64,000 bases of DNA from the NCBI RefSeq assembly GCF_000234805.1, contig NC_016645.1:968391-1032390 (forward strand). Reading direction: 5' to 3'. Source of the stretch: Pyrobaculum ferrireducens. Lineage in GTDB: Archaea > Thermoproteota > Thermoprotei > Thermoproteales > Thermoproteaceae. This document shows, one piece after another, positions 1 through 64,000 of the stretch (its first letter is position 1; each line of letters opens with the position of its first letter). The translations under genes were made by a program, and so were the position numbers. Under the pieces are notes generated by a model. That model was not told where the DNA came from, made no database searches, and worked only from the letters and a program-made list of their open reading frames with translations.

Positions 1-285
1 ACGTTCCTCACCTCCCTAGAGGTGTTCGCGGCGGTCTTGATAGGAGGGCTAGGTAGAGTTGTCTGGGGCTCTGTGCTTGGCGCCGCGTTTGTAGTAGGCG
101 TCCCTGAGGCTATAAAAATTGTGCTGGCAGGCGTCGGCATCCGCGGCCTTGAGATAGCTCTTAGAGATGTGATATTCGGCGCCATTATACTAGCCTTCCT
201 ACTTACAGAGCCGCTGGGGATAGTTGAGCTAATGAAAAAAGTAAAGGAGAGGCTTAGGCTATTCCCATTTAGATACTTTAGCTAA
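1..285 (+). CDS. Branched-chain amino-acid ABC transporter permease (LivM type), C-terminal part
   Basis: The reading frame is already open at base 1 and gives about 94 residues. The stretch IGGLGRVVWGSVLGAAFVV followed by PEAIK matches the conserved cytoplasmic EAA-like loop and final helices of LivH/LivM permeases, which carry branched-chain amino acids through the membrane for an ABC importer. A last hydrophobic helix (IFGAIILAFLL) ends in a short basic tail. The N-terminal part lies outside the window, so LivM rather than LivH is a best guess. Confidence 0.8.
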   Translation, partial: TFLTSLEVFAAVLIGGLGRVVWGSVLGAAFVVGVPEAIKIVLAGVGIRGLEIALRDVIFGAIILAFLLTEPLGIVELMKKVKERLRLFPFRYFS

Positions 286-374
286 TTCCAGGCCGCGGGT
301 CATTAAGGTGGCCGGCGCAATTTTTCAGTTTTCAACTATCCGTTTAGTGTCGGCGAGCTTAGTGGCGCCGTGGG

Positions 375-390
375 GGTTAAAGTTTTTAAG
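375..390 (+). promoter_or_regulatory. Probable promoter (TATA box) of the trp operon
   Basis: The A/T run TTAAAGTTTTTAAG (377-390) stands alone in a G/C-rich stretch, 28-40 bases ahead of GTG codons at 418 and 421. This is the usual geometry for a leaderless crenarchaeal transcript. It decides the trpB start: the GTG at 370 would put the promoter inside the gene. Confidence 0.55.
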
Positions 391-417
391 CAACTCCTAT
401 CTGGGGCTTATGTCGGG

Positions 418-1650
418 GTGGTGAGCCGTTGGTATAACATCGCCGCGGATCTGCCGATTGCCCTCTCGCCGCCGAGGGATCCCGACGAGGGTGAGAGCAG
501 GATTGGCCTCCTCAGCAAGATCCTGCCCTCTGCTTTAATCGACCAGGAGTTCACCGCGGAGCGGTGGGTATCTATCCCGGAGGAGGTGCGGGATGTCTAC
601 AGACGGGTGGGGCGGCCGACGCCCCTTTTCAGAGCCGAGGGGCTGGAGAGGGCCCTCGGGGTGAAGACGAGGATCTACTACAAGTTTGAGGGAGTGCTGC
701 CGGTGGGTAGCCACAAGCTCAACACAGCGGTGGCGCAGGCGTACTACGCAAAGGCTGACGGCGCCGTGGAGGTGGCCACGGAGACCGGGGCGGGGCAGTG
801 GGGGATGGCCGTGTCGCTGGCGGCGGCGCTCTTCGGGCTGAAGGCCGTTGTGTTTATGACGAGGTCCTCCTACAACTCCAAGAGGCAGAGGCTGACCTTC
901 ATGCGTACATACGGCGCCGTGGTGTACCCCAGCCCCAGCGAGGTGACCGAGGCCGGGAGGAGGCACTACAGGCCCGACCACCCGGGCTCTCTGGGCATAG
1001 CCATATCCGAGGCTGTGGAGTACGTGCTGTCTGGCGAGAGGAGGAGGTACCTGCCTGGGAGCGTCATGGAGTTTGTCTTGATGCATCAAACAGTCATCGG
1101 GCTGGAGGCCGTGGAGCAACTGCCGGAGGAGCCAGACGTCGCCGTGGCGTGTGTGGGGGGCGGCTCTAACTTCGCCGGCTTCACATACCCAATGATTGGG
1201 ATGAGGCTGAGGGGGGAGGGGTTTGAAAAGACGCGGTTCGTCGCCGTGGAGTCGGAGGCGGCTCCCAAACTCACGAGGGGGGAGTATAAATACGACTTTC
1301 CAGATGCCGTGGGGGTGCTCCCCATGTTGAAGATGTACACCCTCGGCCACGACTACGTGCCGCCCGCCATCCACGCCGCGGGGCTCCGCTACCACGGCGC
1401 GGCGCCCAGCCTCTCGCTACTGAAGAGGCTAGGCATCGTGGAACCCCTCGCCTATCCCCAAGAGGAGGTGATGAAGGCGGCCGTCCTATTCGCCAGGTCA
1501 GAGGGCGTCGTCCCGGCGCCTGAGTCGGCCCACGCCATCAGGGCGGTTATCGACCTGGCGAAGAAGTTGCCGGATGGCTCTGTAATCGCCTTCAACCTAT
1601 CGGGCCACGGCCTTCTCGACGCCGACGCGTACGAAAAGTTTCTAGCATAA
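418..1650 (+). CDS. trpB: Tryptophan synthase beta chain, TrpB2 type
   Basis: PLP enzyme that joins indole and serine to make tryptophan. The N-terminal RWYNIAADLP, the wide spacing before GRPTPLFRAEGLE and the length of about 410 residues mark the TrpB2 subfamily, not classical TrpB1. Visible sites are the PLP lysine in GSHKLN (about K100), the catalytic glutamate in ATETGAGQWG and the phosphate-binding loop CVGGGSNFAG. The start at 418 (or the adjacent GTG at 421) is preferred because of the TATA box upstream; an in-frame GTG also exists at 370. It is the first gene of the trp operon, although trpD has its own TATA-like sequence. Confidence 0.93.
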   Translation: MVSRWYNIAADLPIALSPPRDPDEGESRIGLLSKILPSALIDQEFTAERWVSIPEEVRDVYRRVGRPTPLFRAEGLERALGVKTRIYYKFEGVLPVGSHKLNTAVAQAYYAKADGAVEVATETGAGQWGMAVSLAAALFGLKAVVFMTRSSYNSKRQRLTFMRTYGAVVYPSPSEVTEAGRRHYRPDHPGSLGIAISEAVEYVLSGERRRYLPGSVMEFVLMHQTVIGLEAVEQLPEEPDVAVACVGGGSNFAGFTYPMIGMRLRGEGFEKTRFVAVESEAAPKLTRGEYKYDFPDAVGVLPMLKMYTLGHDYVPPAIHAAGLRYHGAAPSLSLLKRLGIVEPLAYPQEEVMKAAVLFARSEGVVPAPESAHAIRAVIDLAKKLPDGSVIAFNLSGHGLLDADAYEKFLA

Positions 1651-1674
1651 TATTTATATATAGGGCTTTTATGG
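1651..1674 (+). promoter_or_regulatory. Possible internal promoter before trpD
   Basis: TATTTATATATAG (1651-1663) follows directly after the trpB stop, and a second A/T run GCTTTTATGG lies at 1665-1674. They sit 40-17 bases ahead of the trpD GTG at 1691, so the later trp genes may be transcribed on their own as well as from the trpB promoter. Confidence 0.4.
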
Positions 1675-1690
1675 CCTTTATGCATTCGGG

Positions 1691-2692
1691 GTGGATCTAA
1701 AGACACTCCTTAGAAAACTGGGCAACGGCCAGACGCTCACCTCCGAAGAGGCCTACGCTCTGGGCAAGTTCATTCTCTCCGGCTCTATGAGCGACGTCGA
1801 GGTGGCGGCCTCCCTCACCGCCATGAGGGTTAGGGGCGAGTCCGCAGAGGAGGTGGCCGGCTTTGTGAAAATGGCGAGGGAATTCGCCGTGAGGGTCCCC
1901 CTAAGGTTGGACGCTATTGACACTGCGGGAACTGGCGGGGACGGCGCCGGGACGATTAACCTCTCCACAGCGGCTGCGATCGTGGCCGCTGCGTCTGGGG
2001 CGAGGGTGCTGAAGCACGGCAACCGCTCCGCGTCGGGGATGTTCGGTAGCGCTGATTTTATGGAGGCGGTGGGGTACAACCTGGAGCTCGGCCCCGAGAG
2101 GGCGGCGGAGCTGGTTGAGTATGTGGGGTTTGCCTTTGTCTTCGCGCCGAGGTACCACCCGGCGTTTGCAAAAGTGGCCCCGGTGAGGAGGCAGTTGCCC
2201 TTCCGCACTATTTTCAACCTCGTGGGGCCTCTGGCGAACCCCGGGCTGGTGAGGAGGCAGTTGATAGGCGTGGCGGAGCCGCGTCTGCTGGAGGTGTTGT
2301 CCGGCGCGGCGGCTGAGCTGGGGTTTGAACACGCCGTCGTTGTCCACGGATCTGGGGTGGACGAGGTGTCTACAGAAGGCGAGACTGTGGTTTACGAGGT
2401 GCGTGGTGGGAGGGTGGAGAGGTATAGGGTGGAGCCCGCGGACTTAGGTGCCCCAGCCGTGCCGCTCCCCCGGGTCAGTAGCAGGGAGGAGGCTGTGGCT
2501 AGGGCGCTGGCGGGGCTGAGGGGGGAGGATAGGGAGGCAACCGTAGCTATTGCGGTGAACGCCGCGTTTGCACTCTACGTCGCAGGCGTGGTGGGGGACC
2601 CGCGGGACGGCTTTGAGCTGGCTATGAAGACCATAGGCGACGGCGCGGCGTATAGAAAGCTTGTAGAGGCGGTGGAGGCGTCGAGGAGATGA
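1691..2692 (+). CDS. trpD: Anthranilate phosphoribosyltransferase
   Basis: Transfers the phosphoribosyl group of PRPP to anthranilate, the second step of tryptophan synthesis. The protein has 333 residues, the normal family length. The signatures GTGGDGAGTINLSTA (PRPP/Mg loop) and HGNRSASGMFGSADFMEA (anthranilate and ribose-phosphate binding) are intact. It starts at GTG 1691. The end overlaps trpE by ATGA, which suggests translational coupling. Confidence 0.95.
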   Translation: MDLKTLLRKLGNGQTLTSEEAYALGKFILSGSMSDVEVAASLTAMRVRGESAEEVAGFVKMAREFAVRVPLRLDAIDTAGTGGDGAGTINLSTAAAIVAAASGARVLKHGNRSASGMFGSADFMEAVGYNLELGPERAAELVEYVGFAFVFAPRYHPAFAKVAPVRRQLPFRTIFNLVGPLANPGLVRRQLIGVAEPRLLEVLSGAAAELGFEHAVVVHGSGVDEVSTEGETVVYEVRGGRVERYRVEPADLGAPAVPLPRVSSREEAVARALAGLRGEDREATVAIAVNAAFALYVAGVVGDPRDGFELAMKTIGDGAAYRKLVEAVEASRR

Positions 2693-3957
2693 GGAAGGTC
2701 CCTCTGTCTAAGCTCCCCCCGCCTAGAGAGCTGGCCGGGGGGCTGTACTGGGATGGTGAGGAGTTCGTGGCCCTTCTGGAGTCGGGCACGGGATATGCTG
2801 AACGCAGCCGCTTTAGCCTAGTGGCGTGGGGAATTTCTAGAGAGTACGTATCATGGGGGGCCGACGTCTACGACGTGACGTACAGAGCTTATAGAGAGCT
2901 TGAGCGCTTCGCCTCTCCCTTTGGGGGCGACGTGGTGATCGGCGCCGTATCTTACGACGCGTCGGCGTATGTAGAGCCTATCCTCCTCCGCTACGGCAAG
3001 GTGGATAGGTCTCTGCCCGCGGCCTTCTTCGTGAAGCCGGCGGGGTGGGTGCTCTACGACAAGTTGCTTGGGCGGGCCTATGTCCACGGCGAATTGCCCC
3101 GGCTGGGGCGTATGGGGGAGGAGCCGCTTGCCGTGAGGGGCCCGGTGGCGGGTACAGACGAGGCTTCGTTTAAGAGGTGGGTTGGGGAGGCTAGGAGGAG
3201 GATTGAGGAGGGGGAGATTTTCCAGGTAGTGCTTTCTAGATATCTTGACTACGCCGTGGCTGGCGACGTCTTTGCGCTGTATACCTCCCTCGCCTCCGCC
3301 AACCCGTCGCCCTATATGTTCTTCGTGAGGTGGAGGGGGCTACACCTTCTGGGCACCTCGCCAGAGCTGTTGGTTAAGGTGCAGGGGGACAGGGCCGAGA
3401 CGCACCCCATCGCCGGGACAAGGCCCCGGGGGGCCACTGAGGAGGAGGACTTGGCGCTGGAGGAGGACATGTTGAGAGACGAGAAGGAGCTGGCTGAGCA
3501 CTACATGTTGGTGGACTTGGCGCGGAACGACCTCGGCCGGGTGTGCAGACCTGGGACTGTGAAGGTGGACGAGCTCTTCGCCGTCGAGAAGTACAGCAGG
3601 GTGCAGCACATAGTGTCTAGGGTGTCCTGCGTGCTTGAGAGGAAGTTCAGCCCTGTGGATGCCTTGTTCGCCACCCACCCGGCCGGCACAGTGTCGGGGG
3701 CGCCTAAGGTGAGGGCTATGGAGATAATAGCAGAGCTTGAAGACTCGCCGAGGGGGTTCTACGCAGGTTCGCTGGGCTTCTTCTCGCCTTCGCTATCGGA
3801 ATTCGCCATTGTCATCAGAACCGCCATCCTCCGCGACGGAGTGTTGCGGATACAGGCGGGGGCCGGCGTTGTGTACGACTCCACCCCCGAGCGGGAGTAT
3901 AGAGAGACCGAGGCAAAGCTGAGGGCGCTCCGCGAGGCGCTGGGGGTATGGACCTGA
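2689..3957 (+). CDS. trpE: Anthranilate synthase component I
   Basis: Converts chorismate to anthranilate using ammonia supplied by TrpG. The N-terminal LLESGTGYAERSRFSLVAWG matches the LLES tryptophan-binding element, so feedback inhibition by tryptophan is expected. The chorismate-binding C-terminal domain shows HPIAGTRPRG, DLARNDLGRVC and THPAGTVSGAPKVRAMEII. Length is 422 residues, compact but normal for archaea. It overlaps trpD by 4 bases and trpG by 10. Confidence 0.95.
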   Translation: MRKVPLSKLPPPRELAGGLYWDGEEFVALLESGTGYAERSRFSLVAWGISREYVSWGADVYDVTYRAYRELERFASPFGGDVVIGAVSYDASAYVEPILLRYGKVDRSLPAAFFVKPAGWVLYDKLLGRAYVHGELPRLGRMGEEPLAVRGPVAGTDEASFKRWVGEARRRIEEGEIFQVVLSRYLDYAVAGDVFALYTSLASANPSPYMFFVRWRGLHLLGTSPELLVKVQGDRAETHPIAGTRPRGATEEEDLALEEDMLRDEKELAEHYMLVDLARNDLGRVCRPGTVKVDELFAVEKYSRVQHIVSRVSCVLERKFSPVDALFATHPAGTVSGAPKVRAMEIIAELEDSPRGFYAGSLGFFSPSLSEFAIVIRTAILRDGVLRIQAGAGVVYDSTPEREYRETEAKLRALREALGVWT

Positions 3958-4526
3958 CACTCATCGTCGACAACTACGACAGCTTTGTCTACAACATCGC
4001 CCACTACGTAGCCGAGGCTGGTAGCAGGCCGATCGTCCTGCGCAATGACGAGGTGTCTGTGAAGCTCGTGGAGAGGATTAGGCCGGATAGGATAATTATA
4101 TCGCCTGGGCCGGGCCACCCGGAGAATCCCAGAGACGTGGGAGCGTCGCCGGACATCGTCCGGGAGTTCTCCGGCAGGGTGCCCATACTCGGCGTATGTA
4201 TGGGGCATCAAATCATCGGCGTGGTGTTCGGCGCGAAGGTGCGGAGAGCCCGCACGATTAAACACGGCAAGACGAGCGAGGTGCGACACTACGGGGGGGT
4301 GCTGTACCTAGGGGTGCCCGAGGTCTTCAAGGCGATGAGATACCACAGCCTCGTAATCGACGACCCACCTGCCGTGCTGAAGGTGGAGGCCGTCTCGCTG
4401 GATGACGGGGAGATAATGGGCATTAGACATGTGGAGCACCCCACATTCGGCGTTCAGTTCCACCCCGAGTCCATAGGCACCCCCCACGGGCTGAGAATTA
4501 TAAAAAACTTCATCGACCTGGCGTGA
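3948..4526 (+). CDS. trpG: Anthranilate synthase component II (glutamine amidotransferase)
   Basis: Class I glutamine amidotransferase that supplies ammonia to TrpE. The N-terminal VDNYDSFVYNIAHYV is typical of the TrpG/PabA family. The nucleophile cysteine is in GVCMGHQIIG and the His-Glu pair is in QFHPESIGTPHG. Length is 192 residues. It overlaps the trpE end by 10 bases. A role in folate synthesis (PabA) is less likely given the operon. Confidence 0.95.
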   Translation: MDLTLIVDNYDSFVYNIAHYVAEAGSRPIVLRNDEVSVKLVERIRPDRIIISPGPGHPENPRDVGASPDIVREFSGRVPILGVCMGHQIIGVVFGAKVRRARTIKHGKTSEVRHYGGVLYLGVPEVFKAMRYHSLVIDDPPAVLKVEAVSLDDGEIMGIRHVEHPTFGVQFHPESIGTPHGLRIIKNFIDLA

Positions 4527-4527
4527 C

Positions 4528-5229
4528 ATGTTGCGCAGACCCGGCCTCGGGGTGTACCTCGTCGCGGGCTGGCCCAACAGAGAGATCTACGGGAGGGTGG
4601 TGAAGGAGCTTGGCGGCGTTGTAGACTTCTACGAGCTAGGCGTTCCCACCCGAAACCCCAAGTATGACGGCCCCTACATCAGAAAGGCCCATAGAGAGGT
4701 GGAGACCCCTACGTGGCTGAGGCCTGAGGTGCCGACCTACGCCATGGCGTACTGGGAAGACTACCGAGCCAACCCCACGAAGCTCTTCAACCTGGCGGCC
4801 GAGGTGGGCGCCAGGGGGGTGCTGACCCCCGACCTGCTGATAGACTTCCACGAGGACTTCGATACTTACATAAAGCTGTGCAGAGAGTTCGGACTCGCCC
4901 CGGTGTTCTTCGTGCCGGGGAAGTTCCCGCACAAACTGGTGGAGAGGCTCGCCGCCGCGGAGCCCGACTTCATATACCTCGGCCTCTACGCAGCCACAGG
5001 GATCGAGCTCCCCGTCTATGTTGAGAGGAACGTCAGGATAATCCGCCAGCTGGTGGGCGACGTCTACATCGTGGCTGGCTTCGCCGTGGACGCCCCCGCT
5101 AAGGCGGCTAGGCTTGTGGAGGCCGGGGCGGACGGCGTTGTTGTAGGCACAGCCTTCATGAGGCGTTTGCAGAAAAGCCCAGAGGAGGCCCTGGCCTTCC
5201 TCCGCGAGATCAAGGTAGCGCTTAGATGA
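4528..5229 (+). CDS. trpA: Tryptophan synthase alpha chain (short form)
   Basis: Cleaves indole-3-glycerol phosphate to indole and glyceraldehyde-3-phosphate. The two catalytic acids are recognisable: Glu in YELGVPTRNP and Asp in YDGPYI. The C-terminal phosphate site VEAGADGVVVGTAF is present. At 233 residues it is about 30 shorter than bacterial TrpA. It starts one base after the trpG stop and overlaps the convergent transporter gene by 8 bases. trpC and trpF are not in this operon or elsewhere in the window. Confidence 0.93.
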   Translation: MLRRPGLGVYLVAGWPNREIYGRVVKELGGVVDFYELGVPTRNPKYDGPYIRKAHREVETPTWLRPEVPTYAMAYWEDYRANPTKLFNLAAEVGARGVLTPDLLIDFHEDFDTYIKLCREFGLAPVFFVPGKFPHKLVERLAAAEPDFIYLGLYAATGIELPVYVERNVRIIRQLVGDVYIVAGFAVDAPAKAARLVEAGADGVVVGTAFMRRLQKSPEEALAFLREIKVALR

Positions 5230-6487
5230 GGAGGAAGGGGAGGTAAACCGTCAGGTCTAGAGCAGTCACGAGCGCCCCGTACTTCATAAACTGGGCAAAG
5301 GTTATGGTGGAGTGGAATCTCGTCTCCAAAACCTCGAGAATAATGATGTTGGAGGCGGCGCCCAGAAGGGTTAAGTTGCCAGCTATGGTGGAGGCCATGG
5401 CGAGGGCCGCCCAGGCCTTGGGGTCCTCGACCCCCAGATGGTGTAGGTAAGTGGCGAAGAGGTTTACAAAGGGGACGTTGCTGAGGACTTGGCTCAGGGC
5501 TATTGATATGAGGGCTATGGCTAGTATGTCGCTGGGCCCGCCTTGGTAGGCGGAGAGGACGGCTGATATAAACGGCTGGAGTACGCCGCCGCGCCATATG
5601 GCTTCCATTGTGATAAACATCGTCATGAAGAAGACTATGGTACCCCACTCCACCCGGGCGAGGACCTCCCGGGGGGACGTGGCGAAGAAGTAGAGGAAAG
5701 ACGCGGCAACGAACGGTATGAAGCCTATGTTGTGGATATGTGGCTGTCCCGACAGCGCGGCTAGGTCGTTCAGAACCATGGCAACCACCGTGCCCAGCAG
5801 AGCCGCGGCCGCCACCGCGGCGTCGCGGGTGTTTCGTATCAACTCCAGCGGCACGGCCGAGTACTCCACCCTCCCGTTTTTAATACCGAGGATTTTGAAG
5901 AGGAGTAGTGGGGTGGCCACTAGGTTTATCAGGGTGGGCACGGCTAGGTACTGGAGGAAGGTTATGAAGGGGGCCTTGATCCCGGACTCCACGGCGATCA
6001 ACATATTCTGGGGGTTTCCAATCGGCGTCATCACCGAGCCGGTGGTGAGGGAGAAGGCGAGTAGTAGAAACATGTGGCGGTGTTCGATCCCCGCCGCTCG
6101 TGCAATAGTAGCCGCCACCGGGGGACCCATAAGGGCCACCGTGTCGTTAACCGCGAAGGCCGAGAGGAGGCCGAAGAGGAGGGACGACGCCACGTATATA
6201 GCCAACCTGGTCTTGAACAGAGATATGAACCAGTAGGCGAATGCGTCTAGCAACCCGCTTAGCTCCGCCAGGGCAACTATTGAAAACATCCCCACTAGGA
6301 AGAGCACCACCTCGAAATTCACCACGTGCGGCACGTCGTCTACAGACAGCGGGCCTATGAACACAGCTATAAAGGCGGCTAGCGACATGAGGGACCACGT
6401 GGGCAACTTGGGGTAGAGGGGCCTAGCCGCCATGCCCCCCACCACGAGGAGTATAAGCACCGCCGCCACCACGGCGTCTTGGGTCAC
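5222..6487 (-). CDS. Anion or Na+/H+ transporter of the ArsB/NhaD/citrate-transporter superfamily
   Basis: Polytopic membrane protein of 421 residues with about ten hydrophobic segments. The paired half-motifs AVNDTVALMGPP and TPIGNPQNMLI in the first half, and SNVPFVNLF with LLGAASNII in the second half, are characteristic of the ion-transporter superfamily that includes ArsB, NhaD and citrate carriers. The substrate cannot be read from sequence. The GTG start at 6487 fits an A/T run at 6508-6516; GTG 6472 is an alternative. Divergent from trmO and convergent with trpA. Confidence 0.8.
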   Translation of the reverse strand: MTQDAVVAAVLILLVVGGMAARPLYPKLPTWSLMSLAAFIAVFIGPLSVDDVPHVVNFEVVLFLVGMFSIVALAELSGLLDAFAYWFISLFKTRLAIYVASSLLFGLLSAFAVNDTVALMGPPVAATIARAAGIEHRHMFLLLAFSLTTGSVMTPIGNPQNMLIAVESGIKAPFITFLQYLAVPTLINLVATPLLLFKILGIKNGRVEYSAVPLELIRNTRDAAVAAAALLGTVVAMVLNDLAALSGQPHIHNIGFIPFVAASFLYFFATSPREVLARVEWGTIVFFMTMFITMEAIWRGGVLQPFISAVLSAYQGGPSDILAIALISIALSQVLSNVPFVNLFATYLHHLGVEDPKAWAALAMASTIAGNLTLLGAASNIIILEVLETRFHSTITFAQFMKYGALVTALDLTVYLPFLLI

Positions 6488-6490
6488 GGT

Positions 6491-6520
6491 GGGCTTTTAA
6501 ACAGGGGTCTTAAATTGGTT
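6491..6520. promoter_or_regulatory. Divergent promoter between the anion transporter and trmO
   Basis: Thirty-three bases separate the two divergent starts. CTTTTAAAC (6494-6502) is correctly spaced for trmO at 6521, and TTAAATT (6510-6516), read on the minus strand, is correctly spaced for the transporter at 6487. The two TATA boxes face away from each other and nearly touch. Confidence 0.45.
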
Positions 6521-6940
6521 ATGGAGTGTTTCGAGCCGATTGGATACGTAAGGCATAGGTACAGCGACGAGGAGGTGAGGAGCAGGAGGTTTGTAGACGC
6601 CGTGGTTGAGGTTCTGCCGCAGTTCGAAGAGGGGCTGGCAGGTATTGAGGAGTTCAGCCACGTCATAATCGTGGCATGGCTCCACAAATTTAGAGGCCGC
6701 CCCCTCAAGGTGAGACCCAAGCGGGTGGAGGACGCGCCTGAGGTGGGGGTCTTCGCCACCGACAGCCCAGACAGGCCTAACCCCATAGGCATCACCATAG
6801 CCCGCTTGGTAAGGCGCGAGGGCAGGCTTCTACACTTAGACGGCGTTGATCTCTTCGACGGCACCCCCGTCCTCGACATAAAGGCGCTGTCGCCCAGGAG
6901 GTGCCCCGCGGAGGTGTCCGCCCCCTGGTGGGCTGATTGA
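6521..6940 (+). CDS. trmO: tRNA (t6A37) N6-methyltransferase TrmO / TsaA-family protein
   Basis: The 139-residue protein has the TsaA/YaeB fold signatures: FEPIGYVRHRY at the start, FSHVIIVAWLHKF in the middle, and FATDSPDRPNPIGITIARLV with LDGVDLFDGTPVLDIK later. Bacterial TrmO methylates t6A37 of tRNA using SAM. Archaeal members are assigned by similarity, and this one lacks the C-terminal extension of the bacterial enzymes. The ATG at 6521 is chosen for its TATA box. Kae1, which helps make t6A, is also in this window, which supports the assignment. Confidence 0.8.
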   Translation: MECFEPIGYVRHRYSDEEVRSRRFVDAVVEVLPQFEEGLAGIEEFSHVIIVAWLHKFRGRPLKVRPKRVEDAPEVGVFATDSPDRPNPIGITIARLVRREGRLLHLDGVDLFDGTPVLDIKALSPRRCPAEVSAPWWAD

Positions 6941-6952
6941 AAAAGTTTTTAA
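6940..6952 (+). promoter_or_regulatory. Promoter of rps30e
   Basis: AAAAAGTTTTTAA lies 21-33 bases upstream of the ATG at 6973 and overlaps the very end of trmO. It supports the short S30e start over an earlier in-frame codon at 6937. Confidence 0.5.
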
Positions 6953-6972
6953 CTGGGGCAGTTTTTTCAATC

Positions 6973-7140
6973 ATGCCATCTCACGGATCGCTGACAAAAG
7001 CCGGCAAGGTGAGGAACCAGACTCCGAAAATCCCGGCAAAGCCTAGGAAAAACCTCACGCCGAGGAGGAGAAATATTAGAAACTACAAGAGGAGGGTACT
7101 GTACGCCACGTCGCAAACCTCCGCCGCGCCAGAGGCCTAG
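6973..7140 (+). CDS. rps30e: Small ribosomal subunit protein eS30
   Basis: A 55-residue, very basic protein. MPSHGSLTKAGKVRNQTPKI is the archaeal S30e N-terminus, and the RRRNIRNYKRR stretch follows. In eukaryotes the same protein is made as a ubiquitin-like fusion; here it is free-standing, as usual for archaea. The start is set by the TATA box at 6940-6952. Confidence 0.93.
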   Translation: MPSHGSLTKAGKVRNQTPKIPAKPRKNLTPRRRNIRNYKRRVLYATSQTSAAPEA

Positions 7141-7145
7141 GTTTA

Positions 7146-8285
7146 ATGCTCCTACCTTTTTTGGCGGCTGTACTCATAATTATACTGGGCACCCTGTCCC
7201 GCAGATTGGACGTATCTGTATCCCTCGCAGTTGGCTCTCTAGTGTTTGGCCTGTCCGCGCTCGGGCCGCAACGTCTCCTGCAGACCACCGCCAGCGCCTT
7301 CAACGAAACTATGCTCTACGTGGTGGCGTCTCTGTACTTCGCCATGGCTCTTGGCTACCTACTGAAGGAGGATAAGGAGCGAATCGCCAGCGGGTTGCTT
7401 TCCCTTGGGCCGAGGCCAGCGGCGTTCTCCATACCCGCCACCATCGGCCTTCTCCCCATGCCAGGCGGCGCCTACATAAGCGCCGTCGTGGCAGACCCGC
7501 TGTATGAAAAGATGGGTCTCAAAAACCACGAAAAGACCTTTATCAACTACTACCTACGCCATATCTGGATACCGACGTGGCCTTTATTCCAAGGGGTTTT
7601 AATCACCTCGGCGATCCTCTCGGTGTCGGTGTGGCAGGTGGTGGAGTGGTCTTGGCCGGCGTCGGTATTTGCCGTTGTGTCTGGGCTCGCCGTCGGGCTT
7701 CCGCTGGTGAGGAGAGTTGAGTCTCCGGGCCGGTTTAGGGATTTAGCCGCTCTGTGGCCTCTAGCCACCGTAGCCGTCTTGTCGTTCGTAGTGCCTCTCC
7801 CTCTGGCCGTGGCGGCGGTGTATCTGGCCTATCTGGCTGTGAGGAGGCCTGATGTCGACTTGGTGGTGGGCTCTCTTAGGTACGCGGCGACGCCGAGGAT
7901 TCTGGCTATATTGGTGTTTTCGCTGATCTTCGCCCAGTACATAAAGGAGAGTAACCTAAGCGCCGAGATGGCGGCTACGCTCGGCGGCTACTCGGCGGCC
8001 GCGGTCTTCGCCATTCCGTTCGCCATAGGGCTGGCCACCGGTGTGGAGTTCGCCTTTGCCGGCCTCGCCTTTCCCTCCATCGCACCTCTTATCCACGGAC
8101 CTATGTTGGCGCTGGCGTTCGCCGGGGGTTTCCTCGGCGTCATGCTGAGCCCCGCACATTCATGTCTAGTTTTGACCCGTGAGTACTACAACGCCGATAT
8201 CGCCTTGGTCTACCGCCTCCTTGCGAGGGCCGCGGTTGTGTTCACCGCGCTATCTGTTGTTTACTATCTATTTCTTATATATTGA
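7146..8285 (+). CDS. DUF401-family integral membrane protein
   Basis: 379 residues with about ten transmembrane segments. The conserved block LPMPGGAYISAVVADPLYEKMGL with HEKTFINYYLRHIWIPTWPL shortly after it is typical of DUF401 proteins, a permease-like family of unknown substrate found in archaea and some bacteria. The C-terminal GVMLSPAHSCLVLTREYYNAD is also family-like. It follows rps30e by five bases and its end touches the thymidine kinase gene. No transported substrate is proposed. Confidence 0.75.
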   Translation: MLLPFLAAVLIIILGTLSRRLDVSVSLAVGSLVFGLSALGPQRLLQTTASAFNETMLYVVASLYFAMALGYLLKEDKERIASGLLSLGPRPAAFSIPATIGLLPMPGGAYISAVVADPLYEKMGLKNHEKTFINYYLRHIWIPTWPLFQGVLITSAILSVSVWQVVEWSWPASVFAVVSGLAVGLPLVRRVESPGRFRDLAALWPLATVAVLSFVVPLPLAVAAVYLAYLAVRRPDVDLVVGSLRYAATPRILAILVFSLIFAQYIKESNLSAEMAATLGGYSAAAVFAIPFAIGLATGVEFAFAGLAFPSIAPLIHGPMLALAFAGGFLGVMLSPAHSCLVLTREYYNADIALVYRLLARAAVVFTALSVVYYLFLIY

Positions 8286-8302
8286 GGGGGCTGTGTCTAT
8301 CC

Positions 8303-8860
8303 GTGCTTATTGTCATTGTGGGCCCCATGTTTGCTGGCAAGACGACGGAGCTTATTAGGAGGGTTGAGAGACACGTCATAGCCGGTAGGAGGGCCGTGGT
8401 TTTCAAGCCTTCTATTGATTCGAGATATGACGCGTCGAAGGTGGCGGCGCATAACGGGCTTAGGTTCGGCGCCGTTGTGGTGCCTCCCAGCGAGGAGGGC
8501 GTCGAGGCAATTGGCAAGATGGGTGTTGAGTACGACGTAGTCGCTGTGGACGAGATTCAGTTCTTCCCCGTTCAGCTGGCCGAGGTGTTGAACAGCTTAG
8601 CCAACGGGAGGGTTGTAATCGCGGCGGGTCTAAACCTGGACTTCAGAGGGGAGCCTTTCGAAACGACGGCTAGGGTCATGGCCTACGCGGATAGGGTCAT
8701 CTCCCTCACCGCCGTGTGTAAGGTATGTGGAAGACCCGCGACGAGGACTCAGCGGCTTGTAAACGGCGTGCCTGCGCCGAGGGACAGCCCCCGTATCTTA
8801 GTCGGCGGTGGGGATTCTTACGAGGCGCGTTGCCGCCGGCATTTTGTAAATCCTCTATAA
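8303..8860 (+). CDS. tdk: Thymidine kinase (type II)
   Basis: Phosphorylates thymidine in nucleotide salvage. The protein has the P-loop GPMFAGKTTELIRR, the VDEIQFF Walker B/DExQ element, the lasso region around GLNLDFRGEPF, and a zinc site built from CKVCGR plus the C-terminal EARCRRH. About 185 residues. GTG 8303 follows a GAGGGGG ribosome-binding-like sequence; a TTG at 8282 overlapping the previous stop is an alternative that adds seven residues. Confidence 0.93.
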   Translation: MLIVIVGPMFAGKTTELIRRVERHVIAGRRAVVFKPSIDSRYDASKVAAHNGLRFGAVVVPPSEEGVEAIGKMGVEYDVVAVDEIQFFPVQLAEVLNSLANGRVVIAAGLNLDFRGEPFETTARVMAYADRVISLTAVCKVCGRPATRTQRLVNGVPAPRDSPRILVGGGDSYEARCRRHFVNPL

Positions 8861-9355
8861 ATGATCTCCTCTGCCGTAGCGGCTTAGGTAGAACTCCACT
8901 ATTTTCTTCAGACCCCTCCTTAGTTTTCTGTCAGCCGCGGATGGGGAGACGCCGATCATCGAGGCGAGGTCTTTTAACGACACCTTTCTACTCTCGTCGA
9001 AGTACCCAAGTTTATAGGCCAGTTCTATAAGCCTGAGCTGATCCTCAGTGAGGTCGGGCTCTTTTATATATTTAGCCCTGCCCACCACTCTTGGTTTTAG
9101 CCCTAGTTCATGCATTTCTTTTAATATCCTTGAGAGCTGAAAGGTGTTGGCAATTAGTACAATTAACGCCTTGTCTTCGCATATCTTTCCACCCACTATC
9201 ACCGCGCCGTATCTCATGGCGATTTCACACGGCTCGCACTTTAGCATAGAGAGTTCCTTATCTGCGAGGACGGCGTGTCCCATGTTCATTCCCACAATTT
9301 CTCCGCATATCGAGCCGCCGGTGTAGCTGAAGGACACAGTAACTCTGAGGGCCAT
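8855..9355 (-). CDS. Transcriptional regulator with bacterio-opsin-activator HTH (HTH-10)
   Basis: 166 residues. The C-terminal part (about 115-160), with LTEDQLRLIELAYKLGYFD followed by VSLKDLASMIGVSPSAADRKL, is a clear HTH-10 DNA-binding domain. The N-terminal part contains a CEPCE pair and another cysteine (GGKIC), so it could bind a metal or sense redox state; this is inference. It is divergent from the ferredoxin gene with 103 bases between them, so it may regulate that gene and itself. Its stop overlaps tdk by six bases. Confidence 0.8.
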   Translation of the reverse strand: MALRVTVSFSYTGGSICGEIVGMNMGHAVLADKELSMLKCEPCEIAMRYGAVIVGGKICEDKALIVLIANTFQLSRILKEMHELGLKPRVVGRAKYIKEPDLTEDQLRLIELAYKLGYFDESRKVSLKDLASMIGVSPSAADRKLRRGLKKIVEFYLSRYGRGDHL

Positions 9356-9458
9356 AGCTTTGAGAAGCCTCCTGTATTTATTAGTTAAAATGTTGCAGAG
9401 GCCTCTGCTTCAATTTTTTACGTGGCTGTATAAATAGAACTTGTGTTCTCCCTGACAC
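9356..9458. promoter_or_regulatory. Divergent promoter region, HTH-10 regulator and ferredoxin
   Basis: The plus-strand TATA box GTATAAATAGAA (9428-9439) is 20-31 bases ahead of the ferredoxin ATG. On the minus strand, TTAACTAATAAATA (about 9375-9388) precedes the regulator ATG at 9355. The remaining 35 bases between them are the natural place for an operator, but no clear inverted repeat was found. Confidence 0.5.
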
Positions 9459-9782
9459 ATGGCAGAATTAACAAAATACCAGAGGGTGTTGATAGATCAA
9501 GATACGTGTATAAGCTGCGGCGCGTGTGTCGCAGCTTGTCCGTACCAGGCGCTCGAGCTTGACGATAACGGCAAAGCTAGATTAATATGGGAGATGTGTA
9601 AAGACGACTTCTCCTGTGTAGCTGTGTGTCCTGTGAAGTGTATTTACAAGGTGAGCGAGGCGCCTGCGGAGTTTAAGGCTAAGAAGGGGTGGTACAGATT
9701 CGGCAAAGCCCTCTCGCCAGAGGAGCAGAAGGCGTACGAGGAGTGGAAGACGAAGTTCGGAGTCACCGCGCCGCCGGTTTAA
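9459..9782 (+). CDS. Dicluster ferredoxin with an Asp in the second cluster motif
   Basis: 107 residues; small electron carrier of the bacterial-type two-cluster fold. The first motif is complete: C17-x2-C20-x2-C23-x3-C27-P. In the second motif the cysteines are C47, C53 and C57-P, with Asp at position 50 where the second cysteine should be; C61 is extra. A CxxDxxC motif holds a [3Fe-4S] or Asp-ligated [4Fe-4S] cluster in known archaeal ferredoxins (Sulfolobus, Pyrococcus), so a 7Fe or 8Fe form is expected. The C-terminal 40 residues are charged and unusual. Strong own promoter. Confidence 0.9.
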   Translation: MAELTKYQRVLIDQDTCISCGACVAACPYQALELDDNGKARLIWEMCKDDFSCVAVCPVKCIYKVSEAPAEFKAKKGWYRFGKALSPEEQKAYEEWKTKFGVTAPPV

Positions 9783-9810
9783 GCTCAAATATCTCCACCC
9801 CCATTTTTTC

Positions 9811-10905
9811 GTGGGTATTTGTAAACTTTGTGGAAGGAGTAGCGTTACCATTTCGGATAGTTTGGGGGTCTGCGTAGATTGCCTCAGATCCAGACCTGGG
9901 AAGGCGCTGGAGATCGCCAAGAGGGCGCATGTAATTAGCAGATCTAAATTTAGACTCCCAGCGGAGCCCCCAGGTAGTGGCGTGCAGTGTGGAATATGTG
10001 GCAGGGGGTGCCTCGTGCCTGAGGGCGGCGTCGGCTACTGCGGACTGGTGAGGAGCACAGGCGGCAGACTCGTGAGGCCGGGCGGCGGTGTTTCTATCGG
10101 CGTGTTATCCTACTACTACGACCCCATTCCGACTAACTGCGTGGCGGACTGGGTATGCCCTGCCTCCACCGGCAGGGGGTATCCCAAATACGCCAAGACG
10201 CCGTGGGGCGAGGTGGGGTACTACAACCTGGCGGTTTTCTACGGGGCGTGTAGCCTCGACTGCCTTTTCTGCCAAAACTGGCAATACAGGGAGTACCCCG
10301 CCAAGCCGAAGTTAGTATCTGTGGAGGAGCTGGAAGCCGCCATGGGCGGGAGGGTGACTTGCGTCTGCTTCTTCGGGGGCGACCCGGCGCCGCAGACGGT
10401 GCACGCCCTTCTCGTGGCGAGGAGGGCAGCCGAGAGGGGGGTTAGGGTGTGTTGGGAGACGAGCGGCCAGCTGGCTCCCCACCTGCTGGATAAGGTTGTG
10501 GAGAGCTCTCTTAAGACCGGCGGCATTGTTAAGTTTGACCTAAAGGCGTTCACGCCGAGTGTCTACAAGGCGTTGACCGGCGGAGAGGTTGACATAGTCT
10601 TGAGGAATTTCAAAGTTGCCGCTAGGAGGTTTAGAGAAAGGCCGGAGGTGCCCCTCGTGGTGGCCTCTATTCTCCTCGTGCCTGGCTACGTGGACGAGGT
10701 CGAGGTGGACCTCTTGACTAAGTTCATCGCCCGGATCGAGCCGGAGGTGCCAACCCGCTTCCTGGCCTTCCACCCAGACTACATGATGCGTGATCTTCCA
10801 CCCACGTCGGTTAGACACGCGGAAACTGCGTTGAAGATTGCTAGGGAGAATGGGCTTGTGGAGGTTAGTCTTGGGAATTGGTGGCTTCTCGGCGACTACT
10901 ACTGA
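9811..10905 (+). CDS. Radical SAM protein, pyruvate-formate-lyase-activase-like
   Basis: 364 residues. An N-terminal zinc-finger-like part (CKLCGR then CVDCL, residues about 4-25) is followed by CGICGRGCLVPEGGVGYCG. The radical SAM cluster motif is ACSLDCLFCQNW near residue 150 (CxxxCxxC). The CQNW ending and the upstream Cys-rich block resemble the PflA-like enzymes linked to AmmeMemo proteins (COG1180). The substrate is unknown. It lies 28 bases after the ferredoxin gene, a plausible electron donor. It overlaps the convergent bax1 end by 41 bases. Confidence 0.8.
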   Translation: MGICKLCGRSSVTISDSLGVCVDCLRSRPGKALEIAKRAHVISRSKFRLPAEPPGSGVQCGICGRGCLVPEGGVGYCGLVRSTGGRLVRPGGGVSIGVLSYYYDPIPTNCVADWVCPASTGRGYPKYAKTPWGEVGYYNLAVFYGACSLDCLFCQNWQYREYPAKPKLVSVEELEAAMGGRVTCVCFFGGDPAPQTVHALLVARRAAERGVRVCWETSGQLAPHLLDKVVESSLKTGGIVKFDLKAFTPSVYKALTGGEVDIVLRNFKVAARRFRERPEVPLVVASILLVPGYVDEVEVDLLTKFIARIEPEVPTRFLAFHPDYMMRDLPPTSVRHAETALKIARENGLVEVSLGNWWLLGDYY

Positions 10906-12028
10906 CGCAGTGGGGCTTGATGTATTTATAGACGTCGCTTATCCTAGGCCTATCTTTAAAAACGACGACGTTTGGGAGGAGCTCCTTCCACGTGGCCATG
11001 GCGAGCTCCTCGGAGACTAAGACGAGGAGGGGCTTCCCCACCTTTATCAGCTTTTCGTACTTCCGCCTGAGGTAGTCGGGGGTCCAGAAGCCCACTATCT
11101 CCACGTAGAGTTCGCCTATCTTGAAGTCGGGGATGTAGACCTTGCCCTCCACCACCAGGGCCTCGGGCTCCCGCTCCACTCGGCATAGCCTCGAGACTTG
11201 TCTGTAGAACTCTTGCTCAACTGCGCTGTCGAACTGCTCCGAGGGGGGCAGGGACTTGGGTAGCCTGGGCGCCGTGTCCCATTTTTCTCTGTACATATAC
11301 GTCCGCTCTCTCAGCTTCACCTCTGCCTCTATCTCCCACCTATCTGCCGAGGTGATGTAAGGCACGAGCTTAGCGAGGCGCGTGCCGTAGCGCTCCGTCT
11401 GCCTCAGCGCCGACACCGGCCCGTCGAAGTGGAACTCAAGCCACCCTCCCCTCTCCTCGGCAATGTACATAAGCCCGTAGCCCTTTACGGCGCGGATAAG
11501 GCTCTTCACCACTGCCGGCGCGTTGGGGATCCTCGCCTTGACGTATAGAGATTTGAAAAGCAGTGCTTGTATAAGCGCTTGGTTGTAGAGCGCCACCAGC
11601 TCGCCGGGCTCTATCTCAGGCGTTTTTATAATTTCTCTATTTTCCTCATAGGCTTTTGTAAACAGCCTCTTCACCTCCTCGACGTCCAGCCCGAGCCTGG
11701 CCGCGACGCGTTGGAAGACAGCGTCGCGCTCCTCAGGCGTCTGGGGGTACCCCGCCGCCGACGCAGTTTTAAAAACTTCAAGTCTAATTCTGGAGACAAG
11801 TCTGGTGTCCAGCTCCTCCACCACCATGTGTTGTTCCATGACGTGGGCCAGACCTCTTGCAAGCTTTTTGTCGCCCCCCACCTCCCCGGCCGCCTTTCTA
11901 AATTCTCCAAGGGTTTTCGACGACCTCGCCGCGTCTATGATCTTCCTGGCGAGGGCCTCGTCGCCTAGGTACCTAGGCCTTATCTCCCTCCCCCTCCTAA
12001 CTACCCTTAGATAGTCTAGCGGAATCAC
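10865..12028 (-). CDS. bax1: Bax1 nuclease (DUF790), partner of XPB
   Basis: 387 residues. It matches archaeal DUF790/Bax1: N-terminal MIPLDYLRVVRRGREIRPRYL and a C-terminal RecB-like nuclease part with YIPDFKIGELYVEIVGFWTPDYLRRKYEKL, in which the Asp, Glu and Lys of the active site are visible. Bax1 nicks DNA next to the bubble opened by XPB and is thought to act in nucleotide excision repair. The GTG start overlaps the XPB stop as GTGA, so the two genes are translationally coupled. Confidence 0.88.
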   Translation of the reverse strand: MIPLDYLRVVRRGREIRPRYLGDEALARKIIDAARSSKTLGEFRKAAGEVGGDKKLARGLAHVMEQHMVVEELDTRLVSRIRLEVFKTASAAGYPQTPEERDAVFQRVAARLGLDVEEVKRLFTKAYEENREIIKTPEIEPGELVALYNQALIQALLFKSLYVKARIPNAPAVVKSLIRAVKGYGLMYIAEERGGWLEFHFDGPVSALRQTERYGTRLAKLVPYITSADRWEIEAEVKLRERTYMYREKWDTAPRLPKSLPPSEQFDSAVEQEFYRQVSRLCRVEREPEALVVEGKVYIPDFKIGELYVEIVGFWTPDYLRRKYEKLIKVGKPLLVLVSEELAMATWKELLPNVVVFKDRPRISDVYKYIKPHCVSSSRREATNSQD

Positions 12029-13380
12029 GACACGCCTCTCTTACGCCTACGCGCCGTGTCCACCTCGCGGGTGCTCGCTGTGATTACCTCGTATATCTTC
12101 GCCTTGTGGGGCTTAAGCCTCAAGGCCCTGCCCATCCGCTGGATAAACTGCCTAGTGCTCGAGGTCCCTCCGAGGATGACGACCACGTCGACGTCGGGGA
12201 CATCCACGCCCTCGTCCAGCACCTTCCCCGTCACCACGGCCTTCAACTCGCCTCTCCTAAACATAGCCATTACCTGCTCCCTCTCCTGCGGCGGGATGTC
12301 GTGAGTCACTAGGGGGATTAGGTAGCGCTCCGACACAGCCCTCGCCAGGGAGGTGTACTCGGTAAATATGAGTATCTTCGAACCGCGGTGCCTCGCCAGT
12401 ATCTCGCCCACTGCGTCCACCTTAGCCTCGGTCTCGAATAGGAGCTGTCTCATGCGGTGCCAGGCCTCCAGCGCCTCCCTAGCCCCGCGGTCACGGCCGG
12501 ATAGGTAGATAAGCTTCTGGAAATCCGAAGGCGACTTGAACTTTAAACCCTTCTTCCTCAAGTAGCTTAGATATTTACCCTCCAGCTCTCTGTAGAGCCT
12601 CTTCTCATCCTCCTTTAGGCTTACCTTAACCACCTCGATGTCGTAGTCCGCGGTCCACACCCCCCTTATGTCCGAGGCGGATATGCGGTAGACCACCGGC
12701 CCCACCAGCCAGTCCAGATCTACATGCAGGCCGTCGGCTCTCTCCGGCGTGGCGGTTAGGCCTAGGCGGTGCGGCGCCGGGCTCAGCTCCGCTATCTGTC
12801 TATAGGAGGGGGAGGGGAGGTGGTGCACCTCGTCGAAAACCAGAAGTTTGTACCTATTGCCGAGCGTCTCCACGGCGGCGTACGCAGAGTCGTATGTGAT
12901 GACCGTTATGCAACTCTCCCTCTTCTCCTCGCCGTACCACACGCCGACGCGTCCCGGGAAGAACTGCCACAGCCTCCCCCGCCACTGCTCCACAAGCTCC
13001 ACCGTGGGCACCACCACGAGGGCTGGCTCCCTCAGCTCGGCGATCGCAGCTATGGCCACGTGGGTCTTGCCGGCCCCAGTCGGCATCACCACGACGCCTC
13101 TCTTCGTCTTGAGCCAAGACTTCAAGGCCTCATGTTGGTAGGGCCTAAGCTTTATTTCGGACGCCGCCTTCACCTCGCTACAGTGGAGATTCCACACCCT
13201 GTCCTCGACGCTGAGGCCCATGGATTTTGCAGTGGCTATGACGCGGGTGTAGTACACAGCCAGGGCTCTGTACTTCCCAACCCTTCCATCGTATTTTAAA
13301 AAGGAGAGACGCTTGAGTTCTTGAGGTAGGTAGCCATCCAGCAGTATAGTGCCTCTATCCCAAGTGAGTACTAGTCCCAC
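12025..13380 (-). CDS. xpb: XPB/Rad25-family DNA helicase
   Basis: 451 residues. A short N-terminal DNA-damage-recognition-like domain (LTWDRGTILLDGYLPQELKR) is followed by helicase domain 1 with LRPYQHEALKSWL, MPTGAGKTH, DEVHH and LTATPERADG, and domain 2 with IFTEYTS, TGKVLDEGVDVPD and QRMGRALRLKP. It acts in DNA opening for repair or transcription together with Bax1. The GTG at 13380 is preferred because it overlaps the upstream stop (GTGGGACTAG) and begins the conserved sequence; an in-frame extension to 13497 is basic and unlike the family. Confidence 0.92.
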   Translation of the reverse strand: MGLVLTWDRGTILLDGYLPQELKRLSFLKYDGRVGKYRALAVYYTRVIATAKSMGLSVEDRVWNLHCSEVKAASEIKLRPYQHEALKSWLKTKRGVVVMPTGAGKTHVAIAAIAELREPALVVVPTVELVEQWRGRLWQFFPGRVGVWYGEEKRESCITVITYDSAYAAVETLGNRYKLLVFDEVHHLPSPSYRQIAELSPAPHRLGLTATPERADGLHVDLDWLVGPVVYRISASDIRGVWTADYDIEVVKVSLKEDEKRLYRELEGKYLSYLRKKGLKFKSPSDFQKLIYLSGRDRGAREALEAWHRMRQLLFETEAKVDAVGEILARHRGSKILIFTEYTSLARAVSERYLIPLVTHDIPPQEREQVMAMFRRGELKAVVTGKVLDEGVDVPDVDVVVILGGTSSTRQFIQRMGRALRLKPHKAKIYEVITASTREVDTARRRKRGVS

Positions 13381-14240
13381 CTCACCTCGACGCCTACCCC
13401 CAGCTTCTTTGCCTTCTCTAGCACGTAGTTGGCGAACGCGACGTCGAATAGCGGGTTTCCAACAGATTTGTATACCCGCACCTCGCCGAAGTTGCACCTA
13501 GCTCCCTTTAAGTAGTCGCCGACGTAGACCCAGGTGGGCCCCACGTCGTCTGTCTCCTCCGCCGCGTGGGGATTGTCCACGAGCATGCATCCGGCCATTT
13601 TTTTCACGTCTTCGTCTATCTCCCTCACGGGCCGCGGCGCGCCTATAGAAATAACCACAGCGCCTTTCCTAAGCTCGGCGCCTTTGACTATTGGAACCGT
13701 CGACGTGGTAGCCACTATCAACAAATCGCTCTTTAACACGTCAGACAGCGAAGTGGAAGTTGCGCCGTATCTCTTCCCCATCTCGGCGGCTTTTTCATGT
13801 GCGACGTCGAATATTTTAAACCGGGCCGCTGGGTACAGCGCCTTGAATATGCGTAGGTGGTACTCGCCCTGCGTACCCGCCCCCACAATGCCGACCGTGC
13901 TGGGCTCGGCGCCAAGGGCCCTGGCCGCTACGCCGCTGGCGGCGGCTGTCCTCCACCCCGTCAGCTGGGTCCCATTTATCAACGCCAGAGGGGCGCCGGA
14001 CTCTGGGTCGAATACGGCAACCACAGCCTTAACTCTGGGGGTGGCCTTGGGATATATGCCGACGATCTTCACAGCTATCCCAGCGCCCGCCATGTATCCA
14101 ACCATCGGGGCGAACCACGTGTCGCCTACAGTCAACGCCTGCCTCGGCAGGAACTTCACCTCGGCGAAGTAGCCCGCCCTAATCGCCTCAACTGCCTCCC
14201 TAGGATCAACAAGGAAGTCGATATTTGGGAGAAGCAACAC
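13371..14240 (-). CDS. Ornithine cyclodeaminase / mu-crystallin family dehydrogenase
   Basis: 289 residues with the NAD(P)-binding motif VGIVGAGTQGEYHL and the substrate region INGTQLTGWRTAAASGVAARAL. Family members deaminate ornithine to proline, reduce ketimines or act as alanine dehydrogenase; DNPHAAEETDDVG near the C-terminus is family-like. The archaeal alanine dehydrogenase branch is a reasonable alternative. The GTG start at 14240 (or TTG 14237) is set by the TATA box AAATTTAAAAAG at 14260-14271. It overlaps xpb by ten bases. Confidence 0.82.
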   Translation of the reverse strand: MLLLPNIDFLVDPREAVEAIRAGYFAEVKFLPRQALTVGDTWFAPMVGYMAGAGIAVKIVGIYPKATPRVKAVVAVFDPESGAPLALINGTQLTGWRTAAASGVAARALGAEPSTVGIVGAGTQGEYHLRIFKALYPAARFKIFDVAHEKAAEMGKRYGATSTSLSDVLKSDLLIVATTSTVPIVKGAELRKGAVVISIGAPRPVREIDEDVKKMAGCMLVDNPHAAEETDDVGPTWVYVGDYLKGARCNFGEVRVYKSVGNPLFDVAFANYVLEKAKKLGVGVEVRWD

Positions 14241-14262
14241 AGAAATGAAGGAGGTTCTCTTT

Positions 14263-14904
14263 TTAAATTTTGTTAAGTATATAAGCAAAGGATATAGAGG
14301 CGATGGCGAGGAACGCAAATACAATTAGGGGGTGATTAGCCAGCGGTAGCCATTCAAGATTCATGCCATAGAAGCTAGTTATGACTAACGCGGGAAGGGC
14401 TATTGTGCCGAGCCAAGTCAGCTTCTTCATAGATTCGTTTAGCGAAAGCTGAACCACGGTGGCGTGGAGGAGTCTTATGTCTCTCGCATATCTCCTAAGC
14501 ATAAGCGCCCTCCTCCTCAGATACCTCGAGTAGTTGGCTTGGCGGTGGGCGATTAAGCCTCTTCTATACAGCTCGTCTCCCAGCTGGTGGAGAAGGGCGG
14601 CGTAGTAGTAGAGGGCATGCGCCATGTAGGAGGCGGCGTACAGCTCGCCGGGTTTCACAGGCTCCTCCATCTCCAGCTTGTACTCAAGCCCGTCTAGTAG
14701 GGTCTCTGTCTGGCTTAGGGCGTGGGATAGGCTCTCCAGCGCCTTGTGGTACGCCTCTTGAAGGGAGGCGAGGGGGCCCTTGACCACCCTCCCCCCCTTA
14801 TCCACTACAAACTCCACAGCCTCTTCAACCACCTCTCCCTCTTTAAGGGAGACTATGGGGATGTGCACCACCGTGTGCTCTCCCTCATCATATATATACG
14901 CCAT
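14263..14904 (-). CDS. Short CorA-like divalent cation channel protein
   Basis: 213 residues, against about 320 in typical CorA. The C-terminal part is standard: long helices followed by two transmembrane segments and the signature YGMN after the first (SFYGMNLEWLP). The large N-terminal cytoplasmic domain is reduced to about 60 residues. CorA proteins carry Mg2+ or Co2+ (the ZntB branch exports Zn2+). ATG 14904 is chosen because TATA CTTTATAAC lies 20-29 bases upstream. Its end touches the promoter of the next gene. Confidence 0.75.
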   Translation of the reverse strand: MAYIYDEGEHTVVHIPIVSLKEGEVVEEAVEFVVDKGGRVVKGPLASLQEAYHKALESLSHALSQTETLLDGLEYKLEMEEPVKPGELYAASYMAHALYYYAALLHQLGDELYRRGLIAHRQANYSRYLRRRALMLRRYARDIRLLHATVVQLSLNESMKKLTWLGTIALPALVITSFYGMNLEWLPLANHPLIVFAFLAIASISFAYILNKI

Positions 14905-14920
14905 GTATTGCAAAACCCCG

Positions 14921-14936
14921 TGAGTTATAAAGATGG
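14921..14936. promoter_or_regulatory. Shared TATA-like element between divergent corA-like and CPBP genes
   Basis: GTTATAAAG (14924-14932) reads as CTTTATAAC on the other strand. It is 20-28 bases from the corA-like ATG on the minus strand. On the plus strand it is about 57 bases from the CPBP protease start, so if it also serves that gene the message has a short leader. Confidence 0.35.
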
Positions 14937-14988
14937 GGGCGCCGTCTCGCCTCTGAAAATCGCCGGCCTTGTCTCGGCTCTTGTATTG

Positions 14989-15429
14989 ATGATCGCGACG
15001 CCCAGGCCCTGGGGCTATGTGGTTGTGCTGTCTGCAACGATTATATACGGCAGGAGGCTGGTGCGTATAGAGCCGGCGCCTATGTACGTCGTCGCGGCGG
15101 CCCTGGTGTACGGGACTACCTTCTTGCTGGACTTAGCCCTCGTCGGGCCTCCGAGCTATATACCTCCGTGGTGGGAGGCGGTTATCTTGGCGCCGCTGGC
15201 TGAGGAGTTTGTTTTTAGAGCGCTACCGTTTACAACCCTACCTAGCCCCCTCTCGTGGATATTCTCCGTGGTGGTCTTCGGAGCGTTGCACCCTGCGAAC
15301 CCCCTCTTGGCGTCGCTATATGGGCTGGCCCTCTCTCTCATGTACCGGGGCGGTGGATACGCGGCCTCGGTGGCCCTACACGCCTTTAACAACGCACTGT
15401 GGATTCTCCTAGCTACACGTAGCTTCTAG
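14989..15429 (+). CDS. CPBP (CAAX/Abi) family intramembrane metalloprotease
   Basis: About 146 residues with four to five hydrophobic segments. The family motifs are present: APLAEEFVFRAL (EExxxR), VVFGALHPANPL (FxxxH) and ALHAFNNALW (HxxxN). CPBP enzymes cleave prenylated or membrane peptides, and many prokaryotic ones have unknown targets. The start is uncertain: ATG 14989 or the adjacent TTG 14986; the first helix would then be near the N-terminus. It overlaps the convergent radical SAM gene by 21 bases. Confidence 0.75.
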   Translation: MIATPRPWGYVVVLSATIIYGRRLVRIEPAPMYVVAAALVYGTTFLLDLALVGPPSYIPPWWEAVILAPLAEEFVFRALPFTTLPSPLSWIFSVVVFGALHPANPLLASLYGLALSLMYRGGGYAASVALHAFNNALWILLATRSF

Positions 15430-16848
15430 AAAAGCCTCGTATATCTTCCTCAGCTGACTCGGCGCGTAGAACCCACGTACGTGGCTCCAAGGCAGAGGCT
15501 CTTCCCTCGGCTTGAATACGTAGTCCAGCTCGCCGGCGCGGAGCAGTCGCCTCCAGTAGATCCTTGGCGAGTTAGACAAGGCCGCCCCCTCTATGAGCCG
15601 AGCCGCCTCTCTCCCCCCAAGCGCGATTGCCGCCTGCGCGACGGCCAGCAGAGGATCATAGTAGGAGAACTGGTCGTGGGGAGCCCTCCCCATTTCCTCA
15701 ATAGCCCTCTTTAGGTAGTCCAGAGGGGCCATTGGGTGGTACTGGAGGGGGGTCTGGGGCTTCGGTATGAAGGGGTTAACGCTGAGGTAGAGGGGGGCTC
15801 CTGTCTTCTTCACCTCAGCCACGAGCCTCCGAGCCGCCTCTATGTCTTCTCCCCTCTCACAGGGCACGCCCACTAACATGTAGAGCTTTATCTTGAGGCC
15901 GAGCTCGGCGGCTTTTCTCGCCACTCTCACCACGTCTTCGTCGCTCATGTCCTTCCCCAGCGCCTTCCTAAGCCGCTCGCTTGTCTCCGGCGCGATGGTA
16001 ACCGTCTTTTGGCCAACCTCGGCGATGAGCTTGAGCGATTCGTCGTCTAGAAGCTCCGCTCGTAGAGAAGGTACCGAGAGTGGGAGGCCTCTATTTACAG
16101 TCTCCCGGAGCAGATCTTTGAAGTGTGGGTGGGCATTTGCCGTGAGCGCAACCAAAGCCGGCCTCACGCCGTATTTTCCATAAAGCCCAGTCACCTCGCT
16201 TAACACAACCTCCCATTTTCTAGGCCGATAAGGCTTAGAGATGTAACTTTCCATACAGAATAGACATGAGTATGGGCAACCCCTGGCCAGCTCTACTGAG
16301 ATGCTGAAGGCGGACTCGGGCTCCGGTATGCGTCTGTGGTCAAGCCACGTCATGTCGCTGGCGTGGCGTATCTCCACGGGGTACGCGCCCCTATGCGGGT
16401 AGTAGAGCCCCTCCACCTCCTCCCCAGTGGCCATATACTCCACTAGCAACTCCCAATTGGGCTCCAACTCTCCCAGCACTATGGCGTCGGCGAACTCTGC
16501 CATGGGCTCTGGATTTGCGGTGACCGGAGGGCCTCCCACAACGAGCCTCGGCTTGCCGCGGAGAGATGCCCTCGCGGGTATGCCGGCTTTTAGAAACATC
16601 TTGACGATGTTGATGTAGTCAAGCTCGTAGTGGACTGTTGCCACTACGTAGTCAAACTCCCTAAGCGGGGTGCCGTCCTCCACGCCCCTCGGCCCCCTGT
16701 CTGCAGTAAATCTCTCCACATAAAAACCTGCGTCTTGTAGCTTGAAGTACAGCATGTGGAAGACGGCAGATGACATCGCCACGGCGTATGTCGACGGGTA
16801 CAGCAACGCCACCTTTACCACGTTTTTCCTATACGCCACTCTCCGCAT
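15409..16848 (-). CDS. B12-binding-domain radical SAM protein
   Basis: 479 residues. The N-terminal half is a Rossmann-like cobalamin-binding-type domain (KVALLYPSTYAVAMSS, VVGGPPVTANPEPM, AIVLGELEP). The radical SAM motif ARGCPYSCLFCMES lies near residue 195, followed by a TIM-barrel part with KLYMLVGVPCERGED. It resembles archaeal MiaB/B12 radical SAM proteins of unknown substrate. No DxHxxG cobalamin motif was seen, so B12 binding is uncertain. Divergent from the PsiE-like gene. Confidence 0.82.
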   Translation of the reverse strand: MRRVAYRKNVVKVALLYPSTYAVAMSSAVFHMLYFKLQDAGFYVERFTADRGPRGVEDGTPLREFDYVVATVHYELDYINIVKMFLKAGIPARASLRGKPRLVVGGPPVTANPEPMAEFADAIVLGELEPNWELLVEYMATGEEVEGLYYPHRGAYPVEIRHASDMTWLDHRRIPEPESAFSISVELARGCPYSCLFCMESYISKPYRPRKWEVVLSEVTGLYGKYGVRPALVALTANAHPHFKDLLRETVNRGLPLSVPSLRAELLDDESLKLIAEVGQKTVTIAPETSERLRKALGKDMSDEDVVRVARKAAELGLKIKLYMLVGVPCERGEDIEAARRLVAEVKKTGAPLYLSVNPFIPKPQTPLQYHPMAPLDYLKRAIEEMGRAPHDQFSYYDPLLAVAQAAIALGGREAARLIEGAALSNSPRIYWRRLLRAGELDYVFKPREEPLPWSHVRGFYAPSQLRKIYEAFLEATCS

Positions 16849-16910
16849 GTCAAAGACGGCGCCTGGAGTATATAATGTTAAAGTATATTAAGCGGCCCCC
16901 TATCGGTGGC

Positions 16911-17351
16911 GTGAATATCGTGGAAACTCTACGTAGAGGTGAATACCTAGTCTATCTGCTAATCCTCTTGTTGACGTCGTTTCTTTTAGCTTTATCTCTC
17001 TACATGGCGTTTAGCAGAGTTTATGAGTTATTCCAAAATATTGGCAAGCCTCCTGACATTTTAGGAGCCTCTATATACAACGTATTATCTGATGTCTTTT
17101 TAGTAGTTGTATTTGTAGAGTTAATAGATACGTTCATTACCTATATCGAGCAGAAGCGTATTGTTGTGTATAAAATCATCGACGTGGCCCTCGTCGCATT
17201 AGCTAGAGAGTTATTCATCTACCTGGCGCCGGTGAATAAGGAGTTTTCTATTGATAAGGCGGTGGCTCTGGTGGGCGCCACATTTGTAGTTGGCGTAATC
17301 GACTACCTGCAGAGGAGGGCGCTGCCCGCTGAGAGGCGTAGAAGAGCCTGA
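16911..17351 (+). CDS. Small membrane protein, PsiE-like
   Basis: About 146 residues with four predicted membrane helices: YLVYLLILLLTSFLLALSLYM cut short, VFLVVVFVELIDTF, VALVALARELFIYL and VALVGATFVVGVIDYL. Order, spacing and length resemble the PsiE (phosphate-starvation-inducible E) family; function is unknown. The GTG at 16911 lies about 23 bases after AGTATATTAA (16881-16890); an upstream ATG at 16875 is possible. The C-terminus is strongly basic. Confidence 0.55.
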   Translation: MNIVETLRRGEYLVYLLILLLTSFLLALSLYMAFSRVYELFQNIGKPPDILGASIYNVLSDVFLVVVFVELIDTFITYIEQKRIVVYKIIDVALVALARELFIYLAPVNKEFSIDKAVALVGATFVVGVIDYLQRRALPAERRRRA

Positions 17352-17380
17352 CAAGTCCTCTTGATCTAGCGTCTAGGGGC

Positions 17381-17392
17381 AAAATTTTTAAA
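17381..17392 (+). promoter_or_regulatory. Promoter of the rps24e-rps27ae-kae1 operon
   Basis: AAAATTTTTAAA is 20-31 bases ahead of the GTG start of rps24e at 17412, in an otherwise G/C-rich gap. It should drive three tightly packed genes. Confidence 0.55.
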
Positions 17393-17411
17393 GCCCCCCT
17401 TCCGGGACCTC

Positions 17412-17777
17412 GTGTCTTCGGAGTCTTTCAACATCATTAATATCAGGGAAAATAAGCTACTCGGCAGGAGGGAGCTCTTGGTGGAGGCGGCTCACATAAA
17501 TGCCTCTACCCCCACGCGTCAAAACGTGAGGGAGTGGGTGTCGAAGCAACTGGGGGTCGACGTCTCTAACGTCTTTATTAGAAGAATTAAGACCCAGTAC
17601 GGGGCTGGTAAGTCCGTGGCTGAGATCCACGTTTACAACGACTCTAAGCTGGCCAGGGCTGTTGAGCCGCTTTACATACTGGCAAGAAACCTCGGCGAGG
17701 AGGGCAAAAAGTTGCTAGAGGAGGTTCGGAAGAGGAGGAATGAGCGTAGAGAGAAGAAGAGGAAGAGGAAGAAGTAG
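17412..17777 (+). CDS. rps24e: Small ribosomal subunit protein eS24
   Basis: 121 residues. NKLLGRRELLVEAAHINASTP cut at the normal site and VFIRRIKTQYGAGKSVAEIHVY are the S24e fold signatures. The C-terminal tail is a run of Lys, Arg and Glu, typical of hyperthermophile versions. First gene of the conserved archaeal order S24e-S27ae-Kae1. Starts at GTG. Confidence 0.95.
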   Translation: MSSESFNIINIRENKLLGRRELLVEAAHINASTPTRQNVREWVSKQLGVDVSNVFIRRIKTQYGAGKSVAEIHVYNDSKLARAVEPLYILARNLGEEGKKLLEEVRKRRNERREKKRKRKK

Positions 17778-17779
17778 CC

Positions 17780-17977
17780 ATGTCTAAGAAAGCCCCGGCG
17801 AAGAGCGAGAAGAAGCTCCCCCGCGCCGCTACGTGGTACGAGCTCGATCTACAGAAGGGGGTGTTTAGATTTAAGAACAAGCTGTGCCCCAAGTGTGGCT
17901 CTGTTATGGCTTTCCACAAGGAGCCTGTGCCTAGGTGGCACTGCGGAAAGTGCGGCTACACCCAGTTCCAGAGGTAG
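17780..17977 (+). CDS. rps27ae: Small ribosomal subunit protein eS31 (S27ae)
   Basis: 65 residues with one zinc ribbon: CPKCGSVMAFHK then WHCGKCGYTQF. The eukaryotic homologue is made as a ubiquitin fusion, and the archaeal one is free. It begins two bases after the S24e stop and ends one base before the kae1 start. Confidence 0.95.
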   Translation: MSKKAPAKSEKKLPRAATWYELDLQKGVFRFKNKLCPKCGSVMAFHKEPVPRWHCGKCGYTQFQR

Positions 17978-18988
17978 GTGTTTGTACTCGGCGTCGAGTC
18001 CACGGCGCACACCTTCAGCCTCGGGCTAGTTAAAGAGGGTAGGATTGTCGGCCAGGTTGGGAGGACCTACGTCCCTCCGCACGGCGCCGGCATACACCCA
18101 AGGGAGGCGGCGGAGCACCATTCGCGGGTTGCCCCCCTGCTTCTCCGCCAGCTACTCGATACCTACGGCGTGAGGCTGTCGGATATTGGAGTTGTGGCCT
18201 ACGCCGCTGGGCCTGGGCTGGGGCCCGCGTTGAGGATAGGCGCGGTTCTGGCGAGGGCTTTGGCGATAAAGCTGGGGGTGCCGATTGTCCCTGTTCACCA
18301 CGGGGTTGCCCACATAGAGGTAGCTCGGTTTGCCACCTCCACCTGTGACCCGCTTGTGTTATTGATTTCTGGGGGGCACACGGTGATCGCAGGCTTCTCT
18401 GAGGGGCGTTACAGGGTGTTTGGGGAGACTCTTGACGTGGCGATTGGGAACGCTATTGACATGTTCGCGCGGGAGGTCGGCCTCGGGTTCCCCGGTGTCC
18501 CGGCTGTGGAGAAATGCGCCGAGGGGGCGGGGGGCGTGGTCCCCTTCCCGATGCCAATTGTGGGTCAGGACCTCTCCTACGCCGGGCTGACGACCTACGC
18601 CTTGAAGCTGGTTAAGGAGGGGGCGCCTCTGCCTGTGGTGTGTAAGTCGCTTGTGGAGGCGGCGTATTACATGCTGGCTGAAGTCACTGAGAGGGCGATT
18701 GCCTTTACCAAGAAGCGGCATTTGGTGGTGGCGGGGGGAGTGGCGCGGAGTAGGAGGTTGAGAGATGTGCTTTTCCACATTGGGAGGGATTACGGGATCG
18801 ATGTGAGAATCGTACCTGACGAATACGCCGGCGACAACGGGGCTATGATTGCCTTGACAGGCTACTATGCGTATAGAAGCGGCGTGTATACAACTCCGGA
18901 GCGGAGTTTTGTGAGGCAGAGGTGGCGGCTGGATGCGGTGGACGTGCCTTGGTTCTACGATCTCTGTAGAAACGTCACAGATAAATAG
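17978..18988 (+). CDS. kae1: Kae1, tRNA threonylcarbamoyladenosine (t6A) synthase subunit
   Basis: 336 residues, the catalytic subunit of the KEOPS complex, which transfers threonylcarbamoyl to A37 of ANN-decoding tRNAs. The metal site H108-GVA-H112 (VHHGVAHIEV) and the ASKHA ATP-binding motifs VLLISGGHTVIAG and VAGGVARSRRLRD are present, as is DEYAGDNGAMIALTGYY at the end. This form has no fused Bud32 kinase. It starts at a GTG immediately after the S27ae stop. Confidence 0.95.
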   Translation: MFVLGVESTAHTFSLGLVKEGRIVGQVGRTYVPPHGAGIHPREAAEHHSRVAPLLLRQLLDTYGVRLSDIGVVAYAAGPGLGPALRIGAVLARALAIKLGVPIVPVHHGVAHIEVARFATSTCDPLVLLISGGHTVIAGFSEGRYRVFGETLDVAIGNAIDMFAREVGLGFPGVPAVEKCAEGAGGVVPFPMPIVGQDLSYAGLTTYALKLVKEGAPLPVVCKSLVEAAYYMLAEVTERAIAFTKKRHLVVAGGVARSRRLRDVLFHIGRDYGIDVRIVPDEYAGDNGAMIALTGYYAYRSGVYTTPERSFVRQRWRLDAVDVPWFYDLCRNVTDK

Positions 18989-19007
18989 GTGCCTTGACGG
19001 TGTTGGC

Positions 19008-19349
19008 ATGAAGCTCTACGCGTCCGCCTTGGCGTTTCTGGTAGTCGGCTCGGCGCTTGTCGCCTTTGCTGTGGTAAACGCCGCGGTGCTCTACTTCGCC
19101 GGGGTGCCCAAGGCCACGTTGAACATCACAGCTCCCATTCTGGGCCAGACAATGACTGCTAAGATCTCCGGCGTGCCTGATCCGTACGTGGTGGGCGTGA
19201 ACGTGGTTAGGGCTGTTTTGCTACTGGCTATAGGGCTGATCGGCGCCAAGCTGATAGATACGGGGCTGGCGGAGTTGAGGGAGAGGAGGAGGGAGGAGGC
19301 GCTTAGGCGTTACTACGAGGAGTATGGCTACCAGTATCAACAATATTGA
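19008..19349 (+). CDS. Hypothetical protein with two membrane segments
   Basis: 113 residues. Helix one is about residues 5-33 (ALAFLVVGSALVAFAVVNAA), then a roughly 35-residue loop that probably faces outside, helix two near 62-82 (VVRAVLLLAIGLIGAKLI), and a charged, Tyr/Gln-rich cytoplasmic tail. No family recognised. ATG 19008 is 19 bases after the kae1 stop. The last 26 bases overlap the next gene, so the two are probably co-translated. Confidence 0.6.
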   Translation: MKLYASALAFLVVGSALVAFAVVNAAVLYFAGVPKATLNITAPILGQTMTAKISGVPDPYVVGVNVVRAVLLLAIGLIGAKLIDTGLAELRERRREEALRRYYEEYGYQYQQY

Positions 19350-19641
19350 CGAGTTGGTAAGAGCATATTTTAGACGGCTTGAGGAGCTGGGCCTGGGGGA
19401 GTGGGTAGACAAGGTCTTTCCCACGTCCGAGACGTTTGCAAAAATTTCGGCGATGTCCGGCAGGTCGGCTGAGGAGGTGGTGGAGCAACTCGCCCGGGGG
19501 GTCGTCGATAAGATACAGGTCGGCGTCGCTGAGGAGGTCGTGGGCGCGCCGCGGGAGGTGGCCGTGTGGCTTCTAGCTAGGCGGTTGGCTATGTGGTATC
19601 TTCAGCTAGCCGTGGAGCTGGGCGTGGTGCGCGAGAGGTAG
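19324..19641 (+). CDS. Hypothetical small helical protein
   Basis: 105 residues, soluble, mostly helical by composition (ELVRAYFRRLEELGLGEWVDKVF, cut here). No motif recognised. It overlaps the preceding membrane-protein gene by 26 bases in another frame and the convergent radical SAM gene by 40 bases. Being between two real genes in a continuous coding run supports expression; function unknown. Confidence 0.5.
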   Translation: MATSINNIDELVRAYFRRLEELGLGEWVDKVFPTSETFAKISAMSGRSAEEVVEQLARGVVDKIQVGVAEEVVGAPREVAVWLLARRLAMWYLQLAVELGVVRER

Positions 19642-20846
19642 CTCCCAATCTCTCGGTAAGTCTCTAGTATTCTCCTGCCTAGCGCCATCTGCTCCTCCCA
19701 ATACCCCTCAACCTTCTTCCTCCACCTCTTTACAAATTCCTGGTAGAGTCTGTGAGGTGGGCGCGGTTCTTGTAGCCACAGAGGGGTTCCCGGTAGTGGT
19801 ACGTAGTAGTGCATCCGAATCCTCGCCCCCATGGCTATCAGCTTCTCCATCTTCCTGACGGTGGCAGCAACGTCTTCCTCCTCTTCGCCGGGCAGACCAG
19901 CTATTACGTCTACGACCGGCGTGAAGCCAAAGGCACGCGCCGTTGCCACTGCCTCTTCCACCACAGACACGTCGTGTCCTCTTTTAGTAAGCCGCAACAG
20001 CCTCTCTGAGGCTGTCTGCAACCCAAAGGAGAGTCTCTTGTTGGCGAGGAGGCTCCTCAAGGCCGAGAGGACATCTCGTGTAACAGTCTCGGGCCTTGTC
20101 TCGGAGGGGAAGGTGCCGAGGTAGGGCAACCCCCCGGCCTCCCTCACTGTCTTCAGCAATGCGACGAGAGCCTCGACGTTGGGCGTCTTTCCGTCGCTGG
20201 ATTGGTAGAGGAAGCCGACCGGTGCTATAAACCTAATCTCTCTGCGCCCCACCCCGACGTACGTCTTGGCCATCTGTGCCACGTTTTCCAGCGGCCTGTA
20301 CCTAACGGGGCCGTGCATCCACGTCTGGCAGAATGCGCATCTATAGCCACAAGATCTGGCTATCTCAATCGGCGGGTACACCCCCAGCGCCTTGCTGTAC
20401 GTCCTCTGAGTCAGCTCCACGAATACCCGCCTCCCCGCCCGAAGCACCCCGTCCTCCACCGTCAAGACGTTGGGCGGCGTCTCGTCGCTATGCCCCTCTT
20501 CCCTATCCAATATGGCGGGCAGGGCCGCCTCTCCGTCGCCTACCACCACGTACTTTACCCCAAGCCTTAGTAGGGTCAGCGGGTCGCCCATGGCGTGGGG
20601 GCCTCCCGCCACTACAGGAAAGCGCCTAGCCACCACAGCAATCTCTTGCCACACCTCTACAAATGTGGGGGTGGACAGGCTGTAAAGCACCACTACCCGC
20701 TCACCTTTGCTGACCAGCGCCGCGGCATCTTCGTAGGGGTTCTTCGTCGTTACCACCTTATACCTATCCTCAATAGGCGCCAGGACGTAAGCCAGCCCGT
20801 TGTTAGGGCCTTCAAAAACTCTGGCGAGGATAATCACGTGGTCCAC
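19602..20846 (-). CDS. B12-binding-domain radical SAM protein (MJ1487-like)
   Basis: 414 residues. The N-terminal cobalamin-domain-like region contains VVVLYSLSTPTF and VVAGGPHAMGDPLTLLRLG, then the radical SAM motif ARSCGYRCAFCQTW near residue 170. Later parts (SFGLQTASERLLRLTKRGHD, VDVIAGLPGEEEED, YYVPLPGTPLW) are typical of archaeal MJ1487-like B12 radical SAM proteins, whose substrate is unknown. The TATA run AAAAATTAAAACGG lies 14-28 bases ahead of the ATG at 20846. Confidence 0.85.
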   Translation of the reverse strand: MDHVIILARVFEGPNNGLAYVLAPIEDRYKVVTTKNPYEDAAALVSKGERVVVLYSLSTPTFVEVWQEIAVVARRFPVVAGGPHAMGDPLTLLRLGVKYVVVGDGEAALPAILDREEGHSDETPPNVLTVEDGVLRAGRRVFVELTQRTYSKALGVYPPIEIARSCGYRCAFCQTWMHGPVRYRPLENVAQMAKTYVGVGRREIRFIAPVGFLYQSSDGKTPNVEALVALLKTVREAGGLPYLGTFPSETRPETVTRDVLSALRSLLANKRLSFGLQTASERLLRLTKRGHDVSVVEEAVATARAFGFTPVVDVIAGLPGEEEEDVAATVRKMEKLIAMGARIRMHYYVPLPGTPLWLQEPRPPHRLYQEFVKRWRKKVEGYWEEQMALGRRILETYREIGSYLSRTTPSSTAS

Positions 20847-20943
20847 CTATAGCCCCGTTTTAATTTTTACAGAGCACGTATGACCGAAGCTATGGCTACG
20901 CCACCGATTTCTACAGCTATAAACATGAGTATTAAGTCGGTTT

Positions 20944-21636
20944 ATGAAGCTCGCCTACGCCAGGGGGCCGCCCGTGGCTGTTTTCGCCGGGTCGTGGAGG
21001 TGCACTTCGTCGCCTATAGATGGCGTTCCTATAGCTCTTGGAGAGCCGTTTGGGGACTGCGGCGTTGAGGTGGCTAGGCTCATCTCCATAGCCACCACCG
21101 TAAGGCTGGCAAAGCAGATGGGCATCAAGGTATACGTTAGCGCTGAGCTGGGAGAGGAGGGGCTTGACGCCGCTTTTGCCGGCGGCGCTGACGGAGTTTT
21201 AGAAGAGCTTAGTTTTTCAAGAAATGAATATGTGGAGGGGGTTAAATTTGTCGTCTTGGATGGGCGTGATGTGGCCGACATTGTGAATACCGTGAGGTCT
21301 CTTGGAGAGCGATTCCGCAAGCCTTTCGACGTGCTTGTGGCCACTAGTTATGAATTTGTTCCGCGGTTCGCATCTCTAGTCGACGGCGTCGTGATTACGG
21401 GCGGTTGGGTTGATGTGGAGGTGGCCCCCGTGGAATTCATACCCGAAGTGGGTAGATGTGTCCACTGCGGGGTTGACTATCTCATGTATAGCGGGAGTCT
21501 AAAGAGGTGTATATACTGCGGCAGAAGGCTTCTGCGTGTCGTGACGGCCACAAAGACGCCGAGGTCGAGGGCCGTTTATCGCTCGGTATATAAGAAGTTT
21601 GCTAATATAACAACTCTTCGGTTTAAAATAGTATAA
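20944..21636 (+). CDS. Hypothetical protein with C-terminal zinc ribbon
   Basis: 230 residues. The first about 160 residues look like an alpha/beta fold; GLDAAFAGGADGVLEEL and FDVLVATSYEFVPRF alternate strands and helices, perhaps a TIM-barrel-like domain. Residues 172-192 form a zinc ribbon: CVHC and CIYC. The tail is basic, suggesting RNA or DNA contact. Family not recognised. CTATAAAC (20918-20925) is 19-26 bases ahead of the ATG, which supports this start. Confidence 0.6.
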   Translation: MKLAYARGPPVAVFAGSWRCTSSPIDGVPIALGEPFGDCGVEVARLISIATTVRLAKQMGIKVYVSAELGEEGLDAAFAGGADGVLEELSFSRNEYVEGVKFVVLDGRDVADIVNTVRSLGERFRKPFDVLVATSYEFVPRFASLVDGVVITGGWVDVEVAPVEFIPEVGRCVHCGVDYLMYSGSLKRCIYCGRRLLRVVTATKTPRSRAVYRSVYKKFANITTLRFKIV

Positions 21637-21752
21637 TACCTTTTACAAATATAGATTTTATCTGTATCTTAGATCTATATCATTAATTATAATTATAGTA
21701 TATAGATCTATAAAGTAAGTTATACTTATAAAACTGCGGTAAACTCACCGAT
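21637..21752 (+). promoter_or_regulatory. AT-rich gap with the ppsA promoter
   Basis: The 116 bases are strongly A/T-rich, with repeated TATAGATCTATA-like pieces around 21670-21715. The proximal TATA box ACTTATAAAAC (21724-21734) is about 20-29 bases ahead of the ppsA ATG. The AGATCTATA pieces could be an operator, but this is only visual. Confidence 0.4.
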
Positions 21753-24182
21753 ATGCGGTTCATTAAGTGGCTTAATGAAGTTGATAAGAAAGATATTCTT
21801 ATCGTGGGTGGCAAGGGGGCTAATCTGGGGGAGGTGGCTCGCATTGTGCAGGTGCCTCCCGGTTTTGTAGTGACAACTGAGGCGTATCTACATTTCCTCC
21901 AGGTGACGGGATTAAAGGAGAAAATTGGGGAAGTTCTAAAGGAGTTTATCTCCCGCGGCGAACCCGACGAGTATGAAAAGGCCAGTGCGGTGATACGCGG
22001 CCTTATTGAGAGCTCGCCTCTTCCCTCGGATTTAGAAAAGGAGCTGGTGGAGGCTTATAAGAAGCTGTGTGATGACGTCGGCGTCCCTAATGTAGCTGTC
22101 GCCGTTAGGAGCTCCGCAACTGCTGAGGACATACCTGAGGCCTCCTTTGCGGGGCAACAAGACACATATCTCAATGTTAGAGGTGCCGAGAACGTTATTT
22201 ACTATGTCAAGAGGGTCTGGGGCTCTCTCTACACCGCGCGCGCGTTGTACTACCGGGACAAGATGGGGATCCCCCATGAGAAGAGCTTAATGGCCGTGGT
22301 GGTGCAGAAGCTTGTAAACGCAAAAGCCGCAGGTGTGATTTTTACCCTTGACCCAACCAACGGCGACAGGTCTAAGGTTGTGATAGAGGCTAGTTGGGGG
22401 CTGGGGGAGGGCGTCGTCAAGGGGATTGTCACACCAGATGAGTACGTTGTGGATAAAGCCACGGGGAAGATAGTAGAGAAGAGAATATCGGTAAAGAGGG
22501 TAGCTGTTGTAAGGGACGAGGCTGGTCTTGTTAAAGAGATTGAGCTCTCTCTGGAAAAAGCTAGCTCCCCCGCACTTAGAGATGAGGAGGTGGTGGAGTT
22601 GGCTAAGATGGCGGTGAAGCTAGAGGAGACATATGGTCACCCTGTTGATATAGAGTTCGCCGTGGACGCCGATATTGAGTACCCCCGAAACCTCTTCATT
22701 CTACAGGTTAGGCCAGAGACTGTGTGGAGTCGTAAGGCTGAGCAAGCTACCAAGGCTGTGGAGGAGGTGCCTGTGGGGACTGTGGTGGTTAGGGGGATCC
22801 CGGCAAGCCCCGGCGTTGCCGTGGGAGCCGCCAAGGTGTGCCTTACACTAGAAGACGCTAAGAAGAAGCTGAGGAAAGGCGATATACTAGTTACTAAGAT
22901 GACTGATCCTGACTGGGTGCCTTATATGCGCATCGCCTCGGCCATCGTCACCGACGAGGGTGGGAGGACGTCTCACGCCGCTATTGTGAGTAGAGAGTTA
23001 GGTATACCCGCGGTGGTGGGGACCGGGAACGCCACCTCGGTATTGAAAGATGGGGTGGTTTATACCGTGGATGGAAGTAAAGGGGTGGTGTTGCAAGGCG
23101 CCGTGGCGAAGAAGGAGGAGGCGAAGGCTGTGGAGGTTGTTGCGCCGCCGAGGGAAATCATACTACACATATACCGGGCCGTGCCCACGGGCACCAAGGT
23201 ATACATGAACCTAGGCGAGCCCGATAAAATAGACGAGTACAAGGATCTGCCCTTCGACGGGATTGGCCTCATGCGCATTGAGTTTGTTATTTCGAGCTGG
23301 ATTAGTCAACACCCCGTATACTTACTGTCCATCGGCCAGGAGCATAAATTTGTGACTAAGATGGCTGAGGGAATTGCCAAGGTAGCCTCCGCCATATACC
23401 CCAGGCCTGTTGTGGTGAGGTTTAGCGACTTCAAGACTAATGAATACAGGGGGCTGGAGGGTGGCGAGAAGTTCGAGCCGGAGGAGCGCAACCCCATGCT
23501 GGGCTGGCGCGGTGTGTCGCGCTACGTCTCGCCGCAGTACGAGAAGGCCTTCCGCCTAGAGCTCAGGGCTGTGAAGATGGCTAGAGAGCAGATGGGGCTG
23601 AACAACGTGTGGGTAATGGCGCCGTTTGTGAGGACTGTGTGGGAGGCTGAGAGGTTTGCCAGGTTGCTGGAGGAGGAGGGCCTCTACCGCGATCGCGACT
23701 TCAAGGTGTGGGCTATGTCGGAGGTGCCCTCCATTGCCTTGATGGTGGAGGAGTTCGCCGAGTATTTCGACGGATTCTCCATAGGGTCTAACGACTTGAC
23801 GCAGCTCGTCCTCGGTGTCGACAGGGACAACGACTTTCTTGTGAGGATAAACCCCAAGTACTTCGACGAGAGGGAGGCGCCTGTGCTGAAGGCGATCTAT
23901 GAAATTATTAGGAGGGCTCATAAGGTGGGGCGCACCGTGTCTATATGCGGCCAGGGGCCGTCTGTCTACCCCCAGCTTGTGGAGTTCCTCGTCCGCGCTG
24001 GTATCGACAGCATATCTGTTAACCCAGACGCGGTGTTGCAGACAAGGATCCACGTGGCGTCTGTGGAGTTGAAGGTGCTGAGGGAGAGGCTGGACGCAAT
24101 CTACAGAGCCTTGTACAAGGTTGAAGAGGGGGCTGAGTTTTACGAAATTTTAAAGAAGGTGTTTGGAGGGGTTAAGTACTGA
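21753..24182 (+). CDS. ppsA: Phosphoenolpyruvate synthase
   Basis: 809 residues, full length. Makes PEP from pyruvate and ATP (giving AMP and phosphate), the entry to gluconeogenesis. The ATP-grasp domain is N-terminal (IVGGKGANLGEVARI, AVRSSATAEDIPEASFAGQQ). The phospho-histidine is in DEGGRTSHAAIVSRELGIP (H408). The C-terminal PEP/pyruvate barrel includes GSNDLTQLVLGVDRD and SICGQGPS. Together with ppcA downstream it links pyruvate, PEP and oxaloacetate. Confidence 0.95.
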   Translation: MRFIKWLNEVDKKDILIVGGKGANLGEVARIVQVPPGFVVTTEAYLHFLQVTGLKEKIGEVLKEFISRGEPDEYEKASAVIRGLIESSPLPSDLEKELVEAYKKLCDDVGVPNVAVAVRSSATAEDIPEASFAGQQDTYLNVRGAENVIYYVKRVWGSLYTARALYYRDKMGIPHEKSLMAVVVQKLVNAKAAGVIFTLDPTNGDRSKVVIEASWGLGEGVVKGIVTPDEYVVDKATGKIVEKRISVKRVAVVRDEAGLVKEIELSLEKASSPALRDEEVVELAKMAVKLEETYGHPVDIEFAVDADIEYPRNLFILQVRPETVWSRKAEQATKAVEEVPVGTVVVRGIPASPGVAVGAAKVCLTLEDAKKKLRKGDILVTKMTDPDWVPYMRIASAIVTDEGGRTSHAAIVSRELGIPAVVGTGNATSVLKDGVVYTVDGSKGVVLQGAVAKKEEAKAVEVVAPPREIILHIYRAVPTGTKVYMNLGEPDKIDEYKDLPFDGIGLMRIEFVISSWISQHPVYLLSIGQEHKFVTKMAEGIAKVASAIYPRPVVVRFSDFKTNEYRGLEGGEKFEPEERNPMLGWRGVSRYVSPQYEKAFRLELRAVKMAREQMGLNNVWVMAPFVRTVWEAERFARLLEEEGLYRDRDFKVWAMSEVPSIALMVEEFAEYFDGFSIGSNDLTQLVLGVDRDNDFLVRINPKYFDEREAPVLKAIYEIIRRAHKVGRTVSICGQGPSVYPQLVEFLVRAGIDSISVNPDAVLQTRIHVASVELKVLRERLDAIYRALYKVEEGAEFYEILKKVFGGVKY

Positions 24183-24212
24183 ATTTTATAAGGGCGTTGT
24201 TTTTATACATAC

Positions 24213-24932
24213 ATGGATCTCTTCGCGGTAGCGGCGGGCGTAGTCGGCGCCGTCGTTTCCTTCTCCCTGGTATACTACCTAATTAGGCGGTTTTTCTTCC
24301 GGGTGATGTACAGAGAGCAGATTTACATACTGGAGCTGGTGGCACTTCTCTTCTCCGTCTCCCTGTTTTTCGCCATTGTTTCTCCCCAGGCCCAGCTCCA
24401 CCACCTCTTTTACCTAGTCTTCGCCATTTTCATCGTGTCAGTGGGGATAATGTTGCTCGGCACCTGGAGAATTCTCTCGGAGTATCTCACCGGGCTGTTC
24501 ATCACACGCATCTTGGATCTTCATGTAGGTGACTACCTGGAGTTTGGCAACATGCGTGGCTACATCACCGCGCTGGAGGACGCATTTATAGTAATTAGAG
24601 ATCCTAGAAGAGAATACGTCTACATTCCCTACACCTCGCTATTGCGGATACCCTTTAGGAGAGTTAAAACACCTGAAGGTCACGAGGTGAGGATAAGGCT
24701 TTTCGTGCCCCATGGACAAGACTTGAGAAGAGTTAAGGAGTTGGTGAGCCAGGTGGCTAAGGATTACGGACTTGAGAGGCTCAGCGTCGACGTGGAGAAG
24801 ATAGGTATGAGGGGGGTCGTCGTCGTCGTTAGAGGTGTTTTAAAGGATCCCCGTCAAGAAGACGAGTTGAGATATGCGCTTCTAGATAGGGTATACGCCG
24901 AAATCTCGCGCGAGCAACGTCCTACTCTGTGA
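24213..24932 (+). CDS. Small mechanosensitive-channel (MscS-like) protein
   Basis: 239 residues. Three hydrophobic helices (about 5-25, 40-60, 65-90), then the MscS beta domain with RILDLHVGDYLEFGNMRGYI and VYIPYTSLLRIPFRRV, and a short alpha/beta C-terminal domain. The TM3 pore sequence is not the classical Ala/Gly pattern, so gating may differ. It follows ppsA closely but appears to have its own TATA run (AATTTTATAAGG, 24182-24193). It overlaps the trkA-like gene by 11 bases. Confidence 0.72.
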   Translation: MDLFAVAAGVVGAVVSFSLVYYLIRRFFFRVMYREQIYILELVALLFSVSLFFAIVSPQAQLHHLFYLVFAIFIVSVGIMLLGTWRILSEYLTGLFITRILDLHVGDYLEFGNMRGYITALEDAFIVIRDPRREYVYIPYTSLLRIPFRRVKTPEGHEVRIRLFVPHGQDLRRVKELVSQVAKDYGLERLSVDVEKIGMRGVVVVVRGVLKDPRQEDELRYALLDRVYAEISREQRPTL

Positions 24933-25551
24933 TTCTCTGCAACTCGGCGTGGTACCCCACCGCTATTAGGTAATCGCCCTCTTGGATCTCCGCCTCTCTT
25001 GCTGTAATCAGCTCGTCTCCTCTGACCACCGTGATTTTACTTCCCGTGTCGTCTTCTAAATCGCCTATTGTTCTGCCGAGGATTTTTGAATCTGATGTCA
25101 CCAACATTTCTAGCATAGAGATCTCTCCTTTGATGGGGATTATTTTTGTAAATTTGAGATTTAGAATTCGCAATAGGCGGGAGAGGACGCAGTGGTGTGG
25201 AATAATAGTTAAGACACCTGCCTCTTCTGCTTGTTGGATAACTTGGTTTGACCTTGCCGTGATTATGACAATGGGGACTCCGTGAGATCTGGCTAGTTTT
25301 GCCATGGTGAGGTTTAACATGTCATTTGGAGAGGCAAACACGGCGATTTCTATATGTGAAAAGTCTAGTTCTTTTACTACTCGTTCATAGTTTTCGAGAA
25401 TTGTGTGGATGTAGACTGGTATCTTTTCAAATGTCTTGGCGCGTTCTCTCGTCGTCAGAATTCTCGCCACGTATCCGTTTTCCGTCAGGATTGTGGCGAG
25501 CTGGGCGGCGAGGTCATCGTTGCTGTCGAGTATTAACGCTTCTCTGGCCAC
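24922..25551 (-). CDS. TrkA-like protein (degenerate N domain plus TrkA-C domain)
   Basis: 209 residues. Residues 1-120 fit a TrkA-N Rossmann domain, but the glycine motif GxGxxG is replaced by DSNDDLAAQLA, so NAD binding is doubtful. Residues about 145-209, LVTSDSKILGRTIGDLE then ITVVRGDELITAREAEIQEGDYLIAVG, are a good TrkA-C domain, which usually binds a nucleotide or c-di-AMP. Such proteins gate K+ channels or other transporters. No channel subunit lies next to it on its strand. Confidence 0.7.
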   Translation of the reverse strand: MAREALILDSNDDLAAQLATILTENGYVARILTTRERAKTFEKIPVYIHTILENYERVVKELDFSHIEIAVFASPNDMLNLTMAKLARSHGVPIVIITARSNQVIQQAEEAGVLTIIPHHCVLSRLLRILNLKFTKIIPIKGEISMLEMLVTSDSKILGRTIGDLEDDTGSKITVVRGDELITAREAEIQEGDYLIAVGYHAELQRITE

Positions 25552-25708
25552 GACATGGCTTAGTTGGCGTATTTATAAATAAAACGCGCCCAAATCTTGT
25601 TAATTATATTGAAGTGTGCATTAGCGTATTCAGAATGCCTATTTATCTTTTATCTATTTAGGTTTTATTAACTATATATTGTTTGTCACTGTTTTTATAG
25701 GTTGAGGA

Positions 25709-25721
25709 AAATTTATATAGG
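25709..25721 (+). promoter_or_regulatory. Promoter of the PLP-enzyme gene
   Basis: AAATTTATATAGG is 19-31 bases ahead of the ATG at 25740. It lies in a 188-base AT-rich gap (25552-25739) that separates the divergent trkA-like gene and opens the AT-richer island. Confidence 0.5.
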
Positions 25722-25739
25722 TATTTCTCGACGTGTCAA

Positions 25740-26891
25740 ATGCGGAGGGCTACCCTCGCCGTGAGGGGGTATAAGTACTCGGACCCCCACGGCGCGTTGC
25801 AACCTCCTATCTACGTGACTGCGCTTTTCAGAATGGAGGGGGAGGCTCTGAAGTCTGACCGTGGGTTCGATCTTAAATACAGCCGCGAGGAGAATCCTAC
25901 TCTTAGACCTCTTGAAGAGGTAATTGCCAATCTTGAACACGGTGTGGATTCTCTGGCTTTTAACAGCGGCATGGCGGCGCTCTCCGCAGTATTCCTTTCC
26001 TTGCTATCTGCGGACGCCTCCGTACTCACTACTATGGAGGCCTATGGAGCAACCTTGAGGCTACTAGACGCTCTGGAAAAATACGGCGTAAGGCTTCGAA
26101 AAACTTATCCAGACACAGATGACTATATAGAGGCTTTAAAAGCTGTAAAGCCCACGCTGGTCTTTTTCGAAACTATTACAAACCCTCTACTAAAGGTGTT
26201 GGACGGGCCGGAGATCATAAAGGCGGCGAAGGATCTAGGCGCGGTGGTGGTGGTAGACAACACCTTCGCGACTCCGGTGCTCACAACCCCCATCTCATAT
26301 GGCGCCGACATTGTAGTGCACTCTACTACTAAATACATTGGGGGACACAACGACGTGGTAGGCGGCGTCGCTGTGATCTCGCGCCACGAGTTACTCGAGG
26401 AGTTGTGGATTTGGAGGGCGATGCTTGGCGGCATTATGCAACCATTTGAGGCGTATTTGACTCTCAGGGGTGTTAAGACGCTTTTTGTGCGATTTGAGCG
26501 GCAGTGCAAGACGGCGATGGAGGTTGCCCAATTCCTAGAGGGACACGGCAAGGTGTCTGAGGTTATTTATCCGGGTCTCCCGAGCCACCCCCACCACTCC
26601 ATCGCGAAGAGGCTGTTCGGCGACGGGTTCGGCGCGGTGGTTTCCTTTAGGTTAAAGGGTGGGAGGGATGCTGCTATTAAGTTTTTCAAGGCGCTTAGGT
26701 TAATAACGCCGGGTCCCAGCCTTGGCGGGGTTGAGAGCATAGCGACGTACCCCATAGCCAGCGCGGCTTCGCCCATCCCAGATGAGGAGAAGAAAATCCT
26801 GGGAATTACCGAGGACTTGGTGAGGCTTTCTGTGGGTTTGGAAGATGCTCAGGATTTAATAGAAGACCTTGATAGAGCTCTAAATAGTTAA
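25740..26891 (+). CDS. Cys/Met-metabolism PLP enzyme (cystathionine gamma-synthase/lyase family)
   Basis: 383 residues. The PLP lysine lies in VVHSTTKYIGGHNDVVGGVAV (quoted here without its ends), with the upstream VDNTFATPVLTTPI and the C-terminal PSLGGVESIATYP. This family includes cystathionine gamma-synthase, gamma-lyase, O-acetylhomoserine sulfhydrylase and methionine gamma-lyase; the sequence alone does not separate them. It is 23 bases ahead of hutU on the same strand, so a link to histidine or other amino-acid breakdown is possible. Confidence 0.85.
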   Translation: MRRATLAVRGYKYSDPHGALQPPIYVTALFRMEGEALKSDRGFDLKYSREENPTLRPLEEVIANLEHGVDSLAFNSGMAALSAVFLSLLSADASVLTTMEAYGATLRLLDALEKYGVRLRKTYPDTDDYIEALKAVKPTLVFFETITNPLLKVLDGPEIIKAAKDLGAVVVVDNTFATPVLTTPISYGADIVVHSTTKYIGGHNDVVGGVAVISRHELLEELWIWRAMLGGIMQPFEAYLTLRGVKTLFVRFERQCKTAMEVAQFLEGHGKVSEVIYPGLPSHPHHSIAKRLFGDGFGAVVSFRLKGGRDAAIKFFKALRLITPGPSLGGVESIATYPIASAASPIPDEEKKILGITEDLVRLSVGLEDAQDLIEDLDRALNS

Positions 26892-26908
26892 AAATACTTT
26901 ATATATTT
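26887..26908 (+). promoter_or_regulatory. Probable promoter of hutU
   Basis: GTTAAAAATAC (26887-26897) followed by TTTATATATTT (26898-26908) lies 7-28 bases ahead of the ATG at 26915. It straddles the end of the upstream gene, so hutU may be transcribed separately from it. Confidence 0.4.
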
Positions 26909-26914
26909 CCTAGT

Positions 26915-28768
26915 ATGAGCGTTTCTAGTAAATACAAGGGTAGGCCTATTGAGGAACTTATCTCAGCTGGTTTTTACGATCCGGAGAAGCGCTTGGTGAG
27001 GGCAATTAAGGGGTTTGATTTACATGTGTGGAGTCGCGATTGGCAAATTGAGGGAATTTTGAGGATGCTTTTCCACGTCCTTGACCCGGAGGTTGCTAAG
27101 GATCCTAAGAACTTGGTGGTATATGGGGGTAGTGGTAAGGCGGCGAGGAGTTGGGAGGATTTCGAGACAATTGTAGATACCTTGATGTCGATGAATAAAG
27201 ACGACACGCTTGTAATTCAGTCTGGGCAACCGGTAGCTGTTTTTAAAACTGATCTGCGGGCGCCGCGTGTTTTGATGAGTAACGCCATGTTGGTGCCTAA
27301 GTGGGCCGACTGGAAGTATTTCTGGGAATTGGAGGCCAGGGGGCTTATCTCGTATCACCAAATGACAGCGGGTTGCTGGGCCTACATTGGGACGCAGGGG
27401 ATTTTACAAGGCACATACGAGACTATTGGCTTCGCCGCGGAGAGGCATTTCGGCGGATCTCTTGAGGGGAGACTTGTTGTTAGCGCTGGTCTGGGGGAGA
27501 TGGGTGGGGCGCAACCGCTTGCCATAAAGATGCTGGGGGGCGTGGCGCTCATAGCTGATGTAGATAGGAGAATGATAGAAAGGAGAATCGCCACAGGCTA
27601 CCTGGATACTTGGACGGAGGATCTTGATAAGGCTGTTGACATGGCGCTTAGGGCAAAGGAGAGACGGGAAGCCGTGAGTATAGGCGTATTAGCAAATGCA
27701 GTGGATCTGCACAATAAGCTAGTTAAGGAGGGCATTGTTCCAGATATCGTTACGGATCAGACGCCGGCGCACGACCCACTGGCCTATGTTCCCGCTGGCT
27801 TGTCTCTAGAGGAGGCCGAGCGGCTTAGAAAGACGGATCCAGATCGGTATATACAGCTGTCTAAGCAGTCAATGGCTCGGCATGTAGAGCTGTTATTAAC
27901 ACATCAATTAAGGGGCGCCGTCGTTTTTGAATACGGCAATAACTTGAGAAAACAAGCTTACGATGCTGGAGTAGAGCAGGCTTTTAAGATACCTGGCCAG
28001 ATGGAGTTTCTCCGCCCAATGTTTGAGGAGGGTCGTGGCCCATTTAGGTGGACTAGTCTAGTTGGTGATCCTAACGATATCTACAAGCTGGACGACGTGA
28101 TTCTCACAGTATTTAGCAGAAATTGGAGACTTGTTAGGTGGATTCAAAACGCCAAGAAATATGTAAAGTTCCAAGGGTTGCCGGCGAGGGTAGTGTATCT
28201 GGGGTATGGAGAGAGGGCTCAGTTTGGCAAAATTGTGAGTGAGATGGTTAGGCGGGGTGATTTATCGGGGCCAATATGGTTTGGCCGAGATCATCTAGAC
28301 GCCGGATCTGTGGCATCACCTTTTAGAGAAACTGAGGGTATGCTTGACGGTAGCGATGCCGTGGGGGATTGGCCAGTTTTGAACTACGCGTTGAATACGG
28401 CGGTGGGCGCTACGTGGACGTGCTTCCACCATGGCGGGGGCGTGGGTATTGGCTATTCGCTTCACGCCGGTTTTGGCATGGTGGTAGACGGGACTCAGCT
28501 ATCCGAGGAGAAGGCTTTGAGAGTTTTTACAGTTGATCCAGGTATGGGCGTCGTGAGACACGCACACGCGGGGTACCCCAGGGCGCTGAAGACCGCGCTT
28601 ACTAAGGGCATTAAAATACCCATACGCGAGATGCTAGAGGCGAAGTCGTTGAGAGTTTCTGAAGAGGCTTGGAAAGAGGGGAGAATCAGCGAATATACGT
28701 ACAAGAGGGTGAAGGAGGATTGGAAAGACTACGAGGAGACTAAGAAGAACTTAAGGCGTCTTTATTAG
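26915..28768 (+). CDS. hutU: Urocanate hydratase
   Basis: 617 residues. Second step of histidine breakdown: urocanate plus water gives imidazolonepropionate, using tightly bound NAD+. Diagnostic parts: LVVYGGSGKAARSWE, MTAGCWAYIGTQGILQGTYE, the NAD loop GLGEMGGAQPLA, and the active-site Cys in TWTCFHHGGGVGIGYS. It is about 60 residues longer than typical bacterial HutU; the surplus is mostly a charged C-terminal helix and a longer N-terminus. It faces the hutG-hutH-hutI genes, overlapping hutI by 18 bases. Confidence 0.95.
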   Translation: MSVSSKYKGRPIEELISAGFYDPEKRLVRAIKGFDLHVWSRDWQIEGILRMLFHVLDPEVAKDPKNLVVYGGSGKAARSWEDFETIVDTLMSMNKDDTLVIQSGQPVAVFKTDLRAPRVLMSNAMLVPKWADWKYFWELEARGLISYHQMTAGCWAYIGTQGILQGTYETIGFAAERHFGGSLEGRLVVSAGLGEMGGAQPLAIKMLGGVALIADVDRRMIERRIATGYLDTWTEDLDKAVDMALRAKERREAVSIGVLANAVDLHNKLVKEGIVPDIVTDQTPAHDPLAYVPAGLSLEEAERLRKTDPDRYIQLSKQSMARHVELLLTHQLRGAVVFEYGNNLRKQAYDAGVEQAFKIPGQMEFLRPMFEEGRGPFRWTSLVGDPNDIYKLDDVILTVFSRNWRLVRWIQNAKKYVKFQGLPARVVYLGYGERAQFGKIVSEMVRRGDLSGPIWFGRDHLDAGSVASPFRETEGMLDGSDAVGDWPVLNYALNTAVGATWTCFHHGGGVGIGYSLHAGFGMVVDGTQLSEEKALRVFTVDPGMGVVRHAHAGYPRALKTALTKGIKIPIREMLEAKSLRVSEEAWKEGRISEYTYKRVKEDWKDYEETKKNLRRLY

Positions 28769-29940
28769 TGGGACGCCGTTTTTTATCACCAGCCAGGCCT
28801 TGTTTCTGCCTAGTTCATATGCTAGCCAGTGGTAGTTAGGCACATCCCATATTACCAAGTCGGCTTTTTTGCCAGGCTTAATAACTCCTCTGTCTGTTAG
28901 GCGTAGGCTATACGCGGCATTGGCAGTGGCCGCAATTATCGCTTCCAATGGTGTGAGGCCTAGTAGATAGACTGCTTGCTCAATGGCCGTCTGCATGTTG
29001 AGACACCAGCTATTAGGACTGAAATCGGTGCCTATGGCAATGGGGACTTTCTGACGTCTAAGCTCCTCCACCGGCGGCCTCTTAGGTGTTCTCAGTGTGA
29101 ATATTGTAATGGGTAGCAATGTCGCTACGGCTCCGGATCTCGCAATTTTAGTCACGTTCTCTAGGGGTGTATTGAGGAGGTGATCTAGCGAATCTATTTG
29201 AAATTCTTCCACCAAGTCGCTACATCCTATATACTCAAATTCGTCTGCATGTAACCTGAGTCTATACCCAGCCTTGGTAGCTGTTTTGAAAAATGCTCTA
29301 GTTTCCTCTACGCAGAAGGCTATAGAGTCGCAGAACACATCTACATACGTCGTGCCGACTCTTGGAATGGCTTCAAGTATTTTTCTAACATATTCCTCTC
29401 TACCGGATGGCGGTGGGATGTGTATCAAAAAAGTCGTAACTATGTCTATGTCTACTTGTATTTTTTAATAATATTAACAAGTCTTAATTCTTCATCTATA
29501 TCTAGACCATAACCTGTTTTTATTTCTACTGTAGTTGTACCGAACTGCGCCGCTATTTCAACTCTTCTTTGGAGAATAGATGCTAGTTCTTTGTCTGTAG
29601 CTTGTTTTGTTTCTCTAATAGTTTTATAGATGCCACCGCCCTTCTTAGTAATTTCTTCATATGTCTCACCTTTGAGTTTTCTTTCTAGCTCGTCTTCTCT
29701 AGAGCCGGCGAAGAGCATGTGGGTATGGGGATCCACGAGGCCCGGCGTGATGAGTCTGTTGCCGAAGTCCCATACTTCCTCATTAGGGTATTTTCTCTTC
29801 AAATCCTCCCACTGACCGACGTCTATTATCACGCCGTTTTTTACCACAACTGCAGCGTCGTTGATAAGAGTAACAGGGTCGCCGTATGTCCATGGCATTT
29901 TTTCTGCTGAGACTAATTGCCTTGCTTTGATGATTACCAT
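28751..29940 (-). pseudogene. hutI: Imidazolonepropionase, interrupted by a one-base frameshift
   Basis: Third step of histidine breakdown: opens imidazolonepropionate to N-formimidoyl-glutamate. The N-terminal part (29940-29452) carries the amidohydrolase metal motif LVDPHTHMLF (H72, H74) and VEIKTGYGLD, then stops at TAG 29454-29452. The next frame resumes the family sequence without a gap: IQVDIDIVTTFLIHIPPPSG, continuing to 28751 with LHADEFEYIG and GTDFSPN. The two parts join at an A6 run (minus strand, 29466-29461) where seven As are needed; repaired, the protein would be 396 residues, the usual length. A sequencing error, a recent mutation or recoding are all possible. hutI starts inside the end of hutH. 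Confidence 0.88.
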
Positions 29941-31334
29941 AACGCCGACGCTAACCTCACCCTATCGCTTGGTATTTTCGCGTCTTTTATTAGATTTGCC
30001 ACTTTTTGGTATATCTCTTTAATTGTCGGTGGGCAGGTGGCGCAGTCAACTGCGTCATGTGTCACCACGGCATGTATAGACATTATATGGGTAAGCTTCT
30101 CTAGTATTTCATGGAGCCTCACCACGGCGTTTAGGCTCATTGAGTTTATGTCTTCCTGAAAACCGCTGGTAGGTATGTTATGTATAGAATATGGAGTTGA
30201 TAAAGCCCTTATATACGCCGCGAGTGCGGCTGAGGTGTAGTGGTATATCATGTCGCCTACGCTTCCAGATTCGTATGTTAAGAAATCGGGTTTCCCCGTG
30301 ATCTCGCTTCTTAGTAGTTGAGCTATTTGTCTCTCAAGTAAATTGGCCCACATAGCTAGCGCTATGGCTAATGTATCTGCCGCAAGCGCTATGTATACGC
30401 CGTGGAAATGACATGTAGGCACTGGGCCCTTTATCGTGAATATAGGATTGTCACTGGGAGAATTGATCTCGTTTTCTGTAATTTGCCTTACCCAGTGGAG
30501 TGTGTCTTGAAGAGCTCCCAGTATTTGAGGTAAGCAACGTATTGAGTAGGGGTCATTTAATCGTTTCTCATTTTTTTCGCATTTAATGGCATTGGCGACC
30601 GCTTTCATGCCTGGGTGGAGTTTGACCTGTGTGTCAGGTGCGAGAGCTTTCCAGTTGGCCCCGGTGGCGTAGAGATATAGGGGTATGTGTTCAAGGTATT
30701 TATTGATGAGTTTAGTCGCCTTGTCCAAAGCCAGCGCCAGTATTGCTGTTGAGAAAGATGTGCCATTTATCAGCGCCAGCGACTCCCGCGAGTTTAGTTG
30801 CAACGGCTTTAACCCCTCTTTCATCATTGCCTCTCTCGCCGTCATGACCTCGCCTCTGTACTCCACTCGACCCTCCCCCATTACCGCTAGAGCTATATGT
30901 GCTAGTGGGGCTAAATCGCCACTGGCGCCCACACTACCAAAAATGGGGACTATTGGAGTTATTCCACTGTTTATTAACTGGACTAGCGTCATAATTACCT
31001 CGGGTCTGACGCCGCTATAGCCGAGGGCTAATTGATGAGCTCTGATCAACATAGTTGCTCTCACCCATTCCCTGGGGGCTTTTGCCCCCACCCCCACAGC
31101 GTGTTCAAAGAGTATGAGTTCTCCGCTTGTCTCAGCCCGGTGCTTTACTAATTCGCCTAAACCAGTTGTAACTCCGTAGATCTGCTCGCCTCGTCTTAAC
31201 GCCTCTAGATACATTTCGTAGGCACGTATTACTTTTTCCAGGGCGCTGGCTGATATTTCTACTCTGACGCCTTGAAACGCTACTAAAGCCACGGCATCAA
31301 CGTCAAGATTTTTCCCAATTTCAACTATCTCCAT
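29934..31334 (-). CDS. hutH: Histidine ammonia-lyase
   Basis: 466 residues. First step of histidine breakdown, releasing ammonia to give urocanate. The self-made MIO cofactor forms from A137-S138-G139 in SVGASGDLAPLAH, and the catalytic Tyr is in YGVTTGLGEL (Y53). The C-terminal QEDINSMSLNAVVRL is family-like. It is about 40 residues shorter than bacterial HutH. It overlaps hutI by seven bases and hutG by ten, forming a compact hutG-hutH-hutI operon. Confidence 0.95.
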   Translation of the reverse strand: MEIVEIGKNLDVDAVALVAFQGVRVEISASALEKVIRAYEMYLEALRRGEQIYGVTTGLGELVKHRAETSGELILFEHAVGVGAKAPREWVRATMLIRAHQLALGYSGVRPEVIMTLVQLINSGITPIVPIFGSVGASGDLAPLAHIALAVMGEGRVEYRGEVMTAREAMMKEGLKPLQLNSRESLALINGTSFSTAILALALDKATKLINKYLEHIPLYLYATGANWKALAPDTQVKLHPGMKAVANAIKCEKNEKRLNDPYSIRCLPQILGALQDTLHWVRQITENEINSPSDNPIFTIKGPVPTCHFHGVYIALAADTLAIALAMWANLLERQIAQLLRSEITGKPDFLTYESGSVGDMIYHYTSAALAAYIRALSTPYSIHNIPTSGFQEDINSMSLNAVVRLHEILEKLTHIMSIHAVVTHDAVDCATCPPTIKEIYQKVANLIKDAKIPSDRVRLASALW

Positions 31335-32176
31335 ATTGATACATATAGGAGGACCGCGGCTAAGCTAGACGTAACATCTCCCACATCGTATGCAGGAGTC
31401 ACCTCTACTACATCAACCGCCAGGGGTCTTAGCGATTTACTAAGTTGAGTAACCAGCATTATAACCTCGCGCGAGGAAAAACCGCCGGGGCTCGGAGCAT
31501 TTACGCCAGGTGCGTACGCCGGGTCTACTACATCCATATCAATGCTGAGGTATACATCATAATGCTTGTGAGCTGTCTTGATTTTTTCTACTACCTCGTC
31601 TACACCCATCTTGTCTACATCCTCCATTGTGTAATACTCTATACCCAGTCTCTCTGCCTGTTCAAACATGTACCGCGGGTTTGCCCACCGCCTTACACCA
31701 ACAATGCTGATTGGGGTGTTTCCTGAGAATTCTCTTATGAGCCTTGTGGTGACTCCACTTGATAAACCCTCCGACAGCTGTCTAACATCAAGATGCGCGT
31801 CGAGCACTACGTAACTGAGTTTTTTTCTTCTTGTGAGTCCCTTATATGCATATGCTGTTATTGAGTGATCGCCCCCAGCTATCAGTATCTGCTCCTTATC
31901 TGTGATTGATGAAAATACCATCTCTATCCTTCTCCACGTCTCTTCTGGATTCCCCACGACGATATCCACATCTCCGACATCCTCCACATCGATATTTCTA
32001 GGTAGATTGCAAAAGGCCGCTCTTATTTTGCCAGGTGCAAATCTGGCGCCTGGCCTCCCCGCCACGGCTCCGTCCCAGGGAACTCCTATGAAAATAACCG
32101 AGGACGGAGCAGAAATGTCGCAAATTCTCACGTCTAGTGGGTCTTTGAGATATTTTGCCTTGCGTACAAGGTACAC
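31325..32176 (-). CDS. hutG: Formimidoylglutamase (ureohydrolase/arginase family)
   Basis: About 283 residues. The binuclear Mn site of ureohydrolases is complete: GGDHS, DAHLD and SIDMDVVDPAYAPG. The family also contains agmatinase and arginase, but the place at the head of hutG-hutH-hutI makes hydrolysis of N-formimidoyl-glutamate to glutamate and formamide the best call. The start is either TTG 32182 or GTG 32176; the TATA run GATATAAATATCC (minus strand, 32193-32205) favours 32176. Confidence 0.82.
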   Translation of the reverse strand: MYLVRKAKYLKDPLDVRICDISAPSSVIFIGVPWDGAVAGRPGARFAPGKIRAAFCNLPRNIDVEDVGDVDIVVGNPEETWRRIEMVFSSITDKEQILIAGGDHSITAYAYKGLTRRKKLSYVVLDAHLDVRQLSEGLSSGVTTRLIREFSGNTPISIVGVRRWANPRYMFEQAERLGIEYYTMEDVDKMGVDEVVEKIKTAHKHYDVYLSIDMDVVDPAYAPGVNAPSPGGFSSREVIMLVTQLSKSLRPLAVDVVEVTPAYDVGDVTSSLAAVLLYVSIWR

Positions 32177-32297
32177 ATGCAAGATACTATGGATATTTAT
32201 ATCTCTATAGTATTTAGTCTGCGTAAAAACTCTTCATTAAAAAACTTTATAAATAGTTATATAATTTCTATTTTATATATTCTTCTTAAAAATTTAA
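32177..32297. other. AT-rich gap: hut operon promoter and probable end of the pilus operon
   Basis: The minus-strand TATA box for hutG is at about 32193-32205. The segment 32215-32297 is almost entirely A and T with several T runs when read leftwards from the last pilus-locus gene, which fits the weak T-rich terminators of archaea. It is the border between two minus-strand gene groups. Confidence 0.4.
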
Positions 32298-32600
32298 TTA
32301 ATATATAAAAATTTTTCCATCGTAAGTACTCTCGACCGTAATCACACCCTCTGTTTTCTTTATTGTAACGATACGAGTTCTTTCTATAGCTAATCCACAT
32401 GACAGATATACGTAATGCTCATCGCTCCAAGCAAAGAACCTCCCATATGTTACTAGGCGGGAGCCCGGATTTTCCAAAACTAACTTTACGGCGTAACACA
32501 CACTTGGTGTTGAGATATGCGTAATCACAGAATAGAAGATGAATAAGGTTGTTACCGTGAGCGCGATGACACCGGCGAGTTCCACGATGTCTTCTATCAT
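32298..32600 (-). CDS. Hypothetical membrane-anchored small protein of the appendage locus
   Basis: 100 residues. One hydrophobic N-terminal helix (about 8-30, AGVIALTVTTLFIFYSV) followed by a beta-rich domain with two cysteines (SVCYAV, LSCGLA) that could form a disulfide outside the cell. There is no Arg-Gly class III cleavage site before the helix, so it is not a classical prepilin. It overlaps the upstream gene by four bases. Function unknown. Confidence 0.6.
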   Translation of the reverse strand: MIEDIVELAGVIALTVTTLFIFYSVITHISTPSVCYAVKLVLENPGSRLVTYGRFFAWSDEHYVYLSCGLAIERTRIVTIKKTEGVITVESTYDGKIFIY

Positions 32601-32860
32601 GGCTTGAACCTACAGATCAGAGCCAGCGTTTTGTATGAGAGACCTGGGGGGGTAGAGACAGTTTCATTATTGCATGAGACCAGCGGAGCTACTCTATAGA
32701 TCACAGCGGGGTCTCCACGCTCTGCATACTTATACGCCTCAGACCAGTAGAGAAAAACCGCAGATAGATCCGGCTTATTTACCTCGACAGGCTTGAGAAC
32801 TGACAAAGTAGCTACTGCCAGCCCAAAGATTATTGGTATGAGTGTCACGTCGAGCTTCAT
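32597..32860 (-). CDS. Hypothetical small exported or anchored protein of the appendage locus
   Basis: 87 residues. Residues 5-21 (VTLIPIIFGLAVATLSV) form a signal peptide or anchor; the rest is a small domain with two cysteines (LVSCNNET, LICRFKP) and an N-glycosylation sequon. No family recognised. It overlaps the next gene by ATGA, so the pair is coupled, and it lies 50 bases after the preceding gene. Confidence 0.6.
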   Translation of the reverse strand: MKLDVTLIPIIFGLAVATLSVLKPVEVNKPDLSAVFLYWSEAYKYAERGDPAVIYRVAPLVSCNNETVSTPPGLSYKTLALICRFKP

Positions 32861-32910
32861 GAAAGGGAAGGAGGTTTTGTGGGAAAAATCTTATAGGAGT
32901 TACGTGACGC

Positions 32911-33408
32911 TTAACATTTAATTATGTATAGCGTAACTTCGTAAGCCACCGCCCTATAGATAAACCTGGTTGTTATGACCTCTGGTTTAAATTCTGTACC
33001 AGATTTACATGTTGGTACGTAGTGAACAACGCGGTTTCCTTCGATTATTGGAAGCACATAGACGCATTGACCTAAGATCGCCGTGTTATTTCTAGAGGTG
33101 TATAAATAGCCCAGCAGATCGTCTATGGGTGGACAAGAGTTGCCAAATGCCACGGCGTAAAGCGCCGGCGTGGCGTCAGCTTGCGTTTTTGTGAGTACTA
33201 CTCCGTTATTGTTATAGTAGTAAGCTACTTTATATACCTCTATCATCACAGGATTATTTACATGGAAATTCTTACCAGCGGCTATGGACTTAGCTATGGC
33301 ATAGAGCTCCGGGTGTAGATTGTGTAGTGCATTCAACGCCGCTAGGACTACTGCAACCGTAGCCGCCGTAGATCCCACTATTATTAAGAGCTTTGTCAGC
33401 GTGTTCAT
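32911..33408 (-). CDS. Hypothetical membrane-anchored protein of the appendage locus
   Basis: 165 residues. One N-terminal hydrophobic segment (LLIIVGSTAATVAVVLAAL) then an exported domain with four cysteines (NSCPP, GQCVY, PTCKSG, IIKC). The ATG at 33408 overlaps the stop of the giant upstream gene by four bases, arguing for coupled translation; an in-frame extension to 33468 would lie inside that gene. No homologous family known to me. Confidence 0.65.
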   Translation of the reverse strand: MNTLTKLLIIVGSTAATVAVVLAALNALHNLHPELYAIAKSIAAGKNFHVNNPVMIEVYKVAYYYNNNGVVLTKTQADATPALYAVAFGNSCPPIDDLLGYLYTSRNNTAILGQCVYVLPIIEGNRVVHYVPTCKSGTEFKPEVITTRFIYRAVAYEVTLYIIKC

Positions 33409-36400
33409 GTTCCCGTGCGGATCACGGAGGGCGTGCCGTAGGGCGCGAACCCACCCTCGGCCCACCACTTAAACAGCAGAGCTGGCCTCGGCCGGTACAC
33501 CACGGCCTCGCCGCCGTCTTCAACTACGTAGCTAAAGTGGATTATGGGCACTACCAGCGCGGGATCCCACGGCCATATATAGGAGGCCCTTATAATAACC
33601 CGCGGCCCATGTACCACTTCTACTAGGCTCCAAGATCCGCCTCTCTGGAAGTAAACGGCATAGCCGACGACAGGCCCATCTGCCGTAATTAACACATCGC
33701 CTGTCGTTGCGTTGAGTAGCTCAAACCTCGGCTCTACGAACATGTCTCTAAGCCTCACTCTTGCAAACATATCTACAGCGCCCCAGAAGTCTCCGATCGC
33801 CGCGAGTTGCGAAACCGAGTCGCTGGCCTTTAGGAACGACTTGGCGTTGCTGACTGTAGTCACGACGCACTTCCTCTCGTACTGCCTACCCCCCTCGCCG
33901 AAGGGCGTGAAGCCGTGGAAGTAGGGCACGCCGTTTACGTACAAATACGCCGTGATCAGAGTCTGCCAGGTGTTGGTGCGATTCGGTGTCTCGGTTCTGC
34001 CCTCTATCCTCAGCGAGGCGGACTGCGGCGGCAGGACGAAGAAGGCGAAGTGGGTAGCGCCGCGGGAGTCGACGAGCTTCAGTTGCACGGGTCCCACCCA
34101 GTCGGTCGGCGCAACGTAGTAGCCGACTCTGCCCAATGCCTGCGACTGGCATGCGTCCAGAGCCGTGTAGTCCCTATACCAGCCGTACCCCACGTAGGCC
34201 GCGTCGAGGGGCTCCCACCTCCTCTTGGGGATGTGGACGAGGAGATCCCAATTCGCCTTTTTAGCCCCCATGGCGCTGTCCACCAAGATACCCTTCTCTA
34301 CGTATATCTTCAAGTCTGTCTCGGTCTCGTTGCCGATGTAGACAACCAAGAAGGCGTAGCCCGCCCCCGGCAGTGCGGCGTCCGCCGTCGGGCCCGGCGC
34401 AGGTCCCCACAGCCGCACGTTGAGGTTCGACGCAGTGCAGATCGTCCCGTCGCAGGCGGTGGCCGGGACTATGAAGATGTACCACGGGCTCGTTGAGTTG
34501 GACGCCATCGACGGCACGCCCAGAGGCAGGGCGTCGGTCCAGCCGGCGGGATGCTCCTCCCCGCCCCCGTACTTCTCAAACGCATAGTTGTAGAACTTCC
34601 AGCTGACTCCTGAGGCCGTCTGCTGGTACAGCCTGCGTTCGTCTGTCGTGTTTTTGTATTGCGAAACTCCGTACACCTCGCTGAGGAGGGAGACGGAGTG
34701 GGGGCCGGGCACAGGGCATGAACTCTCGATATCGAAGTCTCCGGTGCTCGGATTGAAGGCCCAGCACTGGAGGTTGTAGTAGTGGTCGAAGAATATGTAG
34801 GGGTCTCCCACCGCCGCAGACATGAAGTCGAAGAACGCCGTGCGGCCACTTATGAAAGTTTCGCTGGGCACTATCCAGTCCACCAGCCTCAGCTTGTTGA
34901 TGGGGAACTGAACGCCGCCCTGGGGGCCGACTTTGGCGTAGCCTACCCACGTCCCGTTTACTTTAGTAAATACGTGTTGCGAATACACGCAGTGGAATAA
35001 CGTGTTTTCCTGCTCGCACGGATTGGGAGGCGAGAACCATGCCGTCTGCAACGTGCTGTGGCTACCGTCTATTCCGAAGCTCACGCTCGTAAACCTAGGC
35101 CCCCTTATCCAGCCTGCTGTAGCAAGACCGTCGCTTTCATAAGCGAGCTTCCCCTCGGCGCCAGCCTCCTCGTATACTCTCGACAAGAGGTTGCCCGCGC
35201 CGTCCACGGCCCTCGGCCTCGTGACGCCGCTCCCTATCCAAGTGCTTTTGCTACCCGTCCTCACAAGCCAGGTAACCGCAACGGAGAGCCCGTAGGCGCT
35301 ACCCAGCGGCGCGTCGAGCTCCATATCGCGAGAGGCGAAGTAGAAATCCGCCACTTTTACGATGAGGTAGGGGGTCAGGCTCACGCCGGTTCTCTGGGCT
35401 ATGCTCGCCAGCGTGTCTTTCCAGACCCACCTGTCTCCCACCCACGTCGAGTTGCCCACCATGTCAATCAGAAAGCAACCCGGAGGACCAGGACATGCAT
35501 CTCTTAATTCACTTTTCATTACGACTCTGGAGACGTAGAGCGGGACAGGCTTCGGAGCAGACAGGCTCACGGCCCCCCAGTCTGTAGGAGATACATGGCC
35601 AGATATCGTTATTCTTGAGTTGAAGGGTTTGTTGGATACCCAACTCAACCTTTCTAAAACCGGATCCGCGTCTGTGGACACGCCGATTCTCGGGTACAGT
35701 TCGTTGTTGTGCCAGTCGGTGTAGTACCAGGAGTTAGGCACGGTGGCATTGGCCCCTCCGTACCTTACCACGGATCCCGGGCTGTATCTGTCTATTATAA
35801 GCGCCTTCCAGAGGGTGGGAGCGGAGCCGCTCTTCACCACGTTTTTGCTTGGCTCGTATCTGTTACACGACGGCCATGTACTCGCTGTGGGCTTATCGGT
35901 GCAGTACCCCCTAACCTCCACCGGTCCCACATTAGGCATCCACTCGTACTGGGGGAGATCCGGCAGTCTATTGGCTCTAAACGTCGTCTGGGAGCTGTAG
36001 AAGGCGCGGTCATGCGGTACGGTGAAGGTAATCGTCCGGGATACGCGGTCGGGTTCTCCGATCTTTTTGTAGAAGACGCCGTGCTCAACCCAGCAGTAGC
36101 CGTTGTAGCAAAGCCTCGCTTTGCAGTAGTACTTGTCAAAGGTCCACGACTGGTCGGGGTTGTAGTACTCTACAGATACGGAAAACGACAAGTCCCTATC
36201 CCATACAGCGCTACCGGCCACTCCCCAAACCGCAACTTTGGAGGAATTCAGAGCCCTGATCCCCCAGATGATGGCTGTCGAGTCGCCAGACCAGCTATAG
36301 CCGACGGAGGCGCCCGGGTGCAGAATGGTCGCAGTTGACATGTCGAAGGAGGCTGTCACGTCGTAGGGCGAGGCCAGCGAGGCGTTTGCGTAATTGGTAC

Positions 36401-36491
36401 AGTTTACGTTCTCGACCACAACTGTGTTCTGCGCTTGTGCCAGGTAAGCCACAAGTAAGGCCAGGACCAGCAGTCCGAGTGTGCCCCTCAT
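33405..36491 (-). CDS. Giant exported protein (1028 residues) of the appendage locus
   Basis: The product begins with a Sec-type signal peptide, MRGTLGLLVLALLVAYLAQA, with cleavage likely after AQA. The long remainder is rich in Tyr, Trp, Ser, Thr and aromatic beta-strand patterns, with many N-x-S/T sequons and about twenty cysteines. No transmembrane anchor was seen at the C-terminus and no domain was recognised. Size, secretion and place in the locus suggest an adhesin, sheath or tip protein; this is inference. An upstream in-frame extension (to 36578) lacks a signal peptide at its front, so ATG 36491 is preferred. Confidence 0.75.
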   Translation of the reverse strand: MRGTLGLLVLALLVAYLAQAQNTVVVENVNCTNYANASLASPYDVTASFDMSTATILHPGASVGYSWSGDSTAIIWGIRALNSSKVAVWGVAGSAVWDRDLSFSVSVEYYNPDQSWTFDKYYCKARLCYNGYCWVEHGVFYKKIGEPDRVSRTITFTVPHDRAFYSSQTTFRANRLPDLPQYEWMPNVGPVEVRGYCTDKPTASTWPSCNRYEPSKNVVKSGSAPTLWKALIIDRYSPGSVVRYGGANATVPNSWYYTDWHNNELYPRIGVSTDADPVLERLSWVSNKPFNSRITISGHVSPTDWGAVSLSAPKPVPLYVSRVVMKSELRDACPGPPGCFLIDMVGNSTWVGDRWVWKDTLASIAQRTGVSLTPYLIVKVADFYFASRDMELDAPLGSAYGLSVAVTWLVRTGSKSTWIGSGVTRPRAVDGAGNLLSRVYEEAGAEGKLAYESDGLATAGWIRGPRFTSVSFGIDGSHSTLQTAWFSPPNPCEQENTLFHCVYSQHVFTKVNGTWVGYAKVGPQGGVQFPINKLRLVDWIVPSETFISGRTAFFDFMSAAVGDPYIFFDHYYNLQCWAFNPSTGDFDIESSCPVPGPHSVSLLSEVYGVSQYKNTTDERRLYQQTASGVSWKFYNYAFEKYGGGEEHPAGWTDALPLGVPSMASNSTSPWYIFIVPATACDGTICTASNLNVRLWGPAPGPTADAALPGAGYAFLVVYIGNETETDLKIYVEKGILVDSAMGAKKANWDLLVHIPKRRWEPLDAAYVGYGWYRDYTALDACQSQALGRVGYYVAPTDWVGPVQLKLVDSRGATHFAFFVLPPQSASLRIEGRTETPNRTNTWQTLITAYLYVNGVPYFHGFTPFGEGGRQYERKCVVTTVSNAKSFLKASDSVSQLAAIGDFWGAVDMFARVRLRDMFVEPRFELLNATTGDVLITADGPVVGYAVYFQRGGSWSLVEVVHGPRVIIRASYIWPWDPALVVPIIHFSYVVEDGGEAVVYRPRPALLFKWWAEGGFAPYGTPSVIRTGT

Positions 36492-36525
36492 GGCGGCTCC
36501 CTCCGAAGCCTTGGAAAAAGCTTTC

Positions 36526-37281
36526 TTACTGTATTCCGGGCCACTGAGGAGTAGGCGTGTCGTTCGTCCTCTCCCCACCCTGCCGCGGTATGGAGAGGTA
36601 GGAGGTAAGGTTCTTACAACCGAGGAAGACGGTGGTGGGGTAGTCCACTACGACGACGCCGACGGCGCTCCTTGTGGTCAACACGTAGAGCCTAGAGTAG
36701 GTGCCGTTGGTGACGTAGGCCCACTCAGCCTTGTCGAGCCCAAACAGCCAAGACAACTTGACTACGTTAACGCTGTTCCACCTATCGACGGCGGATAGAA
36801 TCGGTCTGCTCTGCCGGTACGTCTGGTAGAGGTAGTCGGTCCAGTTCCACGCCGTTGGCGCCACGGCGTACACCTCAAACCACGGCGCCGGGTTGAGGGG
36901 GTATTTCACATCTATTTCGTAGAGCACGCCGGGCTCCCCATAGGCCTTGGCCGCGTAGAGGCTACACCTCGTGACGTTCAACACGGCGGTATATATGTAG
37001 TACTTGGCCTCCCCCTGCAGTTTATATGCCACCGGCACCCCCACAGTGAAGACCTCCCCTCTGGTAGTCGTCAAGTTCACCAAGACGTAGTACGAAACTC
37101 CCGCGTTTCTCCTGTACACGCCGAGGGAGTCTGTGAAGAAGTAGTCCGTGGCATTCCTCTTCGCCGCGTAGAGATCGGTCGCGGCGTTCAGCGGCTTCAT
37201 CTGAGTGGTGTGGAGCGCAGTATACAGGACAACTGCGGCCACAAGGGCCAGGGCGATGAAGCCGTAGGCCGTCGACCACAT
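36526..37281 (-). CDS. Hypothetical membrane-anchored exported protein of the appendage locus
   Basis: 251 residues. One N-terminal hydrophobic helix (YGFIALALVAAVVLYTAL) and a large exported beta-rich domain with sequons (NAT, NLT, NVT, NGT) and few cysteines. It lacks the class III site. It begins two bases after the upstream minor-prepilin gene and ends 34 bases before the giant exported gene. Perhaps a minor subunit or assembly partner; function unknown. Confidence 0.65.
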   Translation of the reverse strand: MWSTAYGFIALALVAAVVLYTALHTTQMKPLNAATDLYAAKRNATDYFFTDSLGVYRRNAGVSYYVLVNLTTTRGEVFTVGVPVAYKLQGEAKYYIYTAVLNVTRCSLYAAKAYGEPGVLYEIDVKYPLNPAPWFEVYAVAPTAWNWTDYLYQTYRQSRPILSAVDRWNSVNVVKLSWLFGLDKAEWAYVTNGTYSRLYVLTTRSAVGVVVVDYPTTVFLGCKNLTSYLSIPRQGGERTNDTPTPQWPGIQ

Positions 37282-37283
37282 AG

Positions 37284-38396
37284 CTAGCCCTCTCTACACA
37301 CCCTTTCGTATTTTACCGTAAACCTCGCGTTCATGGCGCCGTCGACTGCGGACTTGAAGTAGACGTCGGCGGTGTCGCCGCCCCACGTTAGGCTGACCGA
37401 GCCGCAGTGCCCGCTAGCCTTCACCACGGTCCCGTTTAAGCTCACCTCGTTGTGGCACCACCCTCTTATCCTCTCTAAATGCCACCTTCCGTCGTACCAC
37501 AGCCGCCACACCTCGTCGTAGTACAGAGCAAAGCCGTCGGGCGGATCACAACGCTGGCAGTCCTCCCAGGCGAGCAGGTAGTCTAGGAGCGCCCCCTTGT
37601 TGTCCACGTCAAAGTACGAAACTGGGTTGACGTATATCCTCGCCCTTGTCGAGCCCGCGCTCCAGTAGGCAGTGAGGTTGAACACCTTCAGCGCCGTGGG
37701 CCTGTAGTCGTCCGGATCGCTCCCTTGCAGGAGGATGTAATTGGAGCCGGAGACCGCGGACTCCGTCTTGACGATAACGGTTTTACGGACCTCCATCCGG
37801 GGCAGGCTGGAGTTGCCGGGGAAAACAGCCTCTACGTAGTACGTGCCTTCGGGCGGCGGCTTGACGTCTATACAGACCCAGAACCACGTATTCGCGGTTT
37901 TATAGGCTGAGCGTGGTCCCCATATCGAGGCGGTAACGGGCAGGGCGATTTGACCCCAGCCGTCTGAGGCGTCCACGAAGACGCATCCCGTGCGGCAGAA
38001 GGCGCTTGTGTCCAGCGCCAGTCCCGGCCTCCCGGCGACGAACTGGCCGAACCTCGACGCCGAACCGTCGCAGGATACGTAGATGATGCCGTCGACTACC
38101 CACAAGTACATTTCGCCTACGCATGTGGCGTTTTGACCCGGCGCCAGGGGGTAGCCTCCGAAGTACGCCCAGCCGAACCTTGCCAGTTGTCTACCCGCTG
38201 ACTCTACGGCGGCGTACGAGTCGTACTGCTTGACCACGTAAGGCCCCACAAGCTTAAAGGCGCAGTCGGAGCATGTGGGCACCTCCGAGGGGCCCTCCCT
38301 CACCGGGTAGAGTTGTGTTATTATGGCCACCGCCATTGCCATTAGCCCGGCGAAGATTGTGATGTCTCTAAGCGTTGTCAACCCCCTCATGGACAT
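37284..38396 (-). CDS. Prepilin-like protein with class III signal and large exported domain
   Basis: 370 residues. The start MSMRGLTTLRDITIFAGLMA shows Arg-Gly followed by Leu-Thr-Thr and a hydrophobic helix, the pattern cut by archaeal prepilin peptidase; the same RGLTT begins the major pilin 1.5 kb upstream. After the helix comes a domain of about 330 residues with eleven or more cysteines (CSDC, CRTGC, CQRC), far larger than a pilin head. It is likely a minor or tip pilin. Two ATGs (38396, 38390) are possible; the second gives an ATGA overlap with the preceding gene. Confidence 0.65.
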   Translation of the reverse strand: MSMRGLTTLRDITIFAGLMAMAVAIITQLYPVREGPSEVPTCSDCAFKLVGPYVVKQYDSYAAVESAGRQLARFGWAYFGGYPLAPGQNATCVGEMYLWVVDGIIYVSCDGSASRFGQFVAGRPGLALDTSAFCRTGCVFVDASDGWGQIALPVTASIWGPRSAYKTANTWFWVCIDVKPPPEGTYYVEAVFPGNSSLPRMEVRKTVIVKTESAVSGSNYILLQGSDPDDYRPTALKVFNLTAYWSAGSTRARIYVNPVSYFDVDNKGALLDYLLAWEDCQRCDPPDGFALYYDEVWRLWYDGRWHLERIRGWCHNEVSLNGTVVKASGHCGSVSLTWGGDTADVYFKSAVDGAMNARFTVKYERVCREG

Positions 38397-38836
38397 CTGT
38401 ACTGCACCACCAGCCATCTCCCCTTCGAGGCTACGTTGACCGGAACGCAACTGGGATCCACCCTGGCGTCAAAAGGCGGGGGGCACCAGAGTCCCGTGTA
38501 TGGATCGCCAATTCTTACAGGTCTTCTGCCGTAGAGCTCGCATCTATACCCACCTGGATAGACATAAAACTTGGCGACCAGCACGCCAGGTACGCCGACT
38601 CCCTGGCGGAACTGCTCGGCATCGGGGCCCACGTACTCCATCATGTAATACCTCGTGTGATTGTATCTGTCAATCACGGCGTATACATACAGCGACCTAG
38701 TGGGTACGTTGTCCCCGGGCTCGGCCGGCGCCTCGATGTACGCGGAGGGGAGGTAGGGCCTCGCCACCAGCGCCGCGAATAGGAACAGGGCCGCCAGCCC
38801 TGTGATAAAAACAGATGCCGATATGAAATCCTCCAT
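38387..38836 (-). CDS. Hypothetical membrane-anchored protein of the appendage locus
   Basis: 149 residues. An N-terminal hydrophobic helix (ISASVFITGLAALFLFAALV) and an exported domain with five cysteines, including CELYG, WCPPP and QYRCP. No class III site. It overlaps the next gene slightly and begins 36 bases after the coiled-coil gene. No family recognised. Confidence 0.62.
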   Translation of the reverse strand: MEDFISASVFITGLAALFLFAALVARPYLPSAYIEAPAEPGDNVPTRSLYVYAVIDRYNHTRYYMMEYVGPDAEQFRQGVGVPGVLVAKFYVYPGGYRCELYGRRPVRIGDPYTGLWCPPPFDARVDPSCVPVNVASKGRWLVVQYRCP

Positions 38837-38872
38837 GGAAAAAGGGAGGAGGGGATGGAAAAACCTTAGAGG

Positions 38873-39844
38873 TTATTCAGACTGCCGCCTCCTAACGTAT
38901 ACAACGGCGCCAATGACGCCACCTAAGGCGATGAGCAACATTGGTATCAGCCACCCCGTCCCGTTGCCCTCCTCCTTGGCGCTGAGCTGTGACTGGAGCT
39001 GCGCCAGCTGAGACTGGAGCTGGCTCACCTGCAAGGCGTGTGTTCTGTTCAGCTCCTCCATCCTCTTCAGGAGCGCGTCCTTTTTAGACAAGATGTCGCT
39101 CAGCCTCTTCTTCAGATCTTCAATCTCGTTGTTCTGGGCTTGGATCTTTGCGTTCAGCGCAGTTATCAACTGCTCTCTTTGTTTGAGGAGCTCCTCAAGC
39201 TTCGTCTTCTCATCACTCAACGTCTTCACCTTATCTGACAGCTGCTGCAGGAGATTCCCTAGCGCGGTGCTGTTGGCGAGGGCTCTGCCAAGCTCGGCTT
39301 TTATCTCGTCAAGCGTCCGGACCAGCCGATCGTACTCCACGTAAAGCGATGTGTTGCCCGGAGGCACCTTAACCACAGTCTTCGTACTTAAGTGGAGATA
39401 CCACCCCTCGGGAGCCATTTCGGAGAAGTTGCCCACCGGCGTCGTGAAGTTACCTGTAGCGTTGGCAAGGTTCACCAGCCCCACATAGGCCGCTAAGCGA
39501 AGGGGAAGCCACTTTAGCCAGAGCCACACACGTCCATCGTGCGAACAGTATATGTTTGACCTCACCAACACGCCGCCCTCTATTGGGGTTATGTTCAGCG
39601 GCTCGACAGACACATACCTGCAGACCTGAGATATATATGTCAACGCCGCCTGCGCCTCTCTCCCATCTCCTCTAAACTCTATGCCATCCTGTATGTAGTA
39701 CAGCGTGGTCGCGCCGTAATATTCCACAAAGTGTGTAGCGTTTAGCGGGTAGGCTGCGGCTAGGTAAGCATGCGGTGGATGCCAGCTGATAAACTGCGCC
39801 AGTGCCAGACCTGTAGCGATTAGAAATACTAACCACCAATTCAT
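38873..39844 (-). CDS. Exported coiled-coil stalk protein with C-terminal membrane anchor
   Basis: 323 residues in a clear order: signal peptide (1-16, WWLVFLIATGLALA), a globular exported domain (about 20-165) with two cysteines and sequons, a long coiled coil (about 170-290; LSDEKTKLEELLKQREQLI and similar heptads), a Gly-rich joint, one membrane helix (WLIPMLLIALGGVIGAVVYV) and a short basic cytoplasmic tail (RRRQSE). This layout suits a stalk or tether on the cell surface, as in some archaeal envelope proteins. Not a pilin. Confidence 0.72.
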   Translation of the reverse strand: MNWWLVFLIATGLALAQFISWHPPHAYLAAAYPLNATHFVEYYGATTLYYIQDGIEFRGDGREAQAALTYISQVCRYVSVEPLNITPIEGGVLVRSNIYCSHDGRVWLWLKWLPLRLAAYVGLVNLANATGNFTTPVGNFSEMAPEGWYLHLSTKTVVKVPPGNTSLYVEYDRLVRTLDEIKAELGRALANSTALGNLLQQLSDKVKTLSDEKTKLEELLKQREQLITALNAKIQAQNNEIEDLKKRLSDILSKKDALLKRMEELNRTHALQVSQLQSQLAQLQSQLSAKEEGNGTGWLIPMLLIALGGVIGAVVYVRRRQSE

Positions 39845-39891
39845 GACTGGGGGGAGCTGGGGGTTGAAAAAACTTTGAAAAATTGTTTGAC

Positions 39892-40359
39892 TTAAGAAAT
39901 CCCCGCAGATACTACACCTTTTGCTATTTGTACGGCTTTGCCAGTGCCGTCGTAACCAATAATTACATACACATACTGCGTACCTGGACTCAGCTGCGCG
40001 CTAAATCTACACGTAGCCGACTGCCCAGCCACCAGCTGTAGCTGGCTTGGCTGTATGCCTGTTGAGACGCTCCCACCACTCGCCTTTGCACATGAGCCTT
40101 GGGTTATCGTCTGCAACGTCGGAGAGCCGGCCTGCCCATACTGAAGGGCGAGGCCTTGTAGCTTGCCGTTTAGCACCTCGACTGTTACATCAAAACCCCC
40201 TCTGTCGGCTGTAGCTATTGCGTTAGCTCTCAGGGCCTCGGCCGCGGATTTTCCAATTTGTTGAAATGTCAACGCGCCTATTACGCCCACAATTATGAAG
40301 CCAGCGGCTATCAACAGCGCCTCCACAGTTGTTAACCCCCTGAACTTGTGTTTAGGCAT
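39892..40359 (-). CDS. Type IV pilin precursor (probable major pilin)
   Basis: 155 residues. The leader MPKHKFRG ends in the class III cleavage site, followed by the hydrophobic helix LTTVEALLIAAGFIIVGVIG that packs the filament core. The C-terminal domain is small, beta-rich and has two cysteines that could form one disulfide (GSCAKA, ATCRFS). Length and layout fit archaeal T4P pilins such as those known to form Pyrobaculum filaments. ATG 40359 fits a leaderless start behind the TATA at 40377-40391; ATG 40371 would add four residues. Confidence 0.85.
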   Translation of the reverse strand: MPKHKFRGLTTVEALLIAAGFIIVGVIGALTFQQIGKSAAEALRANAIATADRGGFDVTVEVLNGKLQGLALQYGQAGSPTLQTITQGSCAKASGGSVSTGIQPSQLQLVAGQSATCRFSAQLSPGTQYVYVIIGYDGTGKAVQIAKGVVSAGIS

Positions 40360-40376
40360 ATCACGGCTCATCTCAA

Positions 40377-40391
40377 GGGGGAAAAATTTTG
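40377..40391 (-). promoter_or_regulatory. Possible separate promoter of the major pilin
   Basis: Minus-strand CCAAAATTTTTCC lies about 20-30 bases before ATG 40359, in one of the few gaps (56-68 bases) of the locus. A private promoter would allow much more pilin than assembly proteins. Confidence 0.4.
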
Positions 40392-40427
40392 GAAATCCTC
40401 TTTTCCAACAACTCCGCCTAACCTGTT

Positions 40428-41627
40428 CTAGAGGAGTAGTTGAAGACCTTGTTGTAGTGCCATGCCGACGGCCCCTCCCAGCGTTGTGGAGTGGTGTATC
40501 CCCAGCGCCGATAGGAAAATCGCGATGTAGCTCGCCGCTATCAGCGACATGGCTTGGGACACCACATGTTTAACCACATCGTAGGGGGGAGGGGTGAAGA
40601 AGGGGTTGTAGCCGCTCTCCAGGCCGGACAGCGCCTTAGCCGCTGTGGACACAGAGTAGGCGAGTATGCCCACAGCCGCGATAAACAACGCGAAGTATGC
40701 CGCCGAGAGCTTCACAGTCTTCTTCACTGCGACGTTTTCCATGTCTACCACCGTCTGGATGTACTCCACGGCCTTCACGGCGGCGGCGCCGCCGGCCTCC
40801 ACGATGGCGCGGTACATCGACTTAGCCAAGACGAAGTATCTTGATGGTATGAAGTAGCCGTAGGCAATCTTGGCGGCTACCCTAAACCTCCCAGACAGCC
40901 TCGCAACGATGAGGTCGGGAGGCGCCCCCTCCTTGAGCATAGCCGCGGCGGCTCTAAGCATTGGGGGCACCTCCTGTCTTATCCTAAACCACCACAGCTT
41001 GTCCTTAGCCCTAAGCCAGGCGGTGGCCGCGGCGCCGAAGGCTAAAAACGAGGCCACTGGAGACGCGAGTAGACCTGCGATAGCCGCGGCGAGGGCTCCC
41101 AGGGGTAGGGACCACTCGTAGGTCTTCCACAGCGACAAGTCCCTCGGCGTCGTGGCCACGGCCGCGGCCCCCGTCGAGGCTGTGACTCCTAGAATCAACA
41201 GCAACAGGTAGGTGGGTTCTATACTCAAGACGCCGATGGCCCACATGAAGAGGAGGAATAGCGGGAGTAGAAACAGCGCGCCCAGCGCGTTGACTAGAGA
41301 CTCATATATACGAAGCCTAGCCTCGATTCTAGACACGGCGGCGGATCTAGACGACTCGAGGAAGGAATGTACTAATATAGACCTGTCTACGCCAGCCTCC
41401 TCCTGCGCCAAGGCGTATCCAAAGTGTCTGGCCACCTCCAGCCTATCCTCAAGGAAGAGGGCAGACGGCGACGGCATTAGAGAAGCCACAAATAGCCTCC
41501 TGCTCTCCTCCTCATCCAGCTCAGCTGTGTTAAGCGCGGTGTATTTCAAAGCCTCGTTGCCAGATACGACGCCTAGATATGTGGCGAAGACAGGAACGGC
41601 GGCTAGGTAGAAATCCTCACGGCGCAT
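40428..41627 (-). CDS. Type IV pilus/Tad platform membrane protein (TadC/GspF-like)
   Basis: 399 residues with about seven hydrophobic segments and T2SF-like helical cytoplasmic blocks (VPPMLRAAAAMLKEGAPPDL). The arrangement suits the inner-membrane platform that couples the ATPase to pilin insertion. Archaeal platform proteins often contain two such blocks; here the N-terminal block is short, so half of the usual length may be missing or diverged. It sits between pilin and ATPase genes, as expected. Confidence 0.72.
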   Translation of the reverse strand: MRREDFYLAAVPVFATYLGVVSGNEALKYTALNTAELDEEESRRLFVASLMPSPSALFLEDRLEVARHFGYALAQEEAGVDRSILVHSFLESSRSAAVSRIEARLRIYESLVNALGALFLLPLFLLFMWAIGVLSIEPTYLLLLILGVTASTGAAAVATTPRDLSLWKTYEWSLPLGALAAAIAGLLASPVASFLAFGAAATAWLRAKDKLWWFRIRQEVPPMLRAAAAMLKEGAPPDLIVARLSGRFRVAAKIAYGYFIPSRYFVLAKSMYRAIVEAGGAAAVKAVEYIQTVVDMENVAVKKTVKLSAAYFALFIAAVGILAYSVSTAAKALSGLESGYNPFFTPPPYDVVKHVVSQAMSLIAASYIAIFLSALGIHHSTTLGGAVGMALQQGLQLLL

Positions 41628-41656
41628 GGAGAGGGGAGACGCGCCGTGGAAAAACC

Positions 41657-41998
41657 TTAGATTAGGTTGGAGAGCACCTCCCGTATGTGGGCGAGCTTCC
41701 CAGCCTTCTCCACAGCCGCCGGCAACTCCCTCACGGCCTGTGCCGCCGAGGCGCCGGAGGCCACCCGGCGTATGATGTAGTTCACAACCATGTCTATGTG
41801 TTTATCTAGATCCACAAGCCTCGCCGCGAGGCGCCAGTCCTCGGCCTCGAGCCAAATGCCGTGTCTAGCCAGCTTAAGCACAGCCTTCCACAGCCTCGAC
41901 TCCCTAACGCCAAGTTCCTTCGCCAACTCGCAGAGCCACCGCGCTGTGTGTACGGTAAAGCCCCTTCGCACGGCGTCCTTCTCCACTTTGCACATCAC
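41657..41998 (-). CDS. Hypothetical soluble helical protein of the appendage locus
   Basis: 113 residues, mainly helical (RWLCELAKELGVRESRLWKAV). No membrane segment and no known domain. The start ATG overlaps the stop of the preceding gene by four bases, and the end is 29 bases before the platform gene, so it belongs to the operon. It could be a cytoplasmic regulator or an ATPase partner. Confidence 0.55.
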   Translation of the reverse strand: MMCKVEKDAVRRGFTVHTARWLCELAKELGVRESRLWKAVLKLARHGIWLEAEDWRLAARLVDLDKHIDMVVNYIIRRVASGASAAQAVRELPAAVEKAGKLAHIREVLSNLI

Positions 41999-42261
41999 CT
42001 CGCCAGGAGGAGCAAGGCGAGTTTAACCATGGGATCGTCGCCTCTGCTCCTCAGGGCCTCGATTAACACCTCCCGCGGAAGGCAGTGGATAACCTTGGCG
42101 GCCAACTCCTCAGGCATCTCCGCCAAGGCCGTCGCAAGGTGGGTCGCCCAGGTCTGCTGGCCCGCCTGCCGCGTCGAGTGGTTCGAAACCTCTACGCCGC
42201 TTTGCAGAGCCGAGTCGCCCCCCGTCTGTATAAGCTCCGCCAAGTTCCGCCTCTTAATCAT
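41995..42261 (-). CDS. Hypothetical small protein of the appendage locus
   Basis: 88 residues, soluble, helical C-terminal half (EELAAKVIHCLPREVLIEAL). No family recognised. It begins 30 bases after the ATPase gene and overlaps the next gene by four bases. The N-terminal third is of low complexity (Gln, Ser, Gly), so the true start may be later. Confidence 0.5.
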   Translation of the reverse strand: MIKRRNLAELIQTGGDSALQSGVEVSNHSTRQAGQQTWATHLATALAEMPEELAAKVIHCLPREVLIEALRSRGDDPMVKLALLLLAR

Positions 42262-42291
42262 AGCCCGGTGTACAGCCTAGGCAGAAAAATA

Positions 42292-43827
42292 TTAGACATA
42301 GCCGAACCTAGCCGCCTCCTCCTCAAGTATAGACTTGAAATCCACCCTATCTAGCCACAACATCTCCACAATAGCAGACCTAGCCGACATGGGGTCCTCC
42401 ACCTCGCCGGCCTTGACCAGGGCTTCTATCCTCAGCGCGAGCTCCCTCCGCAAATCGACGCCGTACATCTCCTCGACGTATGAGGCTACGCGCGGCGTCA
42501 GCTCCGCCAGGTCCACCACCTTCACCTCCCGGCCGCCGGCCACCACAGCCTTCGCCTCCTTAACATACCTGGCGCCGCCCACAGCAGATAGCTGAATTAC
42601 AAGCGTGCCGTCTAGCCCCTCGGGCGGCGCCTCGGCCTCTGTGATGCGCAACAGGACGTCCCTCACTGTGTCTGCGTGCATCGTCGTAAGGGCGCCGTGG
42701 CCCGTGAGTTTGTAGTTCACCAACGTGCGTAGCTCCTGCGGAGTCCTGGCCTCGGCTAGAGCCACCACGGTATGCATCGTGCCGTAGCGCAGGGCCTGGT
42801 CGAGGGCGGCCCACAGCTTGTCTTCAGACGGCACAGAGATGTGAAGCAACTGGCCGTCGAGGGGGGCCCAGATCTCCCTAGCCCCCCTCTCCACCACCAC
42901 CACCTGGAACCAAGGCGGGACTAGGTACAGAAGCTGGTTCAGCTGCGTCGTTTTTCCCGACCCCATCCCTCCTGAGAAGAAAACGCTACCCCTCATCTCT
43001 AAGACAAGAGAGGCCAAAGCCAGAACCTCAAGCCCCTCTGGCCGGTGGACCGGGCCCCGTGCGGCGTACTCTTCAGCCACCTTCGGCTTCGTCGTGTAGG
43101 GCTTCAGCAGAGATTTAGAGGGCTTCGGGACTGCCGACATCTTCCTTATGTTCACGTTGTACTCCAGCAGATCTGCGGCTATCCTCGCCTTGTTCACCGG
43201 ATCCTCCCTCGTGAGCATGGGACGGTCCATGGTGAGGGAAGGGAGCAACTGCTTCACCACGACGTACATAAGGGGCTCCGGGATAACTATGTTGGTGGGC
43301 ATCCTCACCTCGTTACGCACAGCCACCACCCTCCGGTATCGCCCAAGCTCCACCATCTGGAACTTGATATACTCCAACTGCTCCCTCAGCGACTTGGGCA
43401 CGTAGGTGTACTTAGCCGCCGGTGCCGTCGGTTGCGGTATGACGATCTCCGTGAGGAGGGGATCCCGCATCAGCGCCTCCAGCGCCCCGTAGCCCATATA
43501 CTCCCTAGCCCCCGACCAGCGGTCGAGGAGGTAGTGCACCACCTCTCTGTAATCCTTGTACATCGCCCACACCGCGCGGTCTCTCAGGCCCTCCGCAACA
43601 GACTTGATAAGCTTGGGGTACTCCCTCTCGTCAGGCGGCACGGCGCCGCGGAACATAATAAGGAGGAGAGCCGTCTGCAGGTCATCCGGCACCTCTGGAT
43701 CTATGACGACGTACATCATGTCGTCTGTAATGCAGACGTCGGTCCTCACCCCCCTATCCACAAGCACCCCCTCCCGCCTAAGCCAGCAACGGCTTTTTAA
43801 AGTAGAGTCGGCGTGGGCGTAGATCAT
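42292..43827 (-). CDS. Secretion/pilus assembly ATPase (TadA/VirB11/GspE superfamily)
   Basis: 511 residues. The N-terminal 260 residues form the family-specific domain; the ATPase core carries Walker A GGMGSGKTT (about 286-294), an acidic Walker B equivalent in TVVALAEARTPQEL, and the His box TGHGALTTMHAD. It powers pilin extraction from the membrane. It overlaps the ParA-like gene by ATGA, implying matched production. The lysine and serine/threonine of Walker A are intact. Confidence 0.9.
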   Translation of the reverse strand: MIYAHADSTLKSRCWLRREGVLVDRGVRTDVCITDDMMYVVIDPEVPDDLQTALLLIMFRGAVPPDEREYPKLIKSVAEGLRDRAVWAMYKDYREVVHYLLDRWSGAREYMGYGALEALMRDPLLTEIVIPQPTAPAAKYTYVPKSLREQLEYIKFQMVELGRYRRVVAVRNEVRMPTNIVIPEPLMYVVVKQLLPSLTMDRPMLTREDPVNKARIAADLLEYNVNIRKMSAVPKPSKSLLKPYTTKPKVAEEYAARGPVHRPEGLEVLALASLVLEMRGSVFFSGGMGSGKTTQLNQLLYLVPPWFQVVVVERGAREIWAPLDGQLLHISVPSEDKLWAALDQALRYGTMHTVVALAEARTPQELRTLVNYKLTGHGALTTMHADTVRDVLLRITEAEAPPEGLDGTLVIQLSAVGGARYVKEAKAVVAGGREVKVVDLAELTPRVASYVEEMYGVDLRRELALRIEALVKAGEVEDPMSARSAIVEMLWLDRVDFKSILEEEAARFGYV

Positions 43828-44528
43828 GCCGTCTTTATACGTGCCAGTATCTGGTCAACCGCCTTTCTATTATCCCTGTCCCTCAACACGTCGTTCGCCA
43901 CCGCCTCTCCGTAGTACTCCCCAATCGCCACTCTCTTTACGGCAATAGGCGTGATTTTCCTCGCCATCTTCAACTCATCCCTCTCCAAGAGGTTCACGGC
44001 GACGAGAGAGGAGTAGGCCATGTAGCGGCGGTACTGCTCAGCCTTGACGTCGGATATACGCGCGATAAGCCGGCGATCGGCAATGAAGATGTTGTAGACA
44101 CCCATCTGCTGTAGCCTAGACAGCACCTCCAGCCTCAGCGCCGCCGTACTGTCTATGAAGACAGTGTCCACAGGTAAGCGCAACTTAGTCACGAACTTAG
44201 GCAGGTGTTCAACCCACTCAAGCATAGCCTCGACGAAGTCCCCCACCACGTCCTCGCCCATCCTCTGATAGATCTCATAAGCCTCGTACCCCGGCATGAC
44301 GTAGAGCATTGGCGACACTCTATGGACGTAGGGCAACTCCCCTCTGAGAAACGGCGCCAGCCACCCCGCCTTCCTCGGCACTCTAAACAGCTGAGATAAA
44401 TCGCTCTTTTCCCAATCCATGTCAACCAGCAGAGACAGCCCCTTCTTCACTCCAAGCACCGTGGCTATGGTTGTCTTCCCCACCCCGCCGTCTAGAGAAG
44501 AGACCAGCACCACCTTCACCTGCCTCAT
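43824..44528 (-). CDS. ParA/MinD-superfamily ATPase, TadZ/CpaE-like
   Basis: 234 residues. VVLVSSLDGGVGKTTIATVLG is a P-loop of the SIMIBI class (quoted without its last residues), followed by LLVDMDWEKSDLSQLF (switch I-like) and TVFIDSTAALRLEVL (Walker B-like). The signature lysine of the deviant Walker A (KGG) is replaced by Asp13, as in several TadZ-type relatives that have lost strict dimer-coupled hydrolysis. In bacterial Tad systems TadZ places the pilus at the pole. The ATGA overlaps on both sides tie it to the secretion ATPase. Confidence 0.82.
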   Translation of the reverse strand: MRQVKVVLVSSLDGGVGKTTIATVLGVKKGLSLLVDMDWEKSDLSQLFRVPRKAGWLAPFLRGELPYVHRVSPMLYVMPGYEAYEIYQRMGEDVVGDFVEAMLEWVEHLPKFVTKLRLPVDTVFIDSTAALRLEVLSRLQQMGVYNIFIADRRLIARISDVKAEQYRRYMAYSSLVAVNLLERDELKMARKITPIAVKRVAIGEYYGEAVANDVLRDRDNRKAVDQILARIKTA

Positions 44529-44824
44529 ATCAAAGCCGCAAGTCTCTTGTAGACGTAGTCCACGGCGGCGTATTTCAAAGCGGCGCCGTCCGCCACAGCC
44601 CCGATCTCCTTCTTAAACCTATTAAGCAAATTAGCCGCGGTCTTCGCATCCGACAGCTCTGACAGCCTTAGAAGAGACGGCCTAAGCTTCACCCCACGCC
44701 CCTTTACATTCAGCATGGCAATCCTCGCCGCTATACACAAATCTCTGTAGCTACGGTAAAACTCCTCCCCTCTACACAAATCAAGCAAAGCTTTGAGGAG
44801 CCTGTGGGTTTTTTCATCAAACAT
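44525..44824 (-). CDS. Hypothetical small helical protein upstream of the ParA-like gene
   Basis: 99 residues from ATG 44824; an in-frame extension to 44878 lies within the preceding gene. Helical and basic (RDLCIAARIAMLNVKGRG). No family recognised. It overlaps the ParA-like gene by ATGA and the upstream gene by eight bases, so it is part of the operon. Confidence 0.55.
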   Translation of the reverse strand: MFDEKTHRLLKALLDLCRGEEFYRSYRDLCIAARIAMLNVKGRGVKLRPSLLRLSELSDAKTAANLLNRFKKEIGAVADGAALKYAAVDYVYKRLAALI

Positions 44825-45413
44825 AACACTCACGCAACCTCTCGGGATCCTCCACAACCCGCCTAACCACCTCGACATACGAGGGATCTCTCTCCATCAA
44901 ATCCGTAAGAACCTTCACAAGCTCGTTTATCAGCCACCCCCCGCCGCCGCGGCCCTCCTCACGCACCACGGCTGGCCTGCGGCCAGCCCTTTCCGCAAGC
45001 CTCTGGATGATGGCATGGGGCTCTTCGCAGACCAGTGGGTATTCGCCGCACAGCCCCGCGAAGCGGATAACCTCCGGGTTGAGCTGAAACAGCGGCAGTC
45101 TGTCCACCGAGACGGCGAACTCAACCAGCGTCTTAACCGCCTGCCGAACTCTCGACATAGGAAACCGCCTTGTGAAAGTCGCAACGGGACACCTGACAAC
45201 CCCCGGCTTAACCCGCCCATACACCAAGTTCAACGTATCGAAAACCGCGGCGACGTACACCACTACAGGCCCCTCGCCGCACCGCTCGTCCACAGTTGCC
45301 GGATCTGCCATGTACTCCTCCTTGAGGAGGTAAACCCCCCTAGGCGGTTGCCCCCAGTACATCTCCCACCCGGCGCCCAGCCAAGACCTTACCTGGCTTA
45401 TAGACGCCTCCAT
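44817..45413 (-). CDS. Hypothetical soluble protein of the appendage locus
   Basis: 198 residues from ATG 45413 (an upstream in-frame extension to 45497 sits inside the previous gene). It contains several cysteines (RCGEGP, VRCPVA, GLCGEY, VCEEPH) and a mixed alpha/beta pattern; no membrane segment. No domain recognised. It begins four bases after the preceding gene's stop. Confidence 0.55.
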   Translation of the reverse strand: MEASISQVRSWLGAGWEMYWGQPPRGVYLLKEEYMADPATVDERCGEGPVVVYVAAVFDTLNLVYGRVKPGVVRCPVATFTRRFPMSRVRQAVKTLVEFAVSVDRLPLFQLNPEVIRFAGLCGEYPLVCEEPHAIIQRLAERAGRRPAVVREEGRGGGGWLINELVKVLTDLMERDPSYVEVVRRVVEDPERLRECYV

Positions 45414-45417
45414 GGCG

Positions 45418-46089
45418 CTACGACGGTTCGTACAAAACCTTGGCGGCGCCGTGTTTTGTACGGCTCGCTGTATCGTACACGTCGCGGTACCTCCCAAGCG
45501 CCATATCTATATGAGCCATCCGGCCCGTGTCCAGCCAGTACAGCCACTCCGCCAGGTGTCTATTGCGCCGGTCCCTCCACCGGCTCCACGCAACCCATGA
45601 GTAGCCCCGTGCCCAAGCCAGCTCCCTAAGCCAGAGCGGGAAGGCGCTCCTAAACACCTCAAGTGGCCTGCTCCTCGGGACGGCTGAAACCCACTTGAAG
45701 AGGGTAGGCGCCCTGCTACGCCATATGTACCTCCGCCCCCCGTCGCTCAACACAGTTAGTAGATAGCAGGGTGAGACCTGCAACCGCACGTCTATCACTC
45801 CGTTGCCCGCCACTGGCGGCCACCGCGCCCTCCAACGAGGCTCCACAAAGCCACCCTCTACATACAGCACCCACTCCCTCCCGAACCTCCCCCCGACCCT
45901 CAACCCCCTTAGGCCAAGCTGAAACGCCTCGGGGTTCTCGGCCGCGTACCTCACAAGACCGTCTACGTCCGCGGCCACGTGTCTAAACCTCCTCAACAGC
46001 TCCTTCACGAAATCCTCCCCCAGCAAATCTACCCAATCCCCGGGATTGTAGTGGAGGAATATACAGGGATCAACCCGTGGTCTATACAC
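45418..46089 (-). CDS. Hypothetical protein, first gene of the appendage operon
   Basis: 223 residues, basic, Trp/Arg-rich, no membrane segment. No family recognised. The GTG start at 46089 lies about 20 bases after a clear minus-strand TATA box, GGTGTTTAAAATAGG (46115-46101), which should drive the whole block down to 32298 unless internal promoters exist. Located 38 bases after the tRNA-Ala gene. Confidence 0.55.
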   Translation of the reverse strand: MYRPRVDPCIFLHYNPGDWVDLLGEDFVKELLRRFRHVAADVDGLVRYAAENPEAFQLGLRGLRVGGRFGREWVLYVEGGFVEPRWRARWPPVAGNGVIDVRLQVSPCYLLTVLSDGGRRYIWRSRAPTLFKWVSAVPRSRPLEVFRSAFPLWLRELAWARGYSWVAWSRWRDRRNRHLAEWLYWLDTGRMAHIDMALGRYRDVYDTASRTKHGAAKVLYEPS

Positions 46090-46100
46090 GTAATTACATC

Positions 46101-46115
46101 CCTATTTTAAACACC
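46101..46115 (-). promoter_or_regulatory. Probable promoter of the appendage operon
   Basis: Minus-strand GGTGTTTAAAATAGG is the only strong TATA-like run between the tRNA-Ala end (46128) and the first GTG (46089). Some 14 kb of minus-strand genes with mostly overlapping ends follow. Confidence 0.5.
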
Positions 46116-46127
46116 TTAAAGAGGAAG

Positions 46128-46231
46128 TGGTGGACCGGCCGGGATTCGAACCTTATCCCAAGCCCCCTCGCGGGGACTTGACGGGACCGCCCGCGTGCAA
46201 GGCGGGCATCCTTCCGCTAGACTACCGGCCC
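46128..46231 (-). tRNA. tRNA-Ala (TGC) with a 29-base intron in the T arm
   Basis: Acceptor GGGCCGG pairs with CCGGTCC; anticodon loop CTTGCAC (46201-46195) gives TGC; discriminator A and CCA are encoded (46131-46128). The 5' half of the T stem is interrupted after CCG by an intron at 46181-46153: stem CAAGTCCCC / GGGGGCTTG closed by GCGA, with 3-base bulges CGT and AAG around the helix GTCC/GGAT. Cutting after the second base of each bulge restores a perfect CCGGG T stem. TATA-like ACTTAAAAACG lies about 20-30 bases upstream. Confidence 0.93.
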
Positions 46232-46267
46232 TTTACATATATAGTACGCGTTTTTAAGTTTTTCCCA

Positions 46268-46843
46268 CTACCACCAATACGGCAGAGACGCAGGCGGGTG
46301 GGTGGGCTTCACCACGACGAATCCTCTGGAGGTCTTGACGCCGTGTCTGCACGTCCTCATGGCTTCAAACAACACGTTACCTAGGTGATTCAGCACTAGG
46401 ATGGCTTCTCTGCCCTCCTCCACGGCGGCCATTCTCCTCTCGGCCCACCTCACCCAGGCCCTGGCGTTGTTAACAGCCGCGCAACACCTGTCTAGGCAGT
46501 ACAGCCACCCCAGGTGGGAGTCGGGCAGGAGAGGTAAGATGCACCTCATAGCCTTGTTAAGCATATATAGACTCCTACCGTAGTATTTATCGTCGCCTGT
46601 GGCTAGGTAGAGACCTAGATTAAACAAAGACCAGTAGGCCCTACTCAGACATTTTCCCTGTCTTCTACACACCACAGCCGCGTAGTTTATGTACCCCAGG
46701 GCGGCCTCCAAGGCGCCGAACACCTTGATGATGTTCGACGCCTTCGAGACGCACATCTGGCGCCCCAGCCACAGAACCTCTGTGTCGCCCAGATCACCCG
46801 GGCAGGTCCCCGCCAATACACAAGGCTTGCTTAATACAGGCAC
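46268..46843 (-). CDS. Hypothetical cysteine-rich protein between two tRNA genes
   Basis: 191 residues, helical, with ten cysteines including CRRQGKC and CLDRCC. No zinc-finger spacing of a known class. Starts at GTG 46843, about 18-28 bases after the TATA run GATTTTAAGTA (46872-46862, minus strand). No signal peptide seen. Function unknown. Confidence 0.55.
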   Translation of the reverse strand: MPVLSKPCVLAGTCPGDLGDTEVLWLGRQMCVSKASNIIKVFGALEAALGYINYAAVVCRRQGKCLSRAYWSLFNLGLYLATGDDKYYGRSLYMLNKAMRCILPLLPDSHLGWLYCLDRCCAAVNNARAWVRWAERRMAAVEEGREAILVLNHLGNVLFEAMRTCRHGVKTSRGFVVVKPTHPPASLPYWW

Positions 46844-46858
46844 TAGAAGTTATGTACC

Positions 46859-47077
46859 CTACTTAAAATCTACACTCGTAATAACTACCGAAGGCGACGT
46901 TTTTATTATCCTCCACACAGCATCATAGACGCCTTCCACCAGCGGTATAGTTATCTTATTACCCTCCACATGTACCTCTACTCTCCTACTCATAGCTCTT
47001 AGCTCACCCACAATACGTCGATATATCGAATCAACCATATATGGCGTCGATACGGTTATGGATACCCGCCCATCCAT
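46859..47077 (-). CDS. Small alpha/beta protein, possibly Pcc1-like
   Basis: 72 residues. The predicted order strand-helix-strand-strand-helix (RVSITVSTP, VDSIYRRIVGELR, RVEVHVEGNKITIPL, VYDAVWRIIK) fits Pcc1, the small dimerising subunit of the KEOPS complex that works with Kae1, but the sequence is too short and too diverged to be sure. AAATTTATTAATC, a minus-strand TATA-like run, lies upstream. Confidence 0.45.
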   Translation of the reverse strand: MDGRVSITVSTPYMVDSIYRRIVGELRAMSRRVEVHVEGNKITIPLVEGVYDAVWRIIKTSPSVVITSVDFK

Positions 47078-47169
47078 ATATATGGATCTGGGAGAGATTA
47101 ATAAATTTTTCTCACATTATATACCCGGCGTGCGAAAAACCTTAAAAAACACCAGCATTAAAAGTGACG

Positions 47170-47272
47170 AGCCCGGTCGTCTAGCGGCCAAGGATGCGGG
47201 GCTTTGGACCCCGTGGCCCGTCGAGCCCCTTATGGGGCTCGGGCTAGGGTTCGAATCCCGGCCGGGCTACCA
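47170..47272 (+). tRNA. tRNA-Gln (TTG) with a 27-base intron in the T arm
   Basis: Acceptor AGCCCGG pairs with CCGGGCT; anticodon stem CGGGG/CCCCG holds loop CTTTGGA, anticodon TTG (47204-47206); CCA is encoded. The T stem is interrupted after CCG by an intron at 47221-47247 with stem CGAGCCCC/GGGGCTCG, loop TTAT, bulges CGT and AGG, central helix GGCC/GGCT. Splicing restores CCGGG/CCCGG. The insertion point is the same as in the nearby tRNA-Ala. TATA-like CCTTAAAAAACACC precedes it (47141-47154). Confidence 0.93.
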
Positions 47273-47510
47273 TCCACATCTTATTGAGGCCTGGGTTCTA
47301 CAATGTTGTACTTCTTCTAGCGATATGTGTACTTTCATTAATTTATTACGTATGGGTAAATTGGAGATTTCAAATGACTTATTGATATTAGTAAAAAAAC
47401 ACTCAATTTAATAATATTTAAAAAATACATTTTATCAATATTAGAGATTTTAAATTCTTCATATTATATACTTTAAATTAACTTTATATACCCGAAGAGA
47501 ATATGAGCTT

Positions 47511-47939
47511 ATGAAAGCCGAAATTATAGCCAGGAAACCGCCTATTACCGCAACTCCCGATATGCGTATTAAAGACGTTGCCAAGATTCTGGCGGAGAAG
47601 AGAATTGGTCTAGTAGTGATTGTGGACAAGGCGCAGCCCGACGTCGTGATTGGCGTGGTTTCTGAACGAGACATCGTGAGGGCAGTGGCTAACAACGTAG
47701 ATCTTAACCAGCCGGTTAAGGAGATAATGACCTCCCCAGTAATAACTGTTGAGGGGGAGGAGCCTATTTGGAACGTGGCTAAGATTATGCGGGAGCACAA
47801 CATTAGGCACGTAGTTGTTACAAACAAAGGCAGGCTTTACGGTGTGATATCTATAAGAGACATGGTGGCAGAAGAGTCCGTATTAAAGAGTCTCGTGGAG
47901 TACGGCACACCGGAGGAACATAGACCAAGCGCCGATTAA
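47511..47939 (+). CDS. Two-CBS-domain protein
   Basis: 142 residues with two CBS repeats: RKPPITATPDMRIKDVAKIL then VIGVVSERDIVRAV, and EIMTSPVITVEGEEPIWNVA then LYGVISIRDMVAEE. CBS pairs bind adenine nucleotides and act as energy sensors or regulatory modules for partner enzymes or channels. TATA ACTTTATATAC (47481-47491) is 20-30 bases ahead of the ATG. It may form a unit with the adjacent Usp gene (29 bases apart). Confidence 0.9.
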   Translation: MKAEIIARKPPITATPDMRIKDVAKILAEKRIGLVVIVDKAQPDVVIGVVSERDIVRAVANNVDLNQPVKEIMTSPVITVEGEEPIWNVAKIMREHNIRHVVVTNKGRLYGVISIRDMVAEESVLKSLVEYGTPEEHRPSAD

Positions 47940-47968
47940 GCTTTAATACATAAACAAATTACTTTTCT

Positions 47969-48382
47969 ATGGAGGTAATAGTAGTTGGCTACGACGGCTC
48001 TCCACAAGCAAAAAAAGCACTAGAAAAGGCGAGGAAGATAGCTGAGAAATTCGGCTCTAAGATATACGTCGTACACGTCATAGACACAGCCGTTTTATCT
48101 CTGTCAGATATGTTCTCCTCACCGGCGGTGCTCGCCAGTCTTAAAGAAAAGGCTGAGCAACTAATAAAGGAGGCTCTGGCGGCTCTGGGCCCCCGCGCCG
48201 AGGGGAAGGTCGTCGAGGGGGACCCGGCGCACGAGATTGTCAAGTTTGCAAGAGAGGTTAACGCGTCGTTGATTATACTCGGGGCAAGGGGGCTGTCGAC
48301 TATCAGGAGGATACTGATGGGAAGCGTCTCCTCTAGAGTGGTGCAGGAGTCCCCCATAGACGTATTGATTGTAAAGGGCTAG
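47969..48382 (+). CDS. Universal stress protein (UspA family)
   Basis: 137 residues. The N-terminal VVGYDGSPQAKKALEKA and the C-terminal GARGLSTIRRILMGSVSSRV carry the ATP-binding G-2X-G-9X-G-S pattern, so it belongs to the nucleotide-binding Usp branch. Role: nucleotide-dependent stress response of unclear mechanism. Its stop overlaps the convergent MFS gene by four bases. Confidence 0.93.
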   Translation: MEVIVVGYDGSPQAKKALEKARKIAEKFGSKIYVVHVIDTAVLSLSDMFSSPAVLASLKEKAEQLIKEALAALGPRAEGKVVEGDPAHEIVKFAREVNASLIILGARGLSTIRRILMGSVSSRVVQESPIDVLIVKG

Positions 48383-49575
48383 CGGGCTTGAAGCGCCTCT
48401 TTTACCAACGGAGCCGCGGCTATGAGAAGCACCGCGCCGGAGAAAATAAACGCGTAGCGGGGCGAGGCCGAGTATAGATACGCCACTGTCAAGCCGCCCG
48501 CGATCGATCCTAGGTATTCCAAGGCGAGGGTGGCCCCCATGATCTTCCCCCTGTTTTCCGGAGTTATGTAGTCACCCACCAGGGCCCTCCTTATAGACAT
48601 GGCCACCTCGCCGCCTATGCCGACGATTATAGCCGCTGTGACCAGCGCCACGACGTTTGACCAGACCCCGATCATGAAGTACCCCACGGCCATTAGCATA
48701 AGTCCCGAGAACAGCGCCGTGACGCGCGGCGCCTTGTCGATAACCGGCATCAAGACGATGCCGAAGAATATGCCAACTGCGGTGGTGGCGCTCTGAATCA
48801 CCCCCCAAGAAGTGTTGTCAATACCTATGACGCCCGTGGCGTAGAGCACGCCAAATGTCTGCAGAGCTATGCCGGCCAGCGACGTCAAAAACCCCAAGAG
48901 AGTTACATAGGCTACGAAGCGGGGTATTGAGAAGAGGCCGCGCCAAAATATGTAAGACTGCGCCACCTCCCTCATAAGCGTCTCTCTATCCAACGGCTTG
49001 ACTTGTATTGTCTCCTGCAGAGCCTTCATGCGGAGCACCGCCACCGACGTGGAGATGACGCCGGAAATTATGAAAGAGAGCCGCATCCCCATCAAACCCA
49101 TGTAGTCAAGCAGATAGCCCCCCACCGGCGGCAGGAAGAGCCAGGGGATCTGGGGAAGCACCGCCGTGAGCATCATCCCCCCTCCCCTCTTCTCCGGCGG
49201 TAGCGAGTCCAGCAGTATAGCAGTTAAGGCGGGTTGGTAGAAGTGGAGCGCCCAGTCCACCACGTAGACAGCCGCGAACTGCCTCCAGTCGTCTACAACG
49301 GCGTAGAGAAACTGCACAAGCGCAATACCCCACGTGCCAATAACAATAGACCGCTTCCTACCAATCACGTCGGTTAAAACGCCCCCCGGCAGAATCGTGA
49401 GCAACACAGCGAGAGAGCCCAGAGAGCGCACCACGCCTATCTCAATATCCGAGGCCCCCAGCAGGTGCAGATACTTCGACAGATAGGGAAAAGTCAGCGA
49501 GCCAGATATGGCGAATAAAAACCAGGAGATTATCATAGCGCCGACGTTTCCCCTAAGCCAGTACGAGAGACCCAC
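48379..49575 (-). CDS. Major facilitator superfamily transporter
   Basis: About 398 residues with twelve hydrophobic segments. The loop 2-3 motif GGVLTDVIGRKRSIVIG is the MFS signature, repeated weakly in the second half. The C-terminal GDYITPENRGKIMG is also common in MFS exporters. The substrate is unknown. The GTG at 49575 is preferred since TTTATAAAGTGG (minus strand, about 49604-49593) precedes it; the in-frame extension to 49608 would include this TATA. Confidence 0.85.
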   Translation of the reverse strand: MGLSYWLRGNVGAMIISWFLFAISGSLTFPYLSKYLHLLGASDIEIGVVRSLGSLAVLLTILPGGVLTDVIGRKRSIVIGTWGIALVQFLYAVVDDWRQFAAVYVVDWALHFYQPALTAILLDSLPPEKRGGGMMLTAVLPQIPWLFLPPVGGYLLDYMGLMGMRLSFIISGVISTSVAVLRMKALQETIQVKPLDRETLMREVAQSYIFWRGLFSIPRFVAYVTLLGFLTSLAGIALQTFGVLYATGVIGIDNTSWGVIQSATTAVGIFFGIVLMPVIDKAPRVTALFSGLMLMAVGYFMIGVWSNVVALVTAAIIVGIGGEVAMSIRRALVGDYITPENRGKIMGATLALEYLGSIAGGLTVAYLYSASPRYAFIFSGAVLLIAAAPLVKEALQAR

Positions 49576-49668
49576 GTCGCCGCGGACACTACACCACTTT
49601 ATAAACAATCCCCCCGCGCCCCCAGCGGCATAGCAACAAATTTAAAAGGGGGGGATAACCCACCCGCG

Positions 49669-50328
49669 ATGAATAACTGGCTGGTATTCGCCATCGCCTT
49701 CGCCGCCACTGCGGCGGTGCTCCTCGCCACCGTGGCCGCCAACGTATACCTCAGAGAGCCCGTGCACAAGCCCTACTGGGACAACCCACAGGCTAGGCAG
49801 AAAATCATTACAGACGCCTCCTCCATAGGCGTGCTGGCCGCCAGGGGGCAACAGGGGGTTGTGGTGCTGGGATACAGAGATCAGCTAAATGCCACAAACA
49901 GGGCGGAGCTCCTCACCGCCATCAAAGAGGTCCTCAACGCGGCCCGGGGCTACACTGTGTACATAGCCCCCTGGGCCACAGATAACACAACAAAAGCCTA
50001 TCTCTCCCTACTCTACGACGGCAGGCTCTCACTAGAGGACTACTTAAATGGCGTAGTTATCAACTCCACAGCCGTATCTCCCCGGGTGGAGCAGGCCCAC
50101 GCGCTGGCAGGGGCAATTGCGCAGACATACGGCACGTATCAACCTCTCGGCGGAGCTCCACAGGCACAGATAGCCCCCATATACGTCGCCGTGTTTAGAA
50201 ACGACACCTCCTACGTGGTTTACGAGCCATTCACCCTAGGCCGTGACCGCACCTACACAGACTGGCTCCAGTGGGTCAAAACAGCCTTCGAAAACCTAAG
50301 ACAAGGCCAGGGCAAGGTTACTCCATAG
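49669..50328 (+). CDS. Hypothetical exported protein with N-terminal membrane anchor
   Basis: 219 residues. A hydrophobic segment at 5-27 (VFAIAFAATAAVLLATVAANV) followed by an exported alpha/beta domain with sequons (NAT, NTT, NST, NDT) and no cysteine. GVLAARGQQGVVVLGYRDQL and YTVYIAPWATDN alternate strands and helices, but no family is recognised; there is no thioredoxin CxxC. It overlaps the convergent TauE gene by 33 bases. Confidence 0.65.
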   Translation: MNNWLVFAIAFAATAAVLLATVAANVYLREPVHKPYWDNPQARQKIITDASSIGVLAARGQQGVVVLGYRDQLNATNRAELLTAIKEVLNAARGYTVYIAPWATDNTTKAYLSLLYDGRLSLEDYLNGVVINSTAVSPRVEQAHALAGAIAQTYGTYQPLGGAPQAQIAPIYVAVFRNDTSYVVYEPFTLGRDRTYTDWLQWVKTAFENLRQGQGKVTP

Positions 50329-51027
50329 GTAGTACACACCTACTGCAAACACATAGCCCACGAACAGCCTCTTTACAGAGCTAGACCCCAGTCGAGGCAT
50401 CACGTATCTACTCGCGATAAAAGAGCCGACAAAGCTACCCAAGGCGATAAACACAGCCAGCCCCAGCTCCAGCACGCCAAGCCACGCATATGTGAGAGTC
50501 GACGCCAGTGCGGTGGGTAAAATAACGCCCATGCTCATCGCCGCCGCGATCTTAGCCTCCATACCGGACACCAGGATGAGCGCAGGTACGAAAATAGTCC
50601 CCCCGCCCACGCCGAAAAGCGAGGAGACAAACCCCCCTATAAACACAAGCATGTAACCCAGCCACGGCGCCGGCCTACCAGGCCTCTTATTAAGCAACAA
50701 AACCACCCCGATAATAATTAGGTAGACTCCATAAATCAGCTTAATCCAACTCCCAGAAAACTTCACAGATATGAAGGCGCTGGCTACCGCAGCAACGACA
50801 GAAAACGCCATATACCTCAACAACAACGACGTGCTTAAACTCCGCCTGTAGTTATAGATAGAGGTGAGAGAGGTCACCGCTATAGAAAACAGACTAGCCG
50901 CCACCGCGGTCTGGAACTCCACACCTGACAGATTCAATATAGGCACAATCACAACTCCACCCCCCACGCCGATGAGAGGCCCGAGAAAACCCCCCAAGAA
51001 TCCAGCCAGGACGGCGACCCAATACAT
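50296..51027 (-). CDS. TauE/SafE-family membrane transporter
   Basis: 243 residues with about eight helices. The duplicated family motif is clear: GFLGGFLGPLIGVGGGVVIVP and, in the second half, GFVSSLFGVGGGTIFVP. Members export sulfite, sulfoacetate or other organosulfur anions; substrate unknown here. ATG 51027 lies 20-29 bases after CTTTAATATC (minus strand); an in-frame extension to 51096 would contain this TATA. Reduced sulfur is central to these organisms. Confidence 0.88.
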   Translation of the reverse strand: MYWVAVLAGFLGGFLGPLIGVGGGVVIVPILNLSGVEFQTAVAASLFSIAVTSLTSIYNYRRSLSTSLLLRYMAFSVVAAVASAFISVKFSGSWIKLIYGVYLIIIGVVLLLNKRPGRPAPWLGYMLVFIGGFVSSLFGVGGGTIFVPALILVSGMEAKIAAAMSMGVILPTALASTLTYAWLGVLELGLAVFIALGSFVGSFIASRYVMPRLGSSSVKRLFVGYVFAVGVYYLWSNLALALS

Positions 51028-51103
51028 TAAACCCCTGTACCTACAGATATTAAAGTGATGACACCCCAATAGCCAGACAATTGAAGAAACTCGCATGGGC
51101 TGA

Positions 51104-51114
51104 AAAAATATAAA
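51104..51114 (+). promoter_or_regulatory. Promoter of the Sec61-beta gene
   Basis: AAAAAATATAAA lies 20-30 bases ahead of ATG 51134 and stands out from the surrounding sequence. Confidence 0.5.
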
Positions 51115-51133
51115 CCAGAGCCATGTTATCTAC

Positions 51134-51310
51134 ATGGCGCGTCGGAGGAAGTACGAGGGCCTCAACCCATTCGTCGCCGCTGGCCTCATTAAATTCAGCG
51201 AGGAGGGTGAGCTGGAGAAAATCAAGCTAACCCCCAGAGCCGCCATAGCCATATCCATAGCCATAATAGCGGCCTTAATTGCGATAAACGCAGTACTCCC
51301 ACCACCATAA
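51134..51310 (+). CDS. sec61b: Preprotein translocase Sec61-beta subunit (archaeal SecG)
   Basis: 58 residues, easily missed because it is so short. MARRRKYEGLNPFVAAGLIK, an acidic linker (FSEEGELEKIKL), then a single C-terminal membrane helix (PRAAIAISIAIIAALIAINA) is the Sec61-beta layout. The small subunit joins SecY and SecE in the protein-export channel, which the exported appendage proteins of this window would use. Confidence 0.9.
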   Translation: MARRRKYEGLNPFVAAGLIKFSEEGELEKIKLTPRAAIAISIAIIAALIAINAVLPPP

Positions 51311-51855
51311 ACCAACACGTCCTCCCGCCGACAACATAACAATGCCTTCACACGCGCAAAAACCAACTTAAACAAGAAAGCTACAACAACGGCATTCTAC
51401 TCACAACACAACCCCCTCTTCAAAAACAGCCAGGAGAAGCAACTAAACCACATAACGTCACGTAGATTTAAATGGTGAATACCACCGACGGCGTGTAACA
51501 AGCGCACCCCAAACCGCGTCTATACCTTGATACACGGCATTGACGCCGCCTCAAAGCCCGTATTACGCCTCGCATCTTGTTAAAATCCTACGTACGCCGC
51601 CACCTTGGGATTATGGTTGCCTCTTAAAATCGCAACTCCATAAAACCACAGTCGTCAAAACCGGCTTTTCCAGACAGACGCTACAACGCCAACTACGAGC
51701 ACTCCACTTGAGAATTTCGCAGATCCCCCAAAAACTCTACTATTTTGAATCACAGGTGAAAACGTCGGCGGGCGACTGCACAATTTCCCAAGCTAGAGAG
51801 CCACCGTCTCTAACCACAACACCGACCCCACGGCTTAACCTGAAGAGTAGAAAGG
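51311..51855. other. 545-base region without a recognisable gene
   Basis: The plus strand is poor in G and rich in A and C. There is a TATA-like GATTTAAATGG at about 51466-51476 and another A/T patch (CTTAAAATCGC, 51624-51634). No convincing coding sequence, tandem repeat or CRISPR-like repeat was seen. A frame at 51540-51920 runs into the tRNA-Leu gene and has no gene-like composition. It could hold a non-coding RNA. Confidence 0.4.
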
Positions 51856-51940
51856 TGCGGGGGGTGGGATTTGAACCCACGCAGGCCTACGCCACAGGGA
51901 CCTCAACCCTGCCCCTTTGACCTGGCTCGGGCACCCCCGC
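51856..51940 (-). tRNA. tRNA-Leu (GAG), no intron
   Basis: Acceptor GCGGGGG pairs with CCCCCGC; anticodon stem CAGGG/CCCTG with loop TTGAGGT gives GAG; long variable arm (TGGCGTAGGCCTGC) typical of tRNA-Leu; T arm GTGGG/CCCAC around TTCAAAT; discriminator A. CCA is not fully encoded (ACCT follows). TATA-like AAACTTTAAATCC (minus strand, 51973-51961) lies 21-33 bases upstream. Confidence 0.95.
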
Positions 51941-52153
51941 CCAAGGCTCAGTGAATACGGGATTTAAAGTTTTTCTCGGAGACGATCCCTTGATCAACGC
52001 GGTGGCCCTCCTCTAGCTCTAGTGAGCCGTGTGCGCCGCCGCGTCGGTGCACTGGTCCGGTAGGGCGTTAATAGCTGGGCTTATTCTAACGGCGTCTTCT
52101 TATATAGTCCTATATATCGCCAATGTATTTTAACGACCTACATCTAGCTACAT

Positions 52154-53782
52154 ATGAATAAAACACTTGTAGCAGGCATAGTAGCGGTACTAATTCTGTT
52201 GGCCATCGTTGCTGTGTTAATGACGCAGGCACCGCCAGCCCAGACCCCGACAACCACTCCATCGACACAGACAACTCCCGGGCAGACTACTACCACAACA
52301 ACTACGCCTACTCAGACCGCGACTCAACAAGCCGCTGTGTTGACTATCGGCGTGACTGACAAAGTCACCGACCTGGACCCGTCTAACGCGTACGACTTCT
52401 TTACATGGGAGGTGCTCTACAACACAATGGCGGGCCTCGTGAGATATAAGCCTGGGACAACCGATTTGGAGCCGGACCTCGCCGAGAGCTGGACAGCGCA
52501 GGACGGCGGCAAGGTCTGGGTGTTTAAACTGAGGCCTAACCTCAAGTTCTGCGACGGCACGCCCCTCACGGCACAGGACGTGAAAAGGTCGATTGACCGG
52601 GTTATGAAGATAAACGGCGACCCAGCGTGGCTGGTGACCGACTTCGTAGAGAGGGTGGAGGCCCCCAACGCCACCACCGTCGTCTTCTACCTAAAGAAGC
52701 CCGTGTCTTACTTCCTCGCGCTGGTGGCGACCCCGCCCTACTTCCCGGTGCACCCCAGGTACAACCCCGACAAGGTGGACTCGGACCAGACGGCCGGCGG
52801 CGCCGGGCCCTACTGTATAAAGACCTTTGTGAGGGACCAGCAGATAGTGCTGGAGGCGAACCCCTACTACTACGGCCCCAAGCCCCAGTTCACCCAGGTA
52901 GTTGTTAGGTTCTATAAAGACGCCACAACCCTGAGGCTCGCCCTTGAGAGAGGCGAGGTGGACATCGCGTGGAGGACGCTCAACCCACCTGACGTGGAGG
53001 CACTGAGGGCGACTGGGAAGTACAAGGTGGTGGAGGTGCCGGGCTCCTTCATTAGGTACATAGTCCTCAACCTCAACATGCCTGAGCTTAAAGACGTCAA
53101 GGTGAGGCAGGCCCTCGCCGCCGCCGTATGCAGGAAAGACATTGCAAACGTGGTGTACCGCGGCACCGTGGCGCCCCTATTCACGCTGATACCCCAGGGC
53201 ATGTGGTCCTCCTACCCGGTTTTCCAAGAGAAGTACGGCGACTGCAACACCGACCTCGCCAAGCAGTTGCTCCAGCAGGCAGGGTACGGCGCGGGGAAGA
53301 AGCTGAACATTGAGCTGTGGTACACCCCGACCCACTACGGCGACACTGAGAAGGACCTCGCCGCGGTGCTGAAGGAGCAGTGGGAGGCCACCGGCGCGGT
53401 GTCTGTGACTATTAAATCCGCCGAGTGGGCCACGTACGTACAGCAGTTGAGAAGCGGCGCCATGATGGTATCCCTCCTGGGCTGGTACCCCGACTACATA
53501 GACCCAGACGACTACACCACGCCGTTTTTGAGAAGCGGCTCCAACAAGTGGCTGGGCAACGGCTACAGCAACCCGCAGATGGACCAGATACTAGACAAGG
53601 CGTCCACCGAGCTCAGCCAGCAGGCAAGAGAACAACTCTACAGACAGGCGCAGCAGATCCTCGCGGAGGACGTCCCCATCATCCCCCTGATACAGGGCAG
53701 GCTCTTCATAGTGACCAAGCCCAACATCCAGGTGGTAGTCGACCCCACGATGATTCTACGGTACTGGGCAATTAAAACCTAG
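52154..53782 (+). CDS. Peptide/oligosaccharide ABC transporter substrate-binding protein (SBP family 5)
   Basis: 542 residues. An N-terminal membrane anchor (LVAGIVAVLILLAIVAVLM), a Thr/Pro/Gln-rich linker (27-60, likely glycosylated) and the family 5 binding domain: VLYNTMAGLVRYKPGT, DLAESWTAQDGGKVWVFKLRP, LKFCDGTPLTAQDV and LGWYPDYIDPDDYTTPF. Such proteins feed peptides or sugars to Dpp/Opp-type permeases. The two permease genes that follow are convergent. TATA GTATTTTAACG at 52125-52135 supports the start. Confidence 0.9.
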   Translation: MNKTLVAGIVAVLILLAIVAVLMTQAPPAQTPTTTPSTQTTPGQTTTTTTTPTQTATQQAAVLTIGVTDKVTDLDPSNAYDFFTWEVLYNTMAGLVRYKPGTTDLEPDLAESWTAQDGGKVWVFKLRPNLKFCDGTPLTAQDVKRSIDRVMKINGDPAWLVTDFVERVEAPNATTVVFYLKKPVSYFLALVATPPYFPVHPRYNPDKVDSDQTAGGAGPYCIKTFVRDQQIVLEANPYYYGPKPQFTQVVVRFYKDATTLRLALERGEVDIAWRTLNPPDVEALRATGKYKVVEVPGSFIRYIVLNLNMPELKDVKVRQALAAAVCRKDIANVVYRGTVAPLFTLIPQGMWSSYPVFQEKYGDCNTDLAKQLLQQAGYGAGKKLNIELWYTPTHYGDTEKDLAAVLKEQWEATGAVSVTIKSAEWATYVQQLRSGAMMVSLLGWYPDYIDPDDYTTPFLRSGSNKWLGNGYSNPQMDQILDKASTELSQQAREQLYRQAQQILAEDVPIIPLIQGRLFIVTKPNIQVVVDPTMILRYWAIKT

Positions 53783-54567
53783 TCTTTTTTACCCAGCCTC
53801 TCCCCCAGGCCCTCCCCCAGCATTGAGAAGCCCAGGGCAGTCAGCACTATGAAGAAGCCGGGTGCCAGTAGCCACCAGTTGCCGTTTACTATGTACGACC
53901 TCGCGCTTGAGAGGTCGAGGCCCCAGTCCGGAGTGGGCGGGGTCACTGTGTAGCCGAGGAAGGCCAGGGCGGACTCGGTGAGGGCCGCGTCTGCGACGTT
54001 TATCGTGGCGACCACCACCAGCGACGGGACTAGGTTGGGGAGGATGTGGCGAAACACAACCCTCCACCTAGACATGCCCAGGGAGACAGCCGCCTCCACG
54101 AAGAGGCTCGACTTCACCACCATCGTCTCGTTACGCGCCATCCTGAAGTACGTCGGTATGTACACTACGCCGATTGCCAAAGCGGCGTTCACAGGGCTCG
54201 GCCCCAGGACGCTGGCGATTGCAATAGCCAGGATCAGGCTGGGGAAGGCGTACATGCTGTCCATAACCATACCCAATGCCCTATCCACCCCACCGCCCAC
54301 ATACCCAGAAAACATGCCCAGGGTGAACCCCACGGAGGCAGACAGCAGAGTGGCCAGTAGTGAAATGGCAATCATCACCTGGCCTCCGTATAGAACCCGG
54401 CTAAACACGTCTCTACCCAAGTTGTCGGTGCCGAATACGTGGCCTGGCCCCGGCGGGGAGAGGGGGTCACCCGACCTCTTCGTGGGGTCGTAAGGCGCGA
54501 TGAGGGGCGCCAGCGCCGAGAGGATCAGGACAAAAGCCACCACCGCCGCGCCGGCCCTCAGCATCAT
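53779..54567 (-). CDS. ABC transporter permease, DppC type
   Basis: 262 residues with about six helices. The DppC N-terminus includes LIAPYDPTKRSGDPLSPPGP with HVFGTDNLGRDVFSRVLYG after it, and the EAA loop is EAAVSLGMSRWRVVFRHILPN. It forms the channel with the adjacent DppB. Its start overlaps dppB's stop by four bases (ATGA-like). No ABC ATPase gene is next to it in the window. Confidence 0.92.
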   Translation of the reverse strand: MMLRAGAAVVAFVLILSALAPLIAPYDPTKRSGDPLSPPGPGHVFGTDNLGRDVFSRVLYGGQVMIAISLLATLLSASVGFTLGMFSGYVGGGVDRALGMVMDSMYAFPSLILAIAIASVLGPSPVNAALAIGVVYIPTYFRMARNETMVVKSSLFVEAAVSLGMSRWRVVFRHILPNLVPSLVVVATINVADAALTESALAFLGYTVTPPTPDWGLDLSSARSYIVNGNWWLLAPGFFIVLTALGFSMLGEGLGERLGKKD

Positions 54568-55577
54568 AGTCCCCTCCTCACCCTGGGGTCGAGCAGTGCG
54601 TTGACTACGTCTACCAAGACGTTGAGCAACACCACGATGACGACGAACACCACCACGGTGCCCTGGACAGTGGTGTAGTCTAGATACTGGATGCGCTCCA
54701 GGAGGAGAGTCCCCAGGCCCGGCCAGGAGAAGGTGGTCTCCGTCAACACGGCGCCTTGGAGGAGTAGAGCCAGCTGAAGCCCCATCATGGTGACTGTCGG
54801 CACGATGGCCACCCTATACGCCCTCCACAACACGGAAAGCTCCCCAAAACCCATCGCCCTATACGCAGAGACGAAGTCCTCCCCCAAGGTCTTAACCATG
54901 TTATTCCTAATAAGCCTCGTGAAAACCCCAGAGAGGACCAGCCCCAGGGTGAAAGACGGCAGAGCCAGGTACCGCAGGGCGTCGGCAAAGGAGTCCAGGC
55001 GACCAGCCAAGAGGGAGTCCACTAGGTAGAGGCCGGTCACCCTCGGCGGCTCGAGGCCGGGGGTGATCCTCCCAGCCACGGGGAACCACCCCAGCCATAC
55101 CGAAAACACCAGCTGTAGAGCCAACCCGACGAAGGGTATAAACAAGACGTAGGAAACCATGGCGTAGAGCCTAGCCCCGAGATCCACCCTCCCCCCAAAC
55201 CTAGCCGCCAAGAAGCCAAAGACGTGCCCCAGCAACACGCTGACGGCGAAGGCGGACACGGCCAGCTCCACCGTCGCCGGGAGCCTATCCATAATCTCCG
55301 CCGCCACCGCCCTACGGCCAAAGACAAGGCTCCTCCCCAGATTACCAGTAAAAACCTGAGCCAAGTAGTCAAAGTACTGGACATACAGCGGCTTATCCAG
55401 CCCCGCCTCCCTAATCAACTGTTCCACATAACCCGGAGGCGCCTTCATGCCGACCATAGCCACAATGGGGTTCCCAGGAATCACCCGCAAAACAAAAAAC
55501 ACCACCGTGAGCAGTATTAGGAGAGTCGGCACCGCCAGCGCCGACCTGTAAGCCACATACCTCAAAAGCCCAGCCAC
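54564..55577 (-). CDS. ABC transporter permease, DppB type
   Basis: 337 residues. Typical DppB start LLRYVAYRSALAVPTLLIL, then FFVLRVIPGNPIVAMVG, PLYVQYFDYLAQVFTGNLGRSL and the EAA loop YRAMGFGELSVLWRAYRVAI. A longer in-frame extension (to 55790) contains extra non-family sequence; GTG 55577, about 20-30 bases after GTTTATTTACTG (minus strand), gives the normal N-terminus. Confidence 0.9.
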   Translation of the reverse strand: MAGLLRYVAYRSALAVPTLLILLTVVFFVLRVIPGNPIVAMVGMKAPPGYVEQLIREAGLDKPLYVQYFDYLAQVFTGNLGRSLVFGRRAVAAEIMDRLPATVELAVSAFAVSVLLGHVFGFLAARFGGRVDLGARLYAMVSYVLFIPFVGLALQLVFSVWLGWFPVAGRITPGLEPPRVTGLYLVDSLLAGRLDSFADALRYLALPSFTLGLVLSGVFTRLIRNNMVKTLGEDFVSAYRAMGFGELSVLWRAYRVAIVPTVTMMGLQLALLLQGAVLTETTFSWPGLGTLLLERIQYLDYTTVQGTVVVFVVIVVLLNVLVDVVNALLDPRVRRGL

Positions 55578-55659
55578 AAGCCACACACCCAGACAGTAAA
55601 TAAACATCACTCCAACAACAAGCCTAGCCAACGCCCCAAAAGCGGCATTTCTTTGAGTC

Positions 55660-55947
55660 ATGTTGAGGGTAGCACTTCCGTTAATCGCGTTGGCAATGCT
55701 TGTAGCAACCCAGGGATCTCCCAGAGAGCTGTTCTGCGCAACCGCGGGCCAGCTCGGCCTCGCCGGGGAAAACCTCAACATAATGTTCACAGTGTTCGAG
55801 AGGGGCTCTTGTAGACCCGCCGCGACCTATATAGAGCCGGAAAACGTGATGTTTGTCCTAGTCCCCGCTGTGATTATAAACAACACGGACCTCGCCAAGG
55901 CCACCTATGTAGGGGATTGGCGAGCCCGCCCACTGTATACTTACTAG
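55660..55947 (+). CDS. Hypothetical small exported protein
   Basis: 95 residues. A plausible signal peptide (MLRVALPLIALAMLVATQG) then a short domain with two cysteines and a sequon (NNTD). It lies on the strand opposite to the in-frame extension of dppB, and only one of the two can be real over 55660-55790. The clear signal peptide and family-like dppB start at 55577 favour this reading. No family recognised; promoter weak. Confidence 0.42.
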   Translation: MLRVALPLIALAMLVATQGSPRELFCATAGQLGLAGENLNIMFTVFERGSCRPAATYIEPENVMFVLVPAVIINNTDLAKATYVGDWRARPLYTY

Positions 55948-55978
55948 CTTAGGCCATTCCTAAAGCCTGCATGGGTTG

Positions 55979-56953
55979 ATGTATAAAAAACCGGTGTTGC
56001 AGATCTCCGTGAATATTTACTACGACAGAGGCATCTACGTGGAGGGGCGCAAGTCGAGATTTGTGGTTGACCCCACGGGGCCTGTGAGGGGCCGTGTGGA
56101 TTTCGTCTTGGTTACGCATGGACACAGCGACCATGTGTCGAGGTATGTATACCGACACCTTGTGGTGGCTACGAGGGAGACCTTCGCGGCTATGTCTGTG
56201 AGGTTTGGGGGTCTGCCTCCCCGCCGCGTCGTTACCGCGCCGGGGGCCGTCCTGGAGCTCGGCAACGTGCAGATAGCCGTGCTGGAGGCGGGTCATATAC
56301 TGGGCAGCGTTATGTACATGGCCGAGGTGGACGGGCTTCAGATCTTGATAACCGGCGACTTCAACACGTCGGGGTCTATTATCACAGATGGGGCCGAGCC
56401 GTTTGAGAAGCTTGACGTGCTCGTCATGGAGGCCACCTACGGCGACCCGGCCTACGTCTTTCCCAACAGAGCTGAGGTGTACAACGAGCTTATGGACGTC
56501 GTAGAGAGGCTGGTCGGCGAGGGCGGCGTGGCCATCTCGGCGTACCCCCTCGGCAAGGCTCAGGAGGTCGCCGCGCTCTTCGGCAGACGCGCCGGCGCCC
56601 ACTCCTCCGTGGCTAGGTACAACAAGGCTCTCGGCATCCCCACGGGCAGTGTGACAGACGTGTTGATAGTGCCGAACCTCAGAATGGCGCCGCCCGGCTA
56701 CTTTAAGGTAGAGGTAAGCGGCTGGTACGTCGACGAAGCCACTAGGAAAAACGCCGAGGCCGCCGGGGTACACGGCATACCCCTCAGCGACCACAGCGAC
56801 TTCCCAAGCCTCGTCGAGTTCGCCACCGAGGCCTCGCCAAGGCTGGTCTACACCGTATACGGCTTCTCGGAGAGGCTCGCCGGCCGCTTGAGGAAGCTGG
56901 GCCTCAGGGCCTATACAATACCGACCTCTGCGGGTTTATCGAAATACCTATAG
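55979..56953 (+). CDS. MBL-fold/beta-CASP exonuclease-like protein (mRNA 3'-end-factor family)
   Basis: 324 residues. The metallo-beta-lactamase motif VTHGHSDHVSRY (HxHxDH), the third His in LEAGHILGSV, the Asp in TGDFNTS and the later LSDHSDFPSL are all metal ligands. MEATYGDP and GGVAISAYPLGKAQEV suit the short archaeal relatives of CPSF-73 that act on RNA. ATG 55979 follows a TTG at 55976 that could also be used. Confidence 0.85.
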   Translation: MYKKPVLQISVNIYYDRGIYVEGRKSRFVVDPTGPVRGRVDFVLVTHGHSDHVSRYVYRHLVVATRETFAAMSVRFGGLPPRRVVTAPGAVLELGNVQIAVLEAGHILGSVMYMAEVDGLQILITGDFNTSGSIITDGAEPFEKLDVLVMEATYGDPAYVFPNRAEVYNELMDVVERLVGEGGVAISAYPLGKAQEVAALFGRRAGAHSSVARYNKALGIPTGSVTDVLIVPNLRMAPPGYFKVEVSGWYVDEATRKNAEAAGVHGIPLSDHSDFPSLVEFATEASPRLVYTVYGFSERLAGRLRKLGLRAYTIPTSAGLSKYL

Positions 56954-56968
56954 ATATATTGCCGAATC

Positions 56969-56982
56969 TATATATATAAAGT
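56969..56982 (+). promoter_or_regulatory. Promoter of PEP carboxylase gene
   Basis: TATATATATAAAGT lies 19-32 bases ahead of the ATG at 57001 in the AT-rich gap after the nuclease gene. Confidence 0.5.
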
Positions 56983-57000
56983 AGCCCAATTAGTTTCGTA

Positions 57001-58383
57001 ATGTATATACCGCGGTTGATGTGTACACAGCATCCAGACTCTACAGTGAAAATCACCGCTTCTGAAGAGGTTGACGAGGCTGTGGTGTCCTACCTCGCCT
57101 ACGGATGCGGTGAGATTATGGTGGATTACGAGGGGAAAGCCACTCCTTATTCCCAGCCGAGAGATATCGTAGCAAAGGCCGTGGAGATGGGCATCCCACT
57201 TGGAGAGAGATTTTTCATAACGCCAAGGATACCCAACCCCCGTTTGGAGGATTTCGAGCGTAGCATGTTGGCATTGGAGGCTGTGGTGCTTGCTAATAGC
57301 TACTCGAGACGCGCCGCCGGTATAGAAGCTGTGAGGTGGGTAATTTTGCCCATGGCTGAGGACTACGACACGATGGTTATGGTCTACAAAGCTTTAGACA
57401 TGAAGATAAGAGACTTGGCTGAACTAGGCGCAGTAAAGGACAGAGCAACGATGCAATTGATACCACTAGTTGAAGACGCCTCGCGCCAAATTCACATAGT
57501 GGGCTTTATTAAAGCTCTGTTCCGCGCCGCTCTCCACAGCGGCCGCGTGCTTGAAGAGATGAGAGTATTTTTGGGGATATCAGACTCCGCTGTTAGACAC
57601 GGCCACGCCGCCTCCTCGCTCGCCTTGGTTAAGGCACTTAACCAGATTAACGACTTAAATAGAGAGGGGGAGTTTAAAATATACCCCATAATTGGGATGG
57701 GATCTCCGCCGTTTAGAGGAGGTCTCAACAGTCCACATCTAGCTCCAATAGAGGTGGTGCAGTACGCTGGCTACGAAACTGCCACAATTCAATCAGCGGT
57801 GAGATACGACATTTCCTACTCGGAGTATTTAAAAGTGAGAAACACCGTGGAAAATCCCCCGGCGTCGCGTCGCGTGGAGGTGGAAAACGAATGGGTAGAG
57901 AAGGCGTCGGCGCTGTACCGCGATTTTGTAAAACCATACCTTGAAAAAATCACAGAGCTAAGCAATGTCATACCGCTTACTAGAGACCGTGTCTCATGGA
58001 GGGTATATGGAAGAACAATAGATGGCGCGGATCTGCGCTTGCCCCGGGCGATAACCTACACAGCCACGTGGTACTTCTCAGGTCTGCCACCTACTTTCCT
58101 TGATGCTAGGTTTGTAGCCTGGGCTTATAAGCAGGGCTTATTAGACGAAATCATAAGGGCATTACCTGCCTTCATAACTGAGTGGAAATTTGACTCAATG
58201 TTTTACTGCAGAAAGAGAGTGGAGAAAATCTTAGGCGCGGATTTAGTTAGGGATGTGGAGCAGGCCTTCGACATATTAGGCATCAAGCCTGAAATTGACA
58301 ATGCCTACGCCTCTCTTCTACAGTCAGCAGACGCCCAACCGCATGTCATAGCGCTCGCCAGGATGAGAGGCTTTCTGGGATAG
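57001..58383 (+). CDS. ppcA: Phosphoenolpyruvate carboxylase, archaeal type (PpcA)
   Basis: 460 residues, about half the size of bacterial PEPC, as normal for archaeal PpcA. It makes oxaloacetate from PEP and bicarbonate. Family sequences include IPRLMCTQHPDSTVKIT at the start, PMAEDYDTM, ISDSAVRHGHAASSLALVKA, and YPIIGMGSPPFRGGL. It supplies carbon to the citric-acid pathway; with ppsA 33 kb away it links to pyruvate. Confidence 0.95.
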   Translation: MYIPRLMCTQHPDSTVKITASEEVDEAVVSYLAYGCGEIMVDYEGKATPYSQPRDIVAKAVEMGIPLGERFFITPRIPNPRLEDFERSMLALEAVVLANSYSRRAAGIEAVRWVILPMAEDYDTMVMVYKALDMKIRDLAELGAVKDRATMQLIPLVEDASRQIHIVGFIKALFRAALHSGRVLEEMRVFLGISDSAVRHGHAASSLALVKALNQINDLNREGEFKIYPIIGMGSPPFRGGLNSPHLAPIEVVQYAGYETATIQSAVRYDISYSEYLKVRNTVENPPASRRVEVENEWVEKASALYRDFVKPYLEKITELSNVIPLTRDRVSWRVYGRTIDGADLRLPRAITYTATWYFSGLPPTFLDARFVAWAYKQGLLDEIIRALPAFITEWKFDSMFYCRKRVEKILGADLVRDVEQAFDILGIKPEIDNAYASLLQSADAQPHVIALARMRGFLG

Positions 58384-58435
58384 ATCAGAAGCGAGGCCAA
58401 GAGTTAAGCAAATATATTCAGGTGGTATGGCGGTT

Positions 58436-58485
58436 GTGATGAGAATCATGCCCGTGAGCTGGGTGCTCGGTCCTAGGGTAGCTGA
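58436..58485 (+). ncRNA. Candidate C/D box guide RNA
   Basis: In the 178-base gap between ppcA and the binding-protein gene, a C box GTGATGA (58436-58442) is followed 39 bases later by a D box CTGA (58482-58485). The length fits the about 50-base guide RNAs of Thermoproteales, and an A/T run AAATATATTC (58410-58419) lies about 20 bases upstream. The inner boxes (GTGAGCT near 58454 as C') are poor, so this is only a candidate. Confidence 0.3.
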
Positions 58486-58530
58486 CGTCGTTTAACTGTT
58501 CACTTAAAACTTGCCGTGGGTATAAGAGAA

Positions 58531-58542
58531 AACTATTTATTT
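58531..58542 (+). promoter_or_regulatory. Promoter of the BMP-type ABC operon
   Basis: AACTATTTATTT lies 20-31 bases ahead of ATG 58562 and should drive the four overlapping transporter genes. It favours this ATG over an earlier in-frame start at 58541. Confidence 0.5.
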
Positions 58543-58561
58543 GCTATTAACTGGGGGCTTC

Positions 58562-59866
58562 ATGGCAACAAGCAGGAGAGATTGGTTAAAGACGGTGGCT
58601 TCTTTCGCGGTGGGTGCGGCCCTGGGCGCCGGAGGCACATACGCCGCGTTGCAGAGTATAAAAACCGCTGTTGAGAAGACGGCGACGCAGACCTCCGCGA
58701 CGGCCGCCAGCCCCACAGAGGCGCCGAAGACGGCGGCGGGCCTCCCGGTGATGCGGATTCACTTCATCTACGTAGGCCCCATCGGCGACTACGGCTGGAC
58801 GCACGCCCATGAACAGGGGAGGAGGTTTCTCCAGAAGACGCTCTGTCCAGACCCCAAGAAGTGGTGTATCGTGGAGACCTCCTACACTGAGAGCGTCCCC
58901 GAGGACCAGGCCTATACCTATATCAAAAGGGCGCTGTCCAACGGCGCGCACATGGTCTTCACCACGTCCTACGGCTTTATGGACGGCACGAAGCAGGCCG
59001 CGTCGGAGTCTCCAGACCGCTTCTTCGCCCACTGCTCAGGCTTCTTCAAGACTCCAGATGAGTGGGCCCGGCTGAGGAACTTCGCCGAGTACTTCATAGA
59101 CCTCTACGAGGCGTATTACCTCAATGGCCTAGTCGCCGGCAGAATGACCAAGACCAACAAACTGGGGTACGTAGCCGCGTTCCCCAAGCTCCCGGAGATT
59201 ATAAGACATATGAACGCCTTTCTAATAGGGGCAAGGGAGGTGAATCCAAACGTCTCAATGGAGGTGGTTGGGATTGGGGAGTGGTACAGCCCGGACAAGG
59301 CGAGGAAGGCGGCTACGTCGCTGATAGAGGCGGGGGCTGACGTCCTCGCATTTACAGAAGACTCGCCCACCGTACTGCAGGTAGCTGAGGAGCAACAGAA
59401 GGCGGGGCGGAAGGTGTGGTCCTTTTCACACTACAGCGACATGTCTCAATACGGGCCCGACGCCCACCTCACCGGGCAGGTGGTTAACTGGGGCCCCCTG
59501 TATCTGGAGATGGCTATAAGGGCGTACCTATCGTGGATATCCGGCGACTTGTCCATCTGGTCTGAGTGGCCTCCCGAGAGGCCGAGGGACTACTGGTGGA
59601 GTATGAAAAACGCCTACGCCGGCTACGACTACAGGAAGAACCCAGCCGATATAATCACGCCGCTGAACCCCGCGGTGCCCGACGACGTAAAGACATACGT
59701 CGAGAAGAGGAGGAGAGAGGTGATTGAGGGGGTATGGGACCCCTTCACAGGCCCCGTCAAGGATATAAGGGGCAATGTGAGGGTGCCCGACAGGTCGAGG
59801 CTCAGCAAAGATGACCTGTACAACATGGACTGGTACGTGGAGGGCTACGTAAAGGAGCCGGCGTAA
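58562..59866 (+). CDS. BMP-family ABC transporter substrate-binding protein, probable Tat substrate
   Basis: 434 residues. The start MATSRRDWLKTVASFAVGAA carries a twin-arginine motif (SRRDWLK) and a hydrophobic stretch, so export of the folded protein by Tat is likely. A Thr/Ala-rich linker leads to the BMP/PnrA domain (FIYVGPIGDYGWTHAHEQG, GAHMVFTTSYGFMDGT, IEAGADVLAFTEDSP). BMP proteins bind nucleosides or related compounds. It overlaps the ATPase gene by one base. Confidence 0.9.
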   Translation: MATSRRDWLKTVASFAVGAALGAGGTYAALQSIKTAVEKTATQTSATAASPTEAPKTAAGLPVMRIHFIYVGPIGDYGWTHAHEQGRRFLQKTLCPDPKKWCIVETSYTESVPEDQAYTYIKRALSNGAHMVFTTSYGFMDGTKQAASESPDRFFAHCSGFFKTPDEWARLRNFAEYFIDLYEAYYLNGLVAGRMTKTNKLGYVAAFPKLPEIIRHMNAFLIGAREVNPNVSMEVVGIGEWYSPDKARKAATSLIEAGADVLAFTEDSPTVLQVAEEQQKAGRKVWSFSHYSDMSQYGPDAHLTGQVVNWGPLYLEMAIRAYLSWISGDLSIWSEWPPERPRDYWWSMKNAYAGYDYRKNPADIITPLNPAVPDDVKTYVEKRRREVIEGVWDPFTGPVKDIRGNVRVPDRSRLSKDDLYNMDWYVEGYVKEPA

Positions 59867-61263
59867 TGGAACTTATTCTACGGGCCACAGGCCTGAGAAA
59901 GGCTTTTCCAGGAGTAGTCGCCCTCGACGGCGTCGACTTCGAAGTTAGACGCGGCGAGGTGCACGGGCTACTGGGCGAAAACGGGGCCGGCAAATCCACC
60001 CTCATCTCTATACTCTACGGCATATACAGACCGGACGGGGGCGAGATTTTTGTAAACGGCCAAAAGACTGTTATACACTCGCCCAGTCACGCGGCGAGGC
60101 TGGGCATAGCGCTCATCTCCCAGCACTTCGCCCTCGTGGAGTCGCTGACGGTGGAGGAGAATTTAAAACTGGCTGGGGTTGACGTGGCGAGGGCCGTGGA
60201 GGTGGGGAGGGGGCTTGGCGTGGAGATCCCCCTGGGTAGGTACGTCGGCGAGCTCACCGTGGGCGAGAGGCAGAGGGTGGAGATAGTCAAGGCCCTGGCC
60301 CGCAACAGCGAGCTACTCCTAATGGACGAGCCCACGGCGCTCCTCAGCCCAAGAGAGGTGAAGTCGCTACTCGGCATCGTGAGGAGGCTCGCCGACATGG
60401 GCAAGGCGGTTGTCTTCGTCACTCACAAGATTAGAGAGGTTGTGGAGGTGGCCGACAGAGTGACGGTGTTGAGAAGAGGTCGGCTGGTGGGGGTTTACGA
60501 AAAGCCCTTCGACGAGGAGGAGCTCCTGAGGGCGATGTTTCAAGGCGTCTCCCCCCGCCGCGTCCACGGCGTCCGCGGCCCCCCGGGGGAGGTTATATAC
60601 CGCGCAGAAGGGCTGAGGGGCAATCGCGTGGCCGACGTGGACATAGAGCTGAGGAGGGGGGAGGTGGTGGCGGTGCTGGGCGTGGCCGGGAACGGGCAGG
60701 AGGAGCTAATGGAGCTCCTCTCCGGCTTCAAAAAGCCGAGAGGCGGGAGGATTTTTATAGACGGGGAGGAGGTCACGGGCAGGCCGTTTAGCTACTTTCT
60801 CAAGAGGGGGGTGGCATATCTGCCGGAGGAGAGGGGGCGGGCCCTCGCCAAGGAGCTTTCTGTGCTAGACAACTTTAAGATTAGGTGTTTCAACAACTGC
60901 GTGAACCTCCTAGAGGAGGCTAGGAAAATCCTCGACATCGACTTCCCCACGCCGGGCTCCAGAGCCGCGGCGCTGTCAGGCGGAAACCAGCAGAAGCTAC
61001 TCCTCGCCAGGGAGGTGTGGCTGAGGAAGCCGCGCATACTGGTGGCGTCCTACCCCACCCGCGGGCTCGATGTGGAGACGGCGGAGAAGTTTTACGACCT
61101 CGTCAGAGCCGCCGTGGCGGGCGGGGCGGTTTTGAGCGTCAAGGATATAGAGGAGGCCGTGGAGAGAGCCGATAGGATATACACCATCTCCCGGGGCCGC
61201 ATCACCGGGGTCTTCACCCCGCCCTTCGACACCGGCGAAATCGCCGAGGCGATGACGCAATGA
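59866..61263 (+). CDS. ABC transporter ATPase with two nucleotide-binding domains (nucleoside/sugar type)
   Basis: 465 residues with two fused ABC domains. Domain 1 is complete: GENGAGKSTLISILYG, LTVGERQRVEIVKALA and LLMDEPTALLSP. Domain 2 has a degenerate Walker A (GVAGNGQEELMELLSG) but a good signature (LSGGNQQKLLLARE), the usual asymmetry of sugar and nucleoside importers. Energises the two permeases encoded next. Confidence 0.95.
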   Translation: MELILRATGLRKAFPGVVALDGVDFEVRRGEVHGLLGENGAGKSTLISILYGIYRPDGGEIFVNGQKTVIHSPSHAARLGIALISQHFALVESLTVEENLKLAGVDVARAVEVGRGLGVEIPLGRYVGELTVGERQRVEIVKALARNSELLLMDEPTALLSPREVKSLLGIVRRLADMGKAVVFVTHKIREVVEVADRVTVLRRGRLVGVYEKPFDEEELLRAMFQGVSPRRVHGVRGPPGEVIYRAEGLRGNRVADVDIELRRGEVVAVLGVAGNGQEELMELLSGFKKPRGGRIFIDGEEVTGRPFSYFLKRGVAYLPEERGRALAKELSVLDNFKIRCFNNCVNLLEEARKILDIDFPTPGSRAAALSGGNQQKLLLAREVWLRKPRILVASYPTRGLDVETAEKFYDLVRAAVAGGAVLSVKDIEEAVERADRIYTISRGRITGVFTPPFDTGEIAEAMTQ

Positions 61264-62222
61264 GGTTAATACAGAGGCCGACCCCCTCGCCGCTCCACTA
61301 CCTATACGCCGCGCTGGGCTCCCTCGCAACGGTTACGGCCATAGTCCTCCTCTTCACCGGAGACGTGGAGAGAGCCGCCGCGGCCTTCACCTCTGTAGAC
61401 ATCAACTACCTAGCCAGAGTCTTCCTAGTCGTCGCGGTGATAAGCCTCTCGGGGGTCTTGTCCTACCGCTCAGGCATATGGAACATCGGCCAGGAGGGGC
61501 AGGCGGTGGTGGGCGCCCTGGCGGCCGTAGCGTCTAGAAACGCCCTGGAGGCCGTGGCGCTGGCGGCGCTTTTCTCAACCCTCTGGATCCTCGCTCCCGC
61601 CGTGCTGAGAGCCACCGCCGAGGTCAACGAGGCCGTCACCACATTTCTACTCTCCCTAGTGGCTATCTACACCGCGCGCTACTTCATAGACGGGCCTCTG
61701 CGAGACCCCGCGAAAAAGGGCTTCGTCGTCACCGTAGAGGCGCCCTACCTAGACCTCCTCGCAGCCGCCGTGATGTACGCTCTCTTGCTAGCGGGAATAG
61801 TTGCGCTGTATAAGACGCGCGCGGGGCTGACCCTGCGCCTGCTAGCCTCGGGCGAAGAGGTGGTGCGCTACGCCGGCAAGTCGCCGAGGGTCTACATCGC
61901 CGCCACTTTGCTACTCAGCGGCGCGGTGGCAGGCGTGGGCGGCGCCGTCGAGATCATGACGAGAGAAGCCGGTAGGTACATGACGCTTCAACAGGTTTCC
62001 ACTGGTTTCGGCCTATTCGGCGTGTCGGCCGCGTGGCTAGGCGGCCTCCACCCCCTGGGCGCCGCCGCCGCGTCTCTCTACATCGCCTGGCTCTACCAAG
62101 TCGCCACAAATCTCAAAGTGATGGGGCTACCCGCGCTTGTGGCCAACGCCCTGGTTGGAAGCGCAATGGCGTGGGGGCTCGCCGGATACGTAATGTACAA
62201 GTACAGGGTGGTATGGCGGTAG
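61260..62222 (+). CDS. ABC transporter permease, first subunit of BMP-type importer
   Basis: 320 residues with about nine helices. VLSYRSGIWNIGQEGQAVVGA and TLRLLASGEEVVRYAGKSPR are typical of the family of nucleoside and simple-sugar permeases. It overlaps the ATPase gene by four bases and the second permease gene by ten. Confidence 0.92.
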   Translation: MRLIQRPTPSPLHYLYAALGSLATVTAIVLLFTGDVERAAAAFTSVDINYLARVFLVVAVISLSGVLSYRSGIWNIGQEGQAVVGALAAVASRNALEAVALAALFSTLWILAPAVLRATAEVNEAVTTFLLSLVAIYTARYFIDGPLRDPAKKGFVVTVEAPYLDLLAAAVMYALLLAGIVALYKTRAGLTLRLLASGEEVVRYAGKSPRVYIAATLLLSGAVAGVGGAVEIMTREAGRYMTLQQVSTGFGLFGVSAAWLGGLHPLGAAAASLYIAWLYQVATNLKVMGLPALVANALVGSAMAWGLAGYVMYKYRVVWR

Positions 62223-63073
62223 ACATAGGCGTTGTACAAGAGGCGCTTAAAGGCGCCGCGCCCATACTCCTCGCCACCCTCGGAGCCGTCATAGGCCAGA
62301 GAGCTGGAGTCCTCAACCTAGGCCTCGAAGGCGTGGTGTACCTATCAGCCGCCGTCGCAACCGCCGCAGGCCCCCCCTGGGGGTGTTTACTCGCAGTCGC
62401 CGTGGGAACTCTCTACAACCTACTATACTACCTACTGGTCAACGACCTCGCACTCAACCAGATACTGATGGGCTTCGCCTTCACCATGATGGCGTATGGA
62501 GTGGGATCACAAATCGCCCGGCCGGCCGTGGGAAAACCCATAGAGAAGCCGTTAGTCCAGGGGGTGGAGATTTACCTAGCCGCGGTGCTCGTCGCCGCGG
62601 CTCTACACCTCCTGCTGAGGACCAGGCTAGGCGTGGCAATTAAAGCCTCCGGAGACGATCCCGCCTCCCTCGACTTAATGGGCGTCGACGTGTACAGAAT
62701 TAGAAAAATCGCAGGCGCGCTGGAGGGCGCACTGGCCTCATCCGCCGGCGCCTACCTCGTGTTGATCTACTACGGAAGCTGGTCAGACCAGCTGGTAATG
62801 GGCTGGGGCACACTCGCAGTAGTCACAGCCATGATATCGCTCTGGAACCCCCTCCTAGCCGCAGGCGCCTCCATAATCCCCTCGCTCTTCATATCACTAG
62901 CCTACACTCTACAGAGACTAACAGAGGCATCTCCACACCTCCTCAACACCGTCCCCTACCTAGCCTCGATAGCCGTGCTGGTGCTAGCCCAGCTGGCGGT
63001 TAGAAAGACCCGGCTAAGAGCCCTGGCGCCCAGATGGCTCGCGCGGCCATACATACGCGAAGAGAGAACGTAG
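62213..63073 (+). CDS. ABC transporter permease, second subunit of BMP-type importer
   Basis: 286 residues from ATG 62213 (an in-frame extension to 62033 lies in the previous gene). About eight helices; GQRAGVLNLGLEGVVYLSAAV and GVAIKASGDDPASLDLMGVDV are family signatures. It completes a four-gene set of binding protein, ATPase and two permeases, ending 38 bases before tRNA-Thr. Confidence 0.92.
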   Translation: MAVDIGVVQEALKGAAPILLATLGAVIGQRAGVLNLGLEGVVYLSAAVATAAGPPWGCLLAVAVGTLYNLLYYLLVNDLALNQILMGFAFTMMAYGVGSQIARPAVGKPIEKPLVQGVEIYLAAVLVAAALHLLLRTRLGVAIKASGDDPASLDLMGVDVYRIRKIAGALEGALASSAGAYLVLIYYGSWSDQLVMGWGTLAVVTAMISLWNPLLAAGASIIPSLFISLAYTLQRLTEASPHLLNTVPYLASIAVLVLAQLAVRKTRLRALAPRWLARPYIREERT

Positions 63074-63110
63074 AAAGACTTAAAAAGTCGTGGGAGATTT
63101 CTGGGGGGAG

Positions 63111-63205
63111 GCCCCGGTAGCTCAGCCCGGTTGGAGCGCCCAGGGGCAAAGCCCCGTGGAAGCCTCGTAAGCGGGAGGTCCCGGGTTCGAATCCCGGCCG
63201 GGGCT
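63111..63205 (+). tRNA. tRNA-Thr (CGT) with a 20-base intron in the anticodon stem
   Basis: Acceptor GCCCCGG pairs with CCGGGGC, discriminator T. The anticodon stem CCC|GC / GCGGG is split by an intron at 63142-63161 (stem GGGGC-AAA-GCCCC) between positions 29 and 30; splice points CC^A and AA^G suit 3-base bulges. Loop CTCGTAA gives anticodon CGT (63166-63168). T arm CCGGG/CCCGG is complete. TATA-like CTTAAAAAGTCG (63079-63090) lies 21-32 bases upstream. CCA is not encoded. Confidence 0.93.
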
Positions 63206-63296
63206 CTAGTAGTTTAACTGGTGGCGTCGGGCACGGCGCCGCGCTTCTCCGTTGGGGCGTACGTGCGTAATGGGGTGTCTGGTGGCTGTGGGATGG

Positions 63297-63310
63297 AAAA
63301 TGTTTTTATA
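63297..63310 (+). promoter_or_regulatory. Promoter of rps8
   Basis: AAAATGTTTTTATA lies 22-35 bases ahead of ATG 63332. It sets the S8 start: a longer in-frame reading from 63221 would enclose this TATA. Confidence 0.5.
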
Positions 63311-63331
63311 GCTGGTCCTTCGTCGGGGACT

Positions 63332-63724
63332 ATGGTGATGCTGGATATCCTGTCTAACGCCTTGATTGAGATAAAGAACGCCGAGGTGGTTGGCAAGAGG
63401 CAGGTGGTGATTTGGCCTGTAAATAAGCTGACGTACTACACCCTCCGTGTTTTGCAGAGGTACGGCTACGTGGGGGAGATTGAGTACATAGACGACGGCA
63501 GGGGCGGCAAGTACATTGTCCAGTTGCTGGGCAAGATAAACGACATCGGGCCGATCAAGCCGAGGTACCCTGTGAAGTACCGCGAGATTGTGCAGTGGGA
63601 GCAGAAGTTCCTCCCGGCGAGGCAGATAGGTCTGCTGATCCTCTCCACGAGCCAGGGCGTTATGTCACACGTAGAGGCTAAGGAGAGGAAAATCGGGGGT
63701 GTCCTCCTCGCCTACGTCTACTAA
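63332..63724 (+). CDS. rps8: Small ribosomal subunit protein uS8
   Basis: 130 residues. [40 protein letters not shown] and the end [18 protein letters not shown] are standard archaeal S8. In most archaea L6 follows S8; here L32e follows directly with its own promoter. Confidence 0.95.
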
Positions 63725-63755
63725 AGTTTTAATACTCGGGTAGTCCTGCCTCTTC

Positions 63756-64000
63756 GTGTCTAGGCCAAGGAGAGAGCTTCCCCAGCCTCTTAGGAGGTTG
63801 CTTAGGCTGAGGCAGTTGTTGAAGAGGAAGAAGCCTGACTTCGTTAGAATCGACCAGTGGCGGTATAAGAGGATTGAGGACAGCGGCTGGAGGAATCAGC
63901 GCACGCTCGACAACAAGATAAGGAGGAAGTGGAAGGGCTGGCCGAGGCCTGTGGAGGCTGGGTATAGAAAGCCGGCGGCCGTCAGGGGGCTCCACCCCAG
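63756..64000 (+). CDS. rpl32e: Large ribosomal subunit protein eL32 (partial, cut by window end)
   Basis: 81 complete codons are visible. VSRPRRELPQPLRRLLRLRQ, then KRKKPDFVRIDQWRYKRI and RNQRTLDNKIRRKWKGWPRP, are the L32e family sequences. Starts at GTG, 20-32 bases after AAAGTTTTAATAC (63724-63736). The rest lies beyond the window. Confidence 0.92.
   Translation, partial: MSRPRRELPQPLRRLLRLRQLLKRKKPDFVRIDQWRYKRIEDSGWRNQRTLDNKIRRKWKGWPRPVEAGYRKPAAVRGLHP

Follow-up and report, generated by a model that had tools for sequence, protein, structure and literature searches.

A pilus locus of the subclade 4G type in Pyrobaculum ferrireducens and its genomic association with Ted DNA-exchange loci

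Gene content and organisation of the locus

The window analysed here is a stretch of 64,000 nucleotides from Pyrobaculum ferrireducens (contig NC_016645.1, positions 968,391 to 1,032,390). In its list of open reading frames, 17 minus-strand genes, all co-oriented, tile positions 46089 to 32298 (Table 1), with intergenic gaps of -80 to +56 bp and 10 of the 16 junctions overlapping or no more than 4 bp apart. The preliminary description of a co-oriented and mostly overlapping run thus stands, with the count corrected from sixteen genes to 17. A cobalamin adenosyltransferase gene lies upstream of the locus and, to judge from the sequence itself, an arginase/agmatinase-like gene downstream.

Table 1. 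Genes of the pilus locus in the window, in order of transcription (Ted, DNA-exchange system discussed in the text; aa, amino acids; TM, transmembrane segment)
Gene	Position	Strand	Product	Features
g1	45418..46089	-		223 aa, cytoplasmic; shared with Ted loci
g2	44817..45497	-		226 aa, start perhaps further in; cytoplasmic; shared with Ted in G038
g3	44525..44878	-		117 aa; shared with Ted loci
g4	43824..44528	-	MinD/ParA-like ATPase	best fit arCOG05608; Walker A variant DGGVGKTT
g5	42292..43827	-	T4P assembly ATPase, VirB11/PilB superfamily	Pfam T2SSE, E=7e-10; best fit arCOG05609
g6	41995..42261	-		88 aa, cytoplasmic; shared with Ted loci
g7	41657..41998	-		113 aa, cytoplasmic; shared with Ted loci; also in Thermoproteus pilus loci
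g8	40428..41627	-	candidate platform (TadC-like) membrane protein	five hydrophobic segments; best fit arCOG05611
g9	39892..40371	-	major PilA-type pilin	159 aa; class III signal KFRG|LTTVEALLIAA
g10	38873..39844	-	secreted coiled-coil protein, C-terminal TM	candidate S-layer-like/stalk anchor
g11	38387..38836	-	candidate minor pilin	N-terminal hydrophobic segment; kept in pilus loci
g12	37284..38450	-	candidate minor pilin	MRG|LTTLRDITIFAGL; 12 Cys
g13	36526..37281	-	candidate minor pilin	N-terminal hydrophobic segment
g14	33405..36578	-	candidate adhesin/tip protein	1057 aa, secreted, Cys-rich (16 Cys), signal peptide-like start
g15	32911..33468	-	candidate minor pilin	hydrophobic segment 23-48
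g16	32597..32860	-	small membrane/pilin-like	profile search and hydrophobicity
g17	32298..32600	-	small membrane/pilin-like, last gene	profile search and hydrophobicity

The ATPase g5 is recognised by Pfam and the ParA-like g4 weakly so, and the majority of the other products have no Pfam family. The g5 protein, which confirms the secretion ATPase named earlier, is 73-98% identical among Pyrobaculum pilus loci and 52-54% identical in Thermoproteus (the G040 copy is a split gene); full-length matches above 870 bits are confined to these two genera and the next best score is about 80 bits. Clear class III-type signals, both of the form RG|LTT, were found in two proteins, g9 and g12, in agreement with the earlier count of such signals. 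The g9 signal is kept among its orthologues in an N-terminal alignment, and g9 has a weak profile match to the archaeal pilin 9myg (E=0.005). The P. arsenaticum PilA structure 6W8U, considered as a possible product of the locus, was matched neither by the g9 pilin nor by its profile. Hydrophobic segments at both termini and coiled-coil Pfam matches were observed in g10, and g14 is 27-62% identical between species. The platform protein of the preliminary description is retained as a candidate, g8; as this membrane protein of five segments has no Pfam match, its identification rests on position, topology and the published description of 2016 cited below. A membrane protein of Vulcanisaeta was also considered as a sequence relative of g8 and no relation was found.

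The gene order is kept in other Pyrobaculum genomes and, in a diverged form, in Thermoproteus, and the locus is therefore not a chance assembly. The earlier view of a surface pilus locus, here of archaeal type, is upheld. The locus would encode a complete archaeal type IV pilus: by family, g5 would power and g8 would anchor the assembly of the g9 pilin, with g11-g13 and g15-g17 as putative minor pilins and g10 and g14 as putative large surface proteins.

Identity of the pilus and of its MinD/ParA-like ATPase

A complex type IV pilus (T4P) system of Pyrobaculum and Thermoproteus, subclade 4G, is known from genomics (Makarova, Koonin and Albers 2016, PMC4858521, section 14). It comprises an ATPase and a TadC that are both diverged (arCOG05609 and arCOG05611), pilins of the PilA family (arCOG05612) and a distinct ATPase of the FleN/MinD type (arCOG05608), together with two large proteins and two small, helical ones of the cytoplasm. 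The window locus resembles this system in having a diverged ATPase, a candidate platform, a pilin of the PilA type, a MinD of its own and Cys-rich parts, and in its genera of occurrence, and fits it gene by gene when arCOG membership is assigned by description and position: the g5-type ATPase at high similarity is restricted to the same two genera, g4 is the MinD/FleN-family ATPase, g9 the PilA-family pilin with a class III signal, g6 and g7 the two small helical cytoplasmic proteins, and g14 and g10 (with its C-terminal TM) the two large secreted proteins, while the topology of g8 fits a diverged TadC. A full-text literature search with the four arCOGs returned only PMC4858521 and a 2019 study (PMC6668835), and no experimental study of the 4G pilus was found. 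Thus the locus does match a known pilus operon, one that has been described from genomes and for which experimental characterisation was not found. The pilus is unstudied yet already described, and the proposal of an undescribed system does not survive, since 4G appears in PMC4858521 and the comparison of its MinD with TadZ in PMC6668835.

The latter study reports significant profile similarity between TadZ and arCOG05608, and in its tree the group 4 systems of Crenarchaeota cluster with Bas and Ups and not with Epd and Tad (PMC6668835). Bacterial Tad systems (type IVc) likewise combine an ATPase, a platform and a ParA-superfamily partner, but they have a TadB/TadC pair, a Flp pilin, TadV and outer-membrane parts, all of which the window locus lacks: among its 17 genes, g8 alone was found where Tad has the TadB and TadC platform pair, no TadV-like peptidase was found, and a short Flp-type pilin is absent, g9 being 159 aa long. 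As the platform gene is single and the pilin is of the PilA type, the locus is not a Tad locus, and the Tad-like label extends no further than the TadZ profile similarity.

The g4 protein matches Pfam CbiA weakly (0.0019), NCBIfam archaeal MinD at 3.5e-4 and a PDB profile of MinD at 8.5e-6, archaeal MinD proteins being its nearest solved relatives; in the profile search against PDB the best matches were MinD and no TadZ structure was obtained at E<0.01. The partner proposed earlier as ParA/TadZ-like is kept as a conserved MinD/ParA-like protein of the ParA superfamily; a relation to TadZ is possible, given the published profile similarity. In a comparison of gene neighbourhoods, which had been suggested as a check, 15 pilus loci were examined and each had ParA immediately upstream of the ATPase, the order being kept in Pyrobaculum and Thermoproteus. 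The deviant Walker A motif of g4 has Asp in place of its signature Lys (D13, invariant in 22/22 aligned copies), which makes the classical ParA sandwich dimer doubtful; we would expect this pilus-type ParA to have a docking or placement role. AlphaFold2 models of ParA (pLDDT 47.5) and g1 (49.3), built from few sequences, were too poor for the fold to be read, and Foldseek with the poor ParA model gave no match at E<0.001. PADLOC gave no match for ParA, g1, g2 and g7.

Genes shared with Ted loci and physical linkage

Ted is a T4SS-derived DNA-exchange system (TedA, TedB, TedC) of the Thermoproteales, an order reported to have neither Ups nor Ced (PMC9905601). The window pilus locus contains none of the three Ted components that define this T4SS derivative, and the nearest TedB of P. 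ferrireducens is more than 0.7 Mb away. Outside pilus loci, the closest relatives of g4 are the ParA genes of Ted loci (52-75% identical). P. ferrireducens has three pilus-type ParA genes against one full-length pilus ATPase. In the closely related G035, a single pilus ATPase stands beside seven ParA matches, of which two, at contig ends, are fragments of the same gene. Around the extra ParA genes a recurrent cassette was observed, in the order g1'-g2'-g3'-ParA-g6'-g7'-small P-loop ATPase-TedB-like HerA/VirB4 ATPase-HerA-like ATPase-SWIM protein-RecA-like. Since the P. calidifontis Ted locus (L100) has the same set, these cassettes are identified as Ted loci. The P. calidifontis TedC corresponds to PDB 8DFT (match 7.5e-64), and genes for TedC and a 7-TM TedA are present in G035 (L042) and in one P. 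ferrireducens copy (L040), the latter having no g1-g3, g6 or g7.

Relatives of the cytoplasmic g1, g2, g3, ParA, g6 and g7 were found in Ted loci with HMMs built from pilus loci only and then searched against Ted loci, off-position profile controls in hhalign giving at most 1.3%. The g1 HMM matched the Ted loci of P. calidifontis (E=3e-24) and G038 (1e-32), as well as those of P. ferrireducens and G035, with hhalign values of 95.6-99.9% against the Ted sets. For g2, the match in the G038 Ted locus is clear (E=4e-18, hhalign 98.3%), hhalign gave 77% for P. calidifontis, and no hhalign match was found to the same-position gene of the P. ferrireducens and G035 Ted loci. The g3 HMM matched G038 Ted (E=6e-11), with hhalign values of 97.1%, 94.9% and a marginal 43% to three Ted-side sets. 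In the P. ferrireducens and G035 Ted loci, matches were also obtained with the HMMs of ParA, g6 (E 1.6e-22 to 2.8e-20; 5e-17 in Bin S10) and g7 (9e-27 to 4e-19). The Ted loci of G038 and P. calidifontis carry g1-g2 (G038 also g3) without a pilus-type ParA, the canonical P. calidifontis locus having a VirC1-like protein in its place. The ParA reported for Ted appears to be this VirC1-like protein adjoining TedB, which retains the signature Lys in several loci; the pilus-type ParA is distinct from this protein. In the ParA tree, Ted copies are nested among Pyrobaculum pilus copies, and the best tree requires at least two context changes, a single Ted clade not being rejected (p-AU 0.11).

P. oguniense carries on one contig (L007 and L090) a second pilus operon, with the full set from ParA to g17, inside a Ted locus. 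Genes in the g1'-g3' positions come before this operon; after it come a small gene of the 102-aa type and VirC1-like, TedB, HerA-like, SWIM, RecA-like, TedC and TedA genes, the named pilus and Ted genes sharing one strand (TedC against the P. calidifontis pilin 8DFT, 3e-9). In the Thermoproteaceae MAG Bin S10, two contigs joined through an exact 127-bp overlap give the order g1-g3-ParA-ATPase-g7-TadC-PilA...g17-g6-VirC1-like-TedB. In G015 and G018, two complete genomes of another family that we take to be of Vulcanisaeta type, genes for a T4P ATPase, class III-signal proteins, a membrane protein, ParA and TedB share a strand, and upstream of this run lies TedC in G018 and TedA in G015; in G017 the ATPase, ParA and TedB are seen across two contigs. 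Under a crude random-placement model, with the test and its distance threshold set after viewing the data, linkage in 5 of 12 genomes compares with 0.17 expected (P=3e-7), or 3 of 9 with 0.13 expected (P=2e-4) when Vulcanisaeta is collapsed.

In the ATPase tree, the Vulcanisaeta clade falls on the same side of a 95/92 branch as the Pyrobaculum/Thermoproteus clade, which is compatible with 4G. The Ted-linked Vulcanisaeta ATPases are closest to their own unlinked paralogues, and their grouping with the Pyrobaculum copies alone was rejected; linkage may thus have arisen more than once. No report of the pilus-Ted link was found in the literature, and we regard it as new. The main text of the 2016 description of 4G mentions neither the g1-g3 unit nor conjugation nor VirB4-type ATPases; two membrane proteins that it lists for Vulcanisaeta/Caldivirga loci may be TedA and TedC (PMC4858521).

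Proposed role and alternative explanations

We put at roughly one half the probability that the 4G pilus serves cell contact in partnership with Ted, on the model of Ups and Ced in the Sulfolobales (PMC9905601, PMC7064770). The six cytoplasmic genes common to Ted and the one-run linkage in relatives suggest that the pilus may help cells to pair before DNA exchange, making cell-cell contacts that would support Ted-mediated transfer, with g1-g2-g3-ParA-g6-g7 as a putative control or docking set of both machines. The expected division of labour is that of Ups and Ced, a T4P for contact and a T4SS-like pore for DNA; Ups and Ced, however, are separate systems, whereas the 4G pilus and Ted have cytoplasmic genes in common and can occupy one locus. 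T4P that serve mating contact and are encoded by an element with a conjugative system of its own are also known from the IncI2 plasmid TP114 and from PAPI-1 (PMC9045228, PMC5297154), though these pili are bacterial and no sequence relation to 4G is claimed. The window locus would then represent the pilus portion of a formerly composite arrangement, of the kind that P. oguniense and Bin S10 retain. In the simplest history, a pilus operon would have been inserted in a Ted locus and later split, the window locus keeping g1-g3 and the pilus, and the P. ferrireducens and G035 Ted loci keeping ParA-g6-g7. A stronger version, in which the pilus is a dedicated part of Ted, forming a T4P/T4SS composite with one ParA-centred cytoplasmic set for both machines and supplying the mating-contact pilus, is somewhat less probable. 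Strict dependence is counted against by seven genomes more than 90% complete that have the pilus and no TedB detected with two TedB queries (G027, G029, G030, G032, G036, G041, G042) and by two MAGs with Ted and no pilus (G037, G038); in P. ferrireducens and P. calidifontis the two loci lie far apart.

The same seven genomes speak for the most serious alternative, an ordinary adhesion or biofilm T4P of the Thermoproteaceae, functionally untied to Ted, with the shared genes a cassette of general regulatory function that has been reshuffled as operons of the same genome recombined. The Thermoproteus pilus loci, which hold ParA-ATPase-g6-g7 and no g1-g3, and the mixing of pilus and Ted copies in the ParA tree (with the above limit on rejecting a single Ted clade) also fit it. 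This account is possible and less probable again than the dedicated composite, as it offers no reason for the sharing of six genes, in conserved order, with one specific system or for the linkage in two families.

Ted loci themselves are variable. They are multi-copy (three in P. ferrireducens, five in G035), and presence/absence polymorphism separates these two genomes: the left flanks of two G035 copies are 97-98% identical to P. ferrireducens sequence at two sites in which no TedB was found (70-74 kb and 1824-1830 kb), and another flank compared is mostly missing from P. ferrireducens. Such variability, together with the composite order in P. oguniense, which fits a pilus carried as cargo, would suit an origin of the pilus as the mating apparatus of a Ted-type mobile element, captured and retained by the host once the transfer half had been lost. 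That origin is unlikely: the pilus is commoner than Ted in the family and occurs in Thermoproteus as well, and so appears to predate the Ted copies in the host. Searches found no attachment or terminal repeats around the P. ferrireducens Ted loci, no TedB relatives in plasmids, and no relatives of the pilus-type ParA in the viral contigs, plasmids and phages searched; given these negative results, Ted as an integrative element is conjectural. Least probable is the reading as a Tad-like pilus whose localisation ATPase would be of the TadZ type, a natural archaeal counterpart of bacterial Tad, for which the TadZ profile similarity and the constant adjacency of ParA and ATPase are outweighed by the platform, pilin and peptidase differences and the MinD matches described above.

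The 4G pilus, with its six shared genes, is thus named as a candidate contact pilus of the Thermoproteales. If the proposed partnership with Ted is true, it would supply the mating-contact pilus that this order was thought to lack, and the pairing of a T4P with a T4SS for DNA exchange would prove to be recurrent, being used by two orders of archaea as well as by conjugative plasmids of bacteria.

Apparently disrupted genes

The Ted copy at L092 (Ted being the T4SS-derived DNA-exchange system of Thermoproteales) looks partly decayed, since g1', the counterpart of pilus-locus gene g1, is spread over two frames, g7' is fragmented and a search of this copy for ParA, the MinD/ParA-like ATPase of the pilus locus, found none. 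A frameshift near 29440-29455 breaks the window's imidazolonepropionase-like gene into two halves that lie in different frames; the gene may be a pseudogene, or the break a sequence error. In genome G040, about 7.5 kb of other DNA is inserted at approximately codon 141 of the Thermoproteus-type pilus ATPase.

Positions of the features discussed
Feature	Position	Remarks
Ted copy	L092:6738-11840	own genome (G000), 2.32 Mb
Imidazolonepropionase-like gene	window 28751-29940 (-)	frameshifted; adjoins histidine ammonia-lyase gene
Thermoproteus-type pilus ATPase	L059 = G040:C1:865-875 kb	interrupted
~300-bp sequence	L045:6950-7560	near relative G035
Its occurrences	G000 326901, 438285, 1240440, 247719, 2430574	and others
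STAND-like NTPase and 155-aa genes ahead of Ted	L041:1876-6497	also L040, L046, L047, L092, L097

Sequences associated with Ted loci

ParA genes with 75% and 65% identity to the window ParA were identified on contigs (L005 and L009) labelled as a Candidatus Calditenuaceae MAG, where they neighbour Ted-type genes; these contigs are likely to be mis-binned Thermoproteaceae DNA. The ~300-bp sequence upstream of one G035 Ted copy is a dispersed repeat, with about 10 occurrences at 76-93% identity in the own genome. A STAND-like NTPase of about 1360 aa and a divergent 155-aa gene often lie ahead of Ted loci and possibly serve as a guard or regulator of Ted.
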